44,576 bases of DNA from an uncultured Clostridia bacterium (lineage in GTDB: Bacteria; Bacillota; Clostridia; TANB77; CAG-508): NCBI GenBank assembly GCA_944389655.1, contig CALXND010000006.1:1-44576 (forward strand). The letters are read 5' to 3'. The position numbers and the translations under genes were made by a program. This document shows positions 1 to 44,576 of this stretch, in pieces (the stretch's first letter is position 1; each line of letters opens with the position of its first letter). The notes under the pieces are model-generated. The model saw only the letters and a program-made list of their open reading frames with translations, was not told where the DNA came from and did no database searches.

Positions 1-345
1 AATGTACCTGCAGGACATTTAGAAGATGGAGAAACAATATTTGAAGGTGCTATTAGAGAAATATTTGAAGAAACTGGATGTAAAGTTAGATTAAAGAATG
101 TACTTCCGATAATAAATAAAGAATGGGAAAATACTACATTTTTATTAATAACTTTTACAACGGAATTATTAGAAGAAAACATTTCTTTTAATAAAGAAGA
201 AGTTTTAGATGTTAAATGGATTTCAAAAGAAGAATTAAAAAATATGAGGAGTGAAAACTTAAGAGATGAAAAATTAATAAAAAGCATATTAAAAATGTTT
301 GAAGAAAATAAATTATATCCTTTAGATGTAATAGAAGTATTATAA
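1..345 (+). CDS. Nudix hydrolase, C-terminal part (5' end outside window)
   Basis: The reading frame is open from the first base and ends at TAA 343-345, giving the last 114 residues. A complete Nudix box (G-x5-E-x7-REUxEExGU) begins at the Gly of PAGHLEDGE and runs through REIFEETGC, so the metal-binding and catalytic glutamates are present. Nudix enzymes hydrolyse nucleoside diphosphates linked to another moiety; the substrate cannot be told from this fragment. The C-terminal part after the box is typical in length for a small Nudix protein of about 130-150 residues. An insertion sequence begins about 25 bases after the stop codon, so the original downstream context has been altered. The family assignment is firm; the function is generic. 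Confidence 0.9.
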   Translation, partial: NVPAGHLEDGETIFEGAIREIFEETGCKVRLKNVLPIINKEWENTTFLLITFTTELLEENISFNKEEVLDVKWISKEELKNMRSENLRDEKLIKSILKMFEENKLYPLDVIEVL

Positions 346-432
346 TATATCAATTTTATGTTATAAATAAGTGAAATATGAAATTTGCAATGTCAATGAT
401 TTTTGAAAATGTCCCCAAAATTTTAAAACATA

Positions 433-459
433 AGCCCTAAAAATTTAGTTTTTAGGGCT
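433..459 (-). terminator. Stem-loop downstream of the transposase
   Basis: An 11-base arm AGCCCTAAAAA (433-443) pairs perfectly with TTTTTAGGGCT (449-459). It lies just beyond the transposase stop codon inside the left end of the insertion sequence. It could end transposase transcription or block read-through into the element. Confidence 0.6.
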
Positions 460-465
460 AAATTT

Positions 466-1862
466 TTAACATACTTCTTGAATTTCTTTTTGTCTTTTCA
501 TCTCTTGTTTTTCTAAAAATTTTTCAAATGATTGCCTTTTCCATGGATGTATCATCCTTGGTATGTAAATTTTCTTTGGCTCTGTTGGTAATATCTCATC
601 AAAGTTTTGAGAATATGCTTGTACCTTAGGAATTTCTTCAAGTGAGAAAATACTATCTTCCACAGCAGCGTAAAGCGATTTGTCAAATGCCTCAATTACC
701 ATACATTTTGTCCCTTTTCCCAAATAAATTGGTGTACCTACAGAATTAACTAGTCTGTAATATCTTTTTTTAAAACAAATAGAATGTCCACAATCCACCA
801 CTCTTCTAGACAATACTGCTAATGTAAGATTAATCTTTTGTTTATCTGGTTGCTTTTCAAAGACAGATTTGGTATTATCTATGTATAGGGCAAACTTAGA
901 ATTGTACTTGTCTAAGAAAGCAGGTAAGAAACGATTCGCATCTTCAATAGTAGTAATATTAGCTAATCTTAGTTCAGGTATTAACCTTGATTGAAAAGTG
1001 CCAAAGAGACGCTCAATACGAGGTTTAAATTCTGGTATGCTACTAGTATCAATATTAGAATTGCGAGCAGGCATAGGCAAATTGGGTAAAGGTATTATCT
1101 TCGTCAGAGGTAGTACCTTTTCTTTTGTACTCAAATACAGTTCTTCTGTCAGCTTTGAAAAGATAAGGAATACCGATATTTAATTAAAATCTGATAATAT
1201 ATATTGTAATAACCATTTAAAGTTTCTTGCTTATCAAAATAAGCTGCGAGAACTTGACCAGTAGAATCATCAATAGCAGCATGAAGATGAGATTTAATAT
1301 TACCAAACCAAATATGTTCAGAAGCATCAATTTGAACTTCTTCACCAAAGTAAATACATCTAGGTTGTCTAGGGTGAGCATCTTGGGCAGCAACAATATG
1401 TTGTTGAAGTTTTGCCATTTCTTTTTTAGACTTAGATTTTTTCTGTTGTTCAATAAGTTTTTTCTTAATGTTCTTTCTAGTAATTTTATGAGTTTTAGGA
1501 GAAAGAATAAATCTATCTCTAAGAATTTGACCTACTTCAGCAATAGATAAAAAGATATTTTCTCTTTCAGCCAAGAACTCAGTAAATTGAGTATAGGTAC
1601 AATCAAAGTATTTAGTATTATACAAATCTTCAATTTGATTTTTCAGTTTAATAGATAAGGAATGGACAGGTTTTCTACCACGATTGCCATGAACAAAAAA
1701 TTCTTTACCAAAAGCAATATACCCAGTGATTAGTCTATTAACTTGTCTTACAGAAATGTTTAAATGAGTAGCAGCTCTTTTTTTATTTCCATTTGTTTCT
1801 ACTAATTTTTTAATTGTATTGTACTTGTCTGGTTCTTTCAATGTTAACACAACCTTTCTCAT
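466..1862 (-). pseudogene. DDE transposase, ISNCY/IS1202 type, broken by two frameshifts
   Basis: The N-terminal part (1862 down to 1149) has a helix-turn-helix start (NISVRQVNRLI), a basic linker and the first two catalytic aspartates in QIDASEH and AAIDDSTG. The frame then ends early at LSFQS. Shifting by one base near 1174 recovers the expected continuation GIPYLFKADRRTVFEYK...FAYACSQ. A second one-base shift near 1050 recovers TSSIPEFKPRIERLFGTFQSRL, which holds the third catalytic acidic residue, and the C-terminal segment down to 466. Both lesions look like single-base insertions. Joined, the protein would be about 460 residues, as expected for this family. It has its own RBS (AGGAGG just upstream of 1862). 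No slippery sequence suggests programmed frameshifting, so I call it a pseudogene. Confidence 0.85.
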
Positions 1863-2005
1863 AGGTCCTCCTTTAAGTTAAATGATATTTTAATTATATC
1901 ATTTAGGAGAACAAATATTTTTTGATTGGGACATTCTCTCATTTTATTACTTAAGACATTATCATATTTCATTCATAAATTATTGAAGTAACTAGATTAC
2001 AATCA

Positions 2006-2034
2006 TTGCTAAAATATATTGTATGTGTTATAAT
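2006..2034 (+). promoter_or_regulatory. Sigma-A-type promoter of ymdB
   Basis: TTGCTA at 2006-2011, a 17-base spacer and a perfect TATAAT at 2029-2034, ending 36 bases before the ymdB start. It lies outside the insertion sequence. Confidence 0.7.
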
Positions 2035-2070
2035 TTTGAATGTAAAACATTAAGGAAAAGAGGTAAATAA

Positions 2071-2844
2071 ATGAAGATATTAGCAGTAGGAGATATTGTA
2101 GGAGACATAGGTTTAAGAAAATTGCAAGAGTTGCTTCCTAAAATTATAAAAGAGGAAAATATAGATTTTGTAGTCGTAAATGCGGAAAATACTTCAAGTG
2201 GTATGGGTTTAACATTAAAAGACTTTAATGAATTATTAAAATTAAAAATAGATGCTATAACAATGGGCAATCATACATGGGGGAAAAAAGATATATTTGC
2301 TTTTATAGATAATCCAAAGTTAATAAGACCAGCTAATTATTCAAAAGGAATACCAGGAAAGGGATATAATATTTTTAAGTGTAATAATAAAAACATAGCG
2401 GTAGTAAACCTAATTGGTAGAACAGATATGAACATATTATCAGAAAATCCATTTATAGTTGTAGATCAAGTTGTAAATAAAATAAAAAATGACACGGATA
2501 TTATTATAGTAGACTTTCATGCAGAAGCAACTGCTGAAAAAATTGCAATGAAGTATTATTTGGACGGTAGAGCAACTATTGTATTTGGAACACATACACA
2601 TGTACAAACAGCCGATGAAGAAATAACAGAAAAAGGAACAGCATATATAACAGATTTAGGAATGACAGGTCCAAAAAATTCAGTTATAGGAATGGATGTA
2701 AAAGTATCAATAAAAAGATTTGTTACATCATTACCAGAGAGATACAAATTAGCAGAGGGAAATGCAATTCTAAATGGTTGTATATTTGAAATAAATGACG
2801 ACAATTGTAAAAGTACAAAAATTAAAAGAATTTATTACAGATAA
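2071..2844 (+). CDS. ymdB: YmdB-family metallophosphoesterase
   Basis: A 257-residue protein, the usual length for the YmdB/TIGR00282 family. Metal-ligand motifs are all visible: D8 in GDIVGD, E39-N40 in NAEN, N67-H68 in GNHTW, H150 in DFHAEAT and H175/H177 in GTHTHVQT. The B. subtilis homologue is a phosphodiesterase acting on 2',3'-cyclic nucleotides and cAMP-like substrates and affects biofilm and motility decisions. Here it is followed by spoVS, the same order as in Bacillus (rny-ymdB-spoVS), although rny is not in this window; the insertion sequence lies upstream instead. The start is supported by AAGAGG about 8 bases before ATG. A separate promoter precedes spoVS. Confidence 0.93.
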   Translation: MKILAVGDIVGDIGLRKLQELLPKIIKEENIDFVVVNAENTSSGMGLTLKDFNELLKLKIDAITMGNHTWGKKDIFAFIDNPKLIRPANYSKGIPGKGYNIFKCNNKNIAVVNLIGRTDMNILSENPFIVVDQVVNKIKNDTDIIIVDFHAEATAEKIAMKYYLDGRATIVFGTHTHVQTADEEITEKGTAYITDLGMTGPKNSVIGMDVKVSIKRFVTSLPERYKLAEGNAILNGCIFEINDDNCKSTKIKRIYYR

Positions 2845-2901
2845 GTGTCGAAAAATGTCGAAAACATACGATGAGTTTTTCCTGATTTTTCCAAAAACCA
2901 C

Positions 2902-2930
2902 TAGACAATTTCCAGAAATTGTAATATAAA
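2902..2930 (+). promoter_or_regulatory. Sigma-A-like promoter of spoVS
   Basis: TAGACA at 2902-2907, a 17-base spacer and TATAAA at 2925-2930, about 45 bases before the spoVS start. In Bacillus spoVS is sigma-H controlled; I see no clear sigma-H consensus (AGGA...GAAT) here. Confidence 0.5.
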
Positions 2931-2974
2931 TATAAGTGTTGATTAAAACAAATAAAAAAATATAGGAGGCAAAA

Positions 2975-3238
2975 ATGGAAATTTTAAAAATCTCATCAAA
3001 ATCAAATCCAAATTCAGTAGCAGGAGCTATTGCAGGTTTGGTAAAAGAATCTAACAAAGCAGAAATGCAGGCAATAGGAGCAGGAGCACTTAATCAAGCT
3101 GTAAAAGCTGTAGCAATAGCGAGAGGATTTGTAGCACCAGCAGGGGTAGACTTAGTATGTATACCTGCATTTGCAGAAGTCGAAGTGGAAGGAGAAGATA
3201 GAACAGGTATAAAGTTGATTGTCGAGTCGAGAAAATAA
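2975..3238 (+). CDS. spoVS: Stage V sporulation protein S
   Basis: An 87-residue protein that matches SpoVS almost along its whole length: start MEILKISSKS, the Ala/Gly-rich core (SVAGAIAGL, QAIGAGALNQAVKA, AIARGFVAPAGVDL) and the end GIKLIVESRK. SpoVS has an Alba-like fold and is needed for coat assembly and the later stages of sporulation in Bacillus. It has a strong RBS (ATAGGAGG, 7 bases before ATG), its own promoter and a following terminator, so it is probably monocistronic. Its presence is direct evidence that the organism belongs to a spore-forming lineage. Confidence 0.96.
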   Translation: MEILKISSKSNPNSVAGAIAGLVKESNKAEMQAIGAGALNQAVKAVAIARGFVAPAGVDLVCIPAFAEVEVEGEDRTGIKLIVESRK

Positions 3239-3260
3239 TTTGATATTTTATATATGGGAG

Positions 3261-3290
3261 GGGGTACATTTAATTGTGCCCCTTTAATAA
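3261..3290 (+). terminator. Terminator after spoVS
   Basis: GGGGTACA (3261-3268) pairs with TGTGCCCC (3275-3282), with one G-T pair and a 6-base loop, followed by TTTAAT. It lies 22 bases after the spoVS stop. Confidence 0.7.
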
Positions 3291-3309
3291 ACGGATTTTC
3301 TTAAAATAG

Positions 3310-3338
3310 TTGAAAAAAAATAATATATGTTATATTAT
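3310..3338 (+). promoter_or_regulatory. Sigma-A-type promoter of the peptide-binding protein gene
   Basis: TTGAAA at 3310-3315, a 17-base spacer and TATTAT at 3333-3338, about 36 bases before the start codon. Confidence 0.65.
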
Positions 3339-3374
3339 ATAAGTCAAGATTATTAGGAAGGATGAAGGCAAAAT

Positions 3375-4961
3375 ATGAAATCCAATATAGTAAAGTACAT
3401 ATTTATAATTTTTGTAATAGGAATAATAATTTTTGCTATATATAAAATCAATTTTCAAAAAGAGGAAGTAATACAAGAGAATTCTACTAATACTATACAG
3501 GAAACCAAGCAAAGCGAATCAATTTTAAACATAGGTATTTCAGACTATGATAATATAAATCCATTAATAACCAATAATCAAGATATTATAAGTTTATCTA
3601 CAATACTATATGAACCACTATTAGGTATAACAAATGATTATGAAATAGAACTAAAATTAGCTCAAGAATACTCAAAAGTAGATGCAACAACATATTTGAT
3701 AAAACTAAAAGATAATTTAAAATGGGAAGACGGTACAAATGTTACTGGAAATGATGTGAAATTTACAATAGAAAATTTACAAAAAGCTGATTCTGTTTAT
3801 GCAGACAACGTAAAAAATATTAAAAGTGTAGAAATAATAGATGGAAATACTATAAGATTAGAATTAAAAAAAGAAGAACCATTTTTTGAATATAATCTTA
3901 TATTTCCTATAATATCAAGTAAACAATTTGAAGAAGAAGATTTTACCAAATCTAGATTAGTGCCAATGGCTACAGGAATGTATAAAGTAAGTTCAGCAAC
4001 TAATGAATCAATAGAACTTATACAAAACAACAATTGGTACAATGCAAATAATGAAGATAGAATAATAGATAAAGTTGTTATAAACTTTTTTGATACAATT
4101 GGGGATGCATATAACAGTTTAAAAATAGGAAACATAGATTTAGTATGTACATCTTTAACAAATGTAGAAGATTATATAGGAACAATAGGATTTTCCAATA
4201 AAGAATATAAAGGTAGAGAATTGGACTTTTTAAGCTTAAACTGTGAAGATAAAATACTTAAAAATAAAGAGGTAAGACAAGCAATAAACTATGCAATAGA
4301 TAAAAATAAAATAGTATCAAAAGTATTTAGTAATAATTATTATGTTGCAGCATTTCCAATCGATTATGGTAGTTATCTATACGGAAAAGAAAGCAAATCA
4401 AGCTATAATAAAGAAAAAGCTAAAGAAGTTTTAAAAGATGCAGGCTGGGAATATAGATATGGATATTGGAGAAAAACAGAAAACTATACTACTCAATACT
4501 TAAACCTAAATTTAATAGTAGATAATAGTAACAAGACAAGAGTTAAAGTAGCAGATCTAATAGATGATCAATTAAGTGAAATTGGCATAAATGTTAGTGT
4601 ATATAAAGTATCAAATTCTGCATATAAAAATTATTTAAAAAATAAAAACTATGACATGATTTTAACAGGCGTAAACAACGGATATAATCCGGATTTAACT
4701 TACTTTTTAGGAAAAGATAATATAGCAAATTATGATAATGAGGAAATACAAAATATATTAAATGAAGTTAACAATATAGCAGATGTTAATACTTTGAAGG
4801 AAAAGTATAATAGAATTATAGAAATATATGAAGATGAAGTGCCATATGTTTGTTTATATAGAAATAAAAATAAATTAATATATAATATTAGATTGACAGG
4901 CGATATTGAGGCAAATAATTATACTACATATTATAATTTTGCAAATTGGTATAGGCAATAA
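3375..4961 (+). CDS. Peptide ABC transporter substrate-binding protein (family 5), membrane-anchored
   Basis: A 528-residue solute-binding protein of the OppA/DppA family (SBP_bac_5). Typical landmarks are ILYEPLLGI near the start of the mature part, LKDNLKWEDGTNVTGNDVKFTIE, and the later VRQAINYAIDKNKIV. An N-terminal hydrophobic helix at about residues 7-24 follows a short basic start and serves as signal or anchor. No lipobox cysteine follows it, unlike most Gram-positive binding proteins, so it is probably held by an uncleaved helix. No permease or ATPase gene is adjacent: it is flanked by spoVS and recA and has its own promoter. It may serve a transporter encoded elsewhere or act as a peptide sensor. 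The family is firm, the ligand unknown. Confidence 0.9.
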   Translation: MKSNIVKYIFIIFVIGIIIFAIYKINFQKEEVIQENSTNTIQETKQSESILNIGISDYDNINPLITNNQDIISLSTILYEPLLGITNDYEIELKLAQEYSKVDATTYLIKLKDNLKWEDGTNVTGNDVKFTIENLQKADSVYADNVKNIKSVEIIDGNTIRLELKKEEPFFEYNLIFPIISSKQFEEEDFTKSRLVPMATGMYKVSSATNESIELIQNNNWYNANNEDRIIDKVVINFFDTIGDAYNSLKIGNIDLVCTSLTNVEDYIGTIGFSNKEYKGRELDFLSLNCEDKILKNKEVRQAINYAIDKNKIVSKVFSNNYYVAAFPIDYGSYLYGKESKSSYNKEKAKEVLKDAGWEYRYGYWRKTENYTTQYLNLNLIVDNSNKTRVKVADLIDDQLSEIGINVSVYKVSNSAYKNYLKNKNYDMILTGVNNGYNPDLTYFLGKDNIANYDNEEIQNILNEVNNIADVNTLKEKYNRIIEIYEDEVPYVCLYRNKNKLIYNIRLTGDIEANNYTTYYNFANWYRQ

Positions 4962-4977
4962 GAGGATGCTTACTGTT

Positions 4978-5095
4978 TAATGGTTTCAATGATTTTTTGT
5001 TCGTAAAAGCAAGGTGTATGTATATTTTTCAAATTTTTTGTACCTTGCTGGTCGAAACCATCTAAGCACAGAATAACTATGATAAATTTTGTGAT
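4978..5095 (+). repeat. Intergenic nested-hairpin repeat, copy 1
   Basis: An outer stem ATGGTTTC (4980-4987) / GAAACCAT (5054-5061) encloses an inner stem GCAAGGT (5009-5015) / ACCTTGC (5042-5048). The loop holds GTATATTTTTCAAATTTTTT. This loop and the 3' part (CTTGCTGG...AAACCATCTAAGCACA) recur at 35301-35376, and the loop also recurs near 24108. It fills most of the gap between the peptide-binding protein gene and the recA promoter. It may be a mobile palindromic element or a structured RNA acting as a terminator. Confidence 0.6.
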
Positions 5096-5151
5096 TACGG
5101 TACTATTATATCAAAACGTAACAGTAGTTTGCAAAAAAATAAAAAAAGTAC

Positions 5152-5179
5152 TTGACAAATAAAAAAAATAGTATATAAT
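5152..5179 (+). promoter_or_regulatory. Promoter of recA
   Basis: Consensus TTGACA at 5152-5157, a 16-base spacer and consensus TATAAT at 5174-5179, about 48 bases before the recA start. I looked for a Gram-positive LexA box (GAAC-N4-GTTC) between the promoter and the start and found none. Confidence 0.75.
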
Positions 5180-5227
5180 ACAAACAGTTGTTTTAAAATA
5201 AACTTTATAAAATTAGGAGGAAATTAA

Positions 5228-6286
5228 ATGAGTAATCAAAATCCAGAAAAAATGAAAGCATTAGAAGTAGCACTAGGCCAAATTGAAAAACAATTTGGTA
5301 AAGGTTCAGTAATGAAATTAGGAGATTTTGGAGCAATGGAAGTAGAAGCAATTCCAACAGGAGCTCTAAGTTTAGATATAGCATTAGGAATTGGAGGAAT
5401 TCCTAGAGGAAGAATAGTGGAGATATATGGACCAGAATCATCTGGTAAAACAACACTTGCATTACATATGATAGCAGAAGCACAAAAATTAGGAGGAGAA
5501 GCAGCATTTATAGATGCAGAGCATGCATTAGATCCAGTATATTCAAAACATTTAGGAGTAGATATTGATAATTTAATAGTTTCACAACCAGATACAGGTG
5601 AGCAAGCACTAGAAATAACAGAAGCACTAGTTAGAAGCGGAGCTATAGATATCATTGTTGTAGACTCTGTAGCAGCTTTAGTTCCAAAAGCAGAAATAGA
5701 TGGCGATATGGGAGATGCACATGTTGGGCTTCAAGCAAGACTTATGTCACAAGCATTAAGAAAATTAGCAGGTGTTATAAATAAATCAAAAGCTGTAGTA
5801 ATATTTATAAACCAATTAAGAGAAAAAGTAGGAGTAATGTTTGGAAATCCAGAAACCACTGCTGGAGGTAGAGCACTAAAATATTATGCATCAGTAAGAT
5901 TAGATATTAGAAAAATAGAAAATATAAAACAAGACGGAGAAGTTATAGGAAATAGAGCAAGGGTTAAAGTAGTAAAAAATAAAGTAGCCCCACCATTTAG
6001 AGAAGCAGAATTTGACATAGTATATGGAAAAGGAATATCTAAAGAAGGAAATATTTTAGACATAGCGGTTAATTTAGATATAATAGAAAAAGCAGGTTCA
6101 TGGTTTAGCTATAATGGAGAAAGGATTGGGCAAGGAAGAGAGAACGTTAAAAAATATTTAGCAGAAAATCCAGATGTAGCAAAAGAAGTTGAAAACAAAA
6201 TTAGAGATAACTTTAATGCAGCATTTGAGAAAAGTCTAGGAGACGAAGAGATAGACGAAGAACAAGAAACAGAACCAGAAGAGTAA
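5228..6286 (+). CDS. recA: DNA recombinase RecA
   Basis: A 352-residue RecA of full length. The Walker A motif GPESSGKT lies at residues 68-75 and the Walker B region is [22 protein letters not shown]. The L2 region contains [30 protein letters not shown], and the C-terminal tail is acidic ([15 protein letters not shown]). RecA forms the nucleoprotein filament for homologous recombination and stimulates LexA self-cleavage. It has a strong RBS (TTAGGAGG) and a consensus promoter. It is followed by an 18-bp perfect stem-loop and then recX, its usual modulator. No intein or frameshift is present. Confidence 0.98.
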
Positions 6287-6320
6287 ATGGTAAATATAAT
6301 TGTTTGAAAGTAATAGTATA

Positions 6321-6360
6321 TTAAATTTATGAAGCAAATAAATTTGCTTCATAAATTTAA
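6321..6360 (+). terminator. 18-bp perfect stem-loop between recA and recX
   Basis: An 18-base arm at 6321-6338 is exactly complementary to 6343-6360 around a 4-base TAAA loop. The arms are AT-rich with a central GAAGC/GCTTC and no long T-run follows directly. It could terminate most recA transcripts while letting some reach recX, which would keep RecX below RecA. Confidence 0.65.
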
Positions 6361-6412
6361 TACTTATATAGAATACAATCGATTATATAAATAATAATTG
6401 GGTGAAAAAACA

Positions 6413-6862
6413 ATGTATAAAATAGAAGAATTTGATGCGTTAAAAACGAAAGTATTGAAATATATAATGTTTAAAAAGAGAACAGAGCAAGAGGTAAGAA
6501 GGAAATTTGCAAATATTGAGGATCAAGAATTACTTGAAGATGTAATAGAACATTTAAAAGAAATTGGTTATATTAATGATAATTCATATATAGAAAGAGC
6601 AGTATCAGAATTTACAAATTTAAAAAATTTATCACTTAAGGAATTAAAATATAAATTGATGACAAAAGGTATTAAGGAAAATATAATGGATAATTACTTT
6701 GATATGCATATGGATGAACTACAACAATATGAAATAAATTCTGCAAAAAATATCATTGTAAAAAAACAAAATAATACGGAAGAACAAGTTTTAATACAAT
6801 ATTTGTTAAAAAAAGGATATAAGCTAGATTCTATTAAAGAAGCTATTGAATTGTTACAATAA
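6413..6862 (+). CDS. recX: Regulatory protein RecX
   Basis: A 149-residue RecX. It has the helical repeat pattern of the family: ALKTKVLKYIMFKKRTEQEVRRKF, then DVIEHLKEIGYINDNSYIERAV, LSLKELKYKLMTKGI, and a final QYLLKKGYKLDSIKEAIEL. RecX binds RecA filaments and limits their activity. I chose ATG 6413 because GGGTG lies 7 bases before it; an in-frame TTG at 6398 would add five residues but has no RBS. It follows recA after a stem-loop, and scpA starts 44 bases later, so recX and scpA may share a transcript. Confidence 0.92.
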   Translation: MYKIEEFDALKTKVLKYIMFKKRTEQEVRRKFANIEDQELLEDVIEHLKEIGYINDNSYIERAVSEFTNLKNLSLKELKYKLMTKGIKENIMDNYFDMHMDELQQYEINSAKNIIVKKQNNTEEQVLIQYLLKKGYKLDSIKEAIELLQ

Positions 6863-6906
6863 AATTAATATAATACTAGTCATATGTATAAGAAATGAGG
6901 ATTAAT

Positions 6907-7668
6907 ATGCAAAATGTATTAACATTAGAAACAAATAAATATAACATTAAAATAGAGAACTTTGAAGGTCCTCTTGATTTATTGTGTCATTTGATAGATA
7001 AAAATAAAATGGATATTTATGAAATAAATTTAAACCAAATAACAGATCAGTATATAGAGTATATAAATAATATGGAAAAGATGAACCTCGAAGTTACAAG
7101 TGAATTTCTTATTATGGCTTCAACACTTTTGTATTTAAAGTCTAAAAAATTATTGCCAAATCAAGTTGATGATGAAAAAGAACTTACAGAGGAAGAATTA
7201 TTAAATAGAATTATCGAATATAAAAAATATAAAGAAATTACAAATAAATTTAAAGAAATGTATAAAAGTAGTAGCGATGTAATATTTAAATTACCAGAAG
7301 AAATTGAGTTACCAAAACAAAAATTAGAACGTGAGTACAAAAAAGAAATAATAACAGAAATGTATTCTGAAATAATTGAAAAAAGTGCTAATAGGCTAAA
7401 TCAGAATGCAAAAAATATAGAGAAAATAGCAATTACAGAAACATATACGGTTGCAGAAAAAGTAAAAGCAATTTTTAAAGAATTATTACATCATAAAAAA
7501 TTTGTATTTAACAATTTATTTCCAAAGCAAAAATGCTCTAGCAAAGAAATTGTAACAGCTTTTACAGGACTTTTGGAGCTTTCTAGAAGGAGTAAAGTTT
7601 TAACTTCACAAGAGGAATTATTTGGAAATATAACAGTAGAAAAAAGAGATAGAAAAAATATTGGTTAA
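6907..7668 (+). CDS. scpA: Segregation and condensation protein A
   Basis: A 253-residue kleisin subunit of the Smc-ScpA-ScpB condensin. The N-terminal Smc-neck-binding part shows IENFEGPLDLLCHLIDKNKMDIYEINLNQITDQY, and ASTLLYLKSKKLLP is also typical. The C-terminal winged helix contains VTAFTGLLELSRRSKVLTSQEELFG. I chose ATG 6907 because GAGG lies 7 bases upstream; the in-frame ATG at 6895 overlaps that RBS. The usual downstream partner scpB is absent: the next gene encodes a DUF2953 protein, so scpB must lie elsewhere if the complex is complete. Confidence 0.94.
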   Translation: MQNVLTLETNKYNIKIENFEGPLDLLCHLIDKNKMDIYEINLNQITDQYIEYINNMEKMNLEVTSEFLIMASTLLYLKSKKLLPNQVDDEKELTEEELLNRIIEYKKYKEITNKFKEMYKSSSDVIFKLPEEIELPKQKLEREYKKEIITEMYSEIIEKSANRLNQNAKNIEKIAITETYTVAEKVKAIFKELLHHKKFVFNNLFPKQKCSSKEIVTAFTGLLELSRRSKVLTSQEELFGNITVEKRDRKNIG

Positions 7669-7760
7669 TTGCATAAATAATATAGAAAAAAATGTTTAAA
7701 AAACTAAAAAATGGAAAAACTAATATCAAATATATTACTTCATTGAAGGAGGTTTTGAAT

Positions 7761-8408
7761 TTGATATTAGTTTTATTTTTATTATTAATACCTATTGTAT
7801 TAATAGTCTTAATCCTATTATCAACACTAAAAATAGATATAAAAAATATAAAATTAACAAATCTATCAAGGATAAATAAGAGCTATAAAATTAATATAAA
7901 ATTAAAACTATTTAACCATTTACAATGGATAGCGTTCACTCTAAACTATGAAAGAATTAAAAGAATAAATAGAAAAATTCATTTAGACCAAATAGATATA
8001 AAAAAATTAGAAAGAGATTTTAAACTATCAGATATAAAAGAAATTGCAAAAATAAAATTAAAAATCACTAATATGAATTTAGAAATCAAACTTGGGTTTG
8101 AAGATATATTTTTTACAACTTATGGAGTGGCGATAATTGCATCAATAATCTCAATAATATTGCCGCATATATCAAAAGCTGAGGATATAGATAGTGTTAA
8201 ATATAATGTGAAACCAATATATAATAAGGGAAATACAAGTTATATTGAGCTTGACACTAAATTTGAGATTGCAATTTTTAGTTTAGTAAAAAGCTTGACA
8301 GGAATGTATAAAAATAGAAAAGATATTAAGTATGAAAGTAACATTGTTAAAAAACAATCTTTTAATAATAATATATGCAATCGTTATAGTTCACAAAATC
8401 TTAGTTAA
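7761..8408 (+). CDS. DUF2953 membrane-associated protein
   Basis: The protein starts with one hydrophobic helix (ILVLFLLLIPIVLIVLILLS), then IDIKNIKLTNL and an alternating basic segment. It later contains LKITNMNLEIKLGFEDIFFTTYGVAIIASIISIILPHI and ends with the typical YNVKPIYNKGN...LDTKFEI part of DUF2953. This family has no known function and in spore-formers often lies next to ytfJ, as here. I prefer TTG 7761 because a perfect AAGGAGG (7746-7752) precedes it by 8 bases and the helix then begins directly. An upstream in-frame ATG at 7692 lacks an RBS and would add 23 residues. The C-terminus ends in a low-complexity Asn/Ser stretch. Confidence 0.8.
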   Translation: MILVLFLLLIPIVLIVLILLSTLKIDIKNIKLTNLSRINKSYKINIKLKLFNHLQWIAFTLNYERIKRINRKIHLDQIDIKKLERDFKLSDIKEIAKIKLKITNMNLEIKLGFEDIFFTTYGVAIIASIISIILPHISKAEDIDSVKYNVKPIYNKGNTSYIELDTKFEIAIFSLVKSLTGMYKNRKDIKYESNIVKKQSFNNNICNRYSSQNLS

Positions 8409-8535
8409 TATTGTATTTTGATAATTAAGATTTAAAAGAAGATTAATATTAAAAATCGTAGATGAAATGTATAAATTAATAAAAATTGGTACATATTATC
8501 AATATAATTTAATAAATAAAGGAGAGTTGATAAAA

Positions 8536-9180
8536 ATGAGTGAACACCCAATAGAAGGACTGATGCTTACAGCTATGAATAGCATACAAGACATGGTTGA
8601 TGTAAATACAATTATAGGTGAACCGATTGAAACAAGCAATAATATGATAATAATTCCAATATCTAAGGTGGGATTTGGTTTTGCAGCAGGAGGTAGCGAA
8701 TTTAAAGGAGAGACAATAGATGAATATACCAAAAGAGAAAAAGAGGAACAAGTACAATATAGATTACCATTTGGTGGAGGAGCAGGAGCAGGAGTTAGCA
8801 TATCACCAGTAGCTTTTTTAGTGGTATCTCCAAATAATGTCAAGTTGTTACCAGTATGTCATTCATCAGCAGTTGATAAACTAATTGATTATGTACCAGA
8901 TTTAATGGAAAAAGTAAATTGCTATTTAAATAAATCTATGCAAAACAAAAAGGAAGAGAAAAAAGAACAAGCCAAAAGGCTTGATAGAGAACATAGAGAA
9001 ACAAAAGAAAGTATAGATAATTTGACAGAAACTATACAAAATGTTAATAGAATACGTCCAAGAAGAAGCAGAATGGGACATAGTCAACCAGTCAATAACA
9101 ATCCTATGCCGGCAGAAACAACAGATTATGAATACGAATATGACGAAACAGAAGACAAGAATGATTTTGAGGAAGAATAA
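8536..9180 (+). CDS. ytfJ: GerW/YtfJ-family sporulation protein
   Basis: A 214-residue protein with the GerW (YtfJ) core: HPIEGLMLTAMNSIQDMVDVNTIIGEPIE, then PISKVGFGFAAGGSEF, and PFGGGAGAGVSISPVAFLVV. In Bacillus it is made in the forespore and is needed for the spore's response to germinants. The C-terminal 70 residues are unusual: a charged coiled-coil-like stretch (NKKEEKKEQAKRLDREHRE) and an acidic Tyr/Glu tail, both longer than in the Bacillus protein. I use ATG 8536, with AAAGGAG at 8518-8524 upstream; the longer open frame from 8467 has no RBS. It follows the DUF2953 gene, a common pairing in spore-formers, and a terminator comes after it. Confidence 0.92.
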   Translation: MSEHPIEGLMLTAMNSIQDMVDVNTIIGEPIETSNNMIIIPISKVGFGFAAGGSEFKGETIDEYTKREKEEQVQYRLPFGGGAGAGVSISPVAFLVVSPNNVKLLPVCHSSAVDKLIDYVPDLMEKVNCYLNKSMQNKKEEKKEQAKRLDREHRETKESIDNLTETIQNVNRIRPRRSRMGHSQPVNNNPMPAETTDYEYEYDETEDKNDFEEE

Positions 9181-9203
9181 GAAAAAATATAAATTATAAA
9201 TGT

Positions 9204-9239
9204 AGATTGTTAACTGAGTTTAAAATTAGTTAACAATCT
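9204..9239 (+). terminator. Stem-loop terminator after ytfJ
   Basis: AGATTGTTAACT (9204-9215) pairs perfectly with AGTTAACAATCT (9228-9239), followed by TTCGATTATT. It lies 24 bases after the ytfJ stop. Confidence 0.6.
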
Positions 9240-9268
9240 TTCGATTATTCATTATAAGTAAGAAATTA

Positions 9269-9340
9269 GTTACAGGATAAAATCTATTCTTTTTTTGCTT
9301 TAATTGAAGGCACACATAGGTATAGGATTTATCCTGTAAC
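9269..9340 (+). repeat. Palindromic intergenic repeat, GTTACAGGATAA type
   Basis: GTTACAGGATAAA at 9269-9281 is matched in reverse complement by TTTATCCTGTAAC at 9328-9340, and the pairing extends inwards through TCTAT/ATAGGA. The same end motif TTATCCTGTAAC occurs once near 44214, and a variant (AGGATAATGG/CCATTATCCT) at 39858-39953. It sits between ytfJ and lepB, after the ytfJ terminator and before the lepB promoter. Confidence 0.6.
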
Positions 9341-9368
9341 AAAAATCATAAAAAATATCTATTTTGTC

Positions 9369-9397
9369 TAGAAAGCGTAACCTTCATATGATATAAT
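9369..9397 (+). promoter_or_regulatory. Promoter of lepB
   Basis: TAGAAA at 9369-9374, a 17-base spacer and consensus TATAAT at 9392-9397, about 33 bases before the lepB start. Confidence 0.6.
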
Positions 9398-9429
9398 AAT
9401 TCATAATATAATATGGAGATGAGATTTTA

Positions 9430-10062
9430 ATGAATAAAGAGCAATGGAAGAATTTAATAGAATGGATTATTTGTATAATAATAGCATTTATTCTAGCAAT
9501 TTTAATAAAGTATTTTATAGTAACACCAACGGTAGTAAGGCAATCGTCAATGTATCCGACATTAAAAGAAAATCAGCGATTAATTTTAAATAGATGGTCA
9601 AGAACCACCAAACAGATGCCTGAACGTGGGGATATAATTACGTTTGAAGCACCATCAGAAAAAGGAATTAGCGATGAGACATTTCAAACTCATATAGCTC
9701 AATACAAAAATAAAAGCAACAATTATTTGTATAATTTCTCTTACTATGTTTTAGAGATTAATAAAGAAAGTTATATAAAGAGAGTTATAGGCCTTCCAAA
9801 TGATAGAATTGAAATAAAAAACGGAAAAGTATTTATTAATGGAAATGAATATAGTGAGCCATATTTACAAGATACTGTAATTACCGATAGCAGAAATTCA
9901 TGTTTTGAAGACTTTATAGTTCCAGAAAATTGTATTTTTGCAATGGGAGATAATAGGGAAGGCTCTAAAGATTGTAGAGACTTTGGATGTATACCAATGG
10001 AAAAAATAGAAGGAATTGTTTTAATAAGATTTTGGCCACTTAATTTATTTGGAAAAGTATAA
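9430..10062 (+). CDS. lepB: Signal peptidase I
   Basis: A 210-residue type I signal peptidase. One N-terminal membrane helix (about residues 9-31) is followed by the catalytic serine S40 in QSSMYPTLK and the general base K117 in YIKRVIGLPNDRI. The C-terminal box MGDNREGSKDCRDFG is intact. The enzyme cleaves signal peptides from exported proteins on the outer face of the membrane. It has a short insertion with SDETFQTHIAQYKNKSNN between the serine and lysine regions. It has its own promoter; the RBS is GGAGATGAG. An unrelated hairpin repeat lies upstream. Confidence 0.95.
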   Translation: MNKEQWKNLIEWIICIIIAFILAILIKYFIVTPTVVRQSSMYPTLKENQRLILNRWSRTTKQMPERGDIITFEAPSEKGISDETFQTHIAQYKNKSNNYLYNFSYYVLEINKESYIKRVIGLPNDRIEIKNGKVFINGNEYSEPYLQDTVITDSRNSCFEDFIVPENCIFAMGDNREGSKDCRDFGCIPMEKIEGIVLIRFWPLNLFGKV

Positions 10063-10209
10063 AACTTGATAATACATAATTTTATTTGTATTTGTCATAT
10101 CAGTACTATACAAATAATTATATTAAAAAAGCAAAAAAATTAATTTGAAATTCACTAATTATTAATAATATAGTCTTGTACTTTCAACATTTTTTAAGTA
10201 CTAAAAGTA

Positions 10210-10257
10210 AAAGCTTTAAAATATAATGTTAATAAATTATATTTTAGAGCTTTTTTT
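10210..10257 (+). terminator. Strong stem-loop with T-run upstream of dacF
   Basis: An 18-base arm at 10210-10227 pairs with 10236-10253 with one G-T type mismatch, and the right arm runs into seven T residues (10251-10257). It ends lepB transcription. The dacF RBS (TAGGAGG) begins only a few bases after it, so it could also act as an attenuator for dacF. Confidence 0.7.
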
Positions 10258-10273
10258 AATGTAGGAGGGAAAT

Positions 10274-10774
10274 ATGATTTTAAAAAAGAAAAGTATAAAA
10301 ATAATTAGTTTTTCGCTTATATTTTTAGTGATTTTTATGTTTTCAGTGGTTTTAGCAAGTGACGAGTCGGTATATGTATGGTCATCGGAAGCTGAGCCTA
10401 TAACACAAGAGACAAGTGCAAATGAAACACAAGAGCAAGGAGTAGGAGAAAATAATAATAGTTTAAACTTAGAATCTGGTGGGGCTATACTAATAGAACA
10501 AAAGACAGGCAAAGTTCTATATGACCATAATATGCACGAACAGCTTAGGCCAGCAAGTGTTACGAAAGTTATGAGTTTACTATTAATTATGGAAGCATTA
10601 GACTCTGGTCAAATTTCTCTAACAGACAAAGTTCCTTGTTCCGAAGAAGCAGCTGGAATGGGAGGTTCACAGATTTGGCTTGAGGTTGGGGAGGAACTCA
10701 CTGTAGATGAAATGCTAAAAGCTATTTGTGTAGTTTCAGCAAATGACTGCACAGAACAATTCCGACACCTTTGA
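10274..10774 (+). pseudogene. dacF: D-alanyl-D-alanine carboxypeptidase, N-terminal part, interrupted by an integrated element
   Basis: A low-molecular-weight penicillin-binding protein (peptidase S11). It has a signal peptide (about residues 1-28, VVLA-SD), a linker, the active-site SxxK as S95-V-T-K98, and the SxN motif S155-A-N157. Homology ends at codon 160 (10751), where the frame enters the integrated element and stops after EQFRHL. The KTG motif and the rest of the enzyme lie at 23256-24038. The fragment alone lacks KTG and cannot be an active carboxypeptidase. Joining the two parts at the shared AC gives a 419-residue protein, close to Bacillus DacF/DacA. The enzyme trims the terminal D-Ala of peptidoglycan stem peptides; I use dacF loosely, since dacA-type roles are equally possible. 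Confidence 0.9.
10739..10768 (+). other. Left attachment junction (attL) of the integrated element
   Basis: The dacF sequence reads GCAAATGACTGC up to 10750, then AC at 10751-10752, then element sequence AGAACAATTCCGACAC. Comparison with the right junction shows AC is the only dinucleotide shared across the exchange point, so it is the likely crossover core of a serine recombinase. The element side carries GAACAATTCCGACAC (10754-10768), the inverted counterpart of a repeat at the right end. Confidence 0.8.
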
Positions 10775-10832
10775 AATACAACAGACAGTAGGATTTGAAA
10801 AATAAAAAAATATAAAATTATAAACACCTAAC

Positions 10833-10859
10833 AAAGAACTGCTTAGATAGCAGTTCTTT
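10833..10859 (+). terminator. Stem-loop near the left end of the element
   Basis: AAAGAACTGCT (10833-10843) pairs with AGCAGTTCTTT (10849-10859) around a 5-base loop. It would stop dacF transcription from running into the element. A second small hairpin (AAAAAGC/GCTTTTT) follows near 10915. Confidence 0.65.
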
Positions 10860-11021
10860 AATGTATTTTCTTAGATGTCTAACTGATATATAGGAAAATA
10901 ATGTGTATCTAGTAAAAAGCTACGCTTTTTAGCTGTTTTGAGGAGATGAGATATCTCACTGATCCTGCAAAATTGCTTTGAGGCAAATTTTGAATTGTAG
11001 ACTTAGAGAAGGAGTGAGTAT

Positions 11022-11483
11022 ATGAAAAAAGATAATGAAAAAGAAAAATTAGTACCAATTATAGTAAGATTACCAAAAGGAAAAAAAGAAATGTTAGAAA
11101 AATTAGCTAGTAAGCAAAGAAGATTTGAATCATATATTATTAGAAGCGGAATAGAAAAGAAATTGAATATTCAAATGTATAAAGATAATTTAGATTTTAT
11201 AATTAAAGAATTAGATAGAATGTTAGATGCGAAATTATCACCATTTATAAAATCACAAAGAAAAATAAATGCAAAATATTTAAGAACAAGTGCCATAAAT
11301 ACATATTTATTAGGAGAATTTTTTAATAAAATATTAGGAGATAATATGCATAAGAATTTCATAAAAATGTTAAATAATGCTCGTAGCAAAGCTAATTATT
11401 ATATTAATCGTGATACCGAGAATATGACTAAAGAGGACTTATATGATTTTTACACAATAGGAGAAATATATAGAAATGAATAA
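11022..11483 (+). CDS. Ribbon-helix-helix-like element protein (possible mobilisation accessory)
   Basis: A 153-residue basic protein. The first 50 residues (LVPIIVRLPKGKKEMLEKLA followed by ESYIIRSGIEKKL) fit a beta-strand, helix, helix pattern as in ribbon-helix-helix DNA-binding proteins, including MobC-like mobilisation factors and plasmid repressors. The rest is helical and charged and I do not recognise it. It is the leftmost gene of the element, with a good RBS (AAGGAG) before ATG, and is followed by a 676-base stretch without clear genes that holds hairpins. Position and fold suggest a regulator of excision or a relaxosome accessory protein; that is inference. Confidence 0.6.
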   Translation: MKKDNEKEKLVPIIVRLPKGKKEMLEKLASKQRRFESYIIRSGIEKKLNIQMYKDNLDFIIKELDRMLDAKLSPFIKSQRKINAKYLRTSAINTYLLGEFFNKILGDNMHKNFIKMLNNARSKANYYINRDTENMTKEDLYDFYTIGEIYRNE

Positions 11484-12050
11484 AATATTTAAAAATAAAA
11501 AAACTAAAAATTGAATTTAAAAACTAAAAATTCTAGTTACTAAATAATAGTGCTAGAGTTTTTTATTACATATAAAGAGAAACGAGAGATGCCACAAACT
11601 CGTTATAAAACAAAAAGAGATAGGTTTGATGAGCCGACGCAATAAAATTCATTCGTATTAGTGCAAACAGTCTATTTGCACTAAATGCGTAAGTGAGATT
11701 TCGTAACGTAAACTCACAATAAACAAAGAGTTTTAGGAGGCAAAACTTGTAATAATGGATATGCAAATGTAAGAGAAACTTCAAAAAAATTTATAGAATG
11801 TTTTTCTTATTATTTTTGAAGTACTATAACATTTCAAAAGTAATAAAAAGTGTGGGCAAGTATGCACAAGGTTTAAATATGACGGCATTTGCAGTAGATA
11901 TAGTATCTACATACTAGACTATCATAAAAATAAAAAGCGACGAAATGAGGGGTTTAACTAGATGGTGTATTATTTATCTGAAAAAGGGGATAATACACCA
12001 TTTTTTGGCTCAAAAATTTTAGGGTTTATGAATTAATTTTTAATAAAATG
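11484..12050. other. Non-coding region of the element with hairpins and remnants
   Basis: No convincing gene. A perfect 10-bp stem TTAGTGCAAA (11658-11667) / TTTGCACTAA (11675-11684) is followed by a GTGAG...CTCAC palindrome near 11693-11718, a layout seen at origins of transfer or regulatory sites. A TAGGAGG at 11734-11740 precedes only tiny frames. A 39-codon frame at 11798-11917 starts with FFLLFLKYYNISKV; it lacks an RBS and I could not match it to a family. The region looks like the decayed core of a former mobilisation or replication module. Confidence 0.4.
11966..12009 (+). terminator. Terminator before the cargo operon
   Basis: TGGTGTATTAT (11966-11976) pairs perfectly with ATAATACACCA (11993-12003), followed by six T residues. 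It isolates the cargo operon from upstream transcription. Confidence 0.75.
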
Positions 12051-12079
12051 TTTACATAAATATAAAAATATGGTAAAAT
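12051..12079 (+). promoter_or_regulatory. Promoter of the cargo operon
   Basis: TTTACA at 12051-12056, a 17-base spacer and TAAAAT at 12074-12079, between the preceding terminator and the first cargo gene, about 80 bases before its ATG. No other good promoter was seen within the operon. Confidence 0.6.
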
Positions 12080-12159
12080 AATTATTGTAGGTAAATAATA
12101 ACTAATTTATTAAAATTTTATTACAAAATAACAAATTAAAAAAATATATAAGGAGAAAA

Positions 12160-12894
12160 ATGAATTTAAAAGAAAAAACAGTTATCATAACAGGCGGTGC
12201 TAAAGGAATTGGTAAAGCTATTGCATTGGAATTATTAAAGGAAAAATGCAGAGTAATTATCTTAGATATTGATAAAATAGAAGGAAGAAAATTACAAAAT
12301 GATTTAAATGATATGATTAAATTTATTAATATTAATATCTCAAAAGAAGAACAAGTGAAAAAAGCTTGTGATTATATAATAAATAAGTATAAAAAAATAG
12401 ATATATTAATTAATAATGCAGCTAAGCAGACTGAAAATGAATTCTTTAAAATGTCAGTGAAAGAATTTAGAGAGATAATTGATACTAATTTAGTAGGAAC
12501 CTTTATATGTAGTAGTATTTTTGGAAAATTTATGAAAAGTGGAAGCAAAATTATAAATATGCTTTCAGAACATTACAATAAACCAAGAAAAAACAAATAT
12601 CATTATGACGCGTCAAAAGCAGGAATTGCTATGCTTACACAAGAAATGGCGTTAGAATTAGCGGATAAAGGAATAACCGTTAATGGAATTTCTTATGGAG
12701 CTTGCAATACACCAATGAATTCAAACTGGATAGATAATGAAGATATAGTAAATAGCACATTAAAGAAGATTCCTTTAAAATGGATAGCAGAGCCAGAAGA
12801 GATAGCAAGATTTACCGCAGTGATCTTAAAAGAATTTAGTGATTATGCGACAGGTAGTATCTTTAATATAGATGGCGGAAGGAGTTTGAGTTAG
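12160..12894 (+). CDS. Short-chain dehydrogenase/reductase (cargo gene 1)
   Basis: A complete 244-residue classical SDR. The cofactor-binding TGGAKGIGKA lies at the N-terminus, followed by INNAA, the catalytic serine in INMLSEH and the catalytic YDASK (Y-x3-K). The C-terminus FNIDGGRSLS is typical of 3-oxoacyl-ACP-reductase-like members. An acidic residue after the second strand (LDIDK) points to NAD(H) rather than NADP(H). It oxidises or reduces an alcohol/ketone; the substrate is unknown. It is the first gene of the operon, with AAGGAG before ATG, and the next gene starts on the base after its stop codon. Confidence 0.9.
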   Translation: MNLKEKTVIITGGAKGIGKAIALELLKEKCRVIILDIDKIEGRKLQNDLNDMIKFININISKEEQVKKACDYIINKYKKIDILINNAAKQTENEFFKMSVKEFREIIDTNLVGTFICSSIFGKFMKSGSKIINMLSEHYNKPRKNKYHYDASKAGIAMLTQEMALELADKGITVNGISYGACNTPMNSNWIDNEDIVNSTLKKIPLKWIAEPEEIARFTAVILKEFSDYATGSIFNIDGGRSLS

Positions 12895-13380
12895 TTGGAA
12901 TATTGGGATGTTTTTGATGAAAATATGAATAAAACTGGAAGAATTATTAATTATAAAGAAAAATTAAAAATAGGAGAATATCATCTGTCGATACATTTAT
13001 GGATAGAGAATACAGATAAAAGATATCTTATACAGAAAAGAGAAAAAACAATGAGAGTATTTCCTGACATGTGGTCTATTGTTACAGGAGGAGTTATGTC
13101 AGGAGAAAGTGGAATGGATGCAGTAATAAGAGAAGCTAAAGAAGAAATAGGAATAGATCTAAAAAAAGAGTATTTAGATAAATTAGGAATAGTAAAAAGA
13201 GAGTATGATTTCGTCGAAGTATGGAAAGCAACAGATAATATTAGTTTAAACAATTTGATATTACAGGCGAATGAAGTAAGTGAAGTGAAATTATTTTCAA
13301 AGTCTGAAATAAAGTGTATGATAAAAAAAGGACTAATGGCCCAGAGTATAATAGATGAATTTGATAAATATATTTGGTAA
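12895..13380 (+). CDS. Nudix hydrolase (cargo gene 2)
   Basis: A 161-residue Nudix protein of the YfcD / IPP-isomerase-like group: it begins WDVFDENMNKTGR, has a strand ending in YLIQKRE, and a full Nudix box from GGVMSGESG to REAKEEIGI. Enzymes of this group act on small pyrophosphates or isomerise isopentenyl diphosphate; which applies cannot be said. Its start is a TTG directly after the stop codon of the dehydrogenase gene, with AAGGAG 10 bases upstream inside that gene, so the two are probably translationally coupled. The kinase gene follows after 13 bases. Confidence 0.88.
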   Translation: MEYWDVFDENMNKTGRIINYKEKLKIGEYHLSIHLWIENTDKRYLIQKREKTMRVFPDMWSIVTGGVMSGESGMDAVIREAKEEIGIDLKKEYLDKLGIVKREYDFVEVWKATDNISLNNLILQANEVSEVKLFSKSEIKCMIKKGLMAQSIIDEFDKYIW

Positions 13381-13393
13381 AGTTGGAGGAAAA

Positions 13394-14527
13394 ATGGAAA
13401 TAACAGAATTATCAGAAAAAGATATAAAAGCAATTCTAAAAACAAATCAATATATCATTAAAAATATAAATTTTCAAAATAATTCAATTAATGGTTCTAC
13501 GATAAAAAACAAAATAAAATATTTTTTTAAAATTATGTCATCAGAAAGATGTAAGCAAGAAATAGAAGGGTATTCAAGTATTAAAGCAGAATATCCTGTA
13601 CCTAGATTAGTAGAATATATAGAATGTACTGATACAGGAATATTGATATATGAATATGTTAATGCAATAAAAAATAATCAAGGTTTATTACATGACTATA
13701 TTTTAAAATGTGAAGCAAAAAATACATATACTTCAGATGTAGTAAAAAAAATATTTCAATATTATGATAAATCTTTAAAAAAAATATGCAGAGTAAATTC
13801 GTTTCCTATGGAGGAATTTTACAAAAAAAGAATAAATACACGATTACTAAACTGGTATAAAGATTGGGAAATAAATGAATATAAAATCATTATAAATGAA
13901 ACCATTAATATAAATTTAAAAGAAATAATAGGGACTCTTGAAAATTTTTTTGAAATGCCAAAGACATATGAAGCTTTTTTATCACAGGGGGATCCTAATA
14001 CCGTTAATATAGGTATAAAACCAATATTTATGGATTTAACAACAGCAGGTTATAATTATATAGAAGCAGAGATAGCAGCATTTATGTGGTCAGAATTAAT
14101 TGCGGATGCATATTTTTGCCCAAAATATCATGCTAAATCTTATAAATACCATGAACAGATTTTATGTTTATATGATAATTATAAGCCTAATTTGAAGTAT
14201 TCAATAAACAGAGATAAGAAAACAATAAAAATAGATGGTAATTTAAAAATAAGTAAAATTAGAAAGAAAATTTTAAATGAGTATTTAAGGATTTTTATGA
14301 AAAACAATATCGTTGTAGGAGAAGAACTAAAATATTATATAGTAATGAGAATACTGTGTATTTTTAACATAAGAGAAATGGAAGAAATAGATACCATATA
14401 TTCTCTTTTTTGTGTAGGTATGTTCTTAAAATTAGAAGCAAAAGGAAAAAATATATTAAGTAATATTGAATTAATGATAGAAAATTATTCGGAGGATGTG
14501 AAAATAGGACATGGAGAGACAGTTTAA
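13394..14527 (+). CDS. APH/choline-kinase-fold phosphotransferase (cargo gene 3)
   Basis: A 377-residue protein with the small-molecule kinase fold. The N-lobe carries a candidate ATP-binding lysine in KYFFKIM and a glutamate in CKQEIEGY. The hinge region is IYEYVNA. The catalytic loop is SQGDPNTVN (D200, N205), the counterpart of HGDxxxxN, with Gln in place of His. The metal-binding aspartate is D214 in FMDLTTAG. The C-lobe is long and helical. It probably phosphorylates a sugar, amino alcohol or similar hydroxyl; aminoglycoside resistance cannot be excluded but the context argues for metabolism. I chose ATG 13394 because GGAGG lies just before it; an in-frame upstream ATG at 13355 lies inside the Nudix gene. 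Its end overlaps the next gene by 17 bases. Confidence 0.75.
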   Translation: MEITELSEKDIKAILKTNQYIIKNINFQNNSINGSTIKNKIKYFFKIMSSERCKQEIEGYSSIKAEYPVPRLVEYIECTDTGILIYEYVNAIKNNQGLLHDYILKCEAKNTYTSDVVKKIFQYYDKSLKKICRVNSFPMEEFYKKRINTRLLNWYKDWEINEYKIIINETININLKEIIGTLENFFEMPKTYEAFLSQGDPNTVNIGIKPIFMDLTTAGYNYIEAEIAAFMWSELIADAYFCPKYHAKSYKYHEQILCLYDNYKPNLKYSINRDKKTIKIDGNLKISKIRKKILNEYLRIFMKNNIVVGEELKYYIVMRILCIFNIREMEEIDTIYSLFCVGMFLKLEAKGKNILSNIELMIENYSEDVKIGHGETV

Positions 14528-15653
14528 AGATTATAAAACTTTTTTTGACCTAGGGATAAAAGATGAAGAAGATTCAGACAGAATATTTGCAACATTATTT
14601 TGTATAATGGGCGGAACCCATAAAAAAAGAAGCGATAATAATAAGCTGATACTGAAATATTTAAGGGGAGAAAATTTAACAGATGAGGAAAAGAGAAAAT
14701 GTGCAGATATATTAAGTGGAAAAATTTATAAAGATATAAAAGCCGAATATGAGCATTGTCAGTTATGTTCTGATAATTTTGTGAGAGATGTATTAGAAAA
14801 TCTTTCAAGAAAATATAAACATTGGGAAATATGTTGTCCGACACATCCATATACTCCAGCAGGGCTAATGATATATTTAAAAAATAGAAAAGATAGTAAG
14901 ATTGAAAACATACAAGATTTAAATGAAGAACAATTTACAGAAATACAGTTAATAATAACTGAAATATATGAAAAATTAAATAACAGATTAGGCAATATTA
15001 ACATTGTGGGAATAAATGTATTATTTAATCAAATATCAAAATCACAATTATGCATACACGGACATATGGAATTTATGATAAAAGATGTTCAAAATCAAAA
15101 ACTAGGTTGTACTTTAAAAGAGAAAAGACCAAAAGACATAATGGTATATAAGCTAAATGAACAAATTGATAATAGAGATGGATTATTGAAGACACAAGAA
15201 GGTATAAGAATTGATTTAAGTAGAATTAGTATAATTGAAGCGTTACAAATAGTTAGCGATTATGAAAAAAATATAGGAAAGGTAATTGCGTATGGAAAAA
15301 AAATAAGAGAAAGCGGAATATTAAAAGAGCCTGTAGATGAAATATTATTAAGATATTTGAGCCCAGCACCACAAAATTATATATATTTAACTTATTATAG
15401 GGATAAAATGTTCCTTTCTTGTGTGCCAGAGTTGATTTTAGAAAGAGCAGACATCCATAAAATAGATGAAAAAGATGAATGTGAATTATATTCATTAAAA
15501 ATAAATCAAGATGCTGTATACACAGAAGATATGCTATTAAACCAAGAATCTCCAATAGTCAGACCTAGTATTAAAACTAAGAAAACAACAAAAGATGACC
15601 AAAACGTAGAAAGGTTAAGAAATAAAATAGTAGATGTATTAGAAAGAAAGTAA
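14511..15653 (+). CDS. GalT/HIT-superfamily nucleotidyl transferase-like protein (cargo gene 4)
   Basis: A 380-residue protein with features of galactose-1-phosphate uridylyltransferase and the HIT superfamily. A zinc-type pair C83-x2-C86 (CQLC) is followed by CCPTHPYTPAG around H112. The active-site region runs from GINVLFNQ to IHGHMEF, with H183 and H185 in the positions of the GalT zinc and nucleophile histidines. GalT enzymes move an NMP from a nucleotide sugar onto a sugar phosphate through a His-NMP intermediate. The C-terminal 150 residues are not recognisable and are divergent from GalE-linked GalT. It overlaps the kinase gene upstream and sits one base before the next gene. A role in nucleotidylating the kinase product is inferred. 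Confidence 0.65.
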   Translation: MERQFKDYKTFFDLGIKDEEDSDRIFATLFCIMGGTHKKRSDNNKLILKYLRGENLTDEEKRKCADILSGKIYKDIKAEYEHCQLCSDNFVRDVLENLSRKYKHWEICCPTHPYTPAGLMIYLKNRKDSKIENIQDLNEEQFTEIQLIITEIYEKLNNRLGNINIVGINVLFNQISKSQLCIHGHMEFMIKDVQNQKLGCTLKEKRPKDIMVYKLNEQIDNRDGLLKTQEGIRIDLSRISIIEALQIVSDYEKNIGKVIAYGKKIRESGILKEPVDEILLRYLSPAPQNYIYLTYYRDKMFLSCVPELILERADIHKIDEKDECELYSLKINQDAVYTEDMLLNQESPIVRPSIKTKKTTKDDQNVERLRNKIVDVLERK

Positions 15654-15654
15654 G

Positions 15655-17142
15655 ATGAGGAATTTTTTTATTATTAATGAGGACTTGAATAACGAAAATT
15701 TAAGTGGAAAAAGAAAAAAACTTGATATAAAGTCTGCTTTTTCTATAGAATGTGGATTATTAGGAGAAGAATTTTTTTATAAAGTATTAAACTCAAAAAA
15801 AATAGCAGAAAGATATGACGGTGATTACATTGAACTCTGGAAAAAATATTATAGAGCGATTAAACAATATGTAGACTTAACAGATTTCTGTGGTATAATT
15901 GAGACAGATTCTGGAGAAATTATAGAGATATCAAAATGCATATCAAAAGAGAAAATGATAGAAGGCACTCCAATTGAATGGAAAAAATTTTATGAGATAT
16001 ATTTAAAGATACTAAGAGAAATTAATTCATTAGTAAAACATTATAATGGTAAAGTCGGAATGGACACATCTATATGGAATTTTACAATAAATGGAGAGCT
16101 ATTTGATTTAGACCCACCTAGATTATTTAAGGGAAAAGAATCTGTTTTCTCTAATAAAGAAGATAAAGGACATTATGAGCGAACATTTTATAGAAATTTT
16201 ACAGAAGAAGGAATGAAAACAAACTTATTAGCTACAATTTTATTAGGATTAAATAAAGGAAATATTATAGTAAATAATAAGGACACTAATTATATTGAAA
16301 GACTATTAGAAGGATTAATAAATAGCTTTGATGAACAAGAAATAATAAAGAAAAAATTATTTTGTAATGATAATCAATTTTATGGTTTTGAAAATCATCC
16401 GATAAAGATTATTAGAGATTTTATTCAAAAAAATAAGGAGGAAAATAAGAGTATGAAAGAAGAAAGAAAACAAAAATTTATATTTGTAACAGGCCCATCA
16501 GAGTCTGGAAAAAGTGGAGCTGTTATACATATGACAAGAAAATTTCCAGGAGAGGTAAAACATTTAAAAATAAGAAATATATTTAGAGAAATGTATGAAA
16601 GAACAAACAAAGAAATGAGCTATGAAGATTGGTATCAAGAGCAAACAACAGAAAAATTTGAAGAATTTTGGGATAATTATATTAAAACTGCTAAAGACTT
16701 AGGAGAAGGTGCAGATATAGTTGTTATGGATACATTATATGGAGTTAATGAAATAAAATTTTTACACAGTAGATTAGGAAAAAATGTAGGCTTATTGTAT
16801 ATAGATGCACCATTACAAGATAGAATTACAAGGGAATATACAAGATTGAGAACAGATTCTCCCTATTCGGATAGAAAGGCAGATTTAACAGTTACATGGG
16901 AACAAATTGAAGAACAAACAAAAAGAAAGGATGAGAAAAAGAAAAAGGCAGGTGCATTTGATTTAAAAAGATTAGCAATAAATGAAAATGGTAAGTTAGA
17001 GATAAATGATAATGCACTAGTTCATTTTGCAGATGTTATTAACAATGATGGTACTTTAGAGGAATTTGAAAACAAACTTGACAAGTTCATTAGTAAAGAA
17101 TTACAAATAATAAGAAGAGAGAGAGAATATGAAGGAAGATAA
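15655..17142 (+). CDS. Two-domain protein: kinase-like domain plus P-loop nucleotide kinase (cargo gene 5)
   Basis: A 495-residue fusion. Residues 1-260 look like a divergent APH-type fold: GMDTSIWNF (D137, N142) resembles the catalytic loop, and FDLDPPR (D151, D153) resembles the metal site. Residues 267-495 form a P-loop kinase: Walker A GPSESGKS (280-287), a Walker B-like IVVMDTL, a basic LID-like RITREYTRLRTDSP, and an ending (ADVINNDGTLEEF) as in dephospho-CoA and UMP/CMP kinases. An internal RBS (AAGGAGG at 16435-16441) precedes ATG 16453 (M267), exactly at the domain boundary, so the P-loop kinase may also be made alone. The second half is a close paralogue of the next gene, which overlaps it by 14 bases. 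The substrate is unknown. Confidence 0.7.
   Translation: MRNFFIINEDLNNENLSGKRKKLDIKSAFSIECGLLGEEFFYKVLNSKKIAERYDGDYIELWKKYYRAIKQYVDLTDFCGIIETDSGEIIEISKCISKEKMIEGTPIEWKKFYEIYLKILREINSLVKHYNGKVGMDTSIWNFTINGELFDLDPPRLFKGKESVFSNKEDKGHYERTFYRNFTEEGMKTNLLATILLGLNKGNIIVNNKDTNYIERLLEGLINSFDEQEIIKKKLFCNDNQFYGFENHPIKIIRDFIQKNKEENKSMKEERKQKFIFVTGPSESGKSGAVIHMTRKFPGEVKHLKIRNIFREMYERTNKEMSYEDWYQEQTTEKFEEFWDNYIKTAKDLGEGADIVVMDTLYGVNEIKFLHSRLGKNVGLLYIDAPLQDRITREYTRLRTDSPYSDRKADLTVTWEQIEEQTKRKDEKKKKAGAFDLKRLAINENGKLEINDNALVHFADVINNDGTLEEFENKLDKFISKELQIIRREREYEGR
16435..16455 (+). promoter_or_regulatory. Internal ribosome binding site and ATG within cargo gene 5
   Basis: AAGGAGG at 16435-16441 is followed 11 bases later by ATG 16453 in the same frame. 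Initiation here would give a free 229-residue P-loop kinase starting MKEERKQKFIF, closely like the start of the next gene (MKEDKKYIFI). The spacing is a little long. Confidence 0.5.
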
Positions 17143-17722
17143 AAAATATATTTTTATAACTGGAAAGTCTGAGTCTGGAAAAAGTATGATTTCTGAATAT
17201 ATCTCAAAAAAATATAAAGGAGCAATACATATAAAAATGCGAGATATAATAAAAGAAATGTATAAAGAATATGATACAAAATTATCATATGAAGAATGGC
17301 AAGAAGAATTAGAAAACAATCAAAGAGAATTTTTTTGGAAAACATATATAAATATGGCTAATAAGATTGCCAAAGGACATAATTTAATCGTTATGGATAC
17401 TTTGCGAAAAAAAGAAACATTAGAAGTAATTAATAAACTAGCTGGTAACAATATAATGCTATTATATATTGATGCTAAGCTTGAATCTAGAGTTAATAGA
17501 GAATATAATAGATTAAATAAAGAAGATAATATTAGCTATGAGCAAATTAAATTAAATACATTAAAAAAAGATAAGGAAAAAGAACAATATGGCTTAATTC
17601 AAATCCTAAATTATATAAAAGAAGGTAAAATGAAACATGGTTATATTATATATAATAACGGAACAATAGAAGATTTTAAAAAGAGTATTGATGATAAAAT
17701 AGAAATATTTTTAGGAGATTAA
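17129..17722 (+). CDS. P-loop nucleotide kinase-like protein (cargo gene 6)
   Basis: A 197-residue P-loop kinase. Walker A is GKSESGKS at residues 12-19, followed by IHIKMRDIIKEMY, then LIVMDTL (Walker B-like) and RVNREYNRLNKED (LID-like). It ends YIIYNNGTIEDFKKSID, like the C-terminus of NMP or dephospho-CoA kinases. It is clearly a paralogue of residues 267-495 of the preceding gene, with the same motif order but a shorter LID and C-terminal region. The two genes overlap by 14 bases, so the tandem pair likely arose by duplication and may form a heterodimer or act in two consecutive phosphorylation steps. The phosphate acceptor is unknown. Confidence 0.78.
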   Translation: MKEDKKYIFITGKSESGKSMISEYISKKYKGAIHIKMRDIIKEMYKEYDTKLSYEEWQEELENNQREFFWKTYINMANKIAKGHNLIVMDTLRKKETLEVINKLAGNNIMLLYIDAKLESRVNREYNRLNKEDNISYEQIKLNTLKKDKEKEQYGLIQILNYIKEGKMKHGYIIYNNGTIEDFKKSIDDKIEIFLGD

Positions 17723-17723
17723 T

Positions 17724-18434
17724 ATGTTTAATATTATAAAAATTGATGAATTAAATGTATGTGATTCATATAAAGAAAATATAATGATATTTTATAAAGA
17801 AATAAAAAATATATTAAAAGACAAATTGATGTTATTTATGGTTACAGGAAGCGTAGGTATAGGAAAGATACATGATGGTTGGAGTGATATAGATATATTA
17901 ATAGTAACTAAATCTTATATAATTGATGATATAAAAAAAATTCAAGAAGTAATAAGAAGATTATCTGATATAAAAATAGGTACAACTATTTATTCACAAA
18001 AAGAATTTGAAAGTAACATGATTGATGGTAAAACTATGTATTCACTATTAAACTTATATCGTAATAATTTACATTTAAATTATTATAATACAGATTTGAA
18101 AATACCAGCAGTAACTTTAGACATGATGAAACAAAAACATCTAGCACTATTACCTGATTATGTGCATAAATTAAAAAGATTAGTATATATAAATAAATAT
18201 GACAAAAAAACGATAATCAAAACAATGAATTTAATTATGAAAATATATGTAGTACAGAAGAATATTATTCCAAAAGAATATAAAGATGTATTTAGCAAGT
18301 TTTCATATTTATATAATTTTAAAGAATTTGATATTTTAAAAGAATTAAATTTAAATGATATATCAAAAGAATTTGAGGACTATTTAAAAAAATTTATTGA
18401 ATTTATTTCAAATAATAAATTACTGATAGCATAA
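17724..18434 (+). CDS. Pol-beta-type nucleotidyltransferase (cargo gene 7)
   Basis: A 236-residue protein with the minimal nucleotidyltransferase signature: G42-S43 in VTGSVGIG, then SDIDILI with D55 and D57 as metal ligands. After the catalytic domain come TTIYSQKEF and a helical C-terminal half rich in Lys and Tyr (HKLKRLVYINKYDKKT). The architecture resembles aminoglycoside or other small-molecule nucleotidyltransferases, which transfer AMP or another NMP to a hydroxyl or phosphate. MNT toxin-antitoxin enzymes are smaller, and no HEPN partner is present. It starts one base after the stop of the preceding kinase gene, with TAGGAG upstream of ATG. Confidence 0.78.
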   Translation: MFNIIKIDELNVCDSYKENIMIFYKEIKNILKDKLMLFMVTGSVGIGKIHDGWSDIDILIVTKSYIIDDIKKIQEVIRRLSDIKIGTTIYSQKEFESNMIDGKTMYSLLNLYRNNLHLNYYNTDLKIPAVTLDMMKQKHLALLPDYVHKLKRLVYINKYDKKTIIKTMNLIMKIYVVQKNIIPKEYKDVFSKFSYLYNFKEFDILKELNLNDISKEFEDYLKKFIEFISNNKLLIA

Positions 18435-18457
18435 AAAACATATAAGAAAGAAGAATT

Positions 18458-19135
18458 ATGAATATTTTTGTATCAACCTATAATAATAATAAAAAAGTAT
18501 ATAAATTGGATGTAAATAGTAGAGGAGTAATTAGTGTAATAAAAGAAGTAACAATGAATAACTACATATCTTACATTTATAGATTTCACTCTAAAATTGC
18601 TATCGCTTTAAAAAAGTCATCTGAAGAAAATAAAGCAGGTATTGCACTATTAAATAAAAATTTAGAATGTGAATATGAGTACAAAAATGATAGTTCATAT
18701 ACACACATCTATATTGATAAAAAATATATAATTGCAGCTAGCTATCATGACAGCAATATATTGATAATAAATCAGAGAAATAAGCAAAATAATTTAATAA
18801 AAATAGAAAAATCAAAAATACATAATGTTGGAAAATTATTTAAAGAACTTTATTATGCTGTTGATCTTGCACAAAGTAAAATATATATATTTAAAATAAA
18901 TGGAATTAAGTATGAATTACAGAATGAAATAATATTAGATAAACAAGAACAACCAAGACATTTAATATGCTATAAAAGAAATATATACATTTTATGCGAA
19001 AATACCTCGAAGATAATAAATTTTGAATACAAAGATGGGAAATTTATATGTGTCCAAGAAATTACTACACTTAATTTAAAGGATAGAATTATAAATATGT
19101 CATCAGCAAAAAGAAAGAAAAAATTTATTTGTTAA
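18458..19135 (+). pseudogene. Lactonase-like beta-propeller protein, C-terminally truncated (cargo gene 8)
   Basis: A 225-residue protein resembling the first part of the YbhE-type 6-phosphogluconolactonase / cytochrome-like propeller family (PF10282). Repeated blades are visible: THIYIDKKYIIAASYHDSN, then HNVGKLF...YYAVDLAQSKIYIF, and QPRHLICYKRNIYILCEN. Full-length members are about 340 residues; this one ends within a blade after QEITTLNLKDRI and a run of lysines (KRKKKFIC). A shift to the next frame leads into a different gene fragment, so the 3' end has been lost by deletion or frameshift. It starts 23 bases after the nucleotidyltransferase gene. If still made, it is probably inactive; the intact ancestor would have hydrolysed a lactone. 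Confidence 0.6.
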
Positions 19136-19136
19136 A

Positions 19137-19329
19137 AGAAGTAATATTTATGCAATTCTTATGAAATTAATAGAAAAACTACCCAAAAGTTATAGATATA
19201 GGGCAATTGATAAAATAGAGGAATATGCTGAAATAATAGATGAAGAAAATTCAGCATATATGGAAAAATATTATGAAGCTCGGATTTAAAGATGCAATAA
19301 AACTTATAACACAATGCCAAAATAAGTAA
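19137..19329 (+). pseudogene. Remnant of a small element protein (DUF6809-like)
   Basis: Shifting frame after the propeller stop gives a continuous segment containing MKLIEKLPKSYRYRA, IDKIEEYAEIIDEENSAY and, after one further shift near 19281, GFKDAIKLITQC followed by a stop. It resembles the C-terminal half of DUF6809-like proteins, which are often found beside site-specific recombinase genes in clostridial elements. It has two frame changes and no start of its own with an RBS. The resemblance is from memory and moderate. Confidence 0.4.
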
Positions 19330-19354
19330 AATTAAAACAAAATACATACTAAAA

Positions 19355-19398
19355 AATAAGAATATTATCAAAAATAAAGATAATATTCTTATTTTTTT
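19355..19398 (+). terminator. Terminator of the cargo operon
   Basis: AATAAGAATATTATC (19355-19369) pairs perfectly with GATAATATTCTTATT (19379-19393), and the right arm runs into a T-run (19392-19398). A standard intrinsic terminator closing the 12160-19135 operon. Confidence 0.85.
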
Positions 19399-19787
19399 GA
19401 AAAATTTTAAATTTTTTATAAAAATGAGAAAAATTAGACCTTTTATGGACTTTTATAAGTAGATATATGTAAAAAATACAGTCAGCAATAACAAAAATTT
19501 AAAAAAATATCAAAAAATGACATGTTTCTAAAATTTTATGAACTTATATATAGAGATATGAAATAAGTGAAATAAAAAAGTAGAGTAAAAACTCTATAAG
19601 TTTTGTCATGCATAAAAAGTGTTAGTAAAAAATTGCAAATAAAATTAACTGGCAATTAGTAAGAAAATTGAAAGAGATTCAGAAGTATCTGAATATAAAA
19701 TATAACTTTCCAAAAAAAGTATTTAAATATCTTTTGTAATAAAAAGAAGATTTGTACATAGTTATTTATTATGAGGTGAGACAAGAT
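19399..19787. other. AT-rich gap before the recombinase module
   Basis: No gene seen in about 390 bases. Two imperfect direct repeats of the form TTTTATG-ACTT-TATA...AGATATATG occur near 19440-19468 and 19535-19561, and a small hairpin TAGAGT/ACTCTA lies near 19582. These could be binding sites for a recombinase or regulator; I see no clear promoter consensus. Confidence 0.35.
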
Positions 19788-19934
19788 ATGGAGACTAAAA
19801 ATAAAATAGAATCTACAAATGATAATGCAAACAATTCTGAACTAAAGTTTTCTGTTAAGTTCAAAGAAGATGGAGAAAGTTTTCAAAGTATAATGGAGAA
19901 AATCTTGATAAACAAGATAAATAAAAACACTTAA
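19788..19934 (+). CDS. TnpW-like small transposon protein
   Basis: A 48-residue protein (start METKNKIEST). A polar N-terminus is followed by LKFSVKFKEDGESFQSIMEKILINKI, which fits the end of TnpW-type small proteins encoded just before TnpX/TndX serine recombinases in clostridial transposons (a strand region, then a helix). Its role there is not established. I chose ATG 19788 because GAGGTGAG lies just before it; a longer in-frame start at 19752 lacks an RBS. It is followed after 69 bases by the first recombinase gene. Confidence 0.6.
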   Translation: METKNKIESTNDNANNSELKFSVKFKEDGESFQSIMEKILINKINKNT

Positions 19935-20003
19935 AACTATTGAAATAGAACTTATTCAGAGTTATAACACATATATGGTGTTTATAATAGTTAGGAGGCT
20001 ACT

Positions 20004-21644
20004 TTGAACATAGAAAAAAATATAGAATATAGTGTGGCAATTTATATTCGTTTAAGTAAAGAGGATGGTGATAAAGAAGAAAGCGAAAGTGTTACTAATC
20101 AAAGAAAAATTTTGAGAGCTTTTGCAGAAGAAAATCATTATAGAATTTATGACGAATATGTAGATGATGGATATACTGGTACAAACTTTAATAGACCAGA
20201 TTTTAAAAGGATGATAAATGATATAGAGAATAAAAAAGTAAACATGGTCATTACAAAAAGTTTATCAAGATTAGGAAGAGATTATATTGAAACTGGTAGG
20301 TACATAGAAAAATATTTCCCTGAAAATAATATTAGGTATATAGCTGTATTAGATGACGTGGATACTTTTCTTGATAAAAACTGTGATACAGTTGCATTAA
20401 AAAATATTTTTAATGATTTTTTTGCAAAAGAAACTTCTAAAAATGTAAAGAGAACAAAAAACAAAAAGAAAAAGGAAGGATTCTATTACATTACATATGC
20501 ACCTTTTGGATATAAAAAAGTAAGTAAATCTGGAAGAATTGAAATAGACGAGGTACAATCAAAAATAGTAAGAATGATATTTGATTTATTTATTGGAGGT
20601 AAAGGTACATATCAAATTGCTAAAGAATTGAACAATTTAAAAATAAATCCACCAGGTTTACAAATGAAAATGGCAAATGTATTGAAAAATACAACAGATA
20701 CTACAAATAAGTGGAGTCATAATACTGTTAGAAGAATTTTAGAAAATAAAAGTTATATTGGAAATTGTGTGCAAAATAAAACTAAAAAAATTAGTTATAA
20801 AAGTAAAAAAATAATTTCGTTATCTGAAGAAGAACATACTATTACAGAAAATCATCATGAGGCAATAATTGATTTAGATAAGTTTAATCTAGTACAGAAA
20901 ATACTAGCAAATCATAAGAATGATAAAGTGCGAGACACCGATGTTTTATTAAAAGGAATATTATATTGTAGCCATTGCAATAATAAATTAGTTATTAGGA
21001 CAAAAACAGATAAAACAAAAAGTGGAGAAAAAATAAGAAGATATATATACTGCCAAACTGCAAATAAAGAATTTTCAAACAAAAAATGTTATAAGAAGTA
21101 TATTAATTATGATAAATTTGAAAAGGAGACTTTGGATAAAATAACAGAAATATTAAATATGTACATAAATTCAAATGCTTTCAAAAATGAAGATGCTTTA
21201 AAAAAATTATTAGAATCGCAAGAAAGCAAATATACTATTGATAATAAAATAAAGAAATTAAATAAAGATTTAGAAAATATAAATAAAAAAATAAGCATGG
21301 CATATAGTGATAGACTAAATGGAATATTAGAAGAGCAAGACTTTAAACTATTTTCTGCAGGACTAATTAATGAAAGAAAAAGAATTGAAAGCTTAACTTA
21401 TGAATTAAAGAATCAAATAAAAGATTTCAGTGAAAATAAGATGAGTGAAACCATTAAATTTGATATGAAAAAAATAATAGAGAATCTTTTAAAAAATAAA
21501 TTATATACAAAGGAAGTGTTGAATCAATTAGTTAATAGAATAGAAGTAGATAAAAACAATAATGTAATAATATATTTTAATTTCCACGAATTAAATTGCA
21601 TGAAGGATGTGATAGAAAATGTCAAACAAGCAGTTAATTTATAA
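20004..21644 (+). CDS. Large serine recombinase 1
   Basis: A 546-residue large serine recombinase of the TndX/TnpX type. The resolvase domain carries the nucleophile S18 in YIRLSKEDGD, plus SVTNQRKIL, YVDDGYTGTNFNRP and the arginines in SLSRLGRDYIETGRY. A recombinase domain follows (APFGYKK...RRILENKSYIGN), then a zinc-ribbon (CSHCNNKLVIR...KKCYKKYINY) and a coiled-coil-rich C-terminus (RIESLTYELKNQI). It starts at TTG 20004 with TTAGGAGG six bases upstream. It catalyses strand exchange at attachment sites and is the best candidate for integration and excision of this element. It appears intact. Its end overlaps the second recombinase gene by 26 bases, so they are co-translated. Confidence 0.93.
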   Translation: MNIEKNIEYSVAIYIRLSKEDGDKEESESVTNQRKILRAFAEENHYRIYDEYVDDGYTGTNFNRPDFKRMINDIENKKVNMVITKSLSRLGRDYIETGRYIEKYFPENNIRYIAVLDDVDTFLDKNCDTVALKNIFNDFFAKETSKNVKRTKNKKKKEGFYYITYAPFGYKKVSKSGRIEIDEVQSKIVRMIFDLFIGGKGTYQIAKELNNLKINPPGLQMKMANVLKNTTDTTNKWSHNTVRRILENKSYIGNCVQNKTKKISYKSKKIISLSEEEHTITENHHEAIIDLDKFNLVQKILANHKNDKVRDTDVLLKGILYCSHCNNKLVIRTKTDKTKSGEKIRRYIYCQTANKEFSNKKCYKKYINYDKFEKETLDKITEILNMYINSNAFKNEDALKKLLESQESKYTIDNKIKKLNKDLENINKKISMAYSDRLNGILEEQDFKLFSAGLINERKRIESLTYELKNQIKDFSENKMSETIKFDMKKIIENLLKNKLYTKEVLNQLVNRIEVDKNNNVIIYFNFHELNCMKDVIENVKQAVNL

Positions 21645-23001
21645 TGTAGGAATGTATTTAAGGTTAAGTAAAGAAGATGGAGATGGGGAAAGCGAAAGTA
21701 TTACAAACCAAAGAAAAATAATTAAAGAATATATTGACAAACATTATAATATGAATTTGTACGATGAATATGTAGATGATGGATATAGTGGAGCTAATTT
21801 TAATAGACCAAATTTTAGAAGAATGATTTCAGATGTTGAAAATAAAAAAATAAATATGATTATAACTAAAAATCTTGCTAGATTTGGAAGAGATTATATA
21901 GAAACAGGTTATTACATAGAAAAACTTTTTCCAGACTATAATGTCAGATATATTGCTATTTTAGATGATGTAGATAATTTCGTAGATAGTATAAGCAACG
22001 ACTTCATGCCAATTAAATCTGTGATAAATGAAAAACATTGCAAGGACACATCAATCGCAGTAAAAAAGAGCAAAAGAAGAAAGATGAAAGATGGATTTTA
22101 TGCTTGTACAATACCACCTTTTGGATATAAAAAGGATCCTGAAAATCAAGGAAAGCTTATAATAGATGAAGGAAGTTCCAAAACAGTAAAAAAAATATTT
22201 GAGTTAAAAGAAAACGGATATACAATAAATCAAATAGTAGATTATCTAGGCGAAAATAATTACATGACACCTGCAGAGTATATGAAAATAAAAGGGCTTG
22301 AAAACATAGATAATAAGGATATATGGAAAGCAAGTTCTGTAAAAAGAATTTTATGTAACAAAGTTTATCTAGGCTATTGTTTAAGAGGAAAAACACAAAA
22401 AATAAGTTATAAATCTAATAATAGAATTTATGTAAAAAGAAGTGACTATATTTGTATTAAGAATTCACATGAAGCTATAATAGATGAAGAAACTTTTGCT
22501 AATGTACATAATAATAGTAAATATGGATTAATTGGAATCACAAAAGATTATAAATATCTTCTTAAAGATTTAATTTATTGCAGAGAATGTGGGAAAAAAC
22601 TTATTTTTAAGAAACGAAGAAATGATGCAGAAGTATATTGCAGACAAAATGCAGAAAATAATAAGTTATGTTCTAATAATTGTAAAATAAAATATTCTAA
22701 TTTAGAAAACAAAACATTTTTTTATTTAGAAGAAATGTATAGAATGTATTTGAATTCTTCAAAAGCTAAGGACAAGTTATATAAAGATATTATTATAGAT
22801 AAAATTAAGAATATAGAAAGTAACAAAAAACAATTAGAAAGAGAAATTTCATCTATAAGTTTTAAAATATCAAATTTATATAATAAGAGATTATCAGAAG
22901 AAATTAATGAAAAAAATTATAAGGAACAATATGAAGAATTATCTAATTATCGAAAAAAACTACAATGTGAAATTAATAATATTGAAGAAAAACTTCGGTG
23001 A
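21619..23001 (+). CDS. Large serine recombinase 2, C-terminal frameshift
   Basis: A 460-residue paralogue of recombinase 1. S17 in YLRLSKEDGD is the nucleophile; it has SITNQRKII, YVDDGYSGANFNRP, LARFGRDYIETGYY, a recombinase domain (PPFGYKKDPENQGK) and a zinc ribbon (CRECGKKLIFKKR...CSNNCKIKYSN). The frame stops at 23001 after IEEKLR. A one-base shift near 22990, in a run of five A residues, opens a frame to 23176 encoding GEERNKLDSLSHRNEILNKL and ISIRELIDKIEIYK, which matches the expected end of such a protein. So the original was about 518 residues and this copy has lost its last 60. The catalytic part is intact, so partial function is possible. Its ATG lies within the end of recombinase 1. 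Confidence 0.85.
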   Translation: MSNKQLIYNVGMYLRLSKEDGDGESESITNQRKIIKEYIDKHYNMNLYDEYVDDGYSGANFNRPNFRRMISDVENKKINMIITKNLARFGRDYIETGYYIEKLFPDYNVRYIAILDDVDNFVDSISNDFMPIKSVINEKHCKDTSIAVKKSKRRKMKDGFYACTIPPFGYKKDPENQGKLIIDEGSSKTVKKIFELKENGYTINQIVDYLGENNYMTPAEYMKIKGLENIDNKDIWKASSVKRILCNKVYLGYCLRGKTQKISYKSNNRIYVKRSDYICIKNSHEAIIDEETFANVHNNSKYGLIGITKDYKYLLKDLIYCRECGKKLIFKKRRNDAEVYCRQNAENNKLCSNNCKIKYSNLENKTFFYLEEMYRMYLNSSKAKDKLYKDIIIDKIKNIESNKKQLEREISSISFKISNLYNKRLSEEINEKNYKEQYEELSNYRKKLQCEINNIEEKLR

Positions 23002-23227
23002 AGAAAGAAACAAATTAGATTCTTTAAGTCATAGAAACGAAATATTAAATAAATTGAAGAAGATTGAGCAGAAAGATTTTAATAATATAAGTATTAGAGA
23101 ATTGATAGATAAAATAGAAATTTATAAAACAGATATAGATATACAATTTAAATTTTCTAAATTAGAACAAACATAATTTAAATAAGTAAATGGCTATAAA
23201 AATAGTCGAAAAAAATTTAAAAATTTA

Positions 23228-23270
23228 GTGTCTGAATTGTACTGGATAAGACTGTACTGTGGCAATGGCA
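23228..23270 (+). other. Right attachment junction (attR) and terminal inverted repeat
   Basis: Element sequence GTGTCTGAATTGTAC (23228-23242) is the inverted counterpart of 10754-10768 (13 of 15 positions). After TGGATAAGACTGT comes AC (23256-23257), then dacF sequence TGTGGCAATGGCAG. The inferred circular junction would contain CTGT-AC-AG, a short palindrome; the inferred empty site reads GACTGC-AC-TGTGGC. Confidence 0.8.
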
Positions 23271-24038
23271 GAATATTTATGTGGTAGTCAAGAAGCATTT
23301 GTACAAAAAATGAACGAAAAAGCAAAAGAGCTTGGAATGAATGACACAACATTCAAGAATTGTCATGGAATAGACGAGGATGGCCATGTAACATCAGCTT
23401 ATGATATAGCACTAATGTCAAGAGAACTTTTAAATAATCATCCTAGTATTTTAAATTACACGACAATCTGGATGGATACTTTAAGAGATGGGCAATCTGA
23501 ACTTGTAAATACAAATAAATTAATTAGAAACTATAAAGGAGCTACAGGCTTAAAAACAGGGTCTACATCAGTAGCACTTTACAATTTGTCAGCAAGTGCA
23601 ACCAGGGACGGCTTGTCATTAATAGCTGTAATTATGAAAGCACCATCAACAAAAATACGTTTTTCAGAAACACAAAAATTATTAGATTATGGATTTAGCA
23701 ATTATGAATATAAAGATTTAGGAACAAAAGGAGCAGTACTTACAGAAGCTAATATAACAAAAGGTGTAAATTCAACTGTAAATCTCATATTAGAAAGTGA
23801 TGTAGGTATATTAATAAAAAAAGGTGAAGATAAAAATATAAATCAAACTATAAACATGCAAGAAGATATCATAGCGCCAATAACCGCAGGACAAAAAGTA
23901 GGAGAAATTATATATACATTGAATGGCGAAGAAATAGGAAGAACAAATATAGTGACAGAGAAAAGCGTTGAAAAGAAAACATTCTTTAGCATAGCTTCAT
24001 ATGTATACCAAAAATGGTTTACAATGCTAAGAACTTAG
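23256..24038 (+). pseudogene. dacF: D-alanyl-D-alanine carboxypeptidase, C-terminal part
   Basis: This is the continuation of the gene begun at 10274. The reading frame resumes with VAMAEYLCGS, the usual continuation after SAND in this family, then GMNDTTFKNCHGIDEDGHVTSAYD in two steps. The KTG motif is in GLKTGST (residue 259 of the restored protein). The C-terminal beta-rich domain and an amphipathic tail (FFSIASYVYQKWF) that would bind the membrane follow. There is no RBS before the first possible start (GTG 23259), and without SxxK it would be inactive. It can only work if the element is excised or if a second intact copy exists. The frame itself is clean, with no decay visible after the interruption. 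Confidence 0.9.
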
Positions 24039-24061
24039 AAAATATAAATTTAGTATTTTCA

Positions 24062-24135
24062 TATAATAAAGTTTAATGGTTTTACTTTATTGGGAACCTA
24101 ATAAAATGTATATTTTTCAAATTTTTTTGTCGCTT
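24062..24135 (+). repeat. Intergenic nested-hairpin repeat, divergent copy
   Basis: TTTAATGGTTTTACT near 24073 resembles the outer 5' arm of the repeat at 4978-5095. GTATATTTTTCAAATTTTTT near 24108-24127 matches the loop of that copy. A hairpin TTATTGGGAACCTAATAA lies between them. The 3' outer arm is missing. It lies between the end of dacF and the promoter of the following gene. Confidence 0.45.
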
Positions 24136-24229
24136 GTTGCCTTAAAATGATATAATCAGATTTAAAAAATAGTAAATTTTTTAAACCTGAACGTTTCTCC
24201 AATCTGCACTCGTCTTCAAAAAATAAACA

Positions 24230-24258
24230 TTGAAAATTTTATCAAACTATGCTAAGAT
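24230..24258 (+). promoter_or_regulatory. Promoter of the GT-C membrane protein gene
   Basis: TTGAAA at 24230-24235, a 17-base spacer and TAAGAT at 24253-24258. A 10-bp perfect hairpin (CTGTTAATTA/TAATTAACAG, 24272-24303) lies in the leader between promoter and start. Confidence 0.5.
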
Positions 24259-24373
24259 TAAAAATGCAAGAACTGTTAATTAGAAATAAATTTTAATTAA
24301 CAGACATGCATAAAAGAATGGTACAAGAAATATTTAATTATATTAACAGACTAATTAGTTTAAGGAGAAAAAA

Positions 24374-26092
24374 ATGTTAAAAAAATTGAATACGAAAAAG
24401 GGATATAATATAATAACAATAATAGTGATTTTAATAGTATCAATATTTATGTTTTATTGGATAAGCCAAAAAGAAGGATTTCACGAAGATGAAATATTTT
24501 CATATGGTTCATCCAACTATAAATGGGACAATGTTTTTCAAGCATCAGGTAAATCTGATTTTATAAATAGAACTGTAGAAAAATATATCATAGCAGATAA
24601 TTTTGGAGAAACATTAGGGAACATAATATATTATTTAAAACATCCAAACGAATTTTCTGAAAAAGAAGACGAGATACATAAAGAAGATAAACCAGTTTGG
24701 AAAACATTGCAAGAAGCAGAAGAATATTTAACAATAGAAAAAAGTGATATCTTAAATTTTATCTCTGTATATTATAACCAGGTTAGAGATGTACACCCTC
24801 CATTATTTTATGTGCTTGTTCATATAGTATCATGTATAGCATATGGGATATTCTCTAAATATATAATTTTTGCCATAAATATTGTATTTTTTATAATGAC
24901 CGCATATGTAATAAGGCGAATATTCATATTACTTAATAAAAAATGGTTAGGGTTAATTGCTATTGTATTCTATGGATTTAGTATAGGAGCGGCTTCCACA
25001 GTTGTATTTTTAAGAATGTATACAATGCTTGCATTTTTCTGTATAGAATATCTTTATATAAACATGAATATATTAAAAAGCAATTTAGAAATATCAAAAG
25101 AAAATAAATGGAAATTATTTACCTGTGTATTATTAGGTTTTTTAACACAATACTATTTTTGCATCTTTGCAGCAATCATATTTGTTATTATGGCAGCAAG
25201 AATGATATATAAAAAGAAATATAGTAGCTTAAAAAGATATTTACTAACACATATAGTTACAGCGATAATAGGAATAATTTTATTCCCAGCAGCAATAAAC
25301 CATATATTCTTTTCGTATAGAGGAGCATCAGGCTTAGATAGTGGCAGAACATTAGTAGAATCAATATCATTTTATTTAAATAGATTAGCATATGCTTTTA
25401 GTATAAACAATATTTTGATGTTTATTTTGAGTGGAGTCTGTATCCTAGGAATAATTGTAGCAGTTGTAAGAAAAATTGCTTCAAAAGATAAAAAAATTAC
25501 AAAAATATACTATTATGAATTAATAATAATTCCTACAATTTGCTACTTTATAATAGTATCTAAAATTGCTCCTAAAATGGAAGCTAAATATGCAATAAGA
25601 TATATAATGCCAATACTCCCAGAAATTGCAATAATATTCATATTAGGAGCGTACAGAATACTTAATAACAAAAAAGTAGCATATATACTTGTAAGTGTAG
25701 TAACATTAATAATTAGTATAAATGGAATAATTACAAACAAACCAAGTTATTTGTATCAAGGATATAACAACTACTTAAAAATTGCAAATGAATATAAGAA
25801 TTTGGATTTTATATATGTAGTAGATAACGGATTTACACATCTAAATAGCTTGCCGGAATTTGCAATATATAATAAATCTTTAATAATAAACATGAATTAT
25901 GATAAGCTAGATTTTCTTAAAGAAGATAAAGAATTACAAAAACAAGAAAAATTTGTGCTAAGTATAAAAAAGTGGATGAATGTAGAAGAATGCTTAAACA
26001 AAATATTAGAAAATACAGGATTTAATAATTATGAACTATTATTAGACCAAGAAGATGATACAGAAAGTATAATATATCTAATATCGAAATGA
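24374..26092 (+). CDS. Polytopic membrane protein, GT-C (family 39-like) glycosyltransferase
   Basis: A 572-residue protein with a short N-terminal helix and about ten further membrane segments. Two motifs point to the GT-C glycosyltransferase fold: FHEDEIFSYG at residues 36-45, in the first outer loop where the catalytic acidic residues lie, and DVHPPLFYVL from D139. These resemble ArnT/PMT-type enzymes that use a lipid-linked sugar donor on the outer face of the membrane. The acceptor is unknown. The C-terminal soluble part (from about residue 470) is similar to that of other clostridial members. It has an RBS (TTAAGGAG), its own promoter, and a perfect palindrome after its stop codon separating it from a convergent gene. 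Confidence 0.75.
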   Translation: MLKKLNTKKGYNIITIIVILIVSIFMFYWISQKEGFHEDEIFSYGSSNYKWDNVFQASGKSDFINRTVEKYIIADNFGETLGNIIYYLKHPNEFSEKEDEIHKEDKPVWKTLQEAEEYLTIEKSDILNFISVYYNQVRDVHPPLFYVLVHIVSCIAYGIFSKYIIFAINIVFFIMTAYVIRRIFILLNKKWLGLIAIVFYGFSIGAASTVVFLRMYTMLAFFCIEYLYINMNILKSNLEISKENKWKLFTCVLLGFLTQYYFCIFAAIIFVIMAARMIYKKKYSSLKRYLLTHIVTAIIGIILFPAAINHIFFSYRGASGLDSGRTLVESISFYLNRLAYAFSINNILMFILSGVCILGIIVAVVRKIASKDKKITKIYYYELIIIPTICYFIIVSKIAPKMEAKYAIRYIMPILPEIAIIFILGAYRILNNKKVAYILVSVVTLIISINGIITNKPSYLYQGYNNYLKIANEYKNLDFIYVVDNGFTHLNSLPEFAIYNKSLIINMNYDKLDFLKEDKELQKQEKFVLSIKKWMNVEECLNKILENTGFNNYELLLDQEDDTESIIYLISK

Positions 26093-26097
26093 GCAAA

Positions 26098-26128
26098 TGC
26101 GCAAATGGGGTCAGACCCCATTTGCGCA
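26098..26128. repeat. Perfect palindrome (TGCGCAAATGGGGT arms)
   Basis: TGCGCAAATGGGGT (26098-26111) and its exact complement (26115-26128) around a CAG loop. It lies five bases after a stop codon, between convergent genes, and can work as a two-way terminator. Related half-sites follow at 26164-26198 (TTGCGCAAAAAAGC and AGTCCCCAATTGCAC). Other family members are at 28133-28165 and 36482-36583. Confidence 0.8.
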
Positions 26129-26204
26129 AAAATCCTTGTAATGATTGCTAATCATAGACTACAGGGGTTGCGCAAAAAAGCTAAGTCCCCAATTGCACAC
26201 ATTA

Positions 26205-26843
26205 TCATGAAAGTTTATATATATCTACGCAAACTTTATCATTTTTTATATAAGCTTTAAGTTTTAAATCAAAATCATTATTGTTTTTAAACTTTAAATC
26301 TAAATAATCATATGCAACTGTAGCATCCTTGCCTTTTTCGATATATCCAACATTTTTATCATGTTCATGCCTTTCTGTGATTTTTACGCCGTCAATTTTT
26401 TTTGCAGCATTATATATTGTTGTGCTTACTTGACAGTTTCCACCTCCAATTGCATTTGTAAGTTCTCCGTTTACAAATGCATGAGCTTCCTTATAGCCAT
26501 CTTCACTTGATGGTTTACCTACAACATCACAAAAAGAGAATTCTTTATTAGATTCTACGATTGTATTATTTATTCTAGAACAAGTAATTTTTATATTATT
26601 AATTCGATTTTTATGATCATCTACTATAGGTGTGGAGAAACTGCTAATTTTAGTTTCTGTAGTCTTCTCTTTTGCAGTATTATTAGAAATAGTAGTATTA
26701 TTAGGAACTGTTGTATTAGTTGCAGTTCTTTCAGGAGAATAATTACTTTGTGGAGCTTGATTAGTATTATTAAATAGCATAAAAAATATAATCCCGCCAA
26801 TAATAAAAAATATAATTAATCCAATAATCCATTTTTTATTCAT
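26205..26843 (-). CDS. VanW-domain protein, membrane-anchored
   Basis: A 212-residue protein on the minus strand. A membrane helix (about residues 5-23, WIIGLIIFFIIGGIIFFML) is followed by a Ser/Thr/Asn-rich linker, then a VanW domain: FSTPIVDDHKNRINNIKI, EFSFCDVVG, the signature IGGGNCQVSTTIYNAA, ERHEHDKNVGYI and KGKDATVAYDYLDL. VanW domains are common in clostridial envelope proteins; their activity is not established and the name does not imply vancomycin resistance. It is monocistronic, convergent with the GT-C gene and divergent from the hydrolase gene. TTGAGAAAGGAATG before the start supplies an RBS. Confidence 0.9.
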   Translation of the reverse strand: MNKKWIIGLIIFFIIGGIIFFMLFNNTNQAPQSNYSPERTATNTTVPNNTTISNNTAKEKTTETKISSFSTPIVDDHKNRINNIKITCSRINNTIVESNKEFSFCDVVGKPSSEDGYKEAHAFVNGELTNAIGGGNCQVSTTIYNAAKKIDGVKITERHEHDKNVGYIEKGKDATVAYDYLDLKFKNNNDFDLKLKAYIKNDKVCVDIYKLS

Positions 26844-27266
26844 AATAAATTTTCATTCCTTTCTCAAGATTTAAGAACAATAGAGGATCTTTTAACACTT
26901 TTCTCTATCGACAATATTTTGAGAGATGCATTTATTATTTGTGAGATTTAGGCTTACAATTGCGAAGAAGAAAGCCTAAATCTAGTAGTGATTATAACAT
27001 TCTATTTAATAGAAACTTCAAAGAAATTTCCTATTAAATAAATCCTGCAATAATTTTATTATATAAAAAAACAACTCCTTATCTATAGAAAAAATTGTTA
27101 AAAATATTAATAAAAAAAAGACAAAATAATTCTTTTTACTACTATTTTCTCCATAAAATAAAAAAATATTATATAATAAAATAAAAAAAATTGGAAAAAT
27201 TGTAAACTTGCTACAAAAATAAAATTATGATATGATTTTAAAAAATTTAATAAAAGAGGAAAAATA
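26844..27266. other. Divergent intergenic region with two hairpins
   Basis: No gene seen. Two stem-loops occur: GATTTAGGCTT (26944-26954) with AAGCCTAAATC (26972-26982), and an AT-rich stem TATTTAATAGAAA / TTTCCTATTAAATA at about 27005-27042. They lie on the VanW side and may be old terminators or regulatory structures. The hydrolase promoter is at the right end. Confidence 0.4.
27208..27236 (+). promoter_or_regulatory. Promoter of the alpha/beta hydrolase gene
   Basis: TTGCTA at 27208-27213, a 17-base spacer and TATGAT at 27231-27236, 30 bases before the ATG. Confidence 0.55.
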
Positions 27267-28166
27267 ATGTTAACTTTATTATTAATCTTAATTGTAATAT
27301 TAATTATAATAATATATTATGAGCTTAGAGTATCAACTTCTAAATTACCAATAGATGTTTTTAGATTATATGATTTTTCGCAAAAAAAATTTATTGGTAG
27401 AGAAGTATTTGTAATAAAGCCAATGAAGCACGAAGATATATATGAACCAGAACCAAATGAAAAAGCAGGAAAAGTAATTTTATATGTACATGGGGGCTCA
27501 TATGTAGGAGAACTCGAAAAATATCATTGGCACTTTTTTAAAGATATAATAAATGATACAAATGCAACAATAATTATTCCAGATTATCCACTTGCACCAG
27601 AAAACACATATTTAGAAACATTTAAATTCATGGAGCCACTATACAAAAAAATAATTGAGAATATAGAAAATAAGGAATTTATTTTAATGGGAGACTCAGC
27701 AGGCGGAGGAATGGCACTTGCACTTTATCAACGAAATGGTAAGTTAAATCACAAATTACCAGATAAAACGGTATTAATATCACCATGGCTGGATGTAAGG
27801 ATGGAAAATCCAGAAATAGATAAAATTCAGGATCCAGTATTAAAAAAGCCATTATTAAAATTATCTGGAAAAAGATATGCGGGAAAAAATGGATTAAAAA
27901 GCTATTTAGTAAACCCAGTATTGGGACCAACAGATAAACTAAGGAATATATTTATATTATCTGGTACAAAAGATATGCTAAATCCAGATGCAAAAAAATT
28001 TGCTCTATCCAATAAAGCAAAAGTGAAATTTATAGAATATGAAGATGCAATACACAATTTCCCTTTAATGAAGCATAAGAGAAAAAATATATGCGCAAAA
28101 GAAGGATATGACAAAATTGTGCAAATAATAAATAGTGCAATTGGGGACAGTCCCCAATTGCACTAG
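27267..28166 (+). CDS. Alpha/beta hydrolase, HSL/acetyl-esterase type
   Basis: A 299-residue protein of the hormone-sensitive lipase family. An N-terminal membrane helix (residues 2-17) is followed by the oxyanion motif YVHGGSYVG, PDYPLAPENTY, the nucleophile elbow GDSAGG (S144), and a later acidic residue (GTKDMLNPD) and histidine (EDAIHNFP) completing the triad. It hydrolyses esters of small acids. The last ten residues (SAIGDSPQLH) and the stop codon are encoded by a palindromic repeat that overlaps the gene end, so the native C-terminus was changed by repeat insertion. A condensation-family acyltransferase gene follows after 13 bases; esterase and acyltransferase may act on the same alcohol or lipid. 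Confidence 0.88.
   Translation: MLTLLLILIVILIIIIYYELRVSTSKLPIDVFRLYDFSQKKFIGREVFVIKPMKHEDIYEPEPNEKAGKVILYVHGGSYVGELEKYHWHFFKDIINDTNATIIIPDYPLAPENTYLETFKFMEPLYKKIIENIENKEFILMGDSAGGGMALALYQRNGKLNHKLPDKTVLISPWLDVRMENPEIDKIQDPVLKKPLLKLSGKRYAGKNGLKSYLVNPVLGPTDKLRNIFILSGTKDMLNPDAKKFALSNKAKVKFIEYEDAIHNFPLMKHKRKNICAKEGYDKIVQIINSAIGDSPQLH
28133..28165. repeat. Perfect palindrome overlapping a gene end
   Basis: TAGTGCAATTGGGGA (28133-28147) and its exact complement (28151-28165) around a CAG loop. It codes for the last residues of the hydrolase and supplies its stop codon. Same family as the palindromes at 26098 and 36482. Confidence 0.85.
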
Positions 28167-28179
28167 AAGGAGAGAAAAT

Positions 28180-29454
28180 ATGCCAAAAACTAATAATTGG
28201 AGAAGATTAGATAATTCTGCTAAAATATTTCCAATAGCTTCAAGCAAAAAATATAGTAGTGTATTTAGATTATCTGCTGTATTGAAAGAAGAGATTCAGC
28301 CAGAGGTTTTGAAAGAAGCTGTTGAAATTGTGCTTAAAAACTTAAGCTCATTTAAAGTTAAATTAAAAAAAGGATTATTTTGGTATTATTTTGAAGATAA
28401 TACTAAAAAGATTATTATTGAAAGAGAAAAAAATTATCCATGTAAGTACATAGATCCTAATACTAATAATGATTATTTATTTAAGGTGACTTATTTTAAA
28501 GATAAAATAAATTTGGATATTTTTCATTCTTTGACTGATGGTAATAGCGGAATAATTTTTCTAAGAGAAATTGTATATACATATATAGAACTTGTGCACA
28601 AAAATGATTTTAATAAGAAACTAAGAATTGAACGAACATTATCGAACAATACAGAAGATGATTATTTAAAAAATTATGATAAAAAATCTAAACCAGCTAA
28701 AGGTGGAAAGAAAGCTTATATTTTAAAAGGAAGCAAGTTACCTCTTTCGATGATAGGAGTTATTCATGTAAACATTAATTTAAACCAGCTAAAGCAGAAG
28801 GCTAAAGAAAAAGATGTTACAATTACGCAATTTTTAACTGCATGTTTAATTTATGCTATTTATAATACTAATTATAAAATATATAATGGTAGTAAGCCTA
28901 TAAAGATTTGTATTCCAGTAGATTTGAAGAAGTATTTTAAATCTGAAACGGTTAGTAATTTTTTTAGTTACATTAATGTTCAAGCAAATATGGATTTAAA
29001 AATGCTCGAATCTTTTGATGGATTACTTAAATTTGTTAAACAAGATTTTAACCAAAAATTGACAAAAGATGAAATTAGTAAAACTATGTCTGCAAATGTA
29101 AAACTAGGAAATAATATTCTTATAAAATCCATACCATTATTTTTGAAATCAATTATAGTAAAGCTTAGTTATTTAGAAATTAGAAAATATACTACTACAA
29201 CATTTTCTAACATTGGTAGAATAGGTATAATAGGTGAATATCAAAAATATATAGATAAGTTTTTAATGCTCATAGCACCAGAATCTGTTGAAAAAATAAA
29301 ATGTTCGGCTTGTTCTTTTGATAATAATTTAGTTTTTACATTTACATCAGTACTAGAAAACACAGATATAGAAAAAGAATTTTGTAAAAAACTCAAAGAA
29401 GAAGGAATAGAAATTTTTGTAGAAGGGAATGGTGTTCATGACTTTATATCCTAA
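28180..29454 (+). CDS. Condensation-superfamily acyltransferase (alcohol acetyltransferase-like)
   Basis: A 424-residue protein. The catalytic motif HSLTDG (HxxxDG) occurs in the first third, and NFFSYINVQANM followed by FSNIGRIG late in the sequence fits the second part of the CoA-dependent acyltransferase / condensation fold. Such proteins transfer acyl groups to an alcohol or lipid. I chose ATG 28180 because AGAAGGAG precedes it at a normal distance; the longer open frame from 28135 runs through the palindromic repeat. It is followed, with overlap, by a DUF6320 membrane protein, a pairing I recall from other clostridia, and preceded by an esterase. Confidence 0.75.
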   Translation: MPKTNNWRRLDNSAKIFPIASSKKYSSVFRLSAVLKEEIQPEVLKEAVEIVLKNLSSFKVKLKKGLFWYYFEDNTKKIIIEREKNYPCKYIDPNTNNDYLFKVTYFKDKINLDIFHSLTDGNSGIIFLREIVYTYIELVHKNDFNKKLRIERTLSNNTEDDYLKNYDKKSKPAKGGKKAYILKGSKLPLSMIGVIHVNINLNQLKQKAKEKDVTITQFLTACLIYAIYNTNYKIYNGSKPIKICIPVDLKKYFKSETVSNFFSYINVQANMDLKMLESFDGLLKFVKQDFNQKLTKDEISKTMSANVKLGNNILIKSIPLFLKSIIVKLSYLEIRKYTTTTFSNIGRIGIIGEYQKYIDKFLMLIAPESVEKIKCSACSFDNNLVFTFTSVLENTDIEKEFCKKLKEEGIEIFVEGNGVHDFIS

Positions 29455-30010
29455 GATAAGAAATGTAAAAAATGGCAATATTGCAATAAAAATAATGATT
29501 ACGATATCTTTTTTAGTGGCTATTATATGTGTTATAGTTAATTTATGTACTACTAGAGATTTGTGGTGGAGTTTAATTGTAATTGCAGGAATAATATATT
29601 CGTGGATTACAGTAAGTTATTCGTTGCATAGAAATATAAATATAGCGTCGAGTGTTATGGTTCAATCAATTGCTATTTCCTTATTAACTTTGTGTATAGA
29701 TTATGTAATAGGATATAGCGGATGGGCTATAAATGTATCAATACCTATTATAATCTCGGTTGCTAATATAACTCTTCTAGTATTAACAATTGTTAGTGTT
29801 CATAGGTATTATAGATATGTTATTTATCAGTTAATTATTTTTGTACTTAGTTTAATACCTCTATTTATAGAGATGTGGGGGACTGGAATAATATATTGGC
29901 CAATTTTTACTATTATTTCTAGCGGAATAACAGTATTTACTTTTTTATTATCTGCAATATTATGTGGAAAAAGTATGATAGAAGAACTTAATAGAAGATT
30001 ACATATGTAG
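29438..30010 (+). CDS. DUF6320 membrane protein
   Basis: A protein of about 190 residues with six predicted membrane helices and a start TLYPKIRNVKNG. It matches my memory of DUF6320, which is encoded next to condensation-type acyltransferases in Clostridia. Some relatives have an N-terminal zinc ribbon that this one lacks. I prefer ATG 29438, with GAAGGG upstream; an in-frame ATG three codons earlier (29429) is possible. It overlaps the acyltransferase gene by 17 bases, so the two are co-translated and probably work together, perhaps in acylating a lipid at the membrane. Confidence 0.7.
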   Translation: MTLYPKIRNVKNGNIAIKIMITISFLVAIICVIVNLCTTRDLWWSLIVIAGIIYSWITVSYSLHRNINIASSVMVQSIAISLLTLCIDYVIGYSGWAINVSIPIIISVANITLLVLTIVSVHRYYRYVIYQLIIFVLSLIPLFIEMWGTGIIYWPIFTIISSGITVFTFLLSAILCGKSMIEELNRRLHM

Positions 30011-30036
30011 TAAATGCAAAGTAGGACAAAATAATA

Positions 30037-30065
30037 TTGACAAGAAATAAAAAAATAAGTATAAT
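30037..30065 (+). promoter_or_regulatory. Consensus promoter of the 53-residue gene
   Basis: TTGACA at 30037-30042, a 17-base spacer and TATAAT at 30060-30065: a fully consensus sigma-A promoter, 70 bases before the small gene. Its strength is notable for such a small gene. Confidence 0.75.
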
Positions 30066-30135
30066 TATATTTGTAAAAGATAGGAAATGTTTATAAAACT
30101 TATTTTAAACAAACTATAATATGAGGAGAAAAGAT

Positions 30136-30297
30136 ATGATAGCTAAAATATGGAAAAAAGTATTATTTGTGATTTTTATTGTTGTATGTTTATTTAACAT
30201 AGTAAATAAGCTAGTACATAAGGCTTCATTAGAACAAGAACTACAAAGTTCAGCTGATTATGTTATAGAAAAGAAATTAGAAGAAGGCATAAAATAA
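30136..30297 (+). CDS. Small single-helix membrane protein, 53 residues
   Basis: ATG 30136 follows GAGGAGA at a good distance and the frame ends at TAA 30297. The protein begins MIAKIWKKVLF, has one membrane helix (VLFVIFIVVCLFNIV) and a charged tail (LEQELQSSADYVIEKKLEEG). The promoter just upstream is fully consensus. I do not recognise a family. The layout, a short helix followed by a soluble amphipathic tail, would fit a membrane-tethered regulator or assembly factor. It lies between DUF6320 and rpmE. Confidence 0.7.
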   Translation: MIAKIWKKVLFVIFIVVCLFNIVNKLVHKASLEQELQSSADYVIEKKLEEGIK

Positions 30298-30336
30298 GAA
30301 AAAACTTATTATAGTTCAAAAAATAATGCATAATAC

Positions 30337-30365
30337 TTGAAAAAAAATAAAATTTATGTTATCAT
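30337..30365 (+). promoter_or_regulatory. Promoter of rpmE
   Basis: TTGAAA at 30337-30342, a 17-base spacer and TATCAT at 30360-30365, 42 bases before the rpmE start. Confidence 0.65.
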
Positions 30366-30407
30366 ATAAAATAGCGTTTAAAAAAGAAAAGGAGAGGTGA
30401 ACACAAA

Positions 30408-30608
30408 ATGAGAGAAGGAATACATCCAAATTATACAGAAGCTACCATAACATGTGCTTGTGGAAATGTGATGAAAACAAATTCAACAAAAGCAGATATG
30501 AAAGTTGATGTTTGTTCAAAATGCCATCCATTCTGGACAGGTAACTTAAAAAGAGAAACAACAGGTGGTAGAGCAGAAAAATTCAAGAAAAAATATGGAA
30601 TTCAATAG
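30408..30608 (+). CDS. rpmE: 50S ribosomal protein L31
   Basis: A 66-residue L31 of the zinc-binding (type A) form: REGIHPNYTEATITCACGN has two of the cysteines and VDVCSKCHPFWTG the others. The end RAEKFKKKYG is typical. It joins the two ribosomal subunits' head regions. It has its own promoter, an AGGAGGTG-type RBS (GGAGAGGTG) and a terminator after it, so it is monocistronic. The zinc form, rather than the zinc-free L31 paralogue, implies normal growth under zinc-replete conditions. Confidence 0.97.
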   Translation: MREGIHPNYTEATITCACGNVMKTNSTKADMKVDVCSKCHPFWTGNLKRETTGGRAEKFKKKYGIQ

Positions 30609-30616
30609 AAAAATTA

Positions 30617-30644
30617 GGATAGCAAAAGAGCTATTCTTTTTTTT
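30617..30644 (+). terminator. Terminator after rpmE
   Basis: GGATAGC (30617-30623) pairs with GCTATTC (30630-30636), followed by eight T residues. Confidence 0.85.
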
Positions 30645-30739
30645 CCTTTAAGTAATCTAAATTAGTAAATGTATAAAATTAAAATAACTGGAAATAATAG
30701 GCGTAGTAATGTAAGAAACAATTAGATTGGGTTGGAGAT

Positions 30740-31024
30740 ATGAAAAGAAAAATCTATGAAGAAATTAATAAAAAATTAGATTACTTAAATTATATTTTAA
30801 CAAAAAATAAAGTAATTGATTTAGTCGAATTACTTGGCAATAGAAAAGAATTGCTTTTTAGAAATATTGGGTCTGGTATAGCAAAAGGTATTGGAATAGG
30901 AATTGGTGTAACAATTATAACTGCAATTATTGTGATAATACTTCAAAAAATTGTTACATGGAATATACCAGTTATAGGGGAATATATAGCAGATATAGTG
31001 GATATAGTACAAAATAGTAGATAA
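30740..31024 (+). CDS. DUF5665 membrane protein
   Basis: A 94-residue protein. A polar first half (KLDYLNYILTKNK, VIDLVELLGNRKELLFRNIGSGIAKGIGIGIG) leads to one membrane helix (VTIITAIIVIILQKIV) and the ending WNIPVIGEYIADIVDIVQ. This pattern fits DUF5665, a small membrane family in Firmicutes with no known function. It has a GGAGA RBS. The following gene is on the opposite strand. Confidence 0.75.
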   Translation: MKRKIYEEINKKLDYLNYILTKNKVIDLVELLGNRKELLFRNIGSGIAKGIGIGIGVTIITAIIVIILQKIVTWNIPVIGEYIADIVDIVQNSR

Positions 31025-31163
31025 TTATATATCATTCCTTCCATAGTATTATACATTTATATTTTAAGGAGGTTGTTATTCCAGTAGTAATAATTAAATA
31101 AGTTTTTGTTCAAATAAAACAGTATACAAATAAAAGAAGGATTCAAAGAAATTCATTATCATT

Positions 31164-31871
31164 TTAAAATAAAAAATAGAGTAATAGTAGATGAACTGGA
31201 TAAAACCAATAAAGTAAAAACTTTACCTTCTTGCCTTGTTTGCCATTATATAAAGCAATAAATATTATAGACAAAGCAGTAAATAAGCCAAGTAATACAG
31301 TTGGAATATTAAATGACCCAACTATAATATTATATCCATATCGTATAATACACAAAGTAACAAAAGATATAATCATAGCTAATTTATCATTCTTAAATAA
31401 ATAAAATATAAATACTACAATTACACCCCAAAAACCGTAATCTGTATCTAATAGCTCTGCACTAATAGCAAGCAGAAGTACAACAAAAACACCAATTATT
31501 TTATCAATAGGAAAAGATAAATTTATATTTTGATTCTTAAATAAAGAAACTATATAATCAAATAAATAAATGCTTAATAATCCTAAAAATAGTGTAAAGA
31601 ACACATTTAAAGAAAAAATACTCCCACCTAAATATTTGTGGATAAATAAACTAAATGGTACTTGAGCGATAACACCAAACAAACCCAGTCTTAAGAAATA
31701 TTTCTTTAAATTTTTAGTATGAATAAATCCTTCGCTTATCTGAAATGCAAAGATAGGAAAGGCTATTCGGCCAATTAAATTTAATACGCTATAATGACCA
31801 ATGTATGCATCACCGAAGTGATCACAAAACATAGAAATTATTGCTATAATTTTTAGTGCAAAACTTGACAT
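31164..31871 (-). CDS. TraX family membrane protein
   Basis: A 235-residue protein on the minus strand with about seven membrane helices. The N-terminus SSFALKIIAIISMFCDHFGD and the segment LIGRIAFPIFAFQISEGF are the TraX signature. The E. coli F-plasmid TraX acetylates pilin; chromosomal members in Firmicutes belong to the same acyltransferase-3-related fold and their substrate is unknown. It has a good RBS (GGAGGTTAG just upstream of 31871). It is monocistronic and divergent from the T-box leader. Confidence 0.85.
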   Translation of the reverse strand: MSSFALKIIAIISMFCDHFGDAYIGHYSVLNLIGRIAFPIFAFQISEGFIHTKNLKKYFLRLGLFGVIAQVPFSLFIHKYLGGSIFSLNVFFTLFLGLLSIYLFDYIVSLFKNQNINLSFPIDKIIGVFVVLLLAISAELLDTDYGFWGVIVVFIFYLFKNDKLAMIISFVTLCIIRYGYNIIVGSFNIPTVLLGLFTALSIIFIALYNGKQGKKVKFLLYWFYPVHLLLLYFLF

Positions 31872-31948
31872 TTCTAACCTCCAAATATTAATGTTAAAAA
31901 TATTTTATCAAAAGTACATCTAAATAGCAAGAAAATTTCACAGACCTC

Positions 31949-31977
31949 TTGAACTTTACGTAAAAATATGATAATAT
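31949..31977 (+). promoter_or_regulatory. Promoter of the T-box leader and ileS
   Basis: TTGAAC at 31949-31954, a 17-base spacer and TAATAT at 31972-31977. The transcript would start near 31985. Confidence 0.65.
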
Positions 31978-31984
31978 ATTAAAC

Positions 31985-32312
31985 ATCGAAATATAAAAAA
32001 CCATAATAAAGGACAAGGCAAATATAAGAACTATCTTACAGAGAGCCAAGTAAAGCTGAAAATTGGCAGAAAAGTATATATTTGTTATCACCTTTTAGTT
32101 GCTTAATCTAAAAATAATAATATAAAAAAATATTATCTACTAAATTAAGCCGTAAATCTGCGTTAAAGATAGAAAAAGAGAAAAGAATATGAAATAAATG
32201 CAAAATTTAATGAAAATATATTTTGCAAAACAAATAAATTCTTTTAAAATAGGTGGTACCGCGGAAAAACAAAGCCTTTCGTCCTAGAGATGAAGTGGCT
32301 TTGTTTTTTACT
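31985..32312 (+). promoter_or_regulatory. T-box riboswitch of ileS
   Basis: The T-box motif AGGTGGTACCGCGG is at 32251-32264. Before it is the Stem I region (31990-32110), with AGAGAGCC...TTGGCAG elements near 32040-32068. Just after it is an intrinsic terminator, AACAAAGCC pairing with GGCTTTGTT and a T-run (32267-32310). T-boxes sense the charging of a tRNA through the specifier codon and let transcription continue when the tRNA is uncharged. A candidate specifier is the AUC (isoleucine) at 32087-32089, followed by a purine as usual; its exact location needs folding. The downstream gene, ileS, fits an isoleucine specifier. Confidence 0.92.
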
Positions 32313-32313
32313 A

Positions 32314-32439
32314 TAGCTAAAAAATAATTTTATTTTGACGTTGTTAAACTGCATTTCGAAAATCCTCATCGTACTATACTGTACGACTCCAGTTTTCTCA
32401 TTTGTTTGCCTAGTCAAAATAGAAATTCTTTTTCAGCTA
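32314..32439. repeat. 126-bp imperfect palindrome between T-box terminator and ileS
   Basis: The left arm (32314-32339, TAGCTAA...TTTTGAC) and right arm (32413-32439, GTCAAAATAG...CAGCTA) are imperfectly complementary. Inside, CGTAC/GTACG (32369 region) and GAAAA/TTTTC parts also pair, so it forms one long hairpin. I recall similar intergenic repeats with TTTCGAAAATCCTCATCGTAC in other clostridial genomes. It may be a miniature transposable element. It lies within the ileS leader mRNA, after the terminator. Confidence 0.6.
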
Positions 32440-32468
32440 ATCTACTTAATAACAAGGAGGAGTTTTGA

Positions 32469-35276
32469 ATGAGCGAAGAGAAAAAAGACTATGGAAAAAC
32501 ATTAAACTTACCAAGTACAGACTTTCCAATGAGAGCAAGTCTGCCAGAAAGAGAGCCACAAATTCAAAAAGAAATTTTTGAAAATGGGCTATATGAAAAA
32601 ATATTAAAGAAAAATGAAGGACATGAAAGCTTTGTACTACATGATGGACCTCCATATGCAAATGGAGAAATCCATGCAGGACATGCTTTAAATAAAATAC
32701 TAAAAGACACTATAGTAAGATATAAATCTTTAAAAGGATTTTATTCACCATATATACCAGGATATGATACACATGGTATGCCTACAGAAAAGAAAGCTAT
32801 AGAAAAATTAGGATTAGATAGAAGCAAAATACCAGTAACAAAATTTAGAGACACTTGCAGAGAATTTACAAGTACATACAAAGAAATGCAAACAGAAGGA
32901 TTTAAAAGACTCGGAGTGCTTGGAGATTGGGAACACCCATATGTAACATATGATCCAAAGATGGAAGCAAGACAAATAGGAGTATTTGGTGAAATGTACA
33001 AAAAAGGATATATATATAAAGGATTAAAACCTGTATATTGGTGTACAGATTGCGAAACAGCTTTAGCAGAAGCAGAAATAGAGTATAAAGATGTTACAGG
33101 AGCATCAATATATGTAAAATTCCCAGTAGTAGATAGCAAGGGAAAATTTGATGAACAAAATACATTTATAGTAATTTGGACAACAACTCCATGGACACTT
33201 CCTGGTAACCTTGGAATTACTCTTGGAGAAGACTTTGACTATAGTATAGTAGAAGTACAAGAAGGAGAAAACACAAACTTTGTAAAACCAAATAAGGTAG
33301 AAAGATATATCATAGCTTCTGAACTAGTAGAAAAAGTTATGCAAATTGCAGGAATTACAGAATACAAAGAAGTGCAAAAATTAAAAGGAAAAGAATTAGC
33401 AGGAGTACTTTGCAAGCATCCATTCCTGGATAGAAATTCAGTAGTTATAATGGGTAGCGAAGATACTGTAAATGTTGAACTTACAGAAGGTACAGGAGCC
33501 GTTCATACTGCACCGGGATATGGTAAGGAAGACTATTTAGCAGGATTAAAAAATGGCTTAGATATAGTAGTTACAGTAGATGAAAAAGGACATCAAACAG
33601 AAGGTGCTGGAGAGTTTTCTGGAATGTTCTATGCAAAATCTAATAAAGAAATAACAAAATGGCTTGCAGAAAATGGATACTTATTAAAAGAAACACAAAT
33701 ATCTCACTCATATCCACATTGTTGGAGATGCAAAAAGCCAGTAATATATAGAGCTACAGACCAATGGTTTGCATCAGTAGATGGATTTAGAGAAGCAGCG
33801 TTAAAAGCTATAGAGGAAGTACAATGGATACCATCTTGGGGCGAAGAAAGAATTGCAAGTATGGTAAGGGATAGAAACGATTGGTGTATTTCTAGACAAC
33901 GTACATGGGGAGTACCACTTCCAATATTCTATTGTGAAAAATGTAAAGAACCATATGTAACAGAAGAGTCTATAAAGAAAATTCAAGATATATTCAGAGA
34001 AAAAGGTTCAAATGCTTGGTATGATATGTCAGAAGAAGAACTAATGCCAGAAGGAGCAAAATGTTCAAAATGTGGATGTACACACTTCAAAAAGGAAACA
34101 GATATAATGGATGTTTGGTTTGACTCAGGTTCAACACATCAAAGTGTGCTAGTAGAAAGAGGAATAAAATATCCAGCAGATTTATATCTAGAAGGAAATG
34201 ACCAATATAGAGGATGGTTCCAATCGTCTTTATTAACTAGTGTTGCAACAAATGGAATAGCACCATATAAACAAGTTTTAACACATGGATTTGTTACAGA
34301 TGGACAAGGAAGAAAAATGTCAAAAAGTCTTGGAAACGGCGTTGCACCAAGTGATGTAGCAAATAAATATGGAGCAGACATATTAAGATTATGGGCACTA
34401 TCTTCTGACTATACAACAGAAGTAAGCTTATCAGATGCAATACTAAAACAAATCTCAGAAGTATATAGAAAAATAAGAAATACTGCAAGATATATCTTAG
34501 GAAATACATTTGACTATAATCCAGAAGAACCAGTAAAATATGAAGATTTGCAAGAAATAGACAAATGGGCATTAACAAGATTAAATAAATTAATAAAAGA
34601 TTGTACAGAAAATTATGATAATTACAGTTTTAGCAATTGCTACCATGATATAAATCAATTTTGTGTAATTGATATGAGCAATTTCTACTTAGATATAATA
34701 AAAGATAGATTATATACATCAAAGAAAGACTCAGTAGCAAGAAGAGCTGCACAAACTACAATGTACATTATTTTAGATGCATTAGTAAAAATCTTAGCAC
34801 CAATGATACCATTTACAGCAGAAGAAATTTGGAAAGCAATGAAACATACTAAAAACGAAGAAGTAGAAAGTGTAATGCTTACAGATTATCCAGAAGTAGT
34901 AGAACAGTATGATAGCAAAGAAATTGCAGAAAAGTGGGATAGAATAATAAAACTAAAAGACATCGTAGCAAAAGAACTAGAAAATGCAAGAGCTGCAAAA
35001 ACAATAGGGCATTCTTTAAATGCAAAGGTTACAATTTTTGCAGAGGGTAATCAATATGAATTTATAAAAGAAAACCTAGAATTATTAGAAACAGTATTTA
35101 TTGTTTCTAAATTAGAAGTAGAAGAAAATGCTAGAAAAGATGAAGTAAAACTTGGTGTAAAGGTAGAGCAAGCACCAGGAGAAAAATGCGAAAGATGCTG
35201 GATGTATTCAGAAACAGTAGGTGAAGATAAAGAAAATCCTACAATATGCCATAGATGTAGCGAAAATATAAAATAG
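32469..35276 (+). CDS. ileS: Isoleucyl-tRNA synthetase
   Basis: A complete 935-residue class I synthetase. The HIGH motif is HAGH (69-72) in PPYANGEIHAGH; the KMSKS motif is at residues 616-620 (RKMSKSLGN). The editing domain has WTTTPWTLPGNLG and the C-terminal zinc motif has CERCWMYSE...CHRCSENIK. It charges tRNA-Ile and edits mischarged valine. The presence of the C-terminal zinc motif and the domain order make it the common bacterial type rather than the mupirocin-resistant type 2. The start has AAGGAGGAG about 8 bases upstream. Expression is controlled by the T-box leader. Confidence 0.98.
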   Translation: MSEEKKDYGKTLNLPSTDFPMRASLPEREPQIQKEIFENGLYEKILKKNEGHESFVLHDGPPYANGEIHAGHALNKILKDTIVRYKSLKGFYSPYIPGYDTHGMPTEKKAIEKLGLDRSKIPVTKFRDTCREFTSTYKEMQTEGFKRLGVLGDWEHPYVTYDPKMEARQIGVFGEMYKKGYIYKGLKPVYWCTDCETALAEAEIEYKDVTGASIYVKFPVVDSKGKFDEQNTFIVIWTTTPWTLPGNLGITLGEDFDYSIVEVQEGENTNFVKPNKVERYIIASELVEKVMQIAGITEYKEVQKLKGKELAGVLCKHPFLDRNSVVIMGSEDTVNVELTEGTGAVHTAPGYGKEDYLAGLKNGLDIVVTVDEKGHQTEGAGEFSGMFYAKSNKEITKWLAENGYLLKETQISHSYPHCWRCKKPVIYRATDQWFASVDGFREAALKAIEEVQWIPSWGEERIASMVRDRNDWCISRQRTWGVPLPIFYCEKCKEPYVTEESIKKIQDIFREKGSNAWYDMSEEELMPEGAKCSKCGCTHFKKETDIMDVWFDSGSTHQSVLVERGIKYPADLYLEGNDQYRGWFQSSLLTSVATNGIAPYKQVLTHGFVTDGQGRKMSKSLGNGVAPSDVANKYGADILRLWALSSDYTTEVSLSDAILKQISEVYRKIRNTARYILGNTFDYNPEEPVKYEDLQEIDKWALTRLNKLIKDCTENYDNYSFSNCYHDINQFCVIDMSNFYLDIIKDRLYTSKKDSVARRAAQTTMYIILDALVKILAPMIPFTAEEIWKAMKHTKNEEVESVMLTDYPEVVEQYDSKEIAEKWDRIIKLKDIVAKELENARAAKTIGHSLNAKVTIFAEGNQYEFIKENLELLETVFIVSKLEVEENARKDEVKLGVKVEQAPGEKCERCWMYSETVGEDKENPTICHRCSENIK

Positions 35277-35300
35277 TATTATTTTATAAAATGTATGAGG

Positions 35301-35376
35301 ATTAAGTTATATTTTTCAAATTTTTAGTATCTTGCTGGATCTAAAACCATCTAAGCACAAAATAATTATGAGAAAT
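35301..35376 (+). repeat. Intergenic nested-hairpin repeat, 3'-half copy
   Basis: Matches the 3' half of the repeat at 4978-5095: TATATTTTTCAAATTTTT, then CTTGCTGG, AAACCATCTAAGCACA and AATAATTATGAGAAAT with few differences. The 5' half, and hence both stems, are missing. It lies just after the ileS stop codon. Confidence 0.65.
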
Positions 35377-35458
35377 TAGCCATTAACTTAATAATATATA
35401 CAAAAAAATATAAAACGAAAAATAATACTAAAAACAGAAAAAAGAAGGAGAAGGAATA

Positions 35459-36481
35459 ATGAACGTATCAGATTTTGACTATAATTTACCAGAAGAACTA
35501 ATTGCGCAAGTACCAATAGAAAAAAGAGATGAATCTAGATTAATGGTGCTTGACAGAAAAACAGAAACAATTGAGCACAAAACTTTTAAAGATATTATAG
35601 ATTATTTAGAACCAGGAGACTGCTTAGTAAGAAATAATACAAAAGTAATTCCAGCACGTATATATGGAAAAAAAGAAACTGGAGCAAACGTGGAATTCCT
35701 TCTTCTAAACAATATTGAAGGAGATGTATGGGAGAGTATTGTAAGACCTGGAAATAAGCTCCATGTTGGAACAAAAGTAATATTTGGAAACGGTATACTA
35801 AAAGCAGAAATATTAGAGGTTATGCCAGGGGGAACGAGAAAAGTAAAATTTGAATATAAAGGAATTTTTAACGAAATATTAGACCAAATAGGACTTATGC
35901 CATTACCACCATATATACATGAAGAATTAAAAGAAAAAGACAGATATCAAACAGTATATGCAAAATATGATGGCTCAGCAGCAGCTCCAACAGCAGGCTT
36001 ACACTTCACTCCAGAATTATTAAAAAGAATTGAACAAAAAAGCATAAAAATAGCAAATGTAACACTTCATGTAGGAATAGGTACATTTAGACCAGTAAAA
36101 GAAGAAAGAGTAGAAGACCACGAAATGCATTCAGAGCATTTTTATATAAAAGAGGAAGATGTAGAAAAAATAAACGAAACAAAAAAACAAGGAAAAAGAG
36201 TAATAGCAGTAGGAACAACATCATGTAGAGTACTAGAAACAATTTCAGACGAAAACGGAATGGTAAAAGTAGCAGAAGGAGATACACAAATATTTATCTA
36301 TCCAGGCTATAAATTCAAATGCTTAGATGGATTAATAACGAATTTTCATCTACCACAATCTACTTTACTTATGTTAGTATCAGCATTTTCAAATAGAGAA
36401 TTCATTCTAAAAGCATATAATGAAGCGGTAAAACAAAAATATAGATTTTTCAGCTTTGGAGACGCAATGTTTATTAAATAG
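35459..36481 (+). CDS. queA: S-adenosylmethionine:tRNA ribosyltransferase-isomerase QueA
   Basis: A 340-residue QueA. The motifs [15 protein letters not shown] at the start, [33 protein letters not shown] and the end [10 protein letters not shown] are all present. It transfers the ribosyl group of SAM to 7-aminomethyl-7-deazaguanine in tRNA and isomerises it to epoxyqueuosine. The next gene, tgt, inserts the deazaguanine base in the previous step, so the two form the usual pair. They are separated by a long perfect inverted repeat that begins on the base after the queA stop codon. The start ATG 35459 has AAGGAGAAGGA upstream. Confidence 0.96.
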
Positions 36482-37730
<1,249 letters not shown>

Positions 37731-37754
37731 ATCGAATTTAAGAAAGGGGTTTTT

Positions 37755-39224
37755 ATGAATTTATTAGATAATGAAGAGATAGAAAAAAGAAGTAAAAAAA
37801 GTAAAGTTTTAATGATAACGATTACAATAATTATTGTTATTTTACTTGTATTATGTGGACTATTATTATATCGTATAATAAATGTACAAAAAGATCTTCT
37901 AAAATTGAATATAGACAATAAAAGTGTGAATTTTTCTAGTGATATGTTTGACATAGATGGAAGTCAATTATATATTAATATTAAAAAATTTGCAACACTA
38001 ATGGGATACGAAGCTTATAATGGAGATTATAAAACAAGATATTCTGAAAATACTACAAATTGTTATATAAGTAGTGAAGACGAGATAGCATCATATTCAC
38101 TAAATTCAAGTACGATGTATAAAAAAGTCGTTAATAATGATGATTATGAGTATTTTGACATAAGCACTCCTGTAAAATTAGTAAATGGAGAACTCTATGT
38201 AACATCAGATGGAATGGCTATAGGACTCAATTGTGCGATTAAGTTTGATATAAGTAGCAATACGATTTATGTGTTATCGTTAGATAACATAACAAATCAA
38301 TATATATCTAAATTTCCAAATTCTGTTGTAAATGAAGAGAAAAAGGATATAGACTTTAATAATAAAAAAGCTTTACGTTACGGTTTAGTAGTAGTAAAAA
38401 GTGCGGATGAACATTATGGAGTTTATAATGGGAATGGCGAAGAAATAATAGGAACTAAGTATGCAAGTATTACCTTTAAAGAAGGCAGTAATGAATTTAC
38501 TGTAACAACAGATGAAGGAAAAATGGGAATACTATCAACAGATGGAAATACAAAAATAGAACCGAACTATACTGAAATAAAACAAATAAGTAAAGACCTA
38601 AATTATTATTTAGTAAATAATAGTAATAAATATGGAGTAATAAATCAAAATGGGAATATAGTTATATACTTAGAGTATGACCAAATAGGAATAGATGAAG
38701 AACAATTTAATGCCAATAGAATAGATAATCCATATATATTATTTGACAATTGTATACCAGTAATGAGAAATAAAAAATGGAGTCTATTTGATATAAATGG
38801 CAAGAAAATTATTAATGAAGAATTTGACGAGATAGGATGCGTTAATGGGTCAAAAACAGATAAGATAAATAACAATGTGTTAATAATACCCAAATATGAA
38901 GGTATAGTTGTAGGAAATAAAGAAAAATATGGAATAATAAGTTCAAAGGGAGAACAATACGTAAAAATAGTTTTAGATTCTGTATATTCTATAACTACCT
39001 CTGGAGAAGATAATTATTACATTACTTTTACAATGCCGGTAGAAGAAAATGGTAAAAAAGTTGAGAAACAAGAAACATATAATCTAGACCAATATTTTGA
39101 AGAACATGTAATAGAAAAAGAAGAAGTTCCACAGATAAACCAAAATGTTTTAGATGCAAATACAGTAAAACAAGAAAGTAATAATAACGAACAAGTTATA
39201 GAGAATAAAACAAATATTACATAG
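37755..39224 (+). CDS. Membrane-anchored protein with stalk-like domain and WG-type repeats
   Basis: A 489-residue protein with an N-terminal membrane helix (about residues 19-42, VLMITITIIIVILLVLCGLLLYRII). After it, a domain with DGSQLYINIKKFATLMGYEAYNGDYKT resembles the copper-amine-oxidase N-terminal (stalk) domain of clostridial surface proteins. Then come repeated blades of the WG type: HYGVYNGNGEEIIGTKYASI, KMGILSTDGNTKIEPNYTEI, KYGVINQNGNIVIYLEYDQI, KWSLFDINGKKIINEEFDEI and KYGIISSKGEQYVKIVLDSV. The C-terminus is Asn/Gln/Glu-rich. It is probably a surface protein binding the wall or other ligands. It follows tgt with 24 bases between and may be cotranscribed with it. Confidence 0.75.
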   Translation: MNLLDNEEIEKRSKKSKVLMITITIIIVILLVLCGLLLYRIINVQKDLLKLNIDNKSVNFSSDMFDIDGSQLYINIKKFATLMGYEAYNGDYKTRYSENTTNCYISSEDEIASYSLNSSTMYKKVVNNDDYEYFDISTPVKLVNGELYVTSDGMAIGLNCAIKFDISSNTIYVLSLDNITNQYISKFPNSVVNEEKKDIDFNNKKALRYGLVVVKSADEHYGVYNGNGEEIIGTKYASITFKEGSNEFTVTTDEGKMGILSTDGNTKIEPNYTEIKQISKDLNYYLVNNSNKYGVINQNGNIVIYLEYDQIGIDEEQFNANRIDNPYILFDNCIPVMRNKKWSLFDINGKKIINEEFDEIGCVNGSKTDKINNNVLIIPKYEGIVVGNKEKYGIISSKGEQYVKIVLDSVYSITTSGEDNYYITFTMPVEENGKKVEKQETYNLDQYFEEHVIEKEEVPQINQNVLDANTVKQESNNNEQVIENKTNIT

Positions 39225-39241
39225 AGAATAAGAAACCAAGA

Positions 39242-39281
39242 CAGAGTAAATCTAGTATATATAACCTACTAATTTACTCTG
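39242..39281. terminator. Two-way terminator between convergent genes
   Basis: CAGAGTAAAT (39242-39251) pairs with ATTTACTCTG (39272-39281) around a 20-base loop. It lies after the WG-repeat gene and downstream of the TIGR04086 gene on the other strand. Confidence 0.6.
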
Positions 39282-39327
39282 TTACATTCTTATATTATTA
39301 AAAATTTTTCCCAATATAATTCAAGAT

Positions 39328-39738
39328 TTATTTTAAATTTACACCAACTATACCACCAATCATTCCAGAAATAACACCTATTACAATCATTAAAATAGAA
39401 TTTATATCTAAACTGAAATTTCCTGTAAATAGGCTTGAAATCAAATATAAGACAATAACATAAATACCACCAATTAAACCACCATTTAAAATGCCTTGCT
39501 TTCTAATAGTCTTGCTACTCATAAAGCTACCAATTAATATGCTAATTCCTGTGATAGTAAAGAGAACAGGAATTATTGTATTTTCTGAAATATTGGTATA
39601 TGCTAAAATTGCAGCATATACTGTAAGCAAAATTGCTGATATAATTATTGCAATTAAAGAACCTTTAACAATTTTTAGTATTGATTTACTGCTGTCTTTT
39701 AAATTATCTAATTGTTTATTGTTTTCTGTAATATTCAA
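39328..39738 (-). CDS. TIGR04086 family membrane protein
   Basis: A 136-residue protein on the minus strand with four membrane helices: KIVKGSLIAIIISAILLTVYAAIL, IIPVLFTITGISILIGSF, GILNGGLIGGIYVIVLYLI and ILMIVIGVISGMIGGIVGVNL. This glycine-rich pattern fits TIGR04086 (YrzE-like), a small membrane family widespread in Firmicutes with unknown function. It has a good RBS (AGGAGG before 39738). The divergent HD gene is to the right, past a hairpin repeat. Confidence 0.85.
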   Translation of the reverse strand: MNITENNKQLDNLKDSSKSILKIVKGSLIAIIISAILLTVYAAILAYTNISENTIIPVLFTITGISILIGSFMSSKTIRKQGILNGGLIGGIYVIVLYLISSLFTGNFSLDINSILMIVIGVISGMIGGIVGVNLK

Positions 39739-39851
39739 AACCGTTCCTCCTAATAAATTTGTTTTGTTAAATATATATGAGGTAAATGTAAAAATATGAT
39801 ATAAGTATTTTATTTAATATAATAGTATTAAGAATTAAAAATTTAAATAGT

Positions 39852-39966
39852 AGTTATAGGATAATGGCTTAATTTTACTATTTTGCCGAAATCTTAATAA
39901 GATGTATACTTTATTAGGATTTTAAAGAGTTTCATGTTTAAAACCATTATCCTAAACAAATAGTAA
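39852..39966. repeat. Intergenic nested-hairpin repeat, full copy
   Basis: Outer stem AGGATAATGG (39858-39867) / CCATTATCCT (39944-39953), perfect over 10 bp; inner stem AAATCTTAATAA (39889-39900) / TTATTAGGATTT (39911-39922) with 11 of 12 paired. The two-stem nested layout equals that of the 4978-5095 copy. The flanks TAGTTATAGG and CCTAAACAAATAGTAAC resemble the end motif at 9269 and 44214. It lies between divergent genes. Confidence 0.65.
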
Positions 39967-39986
39967 CAAAAAATTTGCTAAAACTG

Positions 39987-40015
39987 TTGATATTTTTGCA
40001 TTTTTAGGATAAAAT
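39987..40015 (+). promoter_or_regulatory. Promoter of the HD phosphohydrolase gene
   Basis: TTGATA at 39987-39992, a 17-base spacer and TAAAAT at 40010-40015, 45 bases before the start. Confidence 0.6.
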
Positions 40016-40059
40016 CATATAGTATACGATTTTTTACTTTAAGAAAGGACAAGAAATAA

Positions 40060-40720
40060 ATGATAACTTATGAAGATGTAAGAAATAATATAGAAGTAAA
40101 AGCATTAGTTGAAGGAGCTCAAAAGCAGCTAAATGCTTTAGGATACACAGAACATTCTGTAAGGCATGTAACAATGGTTGCAAATCGTGCGGCTGAGGTA
40201 TTAGAGACGCTTCGGCTACCCAGAGGAAAGAATAGAACTGGCGAAAATCGCAGGTTACATGCATGATATAGGAAATTGTGTAAATAGAGTAGATCACGCA
40301 CATACTGGTGCAATTTTAGCATATCAGATATTAAAAGGCATGGGAATGGACTCGGAAAAAAGAACAGAAATAATGATGGCAATTGGTAATCATGATGAAC
40401 AAACAGGAACAGCAGTTAGTGATATTTCAGCAGCTCTTATTTTAGCAGATAAATCTGATGTCCATAGGTCAAGAGTGGTAAACAAGAACATTTCAACATT
40501 TGACAAGCATGATAAGGTAAATTATGCTGTTACAGATTCTGAGTTTAAAATCAGCAAGGCTGAAAGAAAAGTAACTTTAAGTCTTACCATAGATACAAAA
40601 ATATCACCAGTTTTGGACTATTTTGAAATATTTATGGATAGAACTATGATGAGTAAGCATGCAGCTAAATATTTAGGAATATGGTTTGAACTAATTATTA
40701 ATGATACAAAATTATTATAG
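40060..40720 (+). pseudogene. HD-domain phosphohydrolase, single frameshift
   Basis: The first frame (from ATG 40060) encodes the helix with TEHSVRHV and stops at 40266. A second frame from about 40214 encodes GYPEERIELAKIAGYMHDIGNCVNRVDHA, which contains the HD motif (HDIGN), and continues to 40720 with ALILADKSDVHRSRV. Removing one base in ACGCTTCGGC (about 40210-40213) joins them into a single ORF (about 219 residues) with the expected LETLGYPEER transition. So this is either a one-base insertion mutation or a sequencing error. The intact family hydrolyses phosphate esters, often of nucleotides. The genes around it (secD, secF) do not suggest a substrate. Confidence 0.8.
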
Positions 40721-40758
40721 AGCTAGAAAAAATATGATAAAAGAAAGGAACGAAAAAA

Positions 40759-42114
40759 ATGAATAGAAGATTAGAAATAGCACTTATTACATTACTAATT
40801 ATTTTAGTATCAATAATTTCTTTTGCAGGATTGTTTGTACAACATACAAAATTCATGGAAAATATTATCCCCGAATACCAATTAGGGATGGATTTAGATG
40901 GATATAGAGTAATTACTGTTAAGGCAAGTGATGAAACTGAAACAAAATACTATGATAAAGATGGCAATGAGGTAGAAAAGGAAGCCAAAGATGGGACAAC
41001 TAAAGAAGTTCCAGTAAATACAGAAGATATGCTTAATATCCAGAACTACAAAAAAGCAAAAGAAGTAATAGAAAAAAGATTATCAGATTTAAATATAGCT
41101 GAATACCTTATAAGACTAGATGAAAAAGACGGAAGAATTACAGTTCAGCTACCAGAGAATAGTATGACTGATACTGCTTCACAATTTTTAAATAGTAGAG
41201 GAGTATTTACAATAGAAGACGAAGACGGAAATGTTCTTTTAAATAATGACAACTTAAAAAGTGTACAAGTAGGTTATTCAAATCAAAGCACAAGTGGAAC
41301 TACAGTATTAGTAAGATTTAATTTTAATGATGACTCAGTAGATAAATTAAAAGAAATATCTAATACTTATGTAAGCTCAACAGATGAAGAAGGAAATGAC
41401 ACAAGTAAAAAAGTTTCTATAAAATTAGATGGAAGCACATTAATATCAACTACATTTTCAGAAGAACTAGCAAATGGAGTCTTACCATTAACATTAGGAA
41501 CCGCAACAGATACAAGCACATTAAATACATATATGAATCAAGCTACTAATATAGCAATCTTATTAAATAATGGAACATTACCAATTGAATATACTATGGA
41601 TCAAAATAGATTTATAAAATCTGATATAACAATGGATGATTTTATTATCCCTGCAATAGTTGTAGGAGCAATATTATTAATATCATTTGTTATATTGATA
41701 ATACGTTATAAAACATTTGGGTTATTAGGAATAGTATCATATATTGGTTATATGGCAATATTGCTATTAATTGTAAGATATACAAATTTAATAATTACAA
41801 TGGAAGGAATTTTTGGTTTATTAATTTCTGCAGTATTAAATTATATACTTATAGTATATATACTTGAAACTGTAAAGAAAACAGAAAAGGATAGAGAAAT
41901 ATATAAGAAACAATTTAATAAATCAATGACCAGCATTATATCAATATTAATACCAACATTAATAATAGGAATAGTATTATGTTTTTCAACATGGCTTCCA
42001 GCGTATAGTTTTGGAACAATAATATTCTGGGGAGTAATAATTATAGCTATTTATAATGCAATAGTTACAAGAGGATTATTCTTATTAAATATTAAAGAGG
42101 ATTATAGAATATAA
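40759..42114 (+). CDS. secD: Protein translocase subunit SecD (divergent)
   Basis: A 451-residue SecD-like protein. A first membrane helix (residues 7-28) is followed by the SecD D1 signature YQLGMDLDGY (compare GLDLxGG), the P1-type region (VIEKRLSDLNIAEYLIRLDEKDGRITVQLPE) and, in the second half, five membrane helices. The conserved AGVxxGG-like motif is not well preserved. SecD with SecF uses the proton motive force to complete protein export. The secF gene follows after 23 bases; both are shorter and more divergent than the Bacillus fused SecDF. The RBS is GAAAGGAACG. Confidence 0.85.
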   Translation: MNRRLEIALITLLIILVSIISFAGLFVQHTKFMENIIPEYQLGMDLDGYRVITVKASDETETKYYDKDGNEVEKEAKDGTTKEVPVNTEDMLNIQNYKKAKEVIEKRLSDLNIAEYLIRLDEKDGRITVQLPENSMTDTASQFLNSRGVFTIEDEDGNVLLNNDNLKSVQVGYSNQSTSGTTVLVRFNFNDDSVDKLKEISNTYVSSTDEEGNDTSKKVSIKLDGSTLISTTFSEELANGVLPLTLGTATDTSTLNTYMNQATNIAILLNNGTLPIEYTMDQNRFIKSDITMDDFIIPAIVVGAILLISFVILIIRYKTFGLLGIVSYIGYMAILLLIVRYTNLIITMEGIFGLLISAVLNYILIVYILETVKKTEKDREIYKKQFNKSMTSIISILIPTLIIGIVLCFSTWLPAYSFGTIIFWGVIIIAIYNAIVTRGLFLLNIKEDYRI

Positions 42115-42137
42115 ACAAGAAAAGGAGAATGATATAG

Positions 42138-42800
42138 ATGAAGAAAGTCATATATGCAATTTTAATCTGTATTATAATCGCAGGAATAGTTATAATTGCT
42201 ACAATGGGTCTAAATGCAGATATAATATATAGCAAAAATGTTGAATTAGATGTGTATATTGGACAAACAACTAATATAAAAGATATAAAAAATATTGTAA
42301 AAGAAGTATTCCCAGGGGAAAGAGTAATAGTTCAAGAAATTGAATTATTCCAAGATATGGTATCAATAAAATTAGCAGATACAAGAAGCGAAGATGAGCT
42401 TAAAAGCAAAGCAGAAGAATTAAACAACAAGATAAATGAAAAATACGGTACAGAAAATAAGGCTGATGATATAACAATAATACATAATCCCAAAATAAAA
42501 TTATCTAGCATAATTATGCCATACGCTGTTACAATAGGAATAAGTGTAATTATAATATTAATATATACAAGCATAAGATATAGAAAACTAGGAATAGTAA
42601 ATACAATAATTACATATATAATTTCAATAGTGGCTGTTGAAATGCTTTTACTTAGTATAATAGCAATTACAAGACTACCAATAAATAGAATAGTAATCCC
42701 AATAGGACTTTTAGCATTTGTAATAGTTGTAACAATTTTAGGTTTTATAAATGAAAGAAAACTAAATGTTACAGCAGAAGAAACAGAAAAAAAGAAATAA
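42138..42800 (+). CDS. secF: Protein translocase subunit SecF (short form)
   Basis: A 220-residue protein encoded right after secD. One N-terminal helix (residues 5-24) is followed by a periplasmic-side domain (VELDVYIGQTTNIKDIKNIVKEVFPGERVIVQEI) and then four membrane helices (IIMPYAVTIGISVIIILIY; LGIVNTIITYIISIVAVEMLL; LSIIAITRLPINRIVIPIGL; LAFVIVVTILGFINERK). Typical SecF proteins have six helices and about 300 residues, so this is a short, divergent form. The start has AAAGGAG upstream. A strong terminator follows the stop. Confidence 0.75.
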   Translation: MKKVIYAILICIIIAGIVIIATMGLNADIIYSKNVELDVYIGQTTNIKDIKNIVKEVFPGERVIVQEIELFQDMVSIKLADTRSEDELKSKAEELNNKINEKYGTENKADDITIIHNPKIKLSSIIMPYAVTIGISVIIILIYTSIRYRKLGIVNTIITYIISIVAVEMLLLSIIAITRLPINRIVIPIGLLAFVIVVTILGFINERKLNVTAEETEKKK

Positions 42801-42823
42801 TATAACTTAATACTTTAACAAAT

Positions 42824-42865
42824 AAAAAACGTTATTAATATTATATATTAGTAACGTTTTTTTTT
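42824..42865 (+). terminator. Terminator after secF
   Basis: AAAAAACGTTATTAATA pairs with TATTAGTAACGTTTTTT (one mismatch), with the right arm running into nine T residues. Confidence 0.85.
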
Positions 42866-42879
42866 AGGTGATGAGAAGT

Positions 42880-43221
42880 ATGTTAAGAAAATTAAAAAAG
42901 ATTTTATATAGGAGCATAACAAATAAAGAAATCTCGTATGAAGAACTGATAAAGATGTCTAAAGAAAAATTAGTATATCTTATAGATGTTAGAAGCAGTC
43001 AAGAGTTTGAAGAAGGCCATCTAGATGGTGCAATAAATATATCTGTATACAATATAGAAAACGAAGTTGAAAAAATCATAAAAAATAAGGAAGAGGTTAT
43101 AATTGTATATTGTTCATCAGGTACTAGGAGCAAAAACGCAAAGAATATATTAGAAAAACTAGGATATACAAATGTATATAATTTAAAAAATGGAATTGAT
43201 AAATTATGGGTAAGTTCATAA
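42880..43221 (+). CDS. Rhodanese-like domain protein
   Basis: A 113-residue single rhodanese domain. A short basic start is followed by YLIDVRSSQEFEEGHLDGAINI, and the active-site cysteine is in IIVYCSSGTRS, with LGYTNVYNLKNGID after it. Such proteins move sulfane sulfur via a Cys persulfide; partner genes are not visible. I use ATG 42880, with AGGTGATGAG just upstream; earlier in-frame GTG (42868) and ATG (42871) starts overlap the RBS. Confidence 0.9.
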   Translation: MLRKLKKILYRSITNKEISYEELIKMSKEKLVYLIDVRSSQEFEEGHLDGAINISVYNIENEVEKIIKNKEEVIIVYCSSGTRSKNAKNILEKLGYTNVYNLKNGIDKLWVSS

Positions 43222-43312
43222 GATAAGCACAAATATAAAAAAATAGAATAAAATATGTATATCTAACAAGCATTTAGTAGATAATACTACATAAAGAAAG
43301 GAGAAAATCCTG

Positions 43313-44164
43313 ATGATTTCATATTGCATAAAAACAGATAATATAGAGATAATACAATATCTACTAAATAAAATTAGTAATTTGGATTTCCCAGATATAA
43401 TTTATTGTAATAAAACATTTAAAAAATATGAAAATGTAATAATGCATTGTAGAAATACAAATTATGAAGAATTTAAAAATATAATATCAAGTTTAGTTTC
43501 AGATATCATAATAAAATTCTACCAAGAAAAACTAGTAAGAAGAATGATAATTGTAAACTACTTTTATTTTGAAGATTATGAAAAAAAACTAATATATGAG
43601 AATTGTAAGGAATTTTTATTACAGAGTAAAGAGGAAGTTTACGAGACATTGTTTAAAGAGATAGAAAAGTATGTAAACGATAAAAGGAACATTTATATTC
43701 AGGGGATAGTAAACTTTAGAATAAGTGAGTATATAAAAGCTTTAGATAACATAGTGGATATGGGAGTAAATAAGTATATAATAGAAAAAGAATATAAAGA
43801 GTTTATAAATTTGCTAAAAATTTATGTCAATTCAGCGGAATGCAAAACAGATATTCTTCATCTTATATATTCAAACGGAGAATCAATTTTATTGGATAAA
43901 GAAAAAAATATAATTAGCTTAGAAAACAATAATATAAATAACCTAAAATATTTATCTGATATAACTTTTTCGTCTAATGATATTGCATTAAATACCTTAC
44001 TAAGCATGTTACCTAAAAAAATAGAAATTCATATTATAGATAAGGAAGATGAGTTTATTAATACACTCAAGCTTATTTTTGAGTCCAGAATAAACATATG
44101 TACAGAGTGTAATATTTGTAAAACATATAGAAATTTAAAGATTCCTACAATGAAATTAAAATAG
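43313..44164 (+). CDS. ytxC: Sporulation protein YtxC
   Basis: A 283-residue protein matching the putative sporulation protein YtxC family: IEKYVNDKRNIYIQGIVNFRISEYIKALDN in the middle is its most typical part, followed by YIIEKEYKEFINLLKIYV, DILHLIYSNGESILLD and LNTLLSMLPKKIEIHI. In Bacillus the gene is linked to sporulation; the molecular role is not known. The C-terminus has CTECNICKTY, which looks like a C-x2-C-x2-C cluster and would be worth noting as possible metal binding. The start has AAAGGAG upstream. Confidence 0.88.
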   Translation: MISYCIKTDNIEIIQYLLNKISNLDFPDIIYCNKTFKKYENVIMHCRNTNYEEFKNIISSLVSDIIIKFYQEKLVRRMIIVNYFYFEDYEKKLIYENCKEFLLQSKEEVYETLFKEIEKYVNDKRNIYIQGIVNFRISEYIKALDNIVDMGVNKYIIEKEYKEFINLLKIYVNSAECKTDILHLIYSNGESILLDKEKNIISLENNNINNLKYLSDITFSSNDIALNTLLSMLPKKIEIHIIDKEDEFINTLKLIFESRINICTECNICKTYRNLKIPTMKLK

Positions 44165-44190
44165 GGTTTTAATAATTTGTAAGTAACATA

Positions 44191-44227
44191 TACTTGCTTT
44201 TTAGAAACACCATTATCCTGTAACTAC
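44191..44227 (+). repeat. Half copy of the intergenic hairpin repeat
   Basis: TACTTGCT, AGAAACACCATTATCC and TGTAACTAC follow one another, matching the 3' part of the repeats at 4978 and 35301 (CTTGCT...AAACCAT) and the end motif of the 9269 copy (ATCCTGTAAC). No 5' arm is present. Confidence 0.5.
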
Positions 44228-44252
44228 CAGCTTATTAAAAATAAGAAATGTA

Positions 44253-44281
44253 TTTACTATTTGTGAATTTTGTGATAATAT
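44253..44281 (+). promoter_or_regulatory. Promoter of the glycosyltransferase gene
   Basis: TTTACT at 44253-44258, a 17-base spacer and TAATAT at 44276-44281, 29 bases before the start. Confidence 0.5.
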
Positions 44282-44310
44282 ACGTATATTAATAAAAAGT
44301 GGAGGAGAGC

Positions 44311-44576
44311 ATGGAAGAAAAAAAATTAGTAACAATATTAGTACCAGCATACAACGAACAAGAAGTGTTAGATATGTTATATGAAAGACTAAAAAAAATA
44401 ATGGATGAGAACCAAAAATATGATTTTGAAGTATTATTTGTAAATGATGGTAGCAAAGATGACAGCTTAAAAATTATGCAAGAGTTACGAGAAAAAGATA
44501 AAAGAATTTGTTATTTAAGCTTATCAAGAAATTTTGGAAAAGAAACAGGAATGATTGCAGGCTTAGATTATAGTAG
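44311..44576 (+). CDS. Family 2 glycosyltransferase, N-terminal part (3' end outside window)
   Basis: The first 88 residues of a GT2 enzyme: VTILVPAYNEQEVLDMLYERL is the nucleotide-sugar-binding start, and VLFVNDGSKDDS carries the metal-associated aspartates. LSLSRNFGKETGMIAGLDYS follows, as in DPM1/GtrB-like polyprenyl-phosphate glycosyltransferases. These transfer a sugar from a nucleotide to undecaprenyl phosphate for use by GT-C enzymes such as the one at 24374. The C-terminal membrane part lies outside the window. The RBS is GGAGGAG. Confidence 0.92.
   Translation, partial: MEEKKLVTILVPAYNEQEVLDMLYERLKKIMDENQKYDFEVLFVNDGSKDDSLKIMQELREKDKRICYLSLSRNFGKETGMIAGLDYS

Follow-up and report, generated by a model that had tools for sequence, protein, structure and literature searches.

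A D,D-carboxypeptidase (dac) gene is interrupted by a 12,505-bp insert in the window analyzed here, a 44,576-nucleotide stretch of DNA from an uncultured Clostridia bacterium; the break lies at the Asp codon 3' of the SxN motif. The 5' half of dac (10274–10774; Peptidase_S11 profile positions 8–108) contains the SxxK and SxN motifs, after which its frame continues for a short stretch of element sequence and ends at a stop codon. The 3' half (23252–24038) contains the KTG motif and the PBP5_C domain, and matches Peptidase_S11 profile positions 110–238 as well as PBP5_C. Both halves, like all features described below, are on the plus strand. When the flanks are joined they encode 419 amino acids in frame, with SxxK, SxN, and KTG all read in one protein. 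A preliminary interpretation made from the letters alone (the sequence-only reading) had placed the two halves here and anticipated the in-frame 419-residue product with its three motifs, and the profile matches, coordinates, and rejoined flanks bear this out. An uninterrupted 419-residue protein in a public protein collection (P0001) differs from the joined dac product by a single residue; it comprises four member sequences and one 1,589-bp contig, its source column reads '-' so that the listing gives no provenance, and it possibly comes from strains that never carried the insert. The explanation that we favor, with about even confidence, is that the insert is a 12.5-kb island without recognizable phage genes, that its large serine recombinases (LSRs) likely inserted it, that its excision would rejoin dac, and that excision is likely timed in spore formation.

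Site-specific insertion of the island into dac is well supported. The putative left half of attP at the element's left end (10747–10776) is conserved in the same-genus genomes G004 and G017, and the right half at the element's right end (23220–23249) is its inverted partner: the two share 16 of 26 inverted matches, a number reached in none of 5000 shuffles. The reconstructed attP forms a dyad centered on the dinucleotide GA, which was the best of 31 offsets in each of the eight elements examined, and flanks rejoined at GA keep frame in all eight. The sequence-only reading had put the crossover at AC. The 8-base match GACTG[C/T]AC fits several positions, but because the attP dyad centers at GA in 8/8 elements, GA (attL core 10745–10746, attR core 23250–23251), six bases to the left of AC, is probably the crossover dinucleotide and is the best placed candidate. 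The rebuilt protein is the same for either crossover, since TGC and TGT both encode Cys. A 28-base pattern across the left junction was found in 5 of 30 genus genomes, and the circular attP junction was found in none of the 30 and in no IMG/VR stretch. The excision junction for which the sequence-only reading proposed a search was likewise not seen in the assemblies searched; the near-identical uninterrupted P0001 exists, however.

The same dac codon is occupied by an island in 7 of 30 same-genus genomes, five of them with window-type islands and two with a second lineage, which is more than chance would produce. The remaining genomes include 18 with an uninterrupted gene, the empty relatives that the sequence-only reading had suggested looking for, one that is frameshifted at the site, and four without an orthologue-level dac match. 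A close relative, G015, has a gap-free empty version of the G017 site. Recombinases are 95–99% identical across three host genomes and island genes 93–99% identical between genomes, whereas the split dac genes are 73–80% identical and the cargo differs. Because the recombinases are far more alike than the split dac genes and the cargo varies, these identities indicate that the islands move horizontally. Vertical inheritance of a skin-like element was rejected, as identity is far higher among the island genes than among the host genes. An order-level relative (L147) retains a dac 5' half with an attL-like tail, and a second, complete dac copy adjoins it. As the window comes from an assembly of 85 contigs, an artefactual joining of unrelated contigs might be imagined; such an error is extremely unlikely, given that G004 and G017, whose contigs here are 39 and 124 kb long, each show this junction arrangement independently and that the truncated dac protein with its element tail (P0121) is present on 25 contigs.

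The island contains two tandem LSR genes next to its right end, as identified by profile search; the sequence-only reading had noted such recombinases in the element. LSR1 (20004–21644, 546 amino acids) matches Resolvase, Recombinase, and Zn_ribbon_recom and carries a YIRLS motif whose Ser we take to be catalytic. LSR2 (21619–23001) matches Resolvase and Recombinase, with a Zn_ribbon match just below the cut-off; its C-terminal end is out of frame, the C-terminal remainder (22907–23176) being in a different frame. LSR2 of the window may be impaired, since it has 460 residues in the window and G017 compared with 518 in G004. Directly upstream of LSR1 is a small conserved protein (19752–19934) that, from its position and conservation, is a candidate recombination directionality factor. 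The G004, G017, G013, and G014 islands each have a similar small ORF before LSR1, and one can be seen by eye in L047. The window ORF matches no Pfam family, and a suspected TnpW-like identity was unsupported by Pfam.

At the left end is a conserved 153-residue protein of unknown function (11022–11483), with 92.6–97.8% nucleotide identity among three islands; a CwlD-abutting island (L066) encodes a relative with 53% identity. The cargo consists of a short-chain dehydrogenase (12160–12894; adh_short), a NUDIX hydrolase (12895–13380; PF00293), three larger ORFs called without a clear family in the profile search (13355–14527, 14511–15653, and 15655–17142, the last with one match, to RNA_helicase, right at the cut-off), a P-loop kinase-like protein (17129–17722; AAA_18 above cut-off), a nucleotidyltransferase-like protein (17724–18434; NTP_transf_2), and a beta-propeller (lactonase-like) protein (18458–19135; PF10282). 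At E ≤ 0.001, the 13 island ORFs scanned had no match to phage families or to the relaxase or transfer genes of an integrative and conjugative element. In a PADLOC search for defense cargo, two of the six window cargo proteins had weak matches and the other four had none; a helicase of the G004 island matches GajB models.

In the mechanism that we propose, LSR1, perhaps together with LSR2, would recombine attP with an attB formed by the conserved SxN-Asp codons of dac, cutting at GA. While the island is integrated, the enzyme is cut short after SxN and is predicted to be inactive. Recombination between attL and attR with a directionality factor, possibly the small protein upstream of LSR1, would then restore dac to one piece and release the island as a circle. 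The timing of this step, in the sporulating mother cell, is proposed from the analogy to gin in gerE.

The sequence-only reading described both dac halves as free of decay, and this holds when they are compared with 18 intact reference genes: invariant sites are changed at 0 of 56 positions in the 5' half of the window gene and 1 of 116 in the 3' half. Leave-one-out comparisons of 16 of the 18 intact same-genus genes gave 0–1 (of 56) and 0–2 (of 116) changes. Among occupied dac genes, 0/56 invariant sites are changed in the 5' halves and 0–1/116 in the 3' halves, the window's being the sole changed copy. Some relaxation of the split gene is possible, because the G013 3' half has nine occupied-specific changes compared with one in its nearest intact relative and the window has its one invariant-site difference. 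Intact halves say little about selection, since the horizontal spread suggests that each insertion is young, and we rejected them as proof of function for this reason. These data also bear on whether the insertion is a dead end that has permanently inactivated dac in the lineage. The shortened LSR2, the altered 3' site of the window, the faster-changing G013 3' half, the 25 contigs with truncated protein versus one with the uninterrupted protein, and the L147 arrangement would all be expected from a dead end, but we consider it improbable given that a near-identical uninterrupted protein exists, that neither LSR1 nor either att site shows obvious damage, and that the other occupied dac copies are unchanged at invariant sites.

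Several observations bear on a possible role of dac in sporulation. Spo0A and SpoIVA were found in the host, which confirms the sporulation genes noted in the sequence-only reading. The dac gene starts 1.1 kb downstream of the sporulation gene ytfJ/gerW (8467–9180; TIGR02874 spore_ytfJ above cut-off and Pfam Spore_YtfJ), with a signal peptidase gene (9430–10062; Peptidase_S26) in between. Among 56 genomes, the six without YtfJ all lack this dac as well, a correlation confounded by linkage and kinship. The joined dac protein gave no match to spore-specific family models. No strict sigma-E, -F, -G, or -K consensus was found upstream of dac, the 153-residue ORF, the small ORF, or LSR1 in a scan that has little power, because no sigma-A site was matched either. 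By our own reading, the main feature in the aligned sequences upstream of dac is a terminator-like hairpin. In Clostridioides difficile, the forespore factors sigma-G and sigma-F are reported to control dacF and another D-Ala-D-Ala carboxypeptidase gene, CD2141, respectively (PMC3789822), whereas nearly all intervening elements described to date are in mother-cell genes (PMC6957869). This difference counts against the explanation that we favor.

The insert could instead be a plain site-specific mobile cargo island, similar in logic to SCC elements, that uses dac as attB and excises randomly or on transfer, with no developmental link, and we give this serious though less than even credence. Under such a scenario dac would serve as attB because its catalytic-motif codons are conserved, and hosts would tolerate its loss because paralogues are present. 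Horizontal movement and differing cargo are consistent with this, as are the lack of matches in the low-power scan for sporulation promoters, the four of 30 genus genomes without an orthologue-level dac match, and the targeting of one conserved coding site by other LSRs (PMC10083194). Two further Peptidase_S11 genes in the host genome also fit; the sequence-only reading had named a second intact dacF copy as evidence against its proposal, and additional family members do exist, but they are only 31–34% identical to the dac 3' half. Less readily accommodated are the little decay of the split gene and the genes that adjoin related recombinases.

Those neighboring genes were surveyed at 80 loci, the best 80 of 135 relatives. 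No fragment could be read at seven loci, and L070 was left out because its fragment is itself a recombinase; many of the 72 remaining loci have a single recombinase. Fragments of CwlD (12 loci), Peptidase_S11 (11), GH18 (5), PdaB (1), SpoVAD (1), or SpoVB (1) adjoin the recombinase at 31 of these 72 loci among the best 80 of 135 relatives. Hand-chosen fragments replaced the longest ORF at L058, L084, and L097, and one was added at L124, which is thus counted twice among 73 fragments; if the hand-chosen fragments are omitted, the count falls to 27/72. CwlD or Dac fragments were found at 23/72 loci within this best-80 set compared with no more than 1 among 57 control fragments for each family, a bound rather than zero for each spore family because 25 of 258 control families were shown. 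The enrichment of CwlD plus Dac (P = 2.5e-7, taking 0/57 controls) overstates independence, as the survey loci are related. The Peptidase_S11 fragments of L058, L067, and L074 stop at profile positions 109–110, the same point at which the window gene is split. At the CwlD, PdaB, SpoVAD, SpoVB, and GH18 loci the half examined was the recombinase-side one. All five GH18 fragments match PF00704 and are presumably YaaH/SleL-like; L106, the one run against NCBIfam, had no match. L102 appeared PdaB-like by eye and was left out of the count, having no NCBIfam or Pfam match.

Of the two possibilities in the sequence-only reading, a recent insertion describes the island itself well, because insertion has been repeated, site-specific, and horizontal; the other, programmed rearrangement, is unproven but stays alive because of the spore, cortex, and Dac neighbors, Spo0A and SpoIVA, the proximity of ytfJ, and the little decay of dac. 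More broadly, we tentatively propose, at somewhat under even confidence, that a large clade of Clostridia islands, non-viral and carrying between one and three adjacent LSRs, has specialized in splitting genes for spore peptidoglycan and spore maturation that are rejoined in the sporulating mother cell, that the targets include dac, cwlD, pdaB, sleL/yaaH-like GH18 genes, spoVAD, and spoVB, and that dac and cwlD are split at or beside catalytic-motif codons. The papers cited here demonstrate programmed excision for few sporulation genes. If a recombinase clade does land in spore-wall genes in this way, developmental DNA rearrangement would be a common lifestyle for non-viral islands and would help explain their persistence in spore-forming bacteria. 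Many uncultured bacteria would in that case need programmed DNA excision to build their spore wall, and exchangeable cargo would travel between species on the islands. Occupied and empty sites occur in natural pairs whose att sequences are defined, which allows direct tests, and the att pairs could serve as site-specific integration tools.

The island resembles a skin-type element in that it is an in-gene insert whose removal restores the frame and carries its own LSRs with att sites around a dinucleotide. SCC elements insert at the end of rlmH and leave rlmH functional, whereas the window island sits in dac between catalytic motifs; exchangeable cargo is common to both. The adjacent LSR pair (20004–21644 and 21619–23001) resembles ccrA/ccrB of SCC elements (PMC5595907). 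Convergence of diverse recombinases on one conserved coding site is likewise described in PMC10083194, where the target classes named include competence genes, magnesium chelatase/protease, and prolyl isomerase, and the words 'carboxypeptidase' and 'amidase' are absent from the main text. As described for skin (sigK), SPbeta (spsM), vfbin (spoVFB), yin (yabG), and phi3T (kamA), the insert lies within a gene that excision would rejoin and encodes its own site-specific recombinase (PMC10747680, PMC6957869); those elements are prophages or prophage-like and occupy different target genes. In Bacillus cereus ATCC10987, the non-viral, mobile gin element occupies gerE, and experiments showed that its excision is timed to sporulation (PMC5595907). 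Whereas gin targets a regulator gene, the window island targets a peptidoglycan enzyme and has two tandem recombinases beside attR, variable cargo, and an excision timing that we propose by analogy. As reported for gin (PMC5595907), the window island is non-viral and horizontally mobile, has several LSRs, splits a coding sequence that excision would restore in frame, and has an inverted repeat around a central dinucleotide.

A D-alanyl-D-alanine carboxypeptidase (dac) is encoded from 10274 (5' half, 10274-10774, + strand), stops soon past its SxN motif, and resumes at 23252 (3' half, 23252-24038, +). The halves match consecutive positions of Pfam Peptidase_S11 (8-108 and 110-238), followed in the 3' half by PBP5_C, and together encode 419 residues. 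The split gene proposed in the sequence-only reading is confirmed. Among the best 120 matches in a protein collection search was P0001, a 419-residue protein with a single difference from the joined sequence. P0001 groups four member sequences, with a single contig of 1,589 bp (source column '-'), and we infer that it comes from the window's species. Because the collection also holds P0121, the truncated window protein itself (25 contigs), both interrupted and uninterrupted gene forms exist; the latter may reflect excision or strains that were never occupied. A terminator-like hairpin was seen by eye at 10200-10275 and in relatives, in several of which it overlaps the dac ribosome-binding site. 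Transposase-like ORFs were read at 466-1862, near the left end of the window.

GACTG[C/T]AC is common to the left and right island ends. The circle junction (attP) was rebuilt from the ends of eight elements (window, same-genus genomes G004, G017 and G013, and loci L047, L050, L055 and L074), and 31 offsets were compared. In all eight, the attP inverted repeat peaks with GA at its centre and 15-21 of 26 positions matching, a level equalled by 0/5000 shuffles in seven elements and 4/5000 in L050. Flanks rejoined at GA remain in frame through SxND, also in all eight. Since the repeat centres on GA and the flanks rejoin in frame, the core is placed at 10745-10746/23250-23251, giving an island of 12,505 bp. 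The core therefore lies six bases left of the AC crossover initially proposed, although the rebuilt protein is identical.

The same codon is occupied repeatedly. Window-type left ends were found there in 5/30 same-genus genomes (G000, G004, G016, G017 and G024), and a second lineage, whose large serine recombinase LSR1 shares 57% identity with that of the window, in G013 and G014. The right junction was observed in G014, with the left unassembled. Contigs C43 and C92 of G014 break at the att site, where C43 continues beyond the core for 9 bases of native-like sequence before it ends; such breaks would be expected if occupied and empty forms coexisted in the sample. The sequence-only reading proposed looking for related genomes uninterrupted at this site: 18/30 read through, and the empty site of the close relative G015 aligns gap-free over 1,360 bp with the joined G017 flanks (88 differences). 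G018 is frameshifted a few bases ahead of the core, with no island at the site (L043, G018:C4:17000-21561), and no orthologue-level match to dac was found in four genomes (G005, G007, G011 and G022; completeness 63-93%). Proteins similar in length to truncated dac were sorted by tail; the 120 listed of 2,151 comprise 43 window-type tails, 5 variants thereof, 28 with SAND[C/Y]xVQ, 21 native continuations and 23 others.

Eight loci in genome_contigs (L046-L048, L050-L052, L055 and L057, three of them being G017, G013 and G014) have tandem recombinases adjoining a dac-orthologue half bounded at this codon. In four further loci the recombinases adjoin a more distant Peptidase_S11 gene; the fragments in L058, L067 and L074 terminate, like the window's, at profile position 109-110, and the frame in L059 is broken already at position 73. 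The SxND crossover was reconstructed for L074. Recombinase orientation relative to dac is reversed in L047, L050, L055 and L074. Separately, in L147 (G038:C13:131000-141500) an attL-like tail follows a dac 5' half, and further downstream lies a second, complete copy of dac; the stretch examined gave no recombinase match. L147 is possibly an island remnant accompanied by gene replacement.

The island is mobile. Comparison of the window, G004 and G017 gives nucleotide identities of 92.6-97.8% for the left-end protein ORF153 (11022-11483), 95.9-98.9% for LSR1 (20004-21644) and 95.3-96.4% for LSR2 (21619-23001), versus 73.0-78.1% and 78.8-79.8% for the 5' and 3' dac halves. The three share constant ends, ORF153 on the left and a small ORF (19752-19934), LSR1 and LSR2 on the right, and differ in between: the window carries dehydrogenase, NUDIX and kinase-like genes and G004 a UvrD-type helicase, and G017, judged from its ORFs, appears to encode two DNA methyltransferases, a DpnII-like nuclease and an OLD-like ATPase. 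The island is thus a platform carrying exchangeable cargo. LSR1 is of full length. A frame change within window 21619-23176, shared with G017, cuts LSR2 short at 460 aa in both and leaves its C-terminal remainder in another frame; G004 has an intact homologue of 518 aa. Two of the three gin recombinases are dispensable, according to a passage of PMC5595907.

Decay was scored at sites invariant among 18 intact reference genes, with leave-one-out scoring of 16 intact same-genus genes for comparison. Occupied 5' halves (six genomes) carry 0/56 changes and occupied 3' halves (four genomes) 0-1/116, the single change being the window's; the left-out genes carry 0-1 and 0-2, so the window halves, described at first sight as free of decay, fall within the intact range. 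Relative-rate counts are balanced in all but the G013 3' half (9 occupied-specific changes versus 1 in its nearest intact relative). Each insertion looks recent, so intact halves are weak evidence for function.

In favour of a sporulation tie, the host has, as had been claimed, sporulation genes (Spo0A and SpoIVA), and ytfJ/gerW lies 1.1 kb upstream of the dac start. Scoring dac as present when the 5' half matched at E <= 1e-30, we found it missing in 6/6 YtfJ-less genomes versus 5/50 with YtfJ (56 genomes; Fisher P 1.4e-5, confounded by linkage and kinship). A low-power scan found no strict sporulation promoter consensus, spore-specific family models did not match this dac, and no attP junction was found in the 30 same-genus genomes or IMG/VR. 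Excerpts of PMC3789822 place C. difficile cwlD under sigma-E, dacF under sigma-G and CD2141 under sigma-F; the first assignment speaks for a sporulation tie of the island, and the last two, like the three negative results just given, count against it.

Sporulation genes listed in part of PMC3533761 include cwlD, dacB, spoVAD and the spoVB family. A readable fragment adjoins the last recombinase in 72 of the best 80 related loci (of 135 relatives): CwlD in 12, Peptidase_S11 in 11, GH18 in 5, and PdaB, SpoVAD and SpoVB in one each. This neighbourhood, too, speaks for the sporulation tie. For control fragments 5 kb away, none of these families is among the 25 listed of 258, so each has no more than one match across the 57 controls. 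The CwlD fragments, seen as the recombinase-side half, start at the first conserved motif or extend near the C-terminal end. Tandem recombinases adjoin a cwlD fragment just downstream in L064, L065, L066 (lacking the first 11 profile positions), L072 and L076, and the cwlD C-terminal end adjoins three adjacent recombinases in L083, L093, L100, L105, L109 and L110. The PdaB, SpoVB and SpoVAD fragments lie at L098:11499-12170, L124:9148-9372 and L085:3758-4171. GH18 fragments in L086, L094, L097 and L106 have a common start at profile position 211-212, suggesting that a single insertion site is common to these loci. In L054 and L056 tandem recombinases lie next to an asparagine synthase gene, at its 3' end.

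Among the open-licence PubMed Central papers listed, none reports in its title or abstract start that dac, cwlD or pdaB is split by an element. The island itself is akin to gin: it is non-viral and mobile, and its removal would restore the split gene in frame. By this analogy it would work like gin, as a candidate member of the sporulation-intervening class, with a putative sporulation role for the target gene and putatively timed excision.
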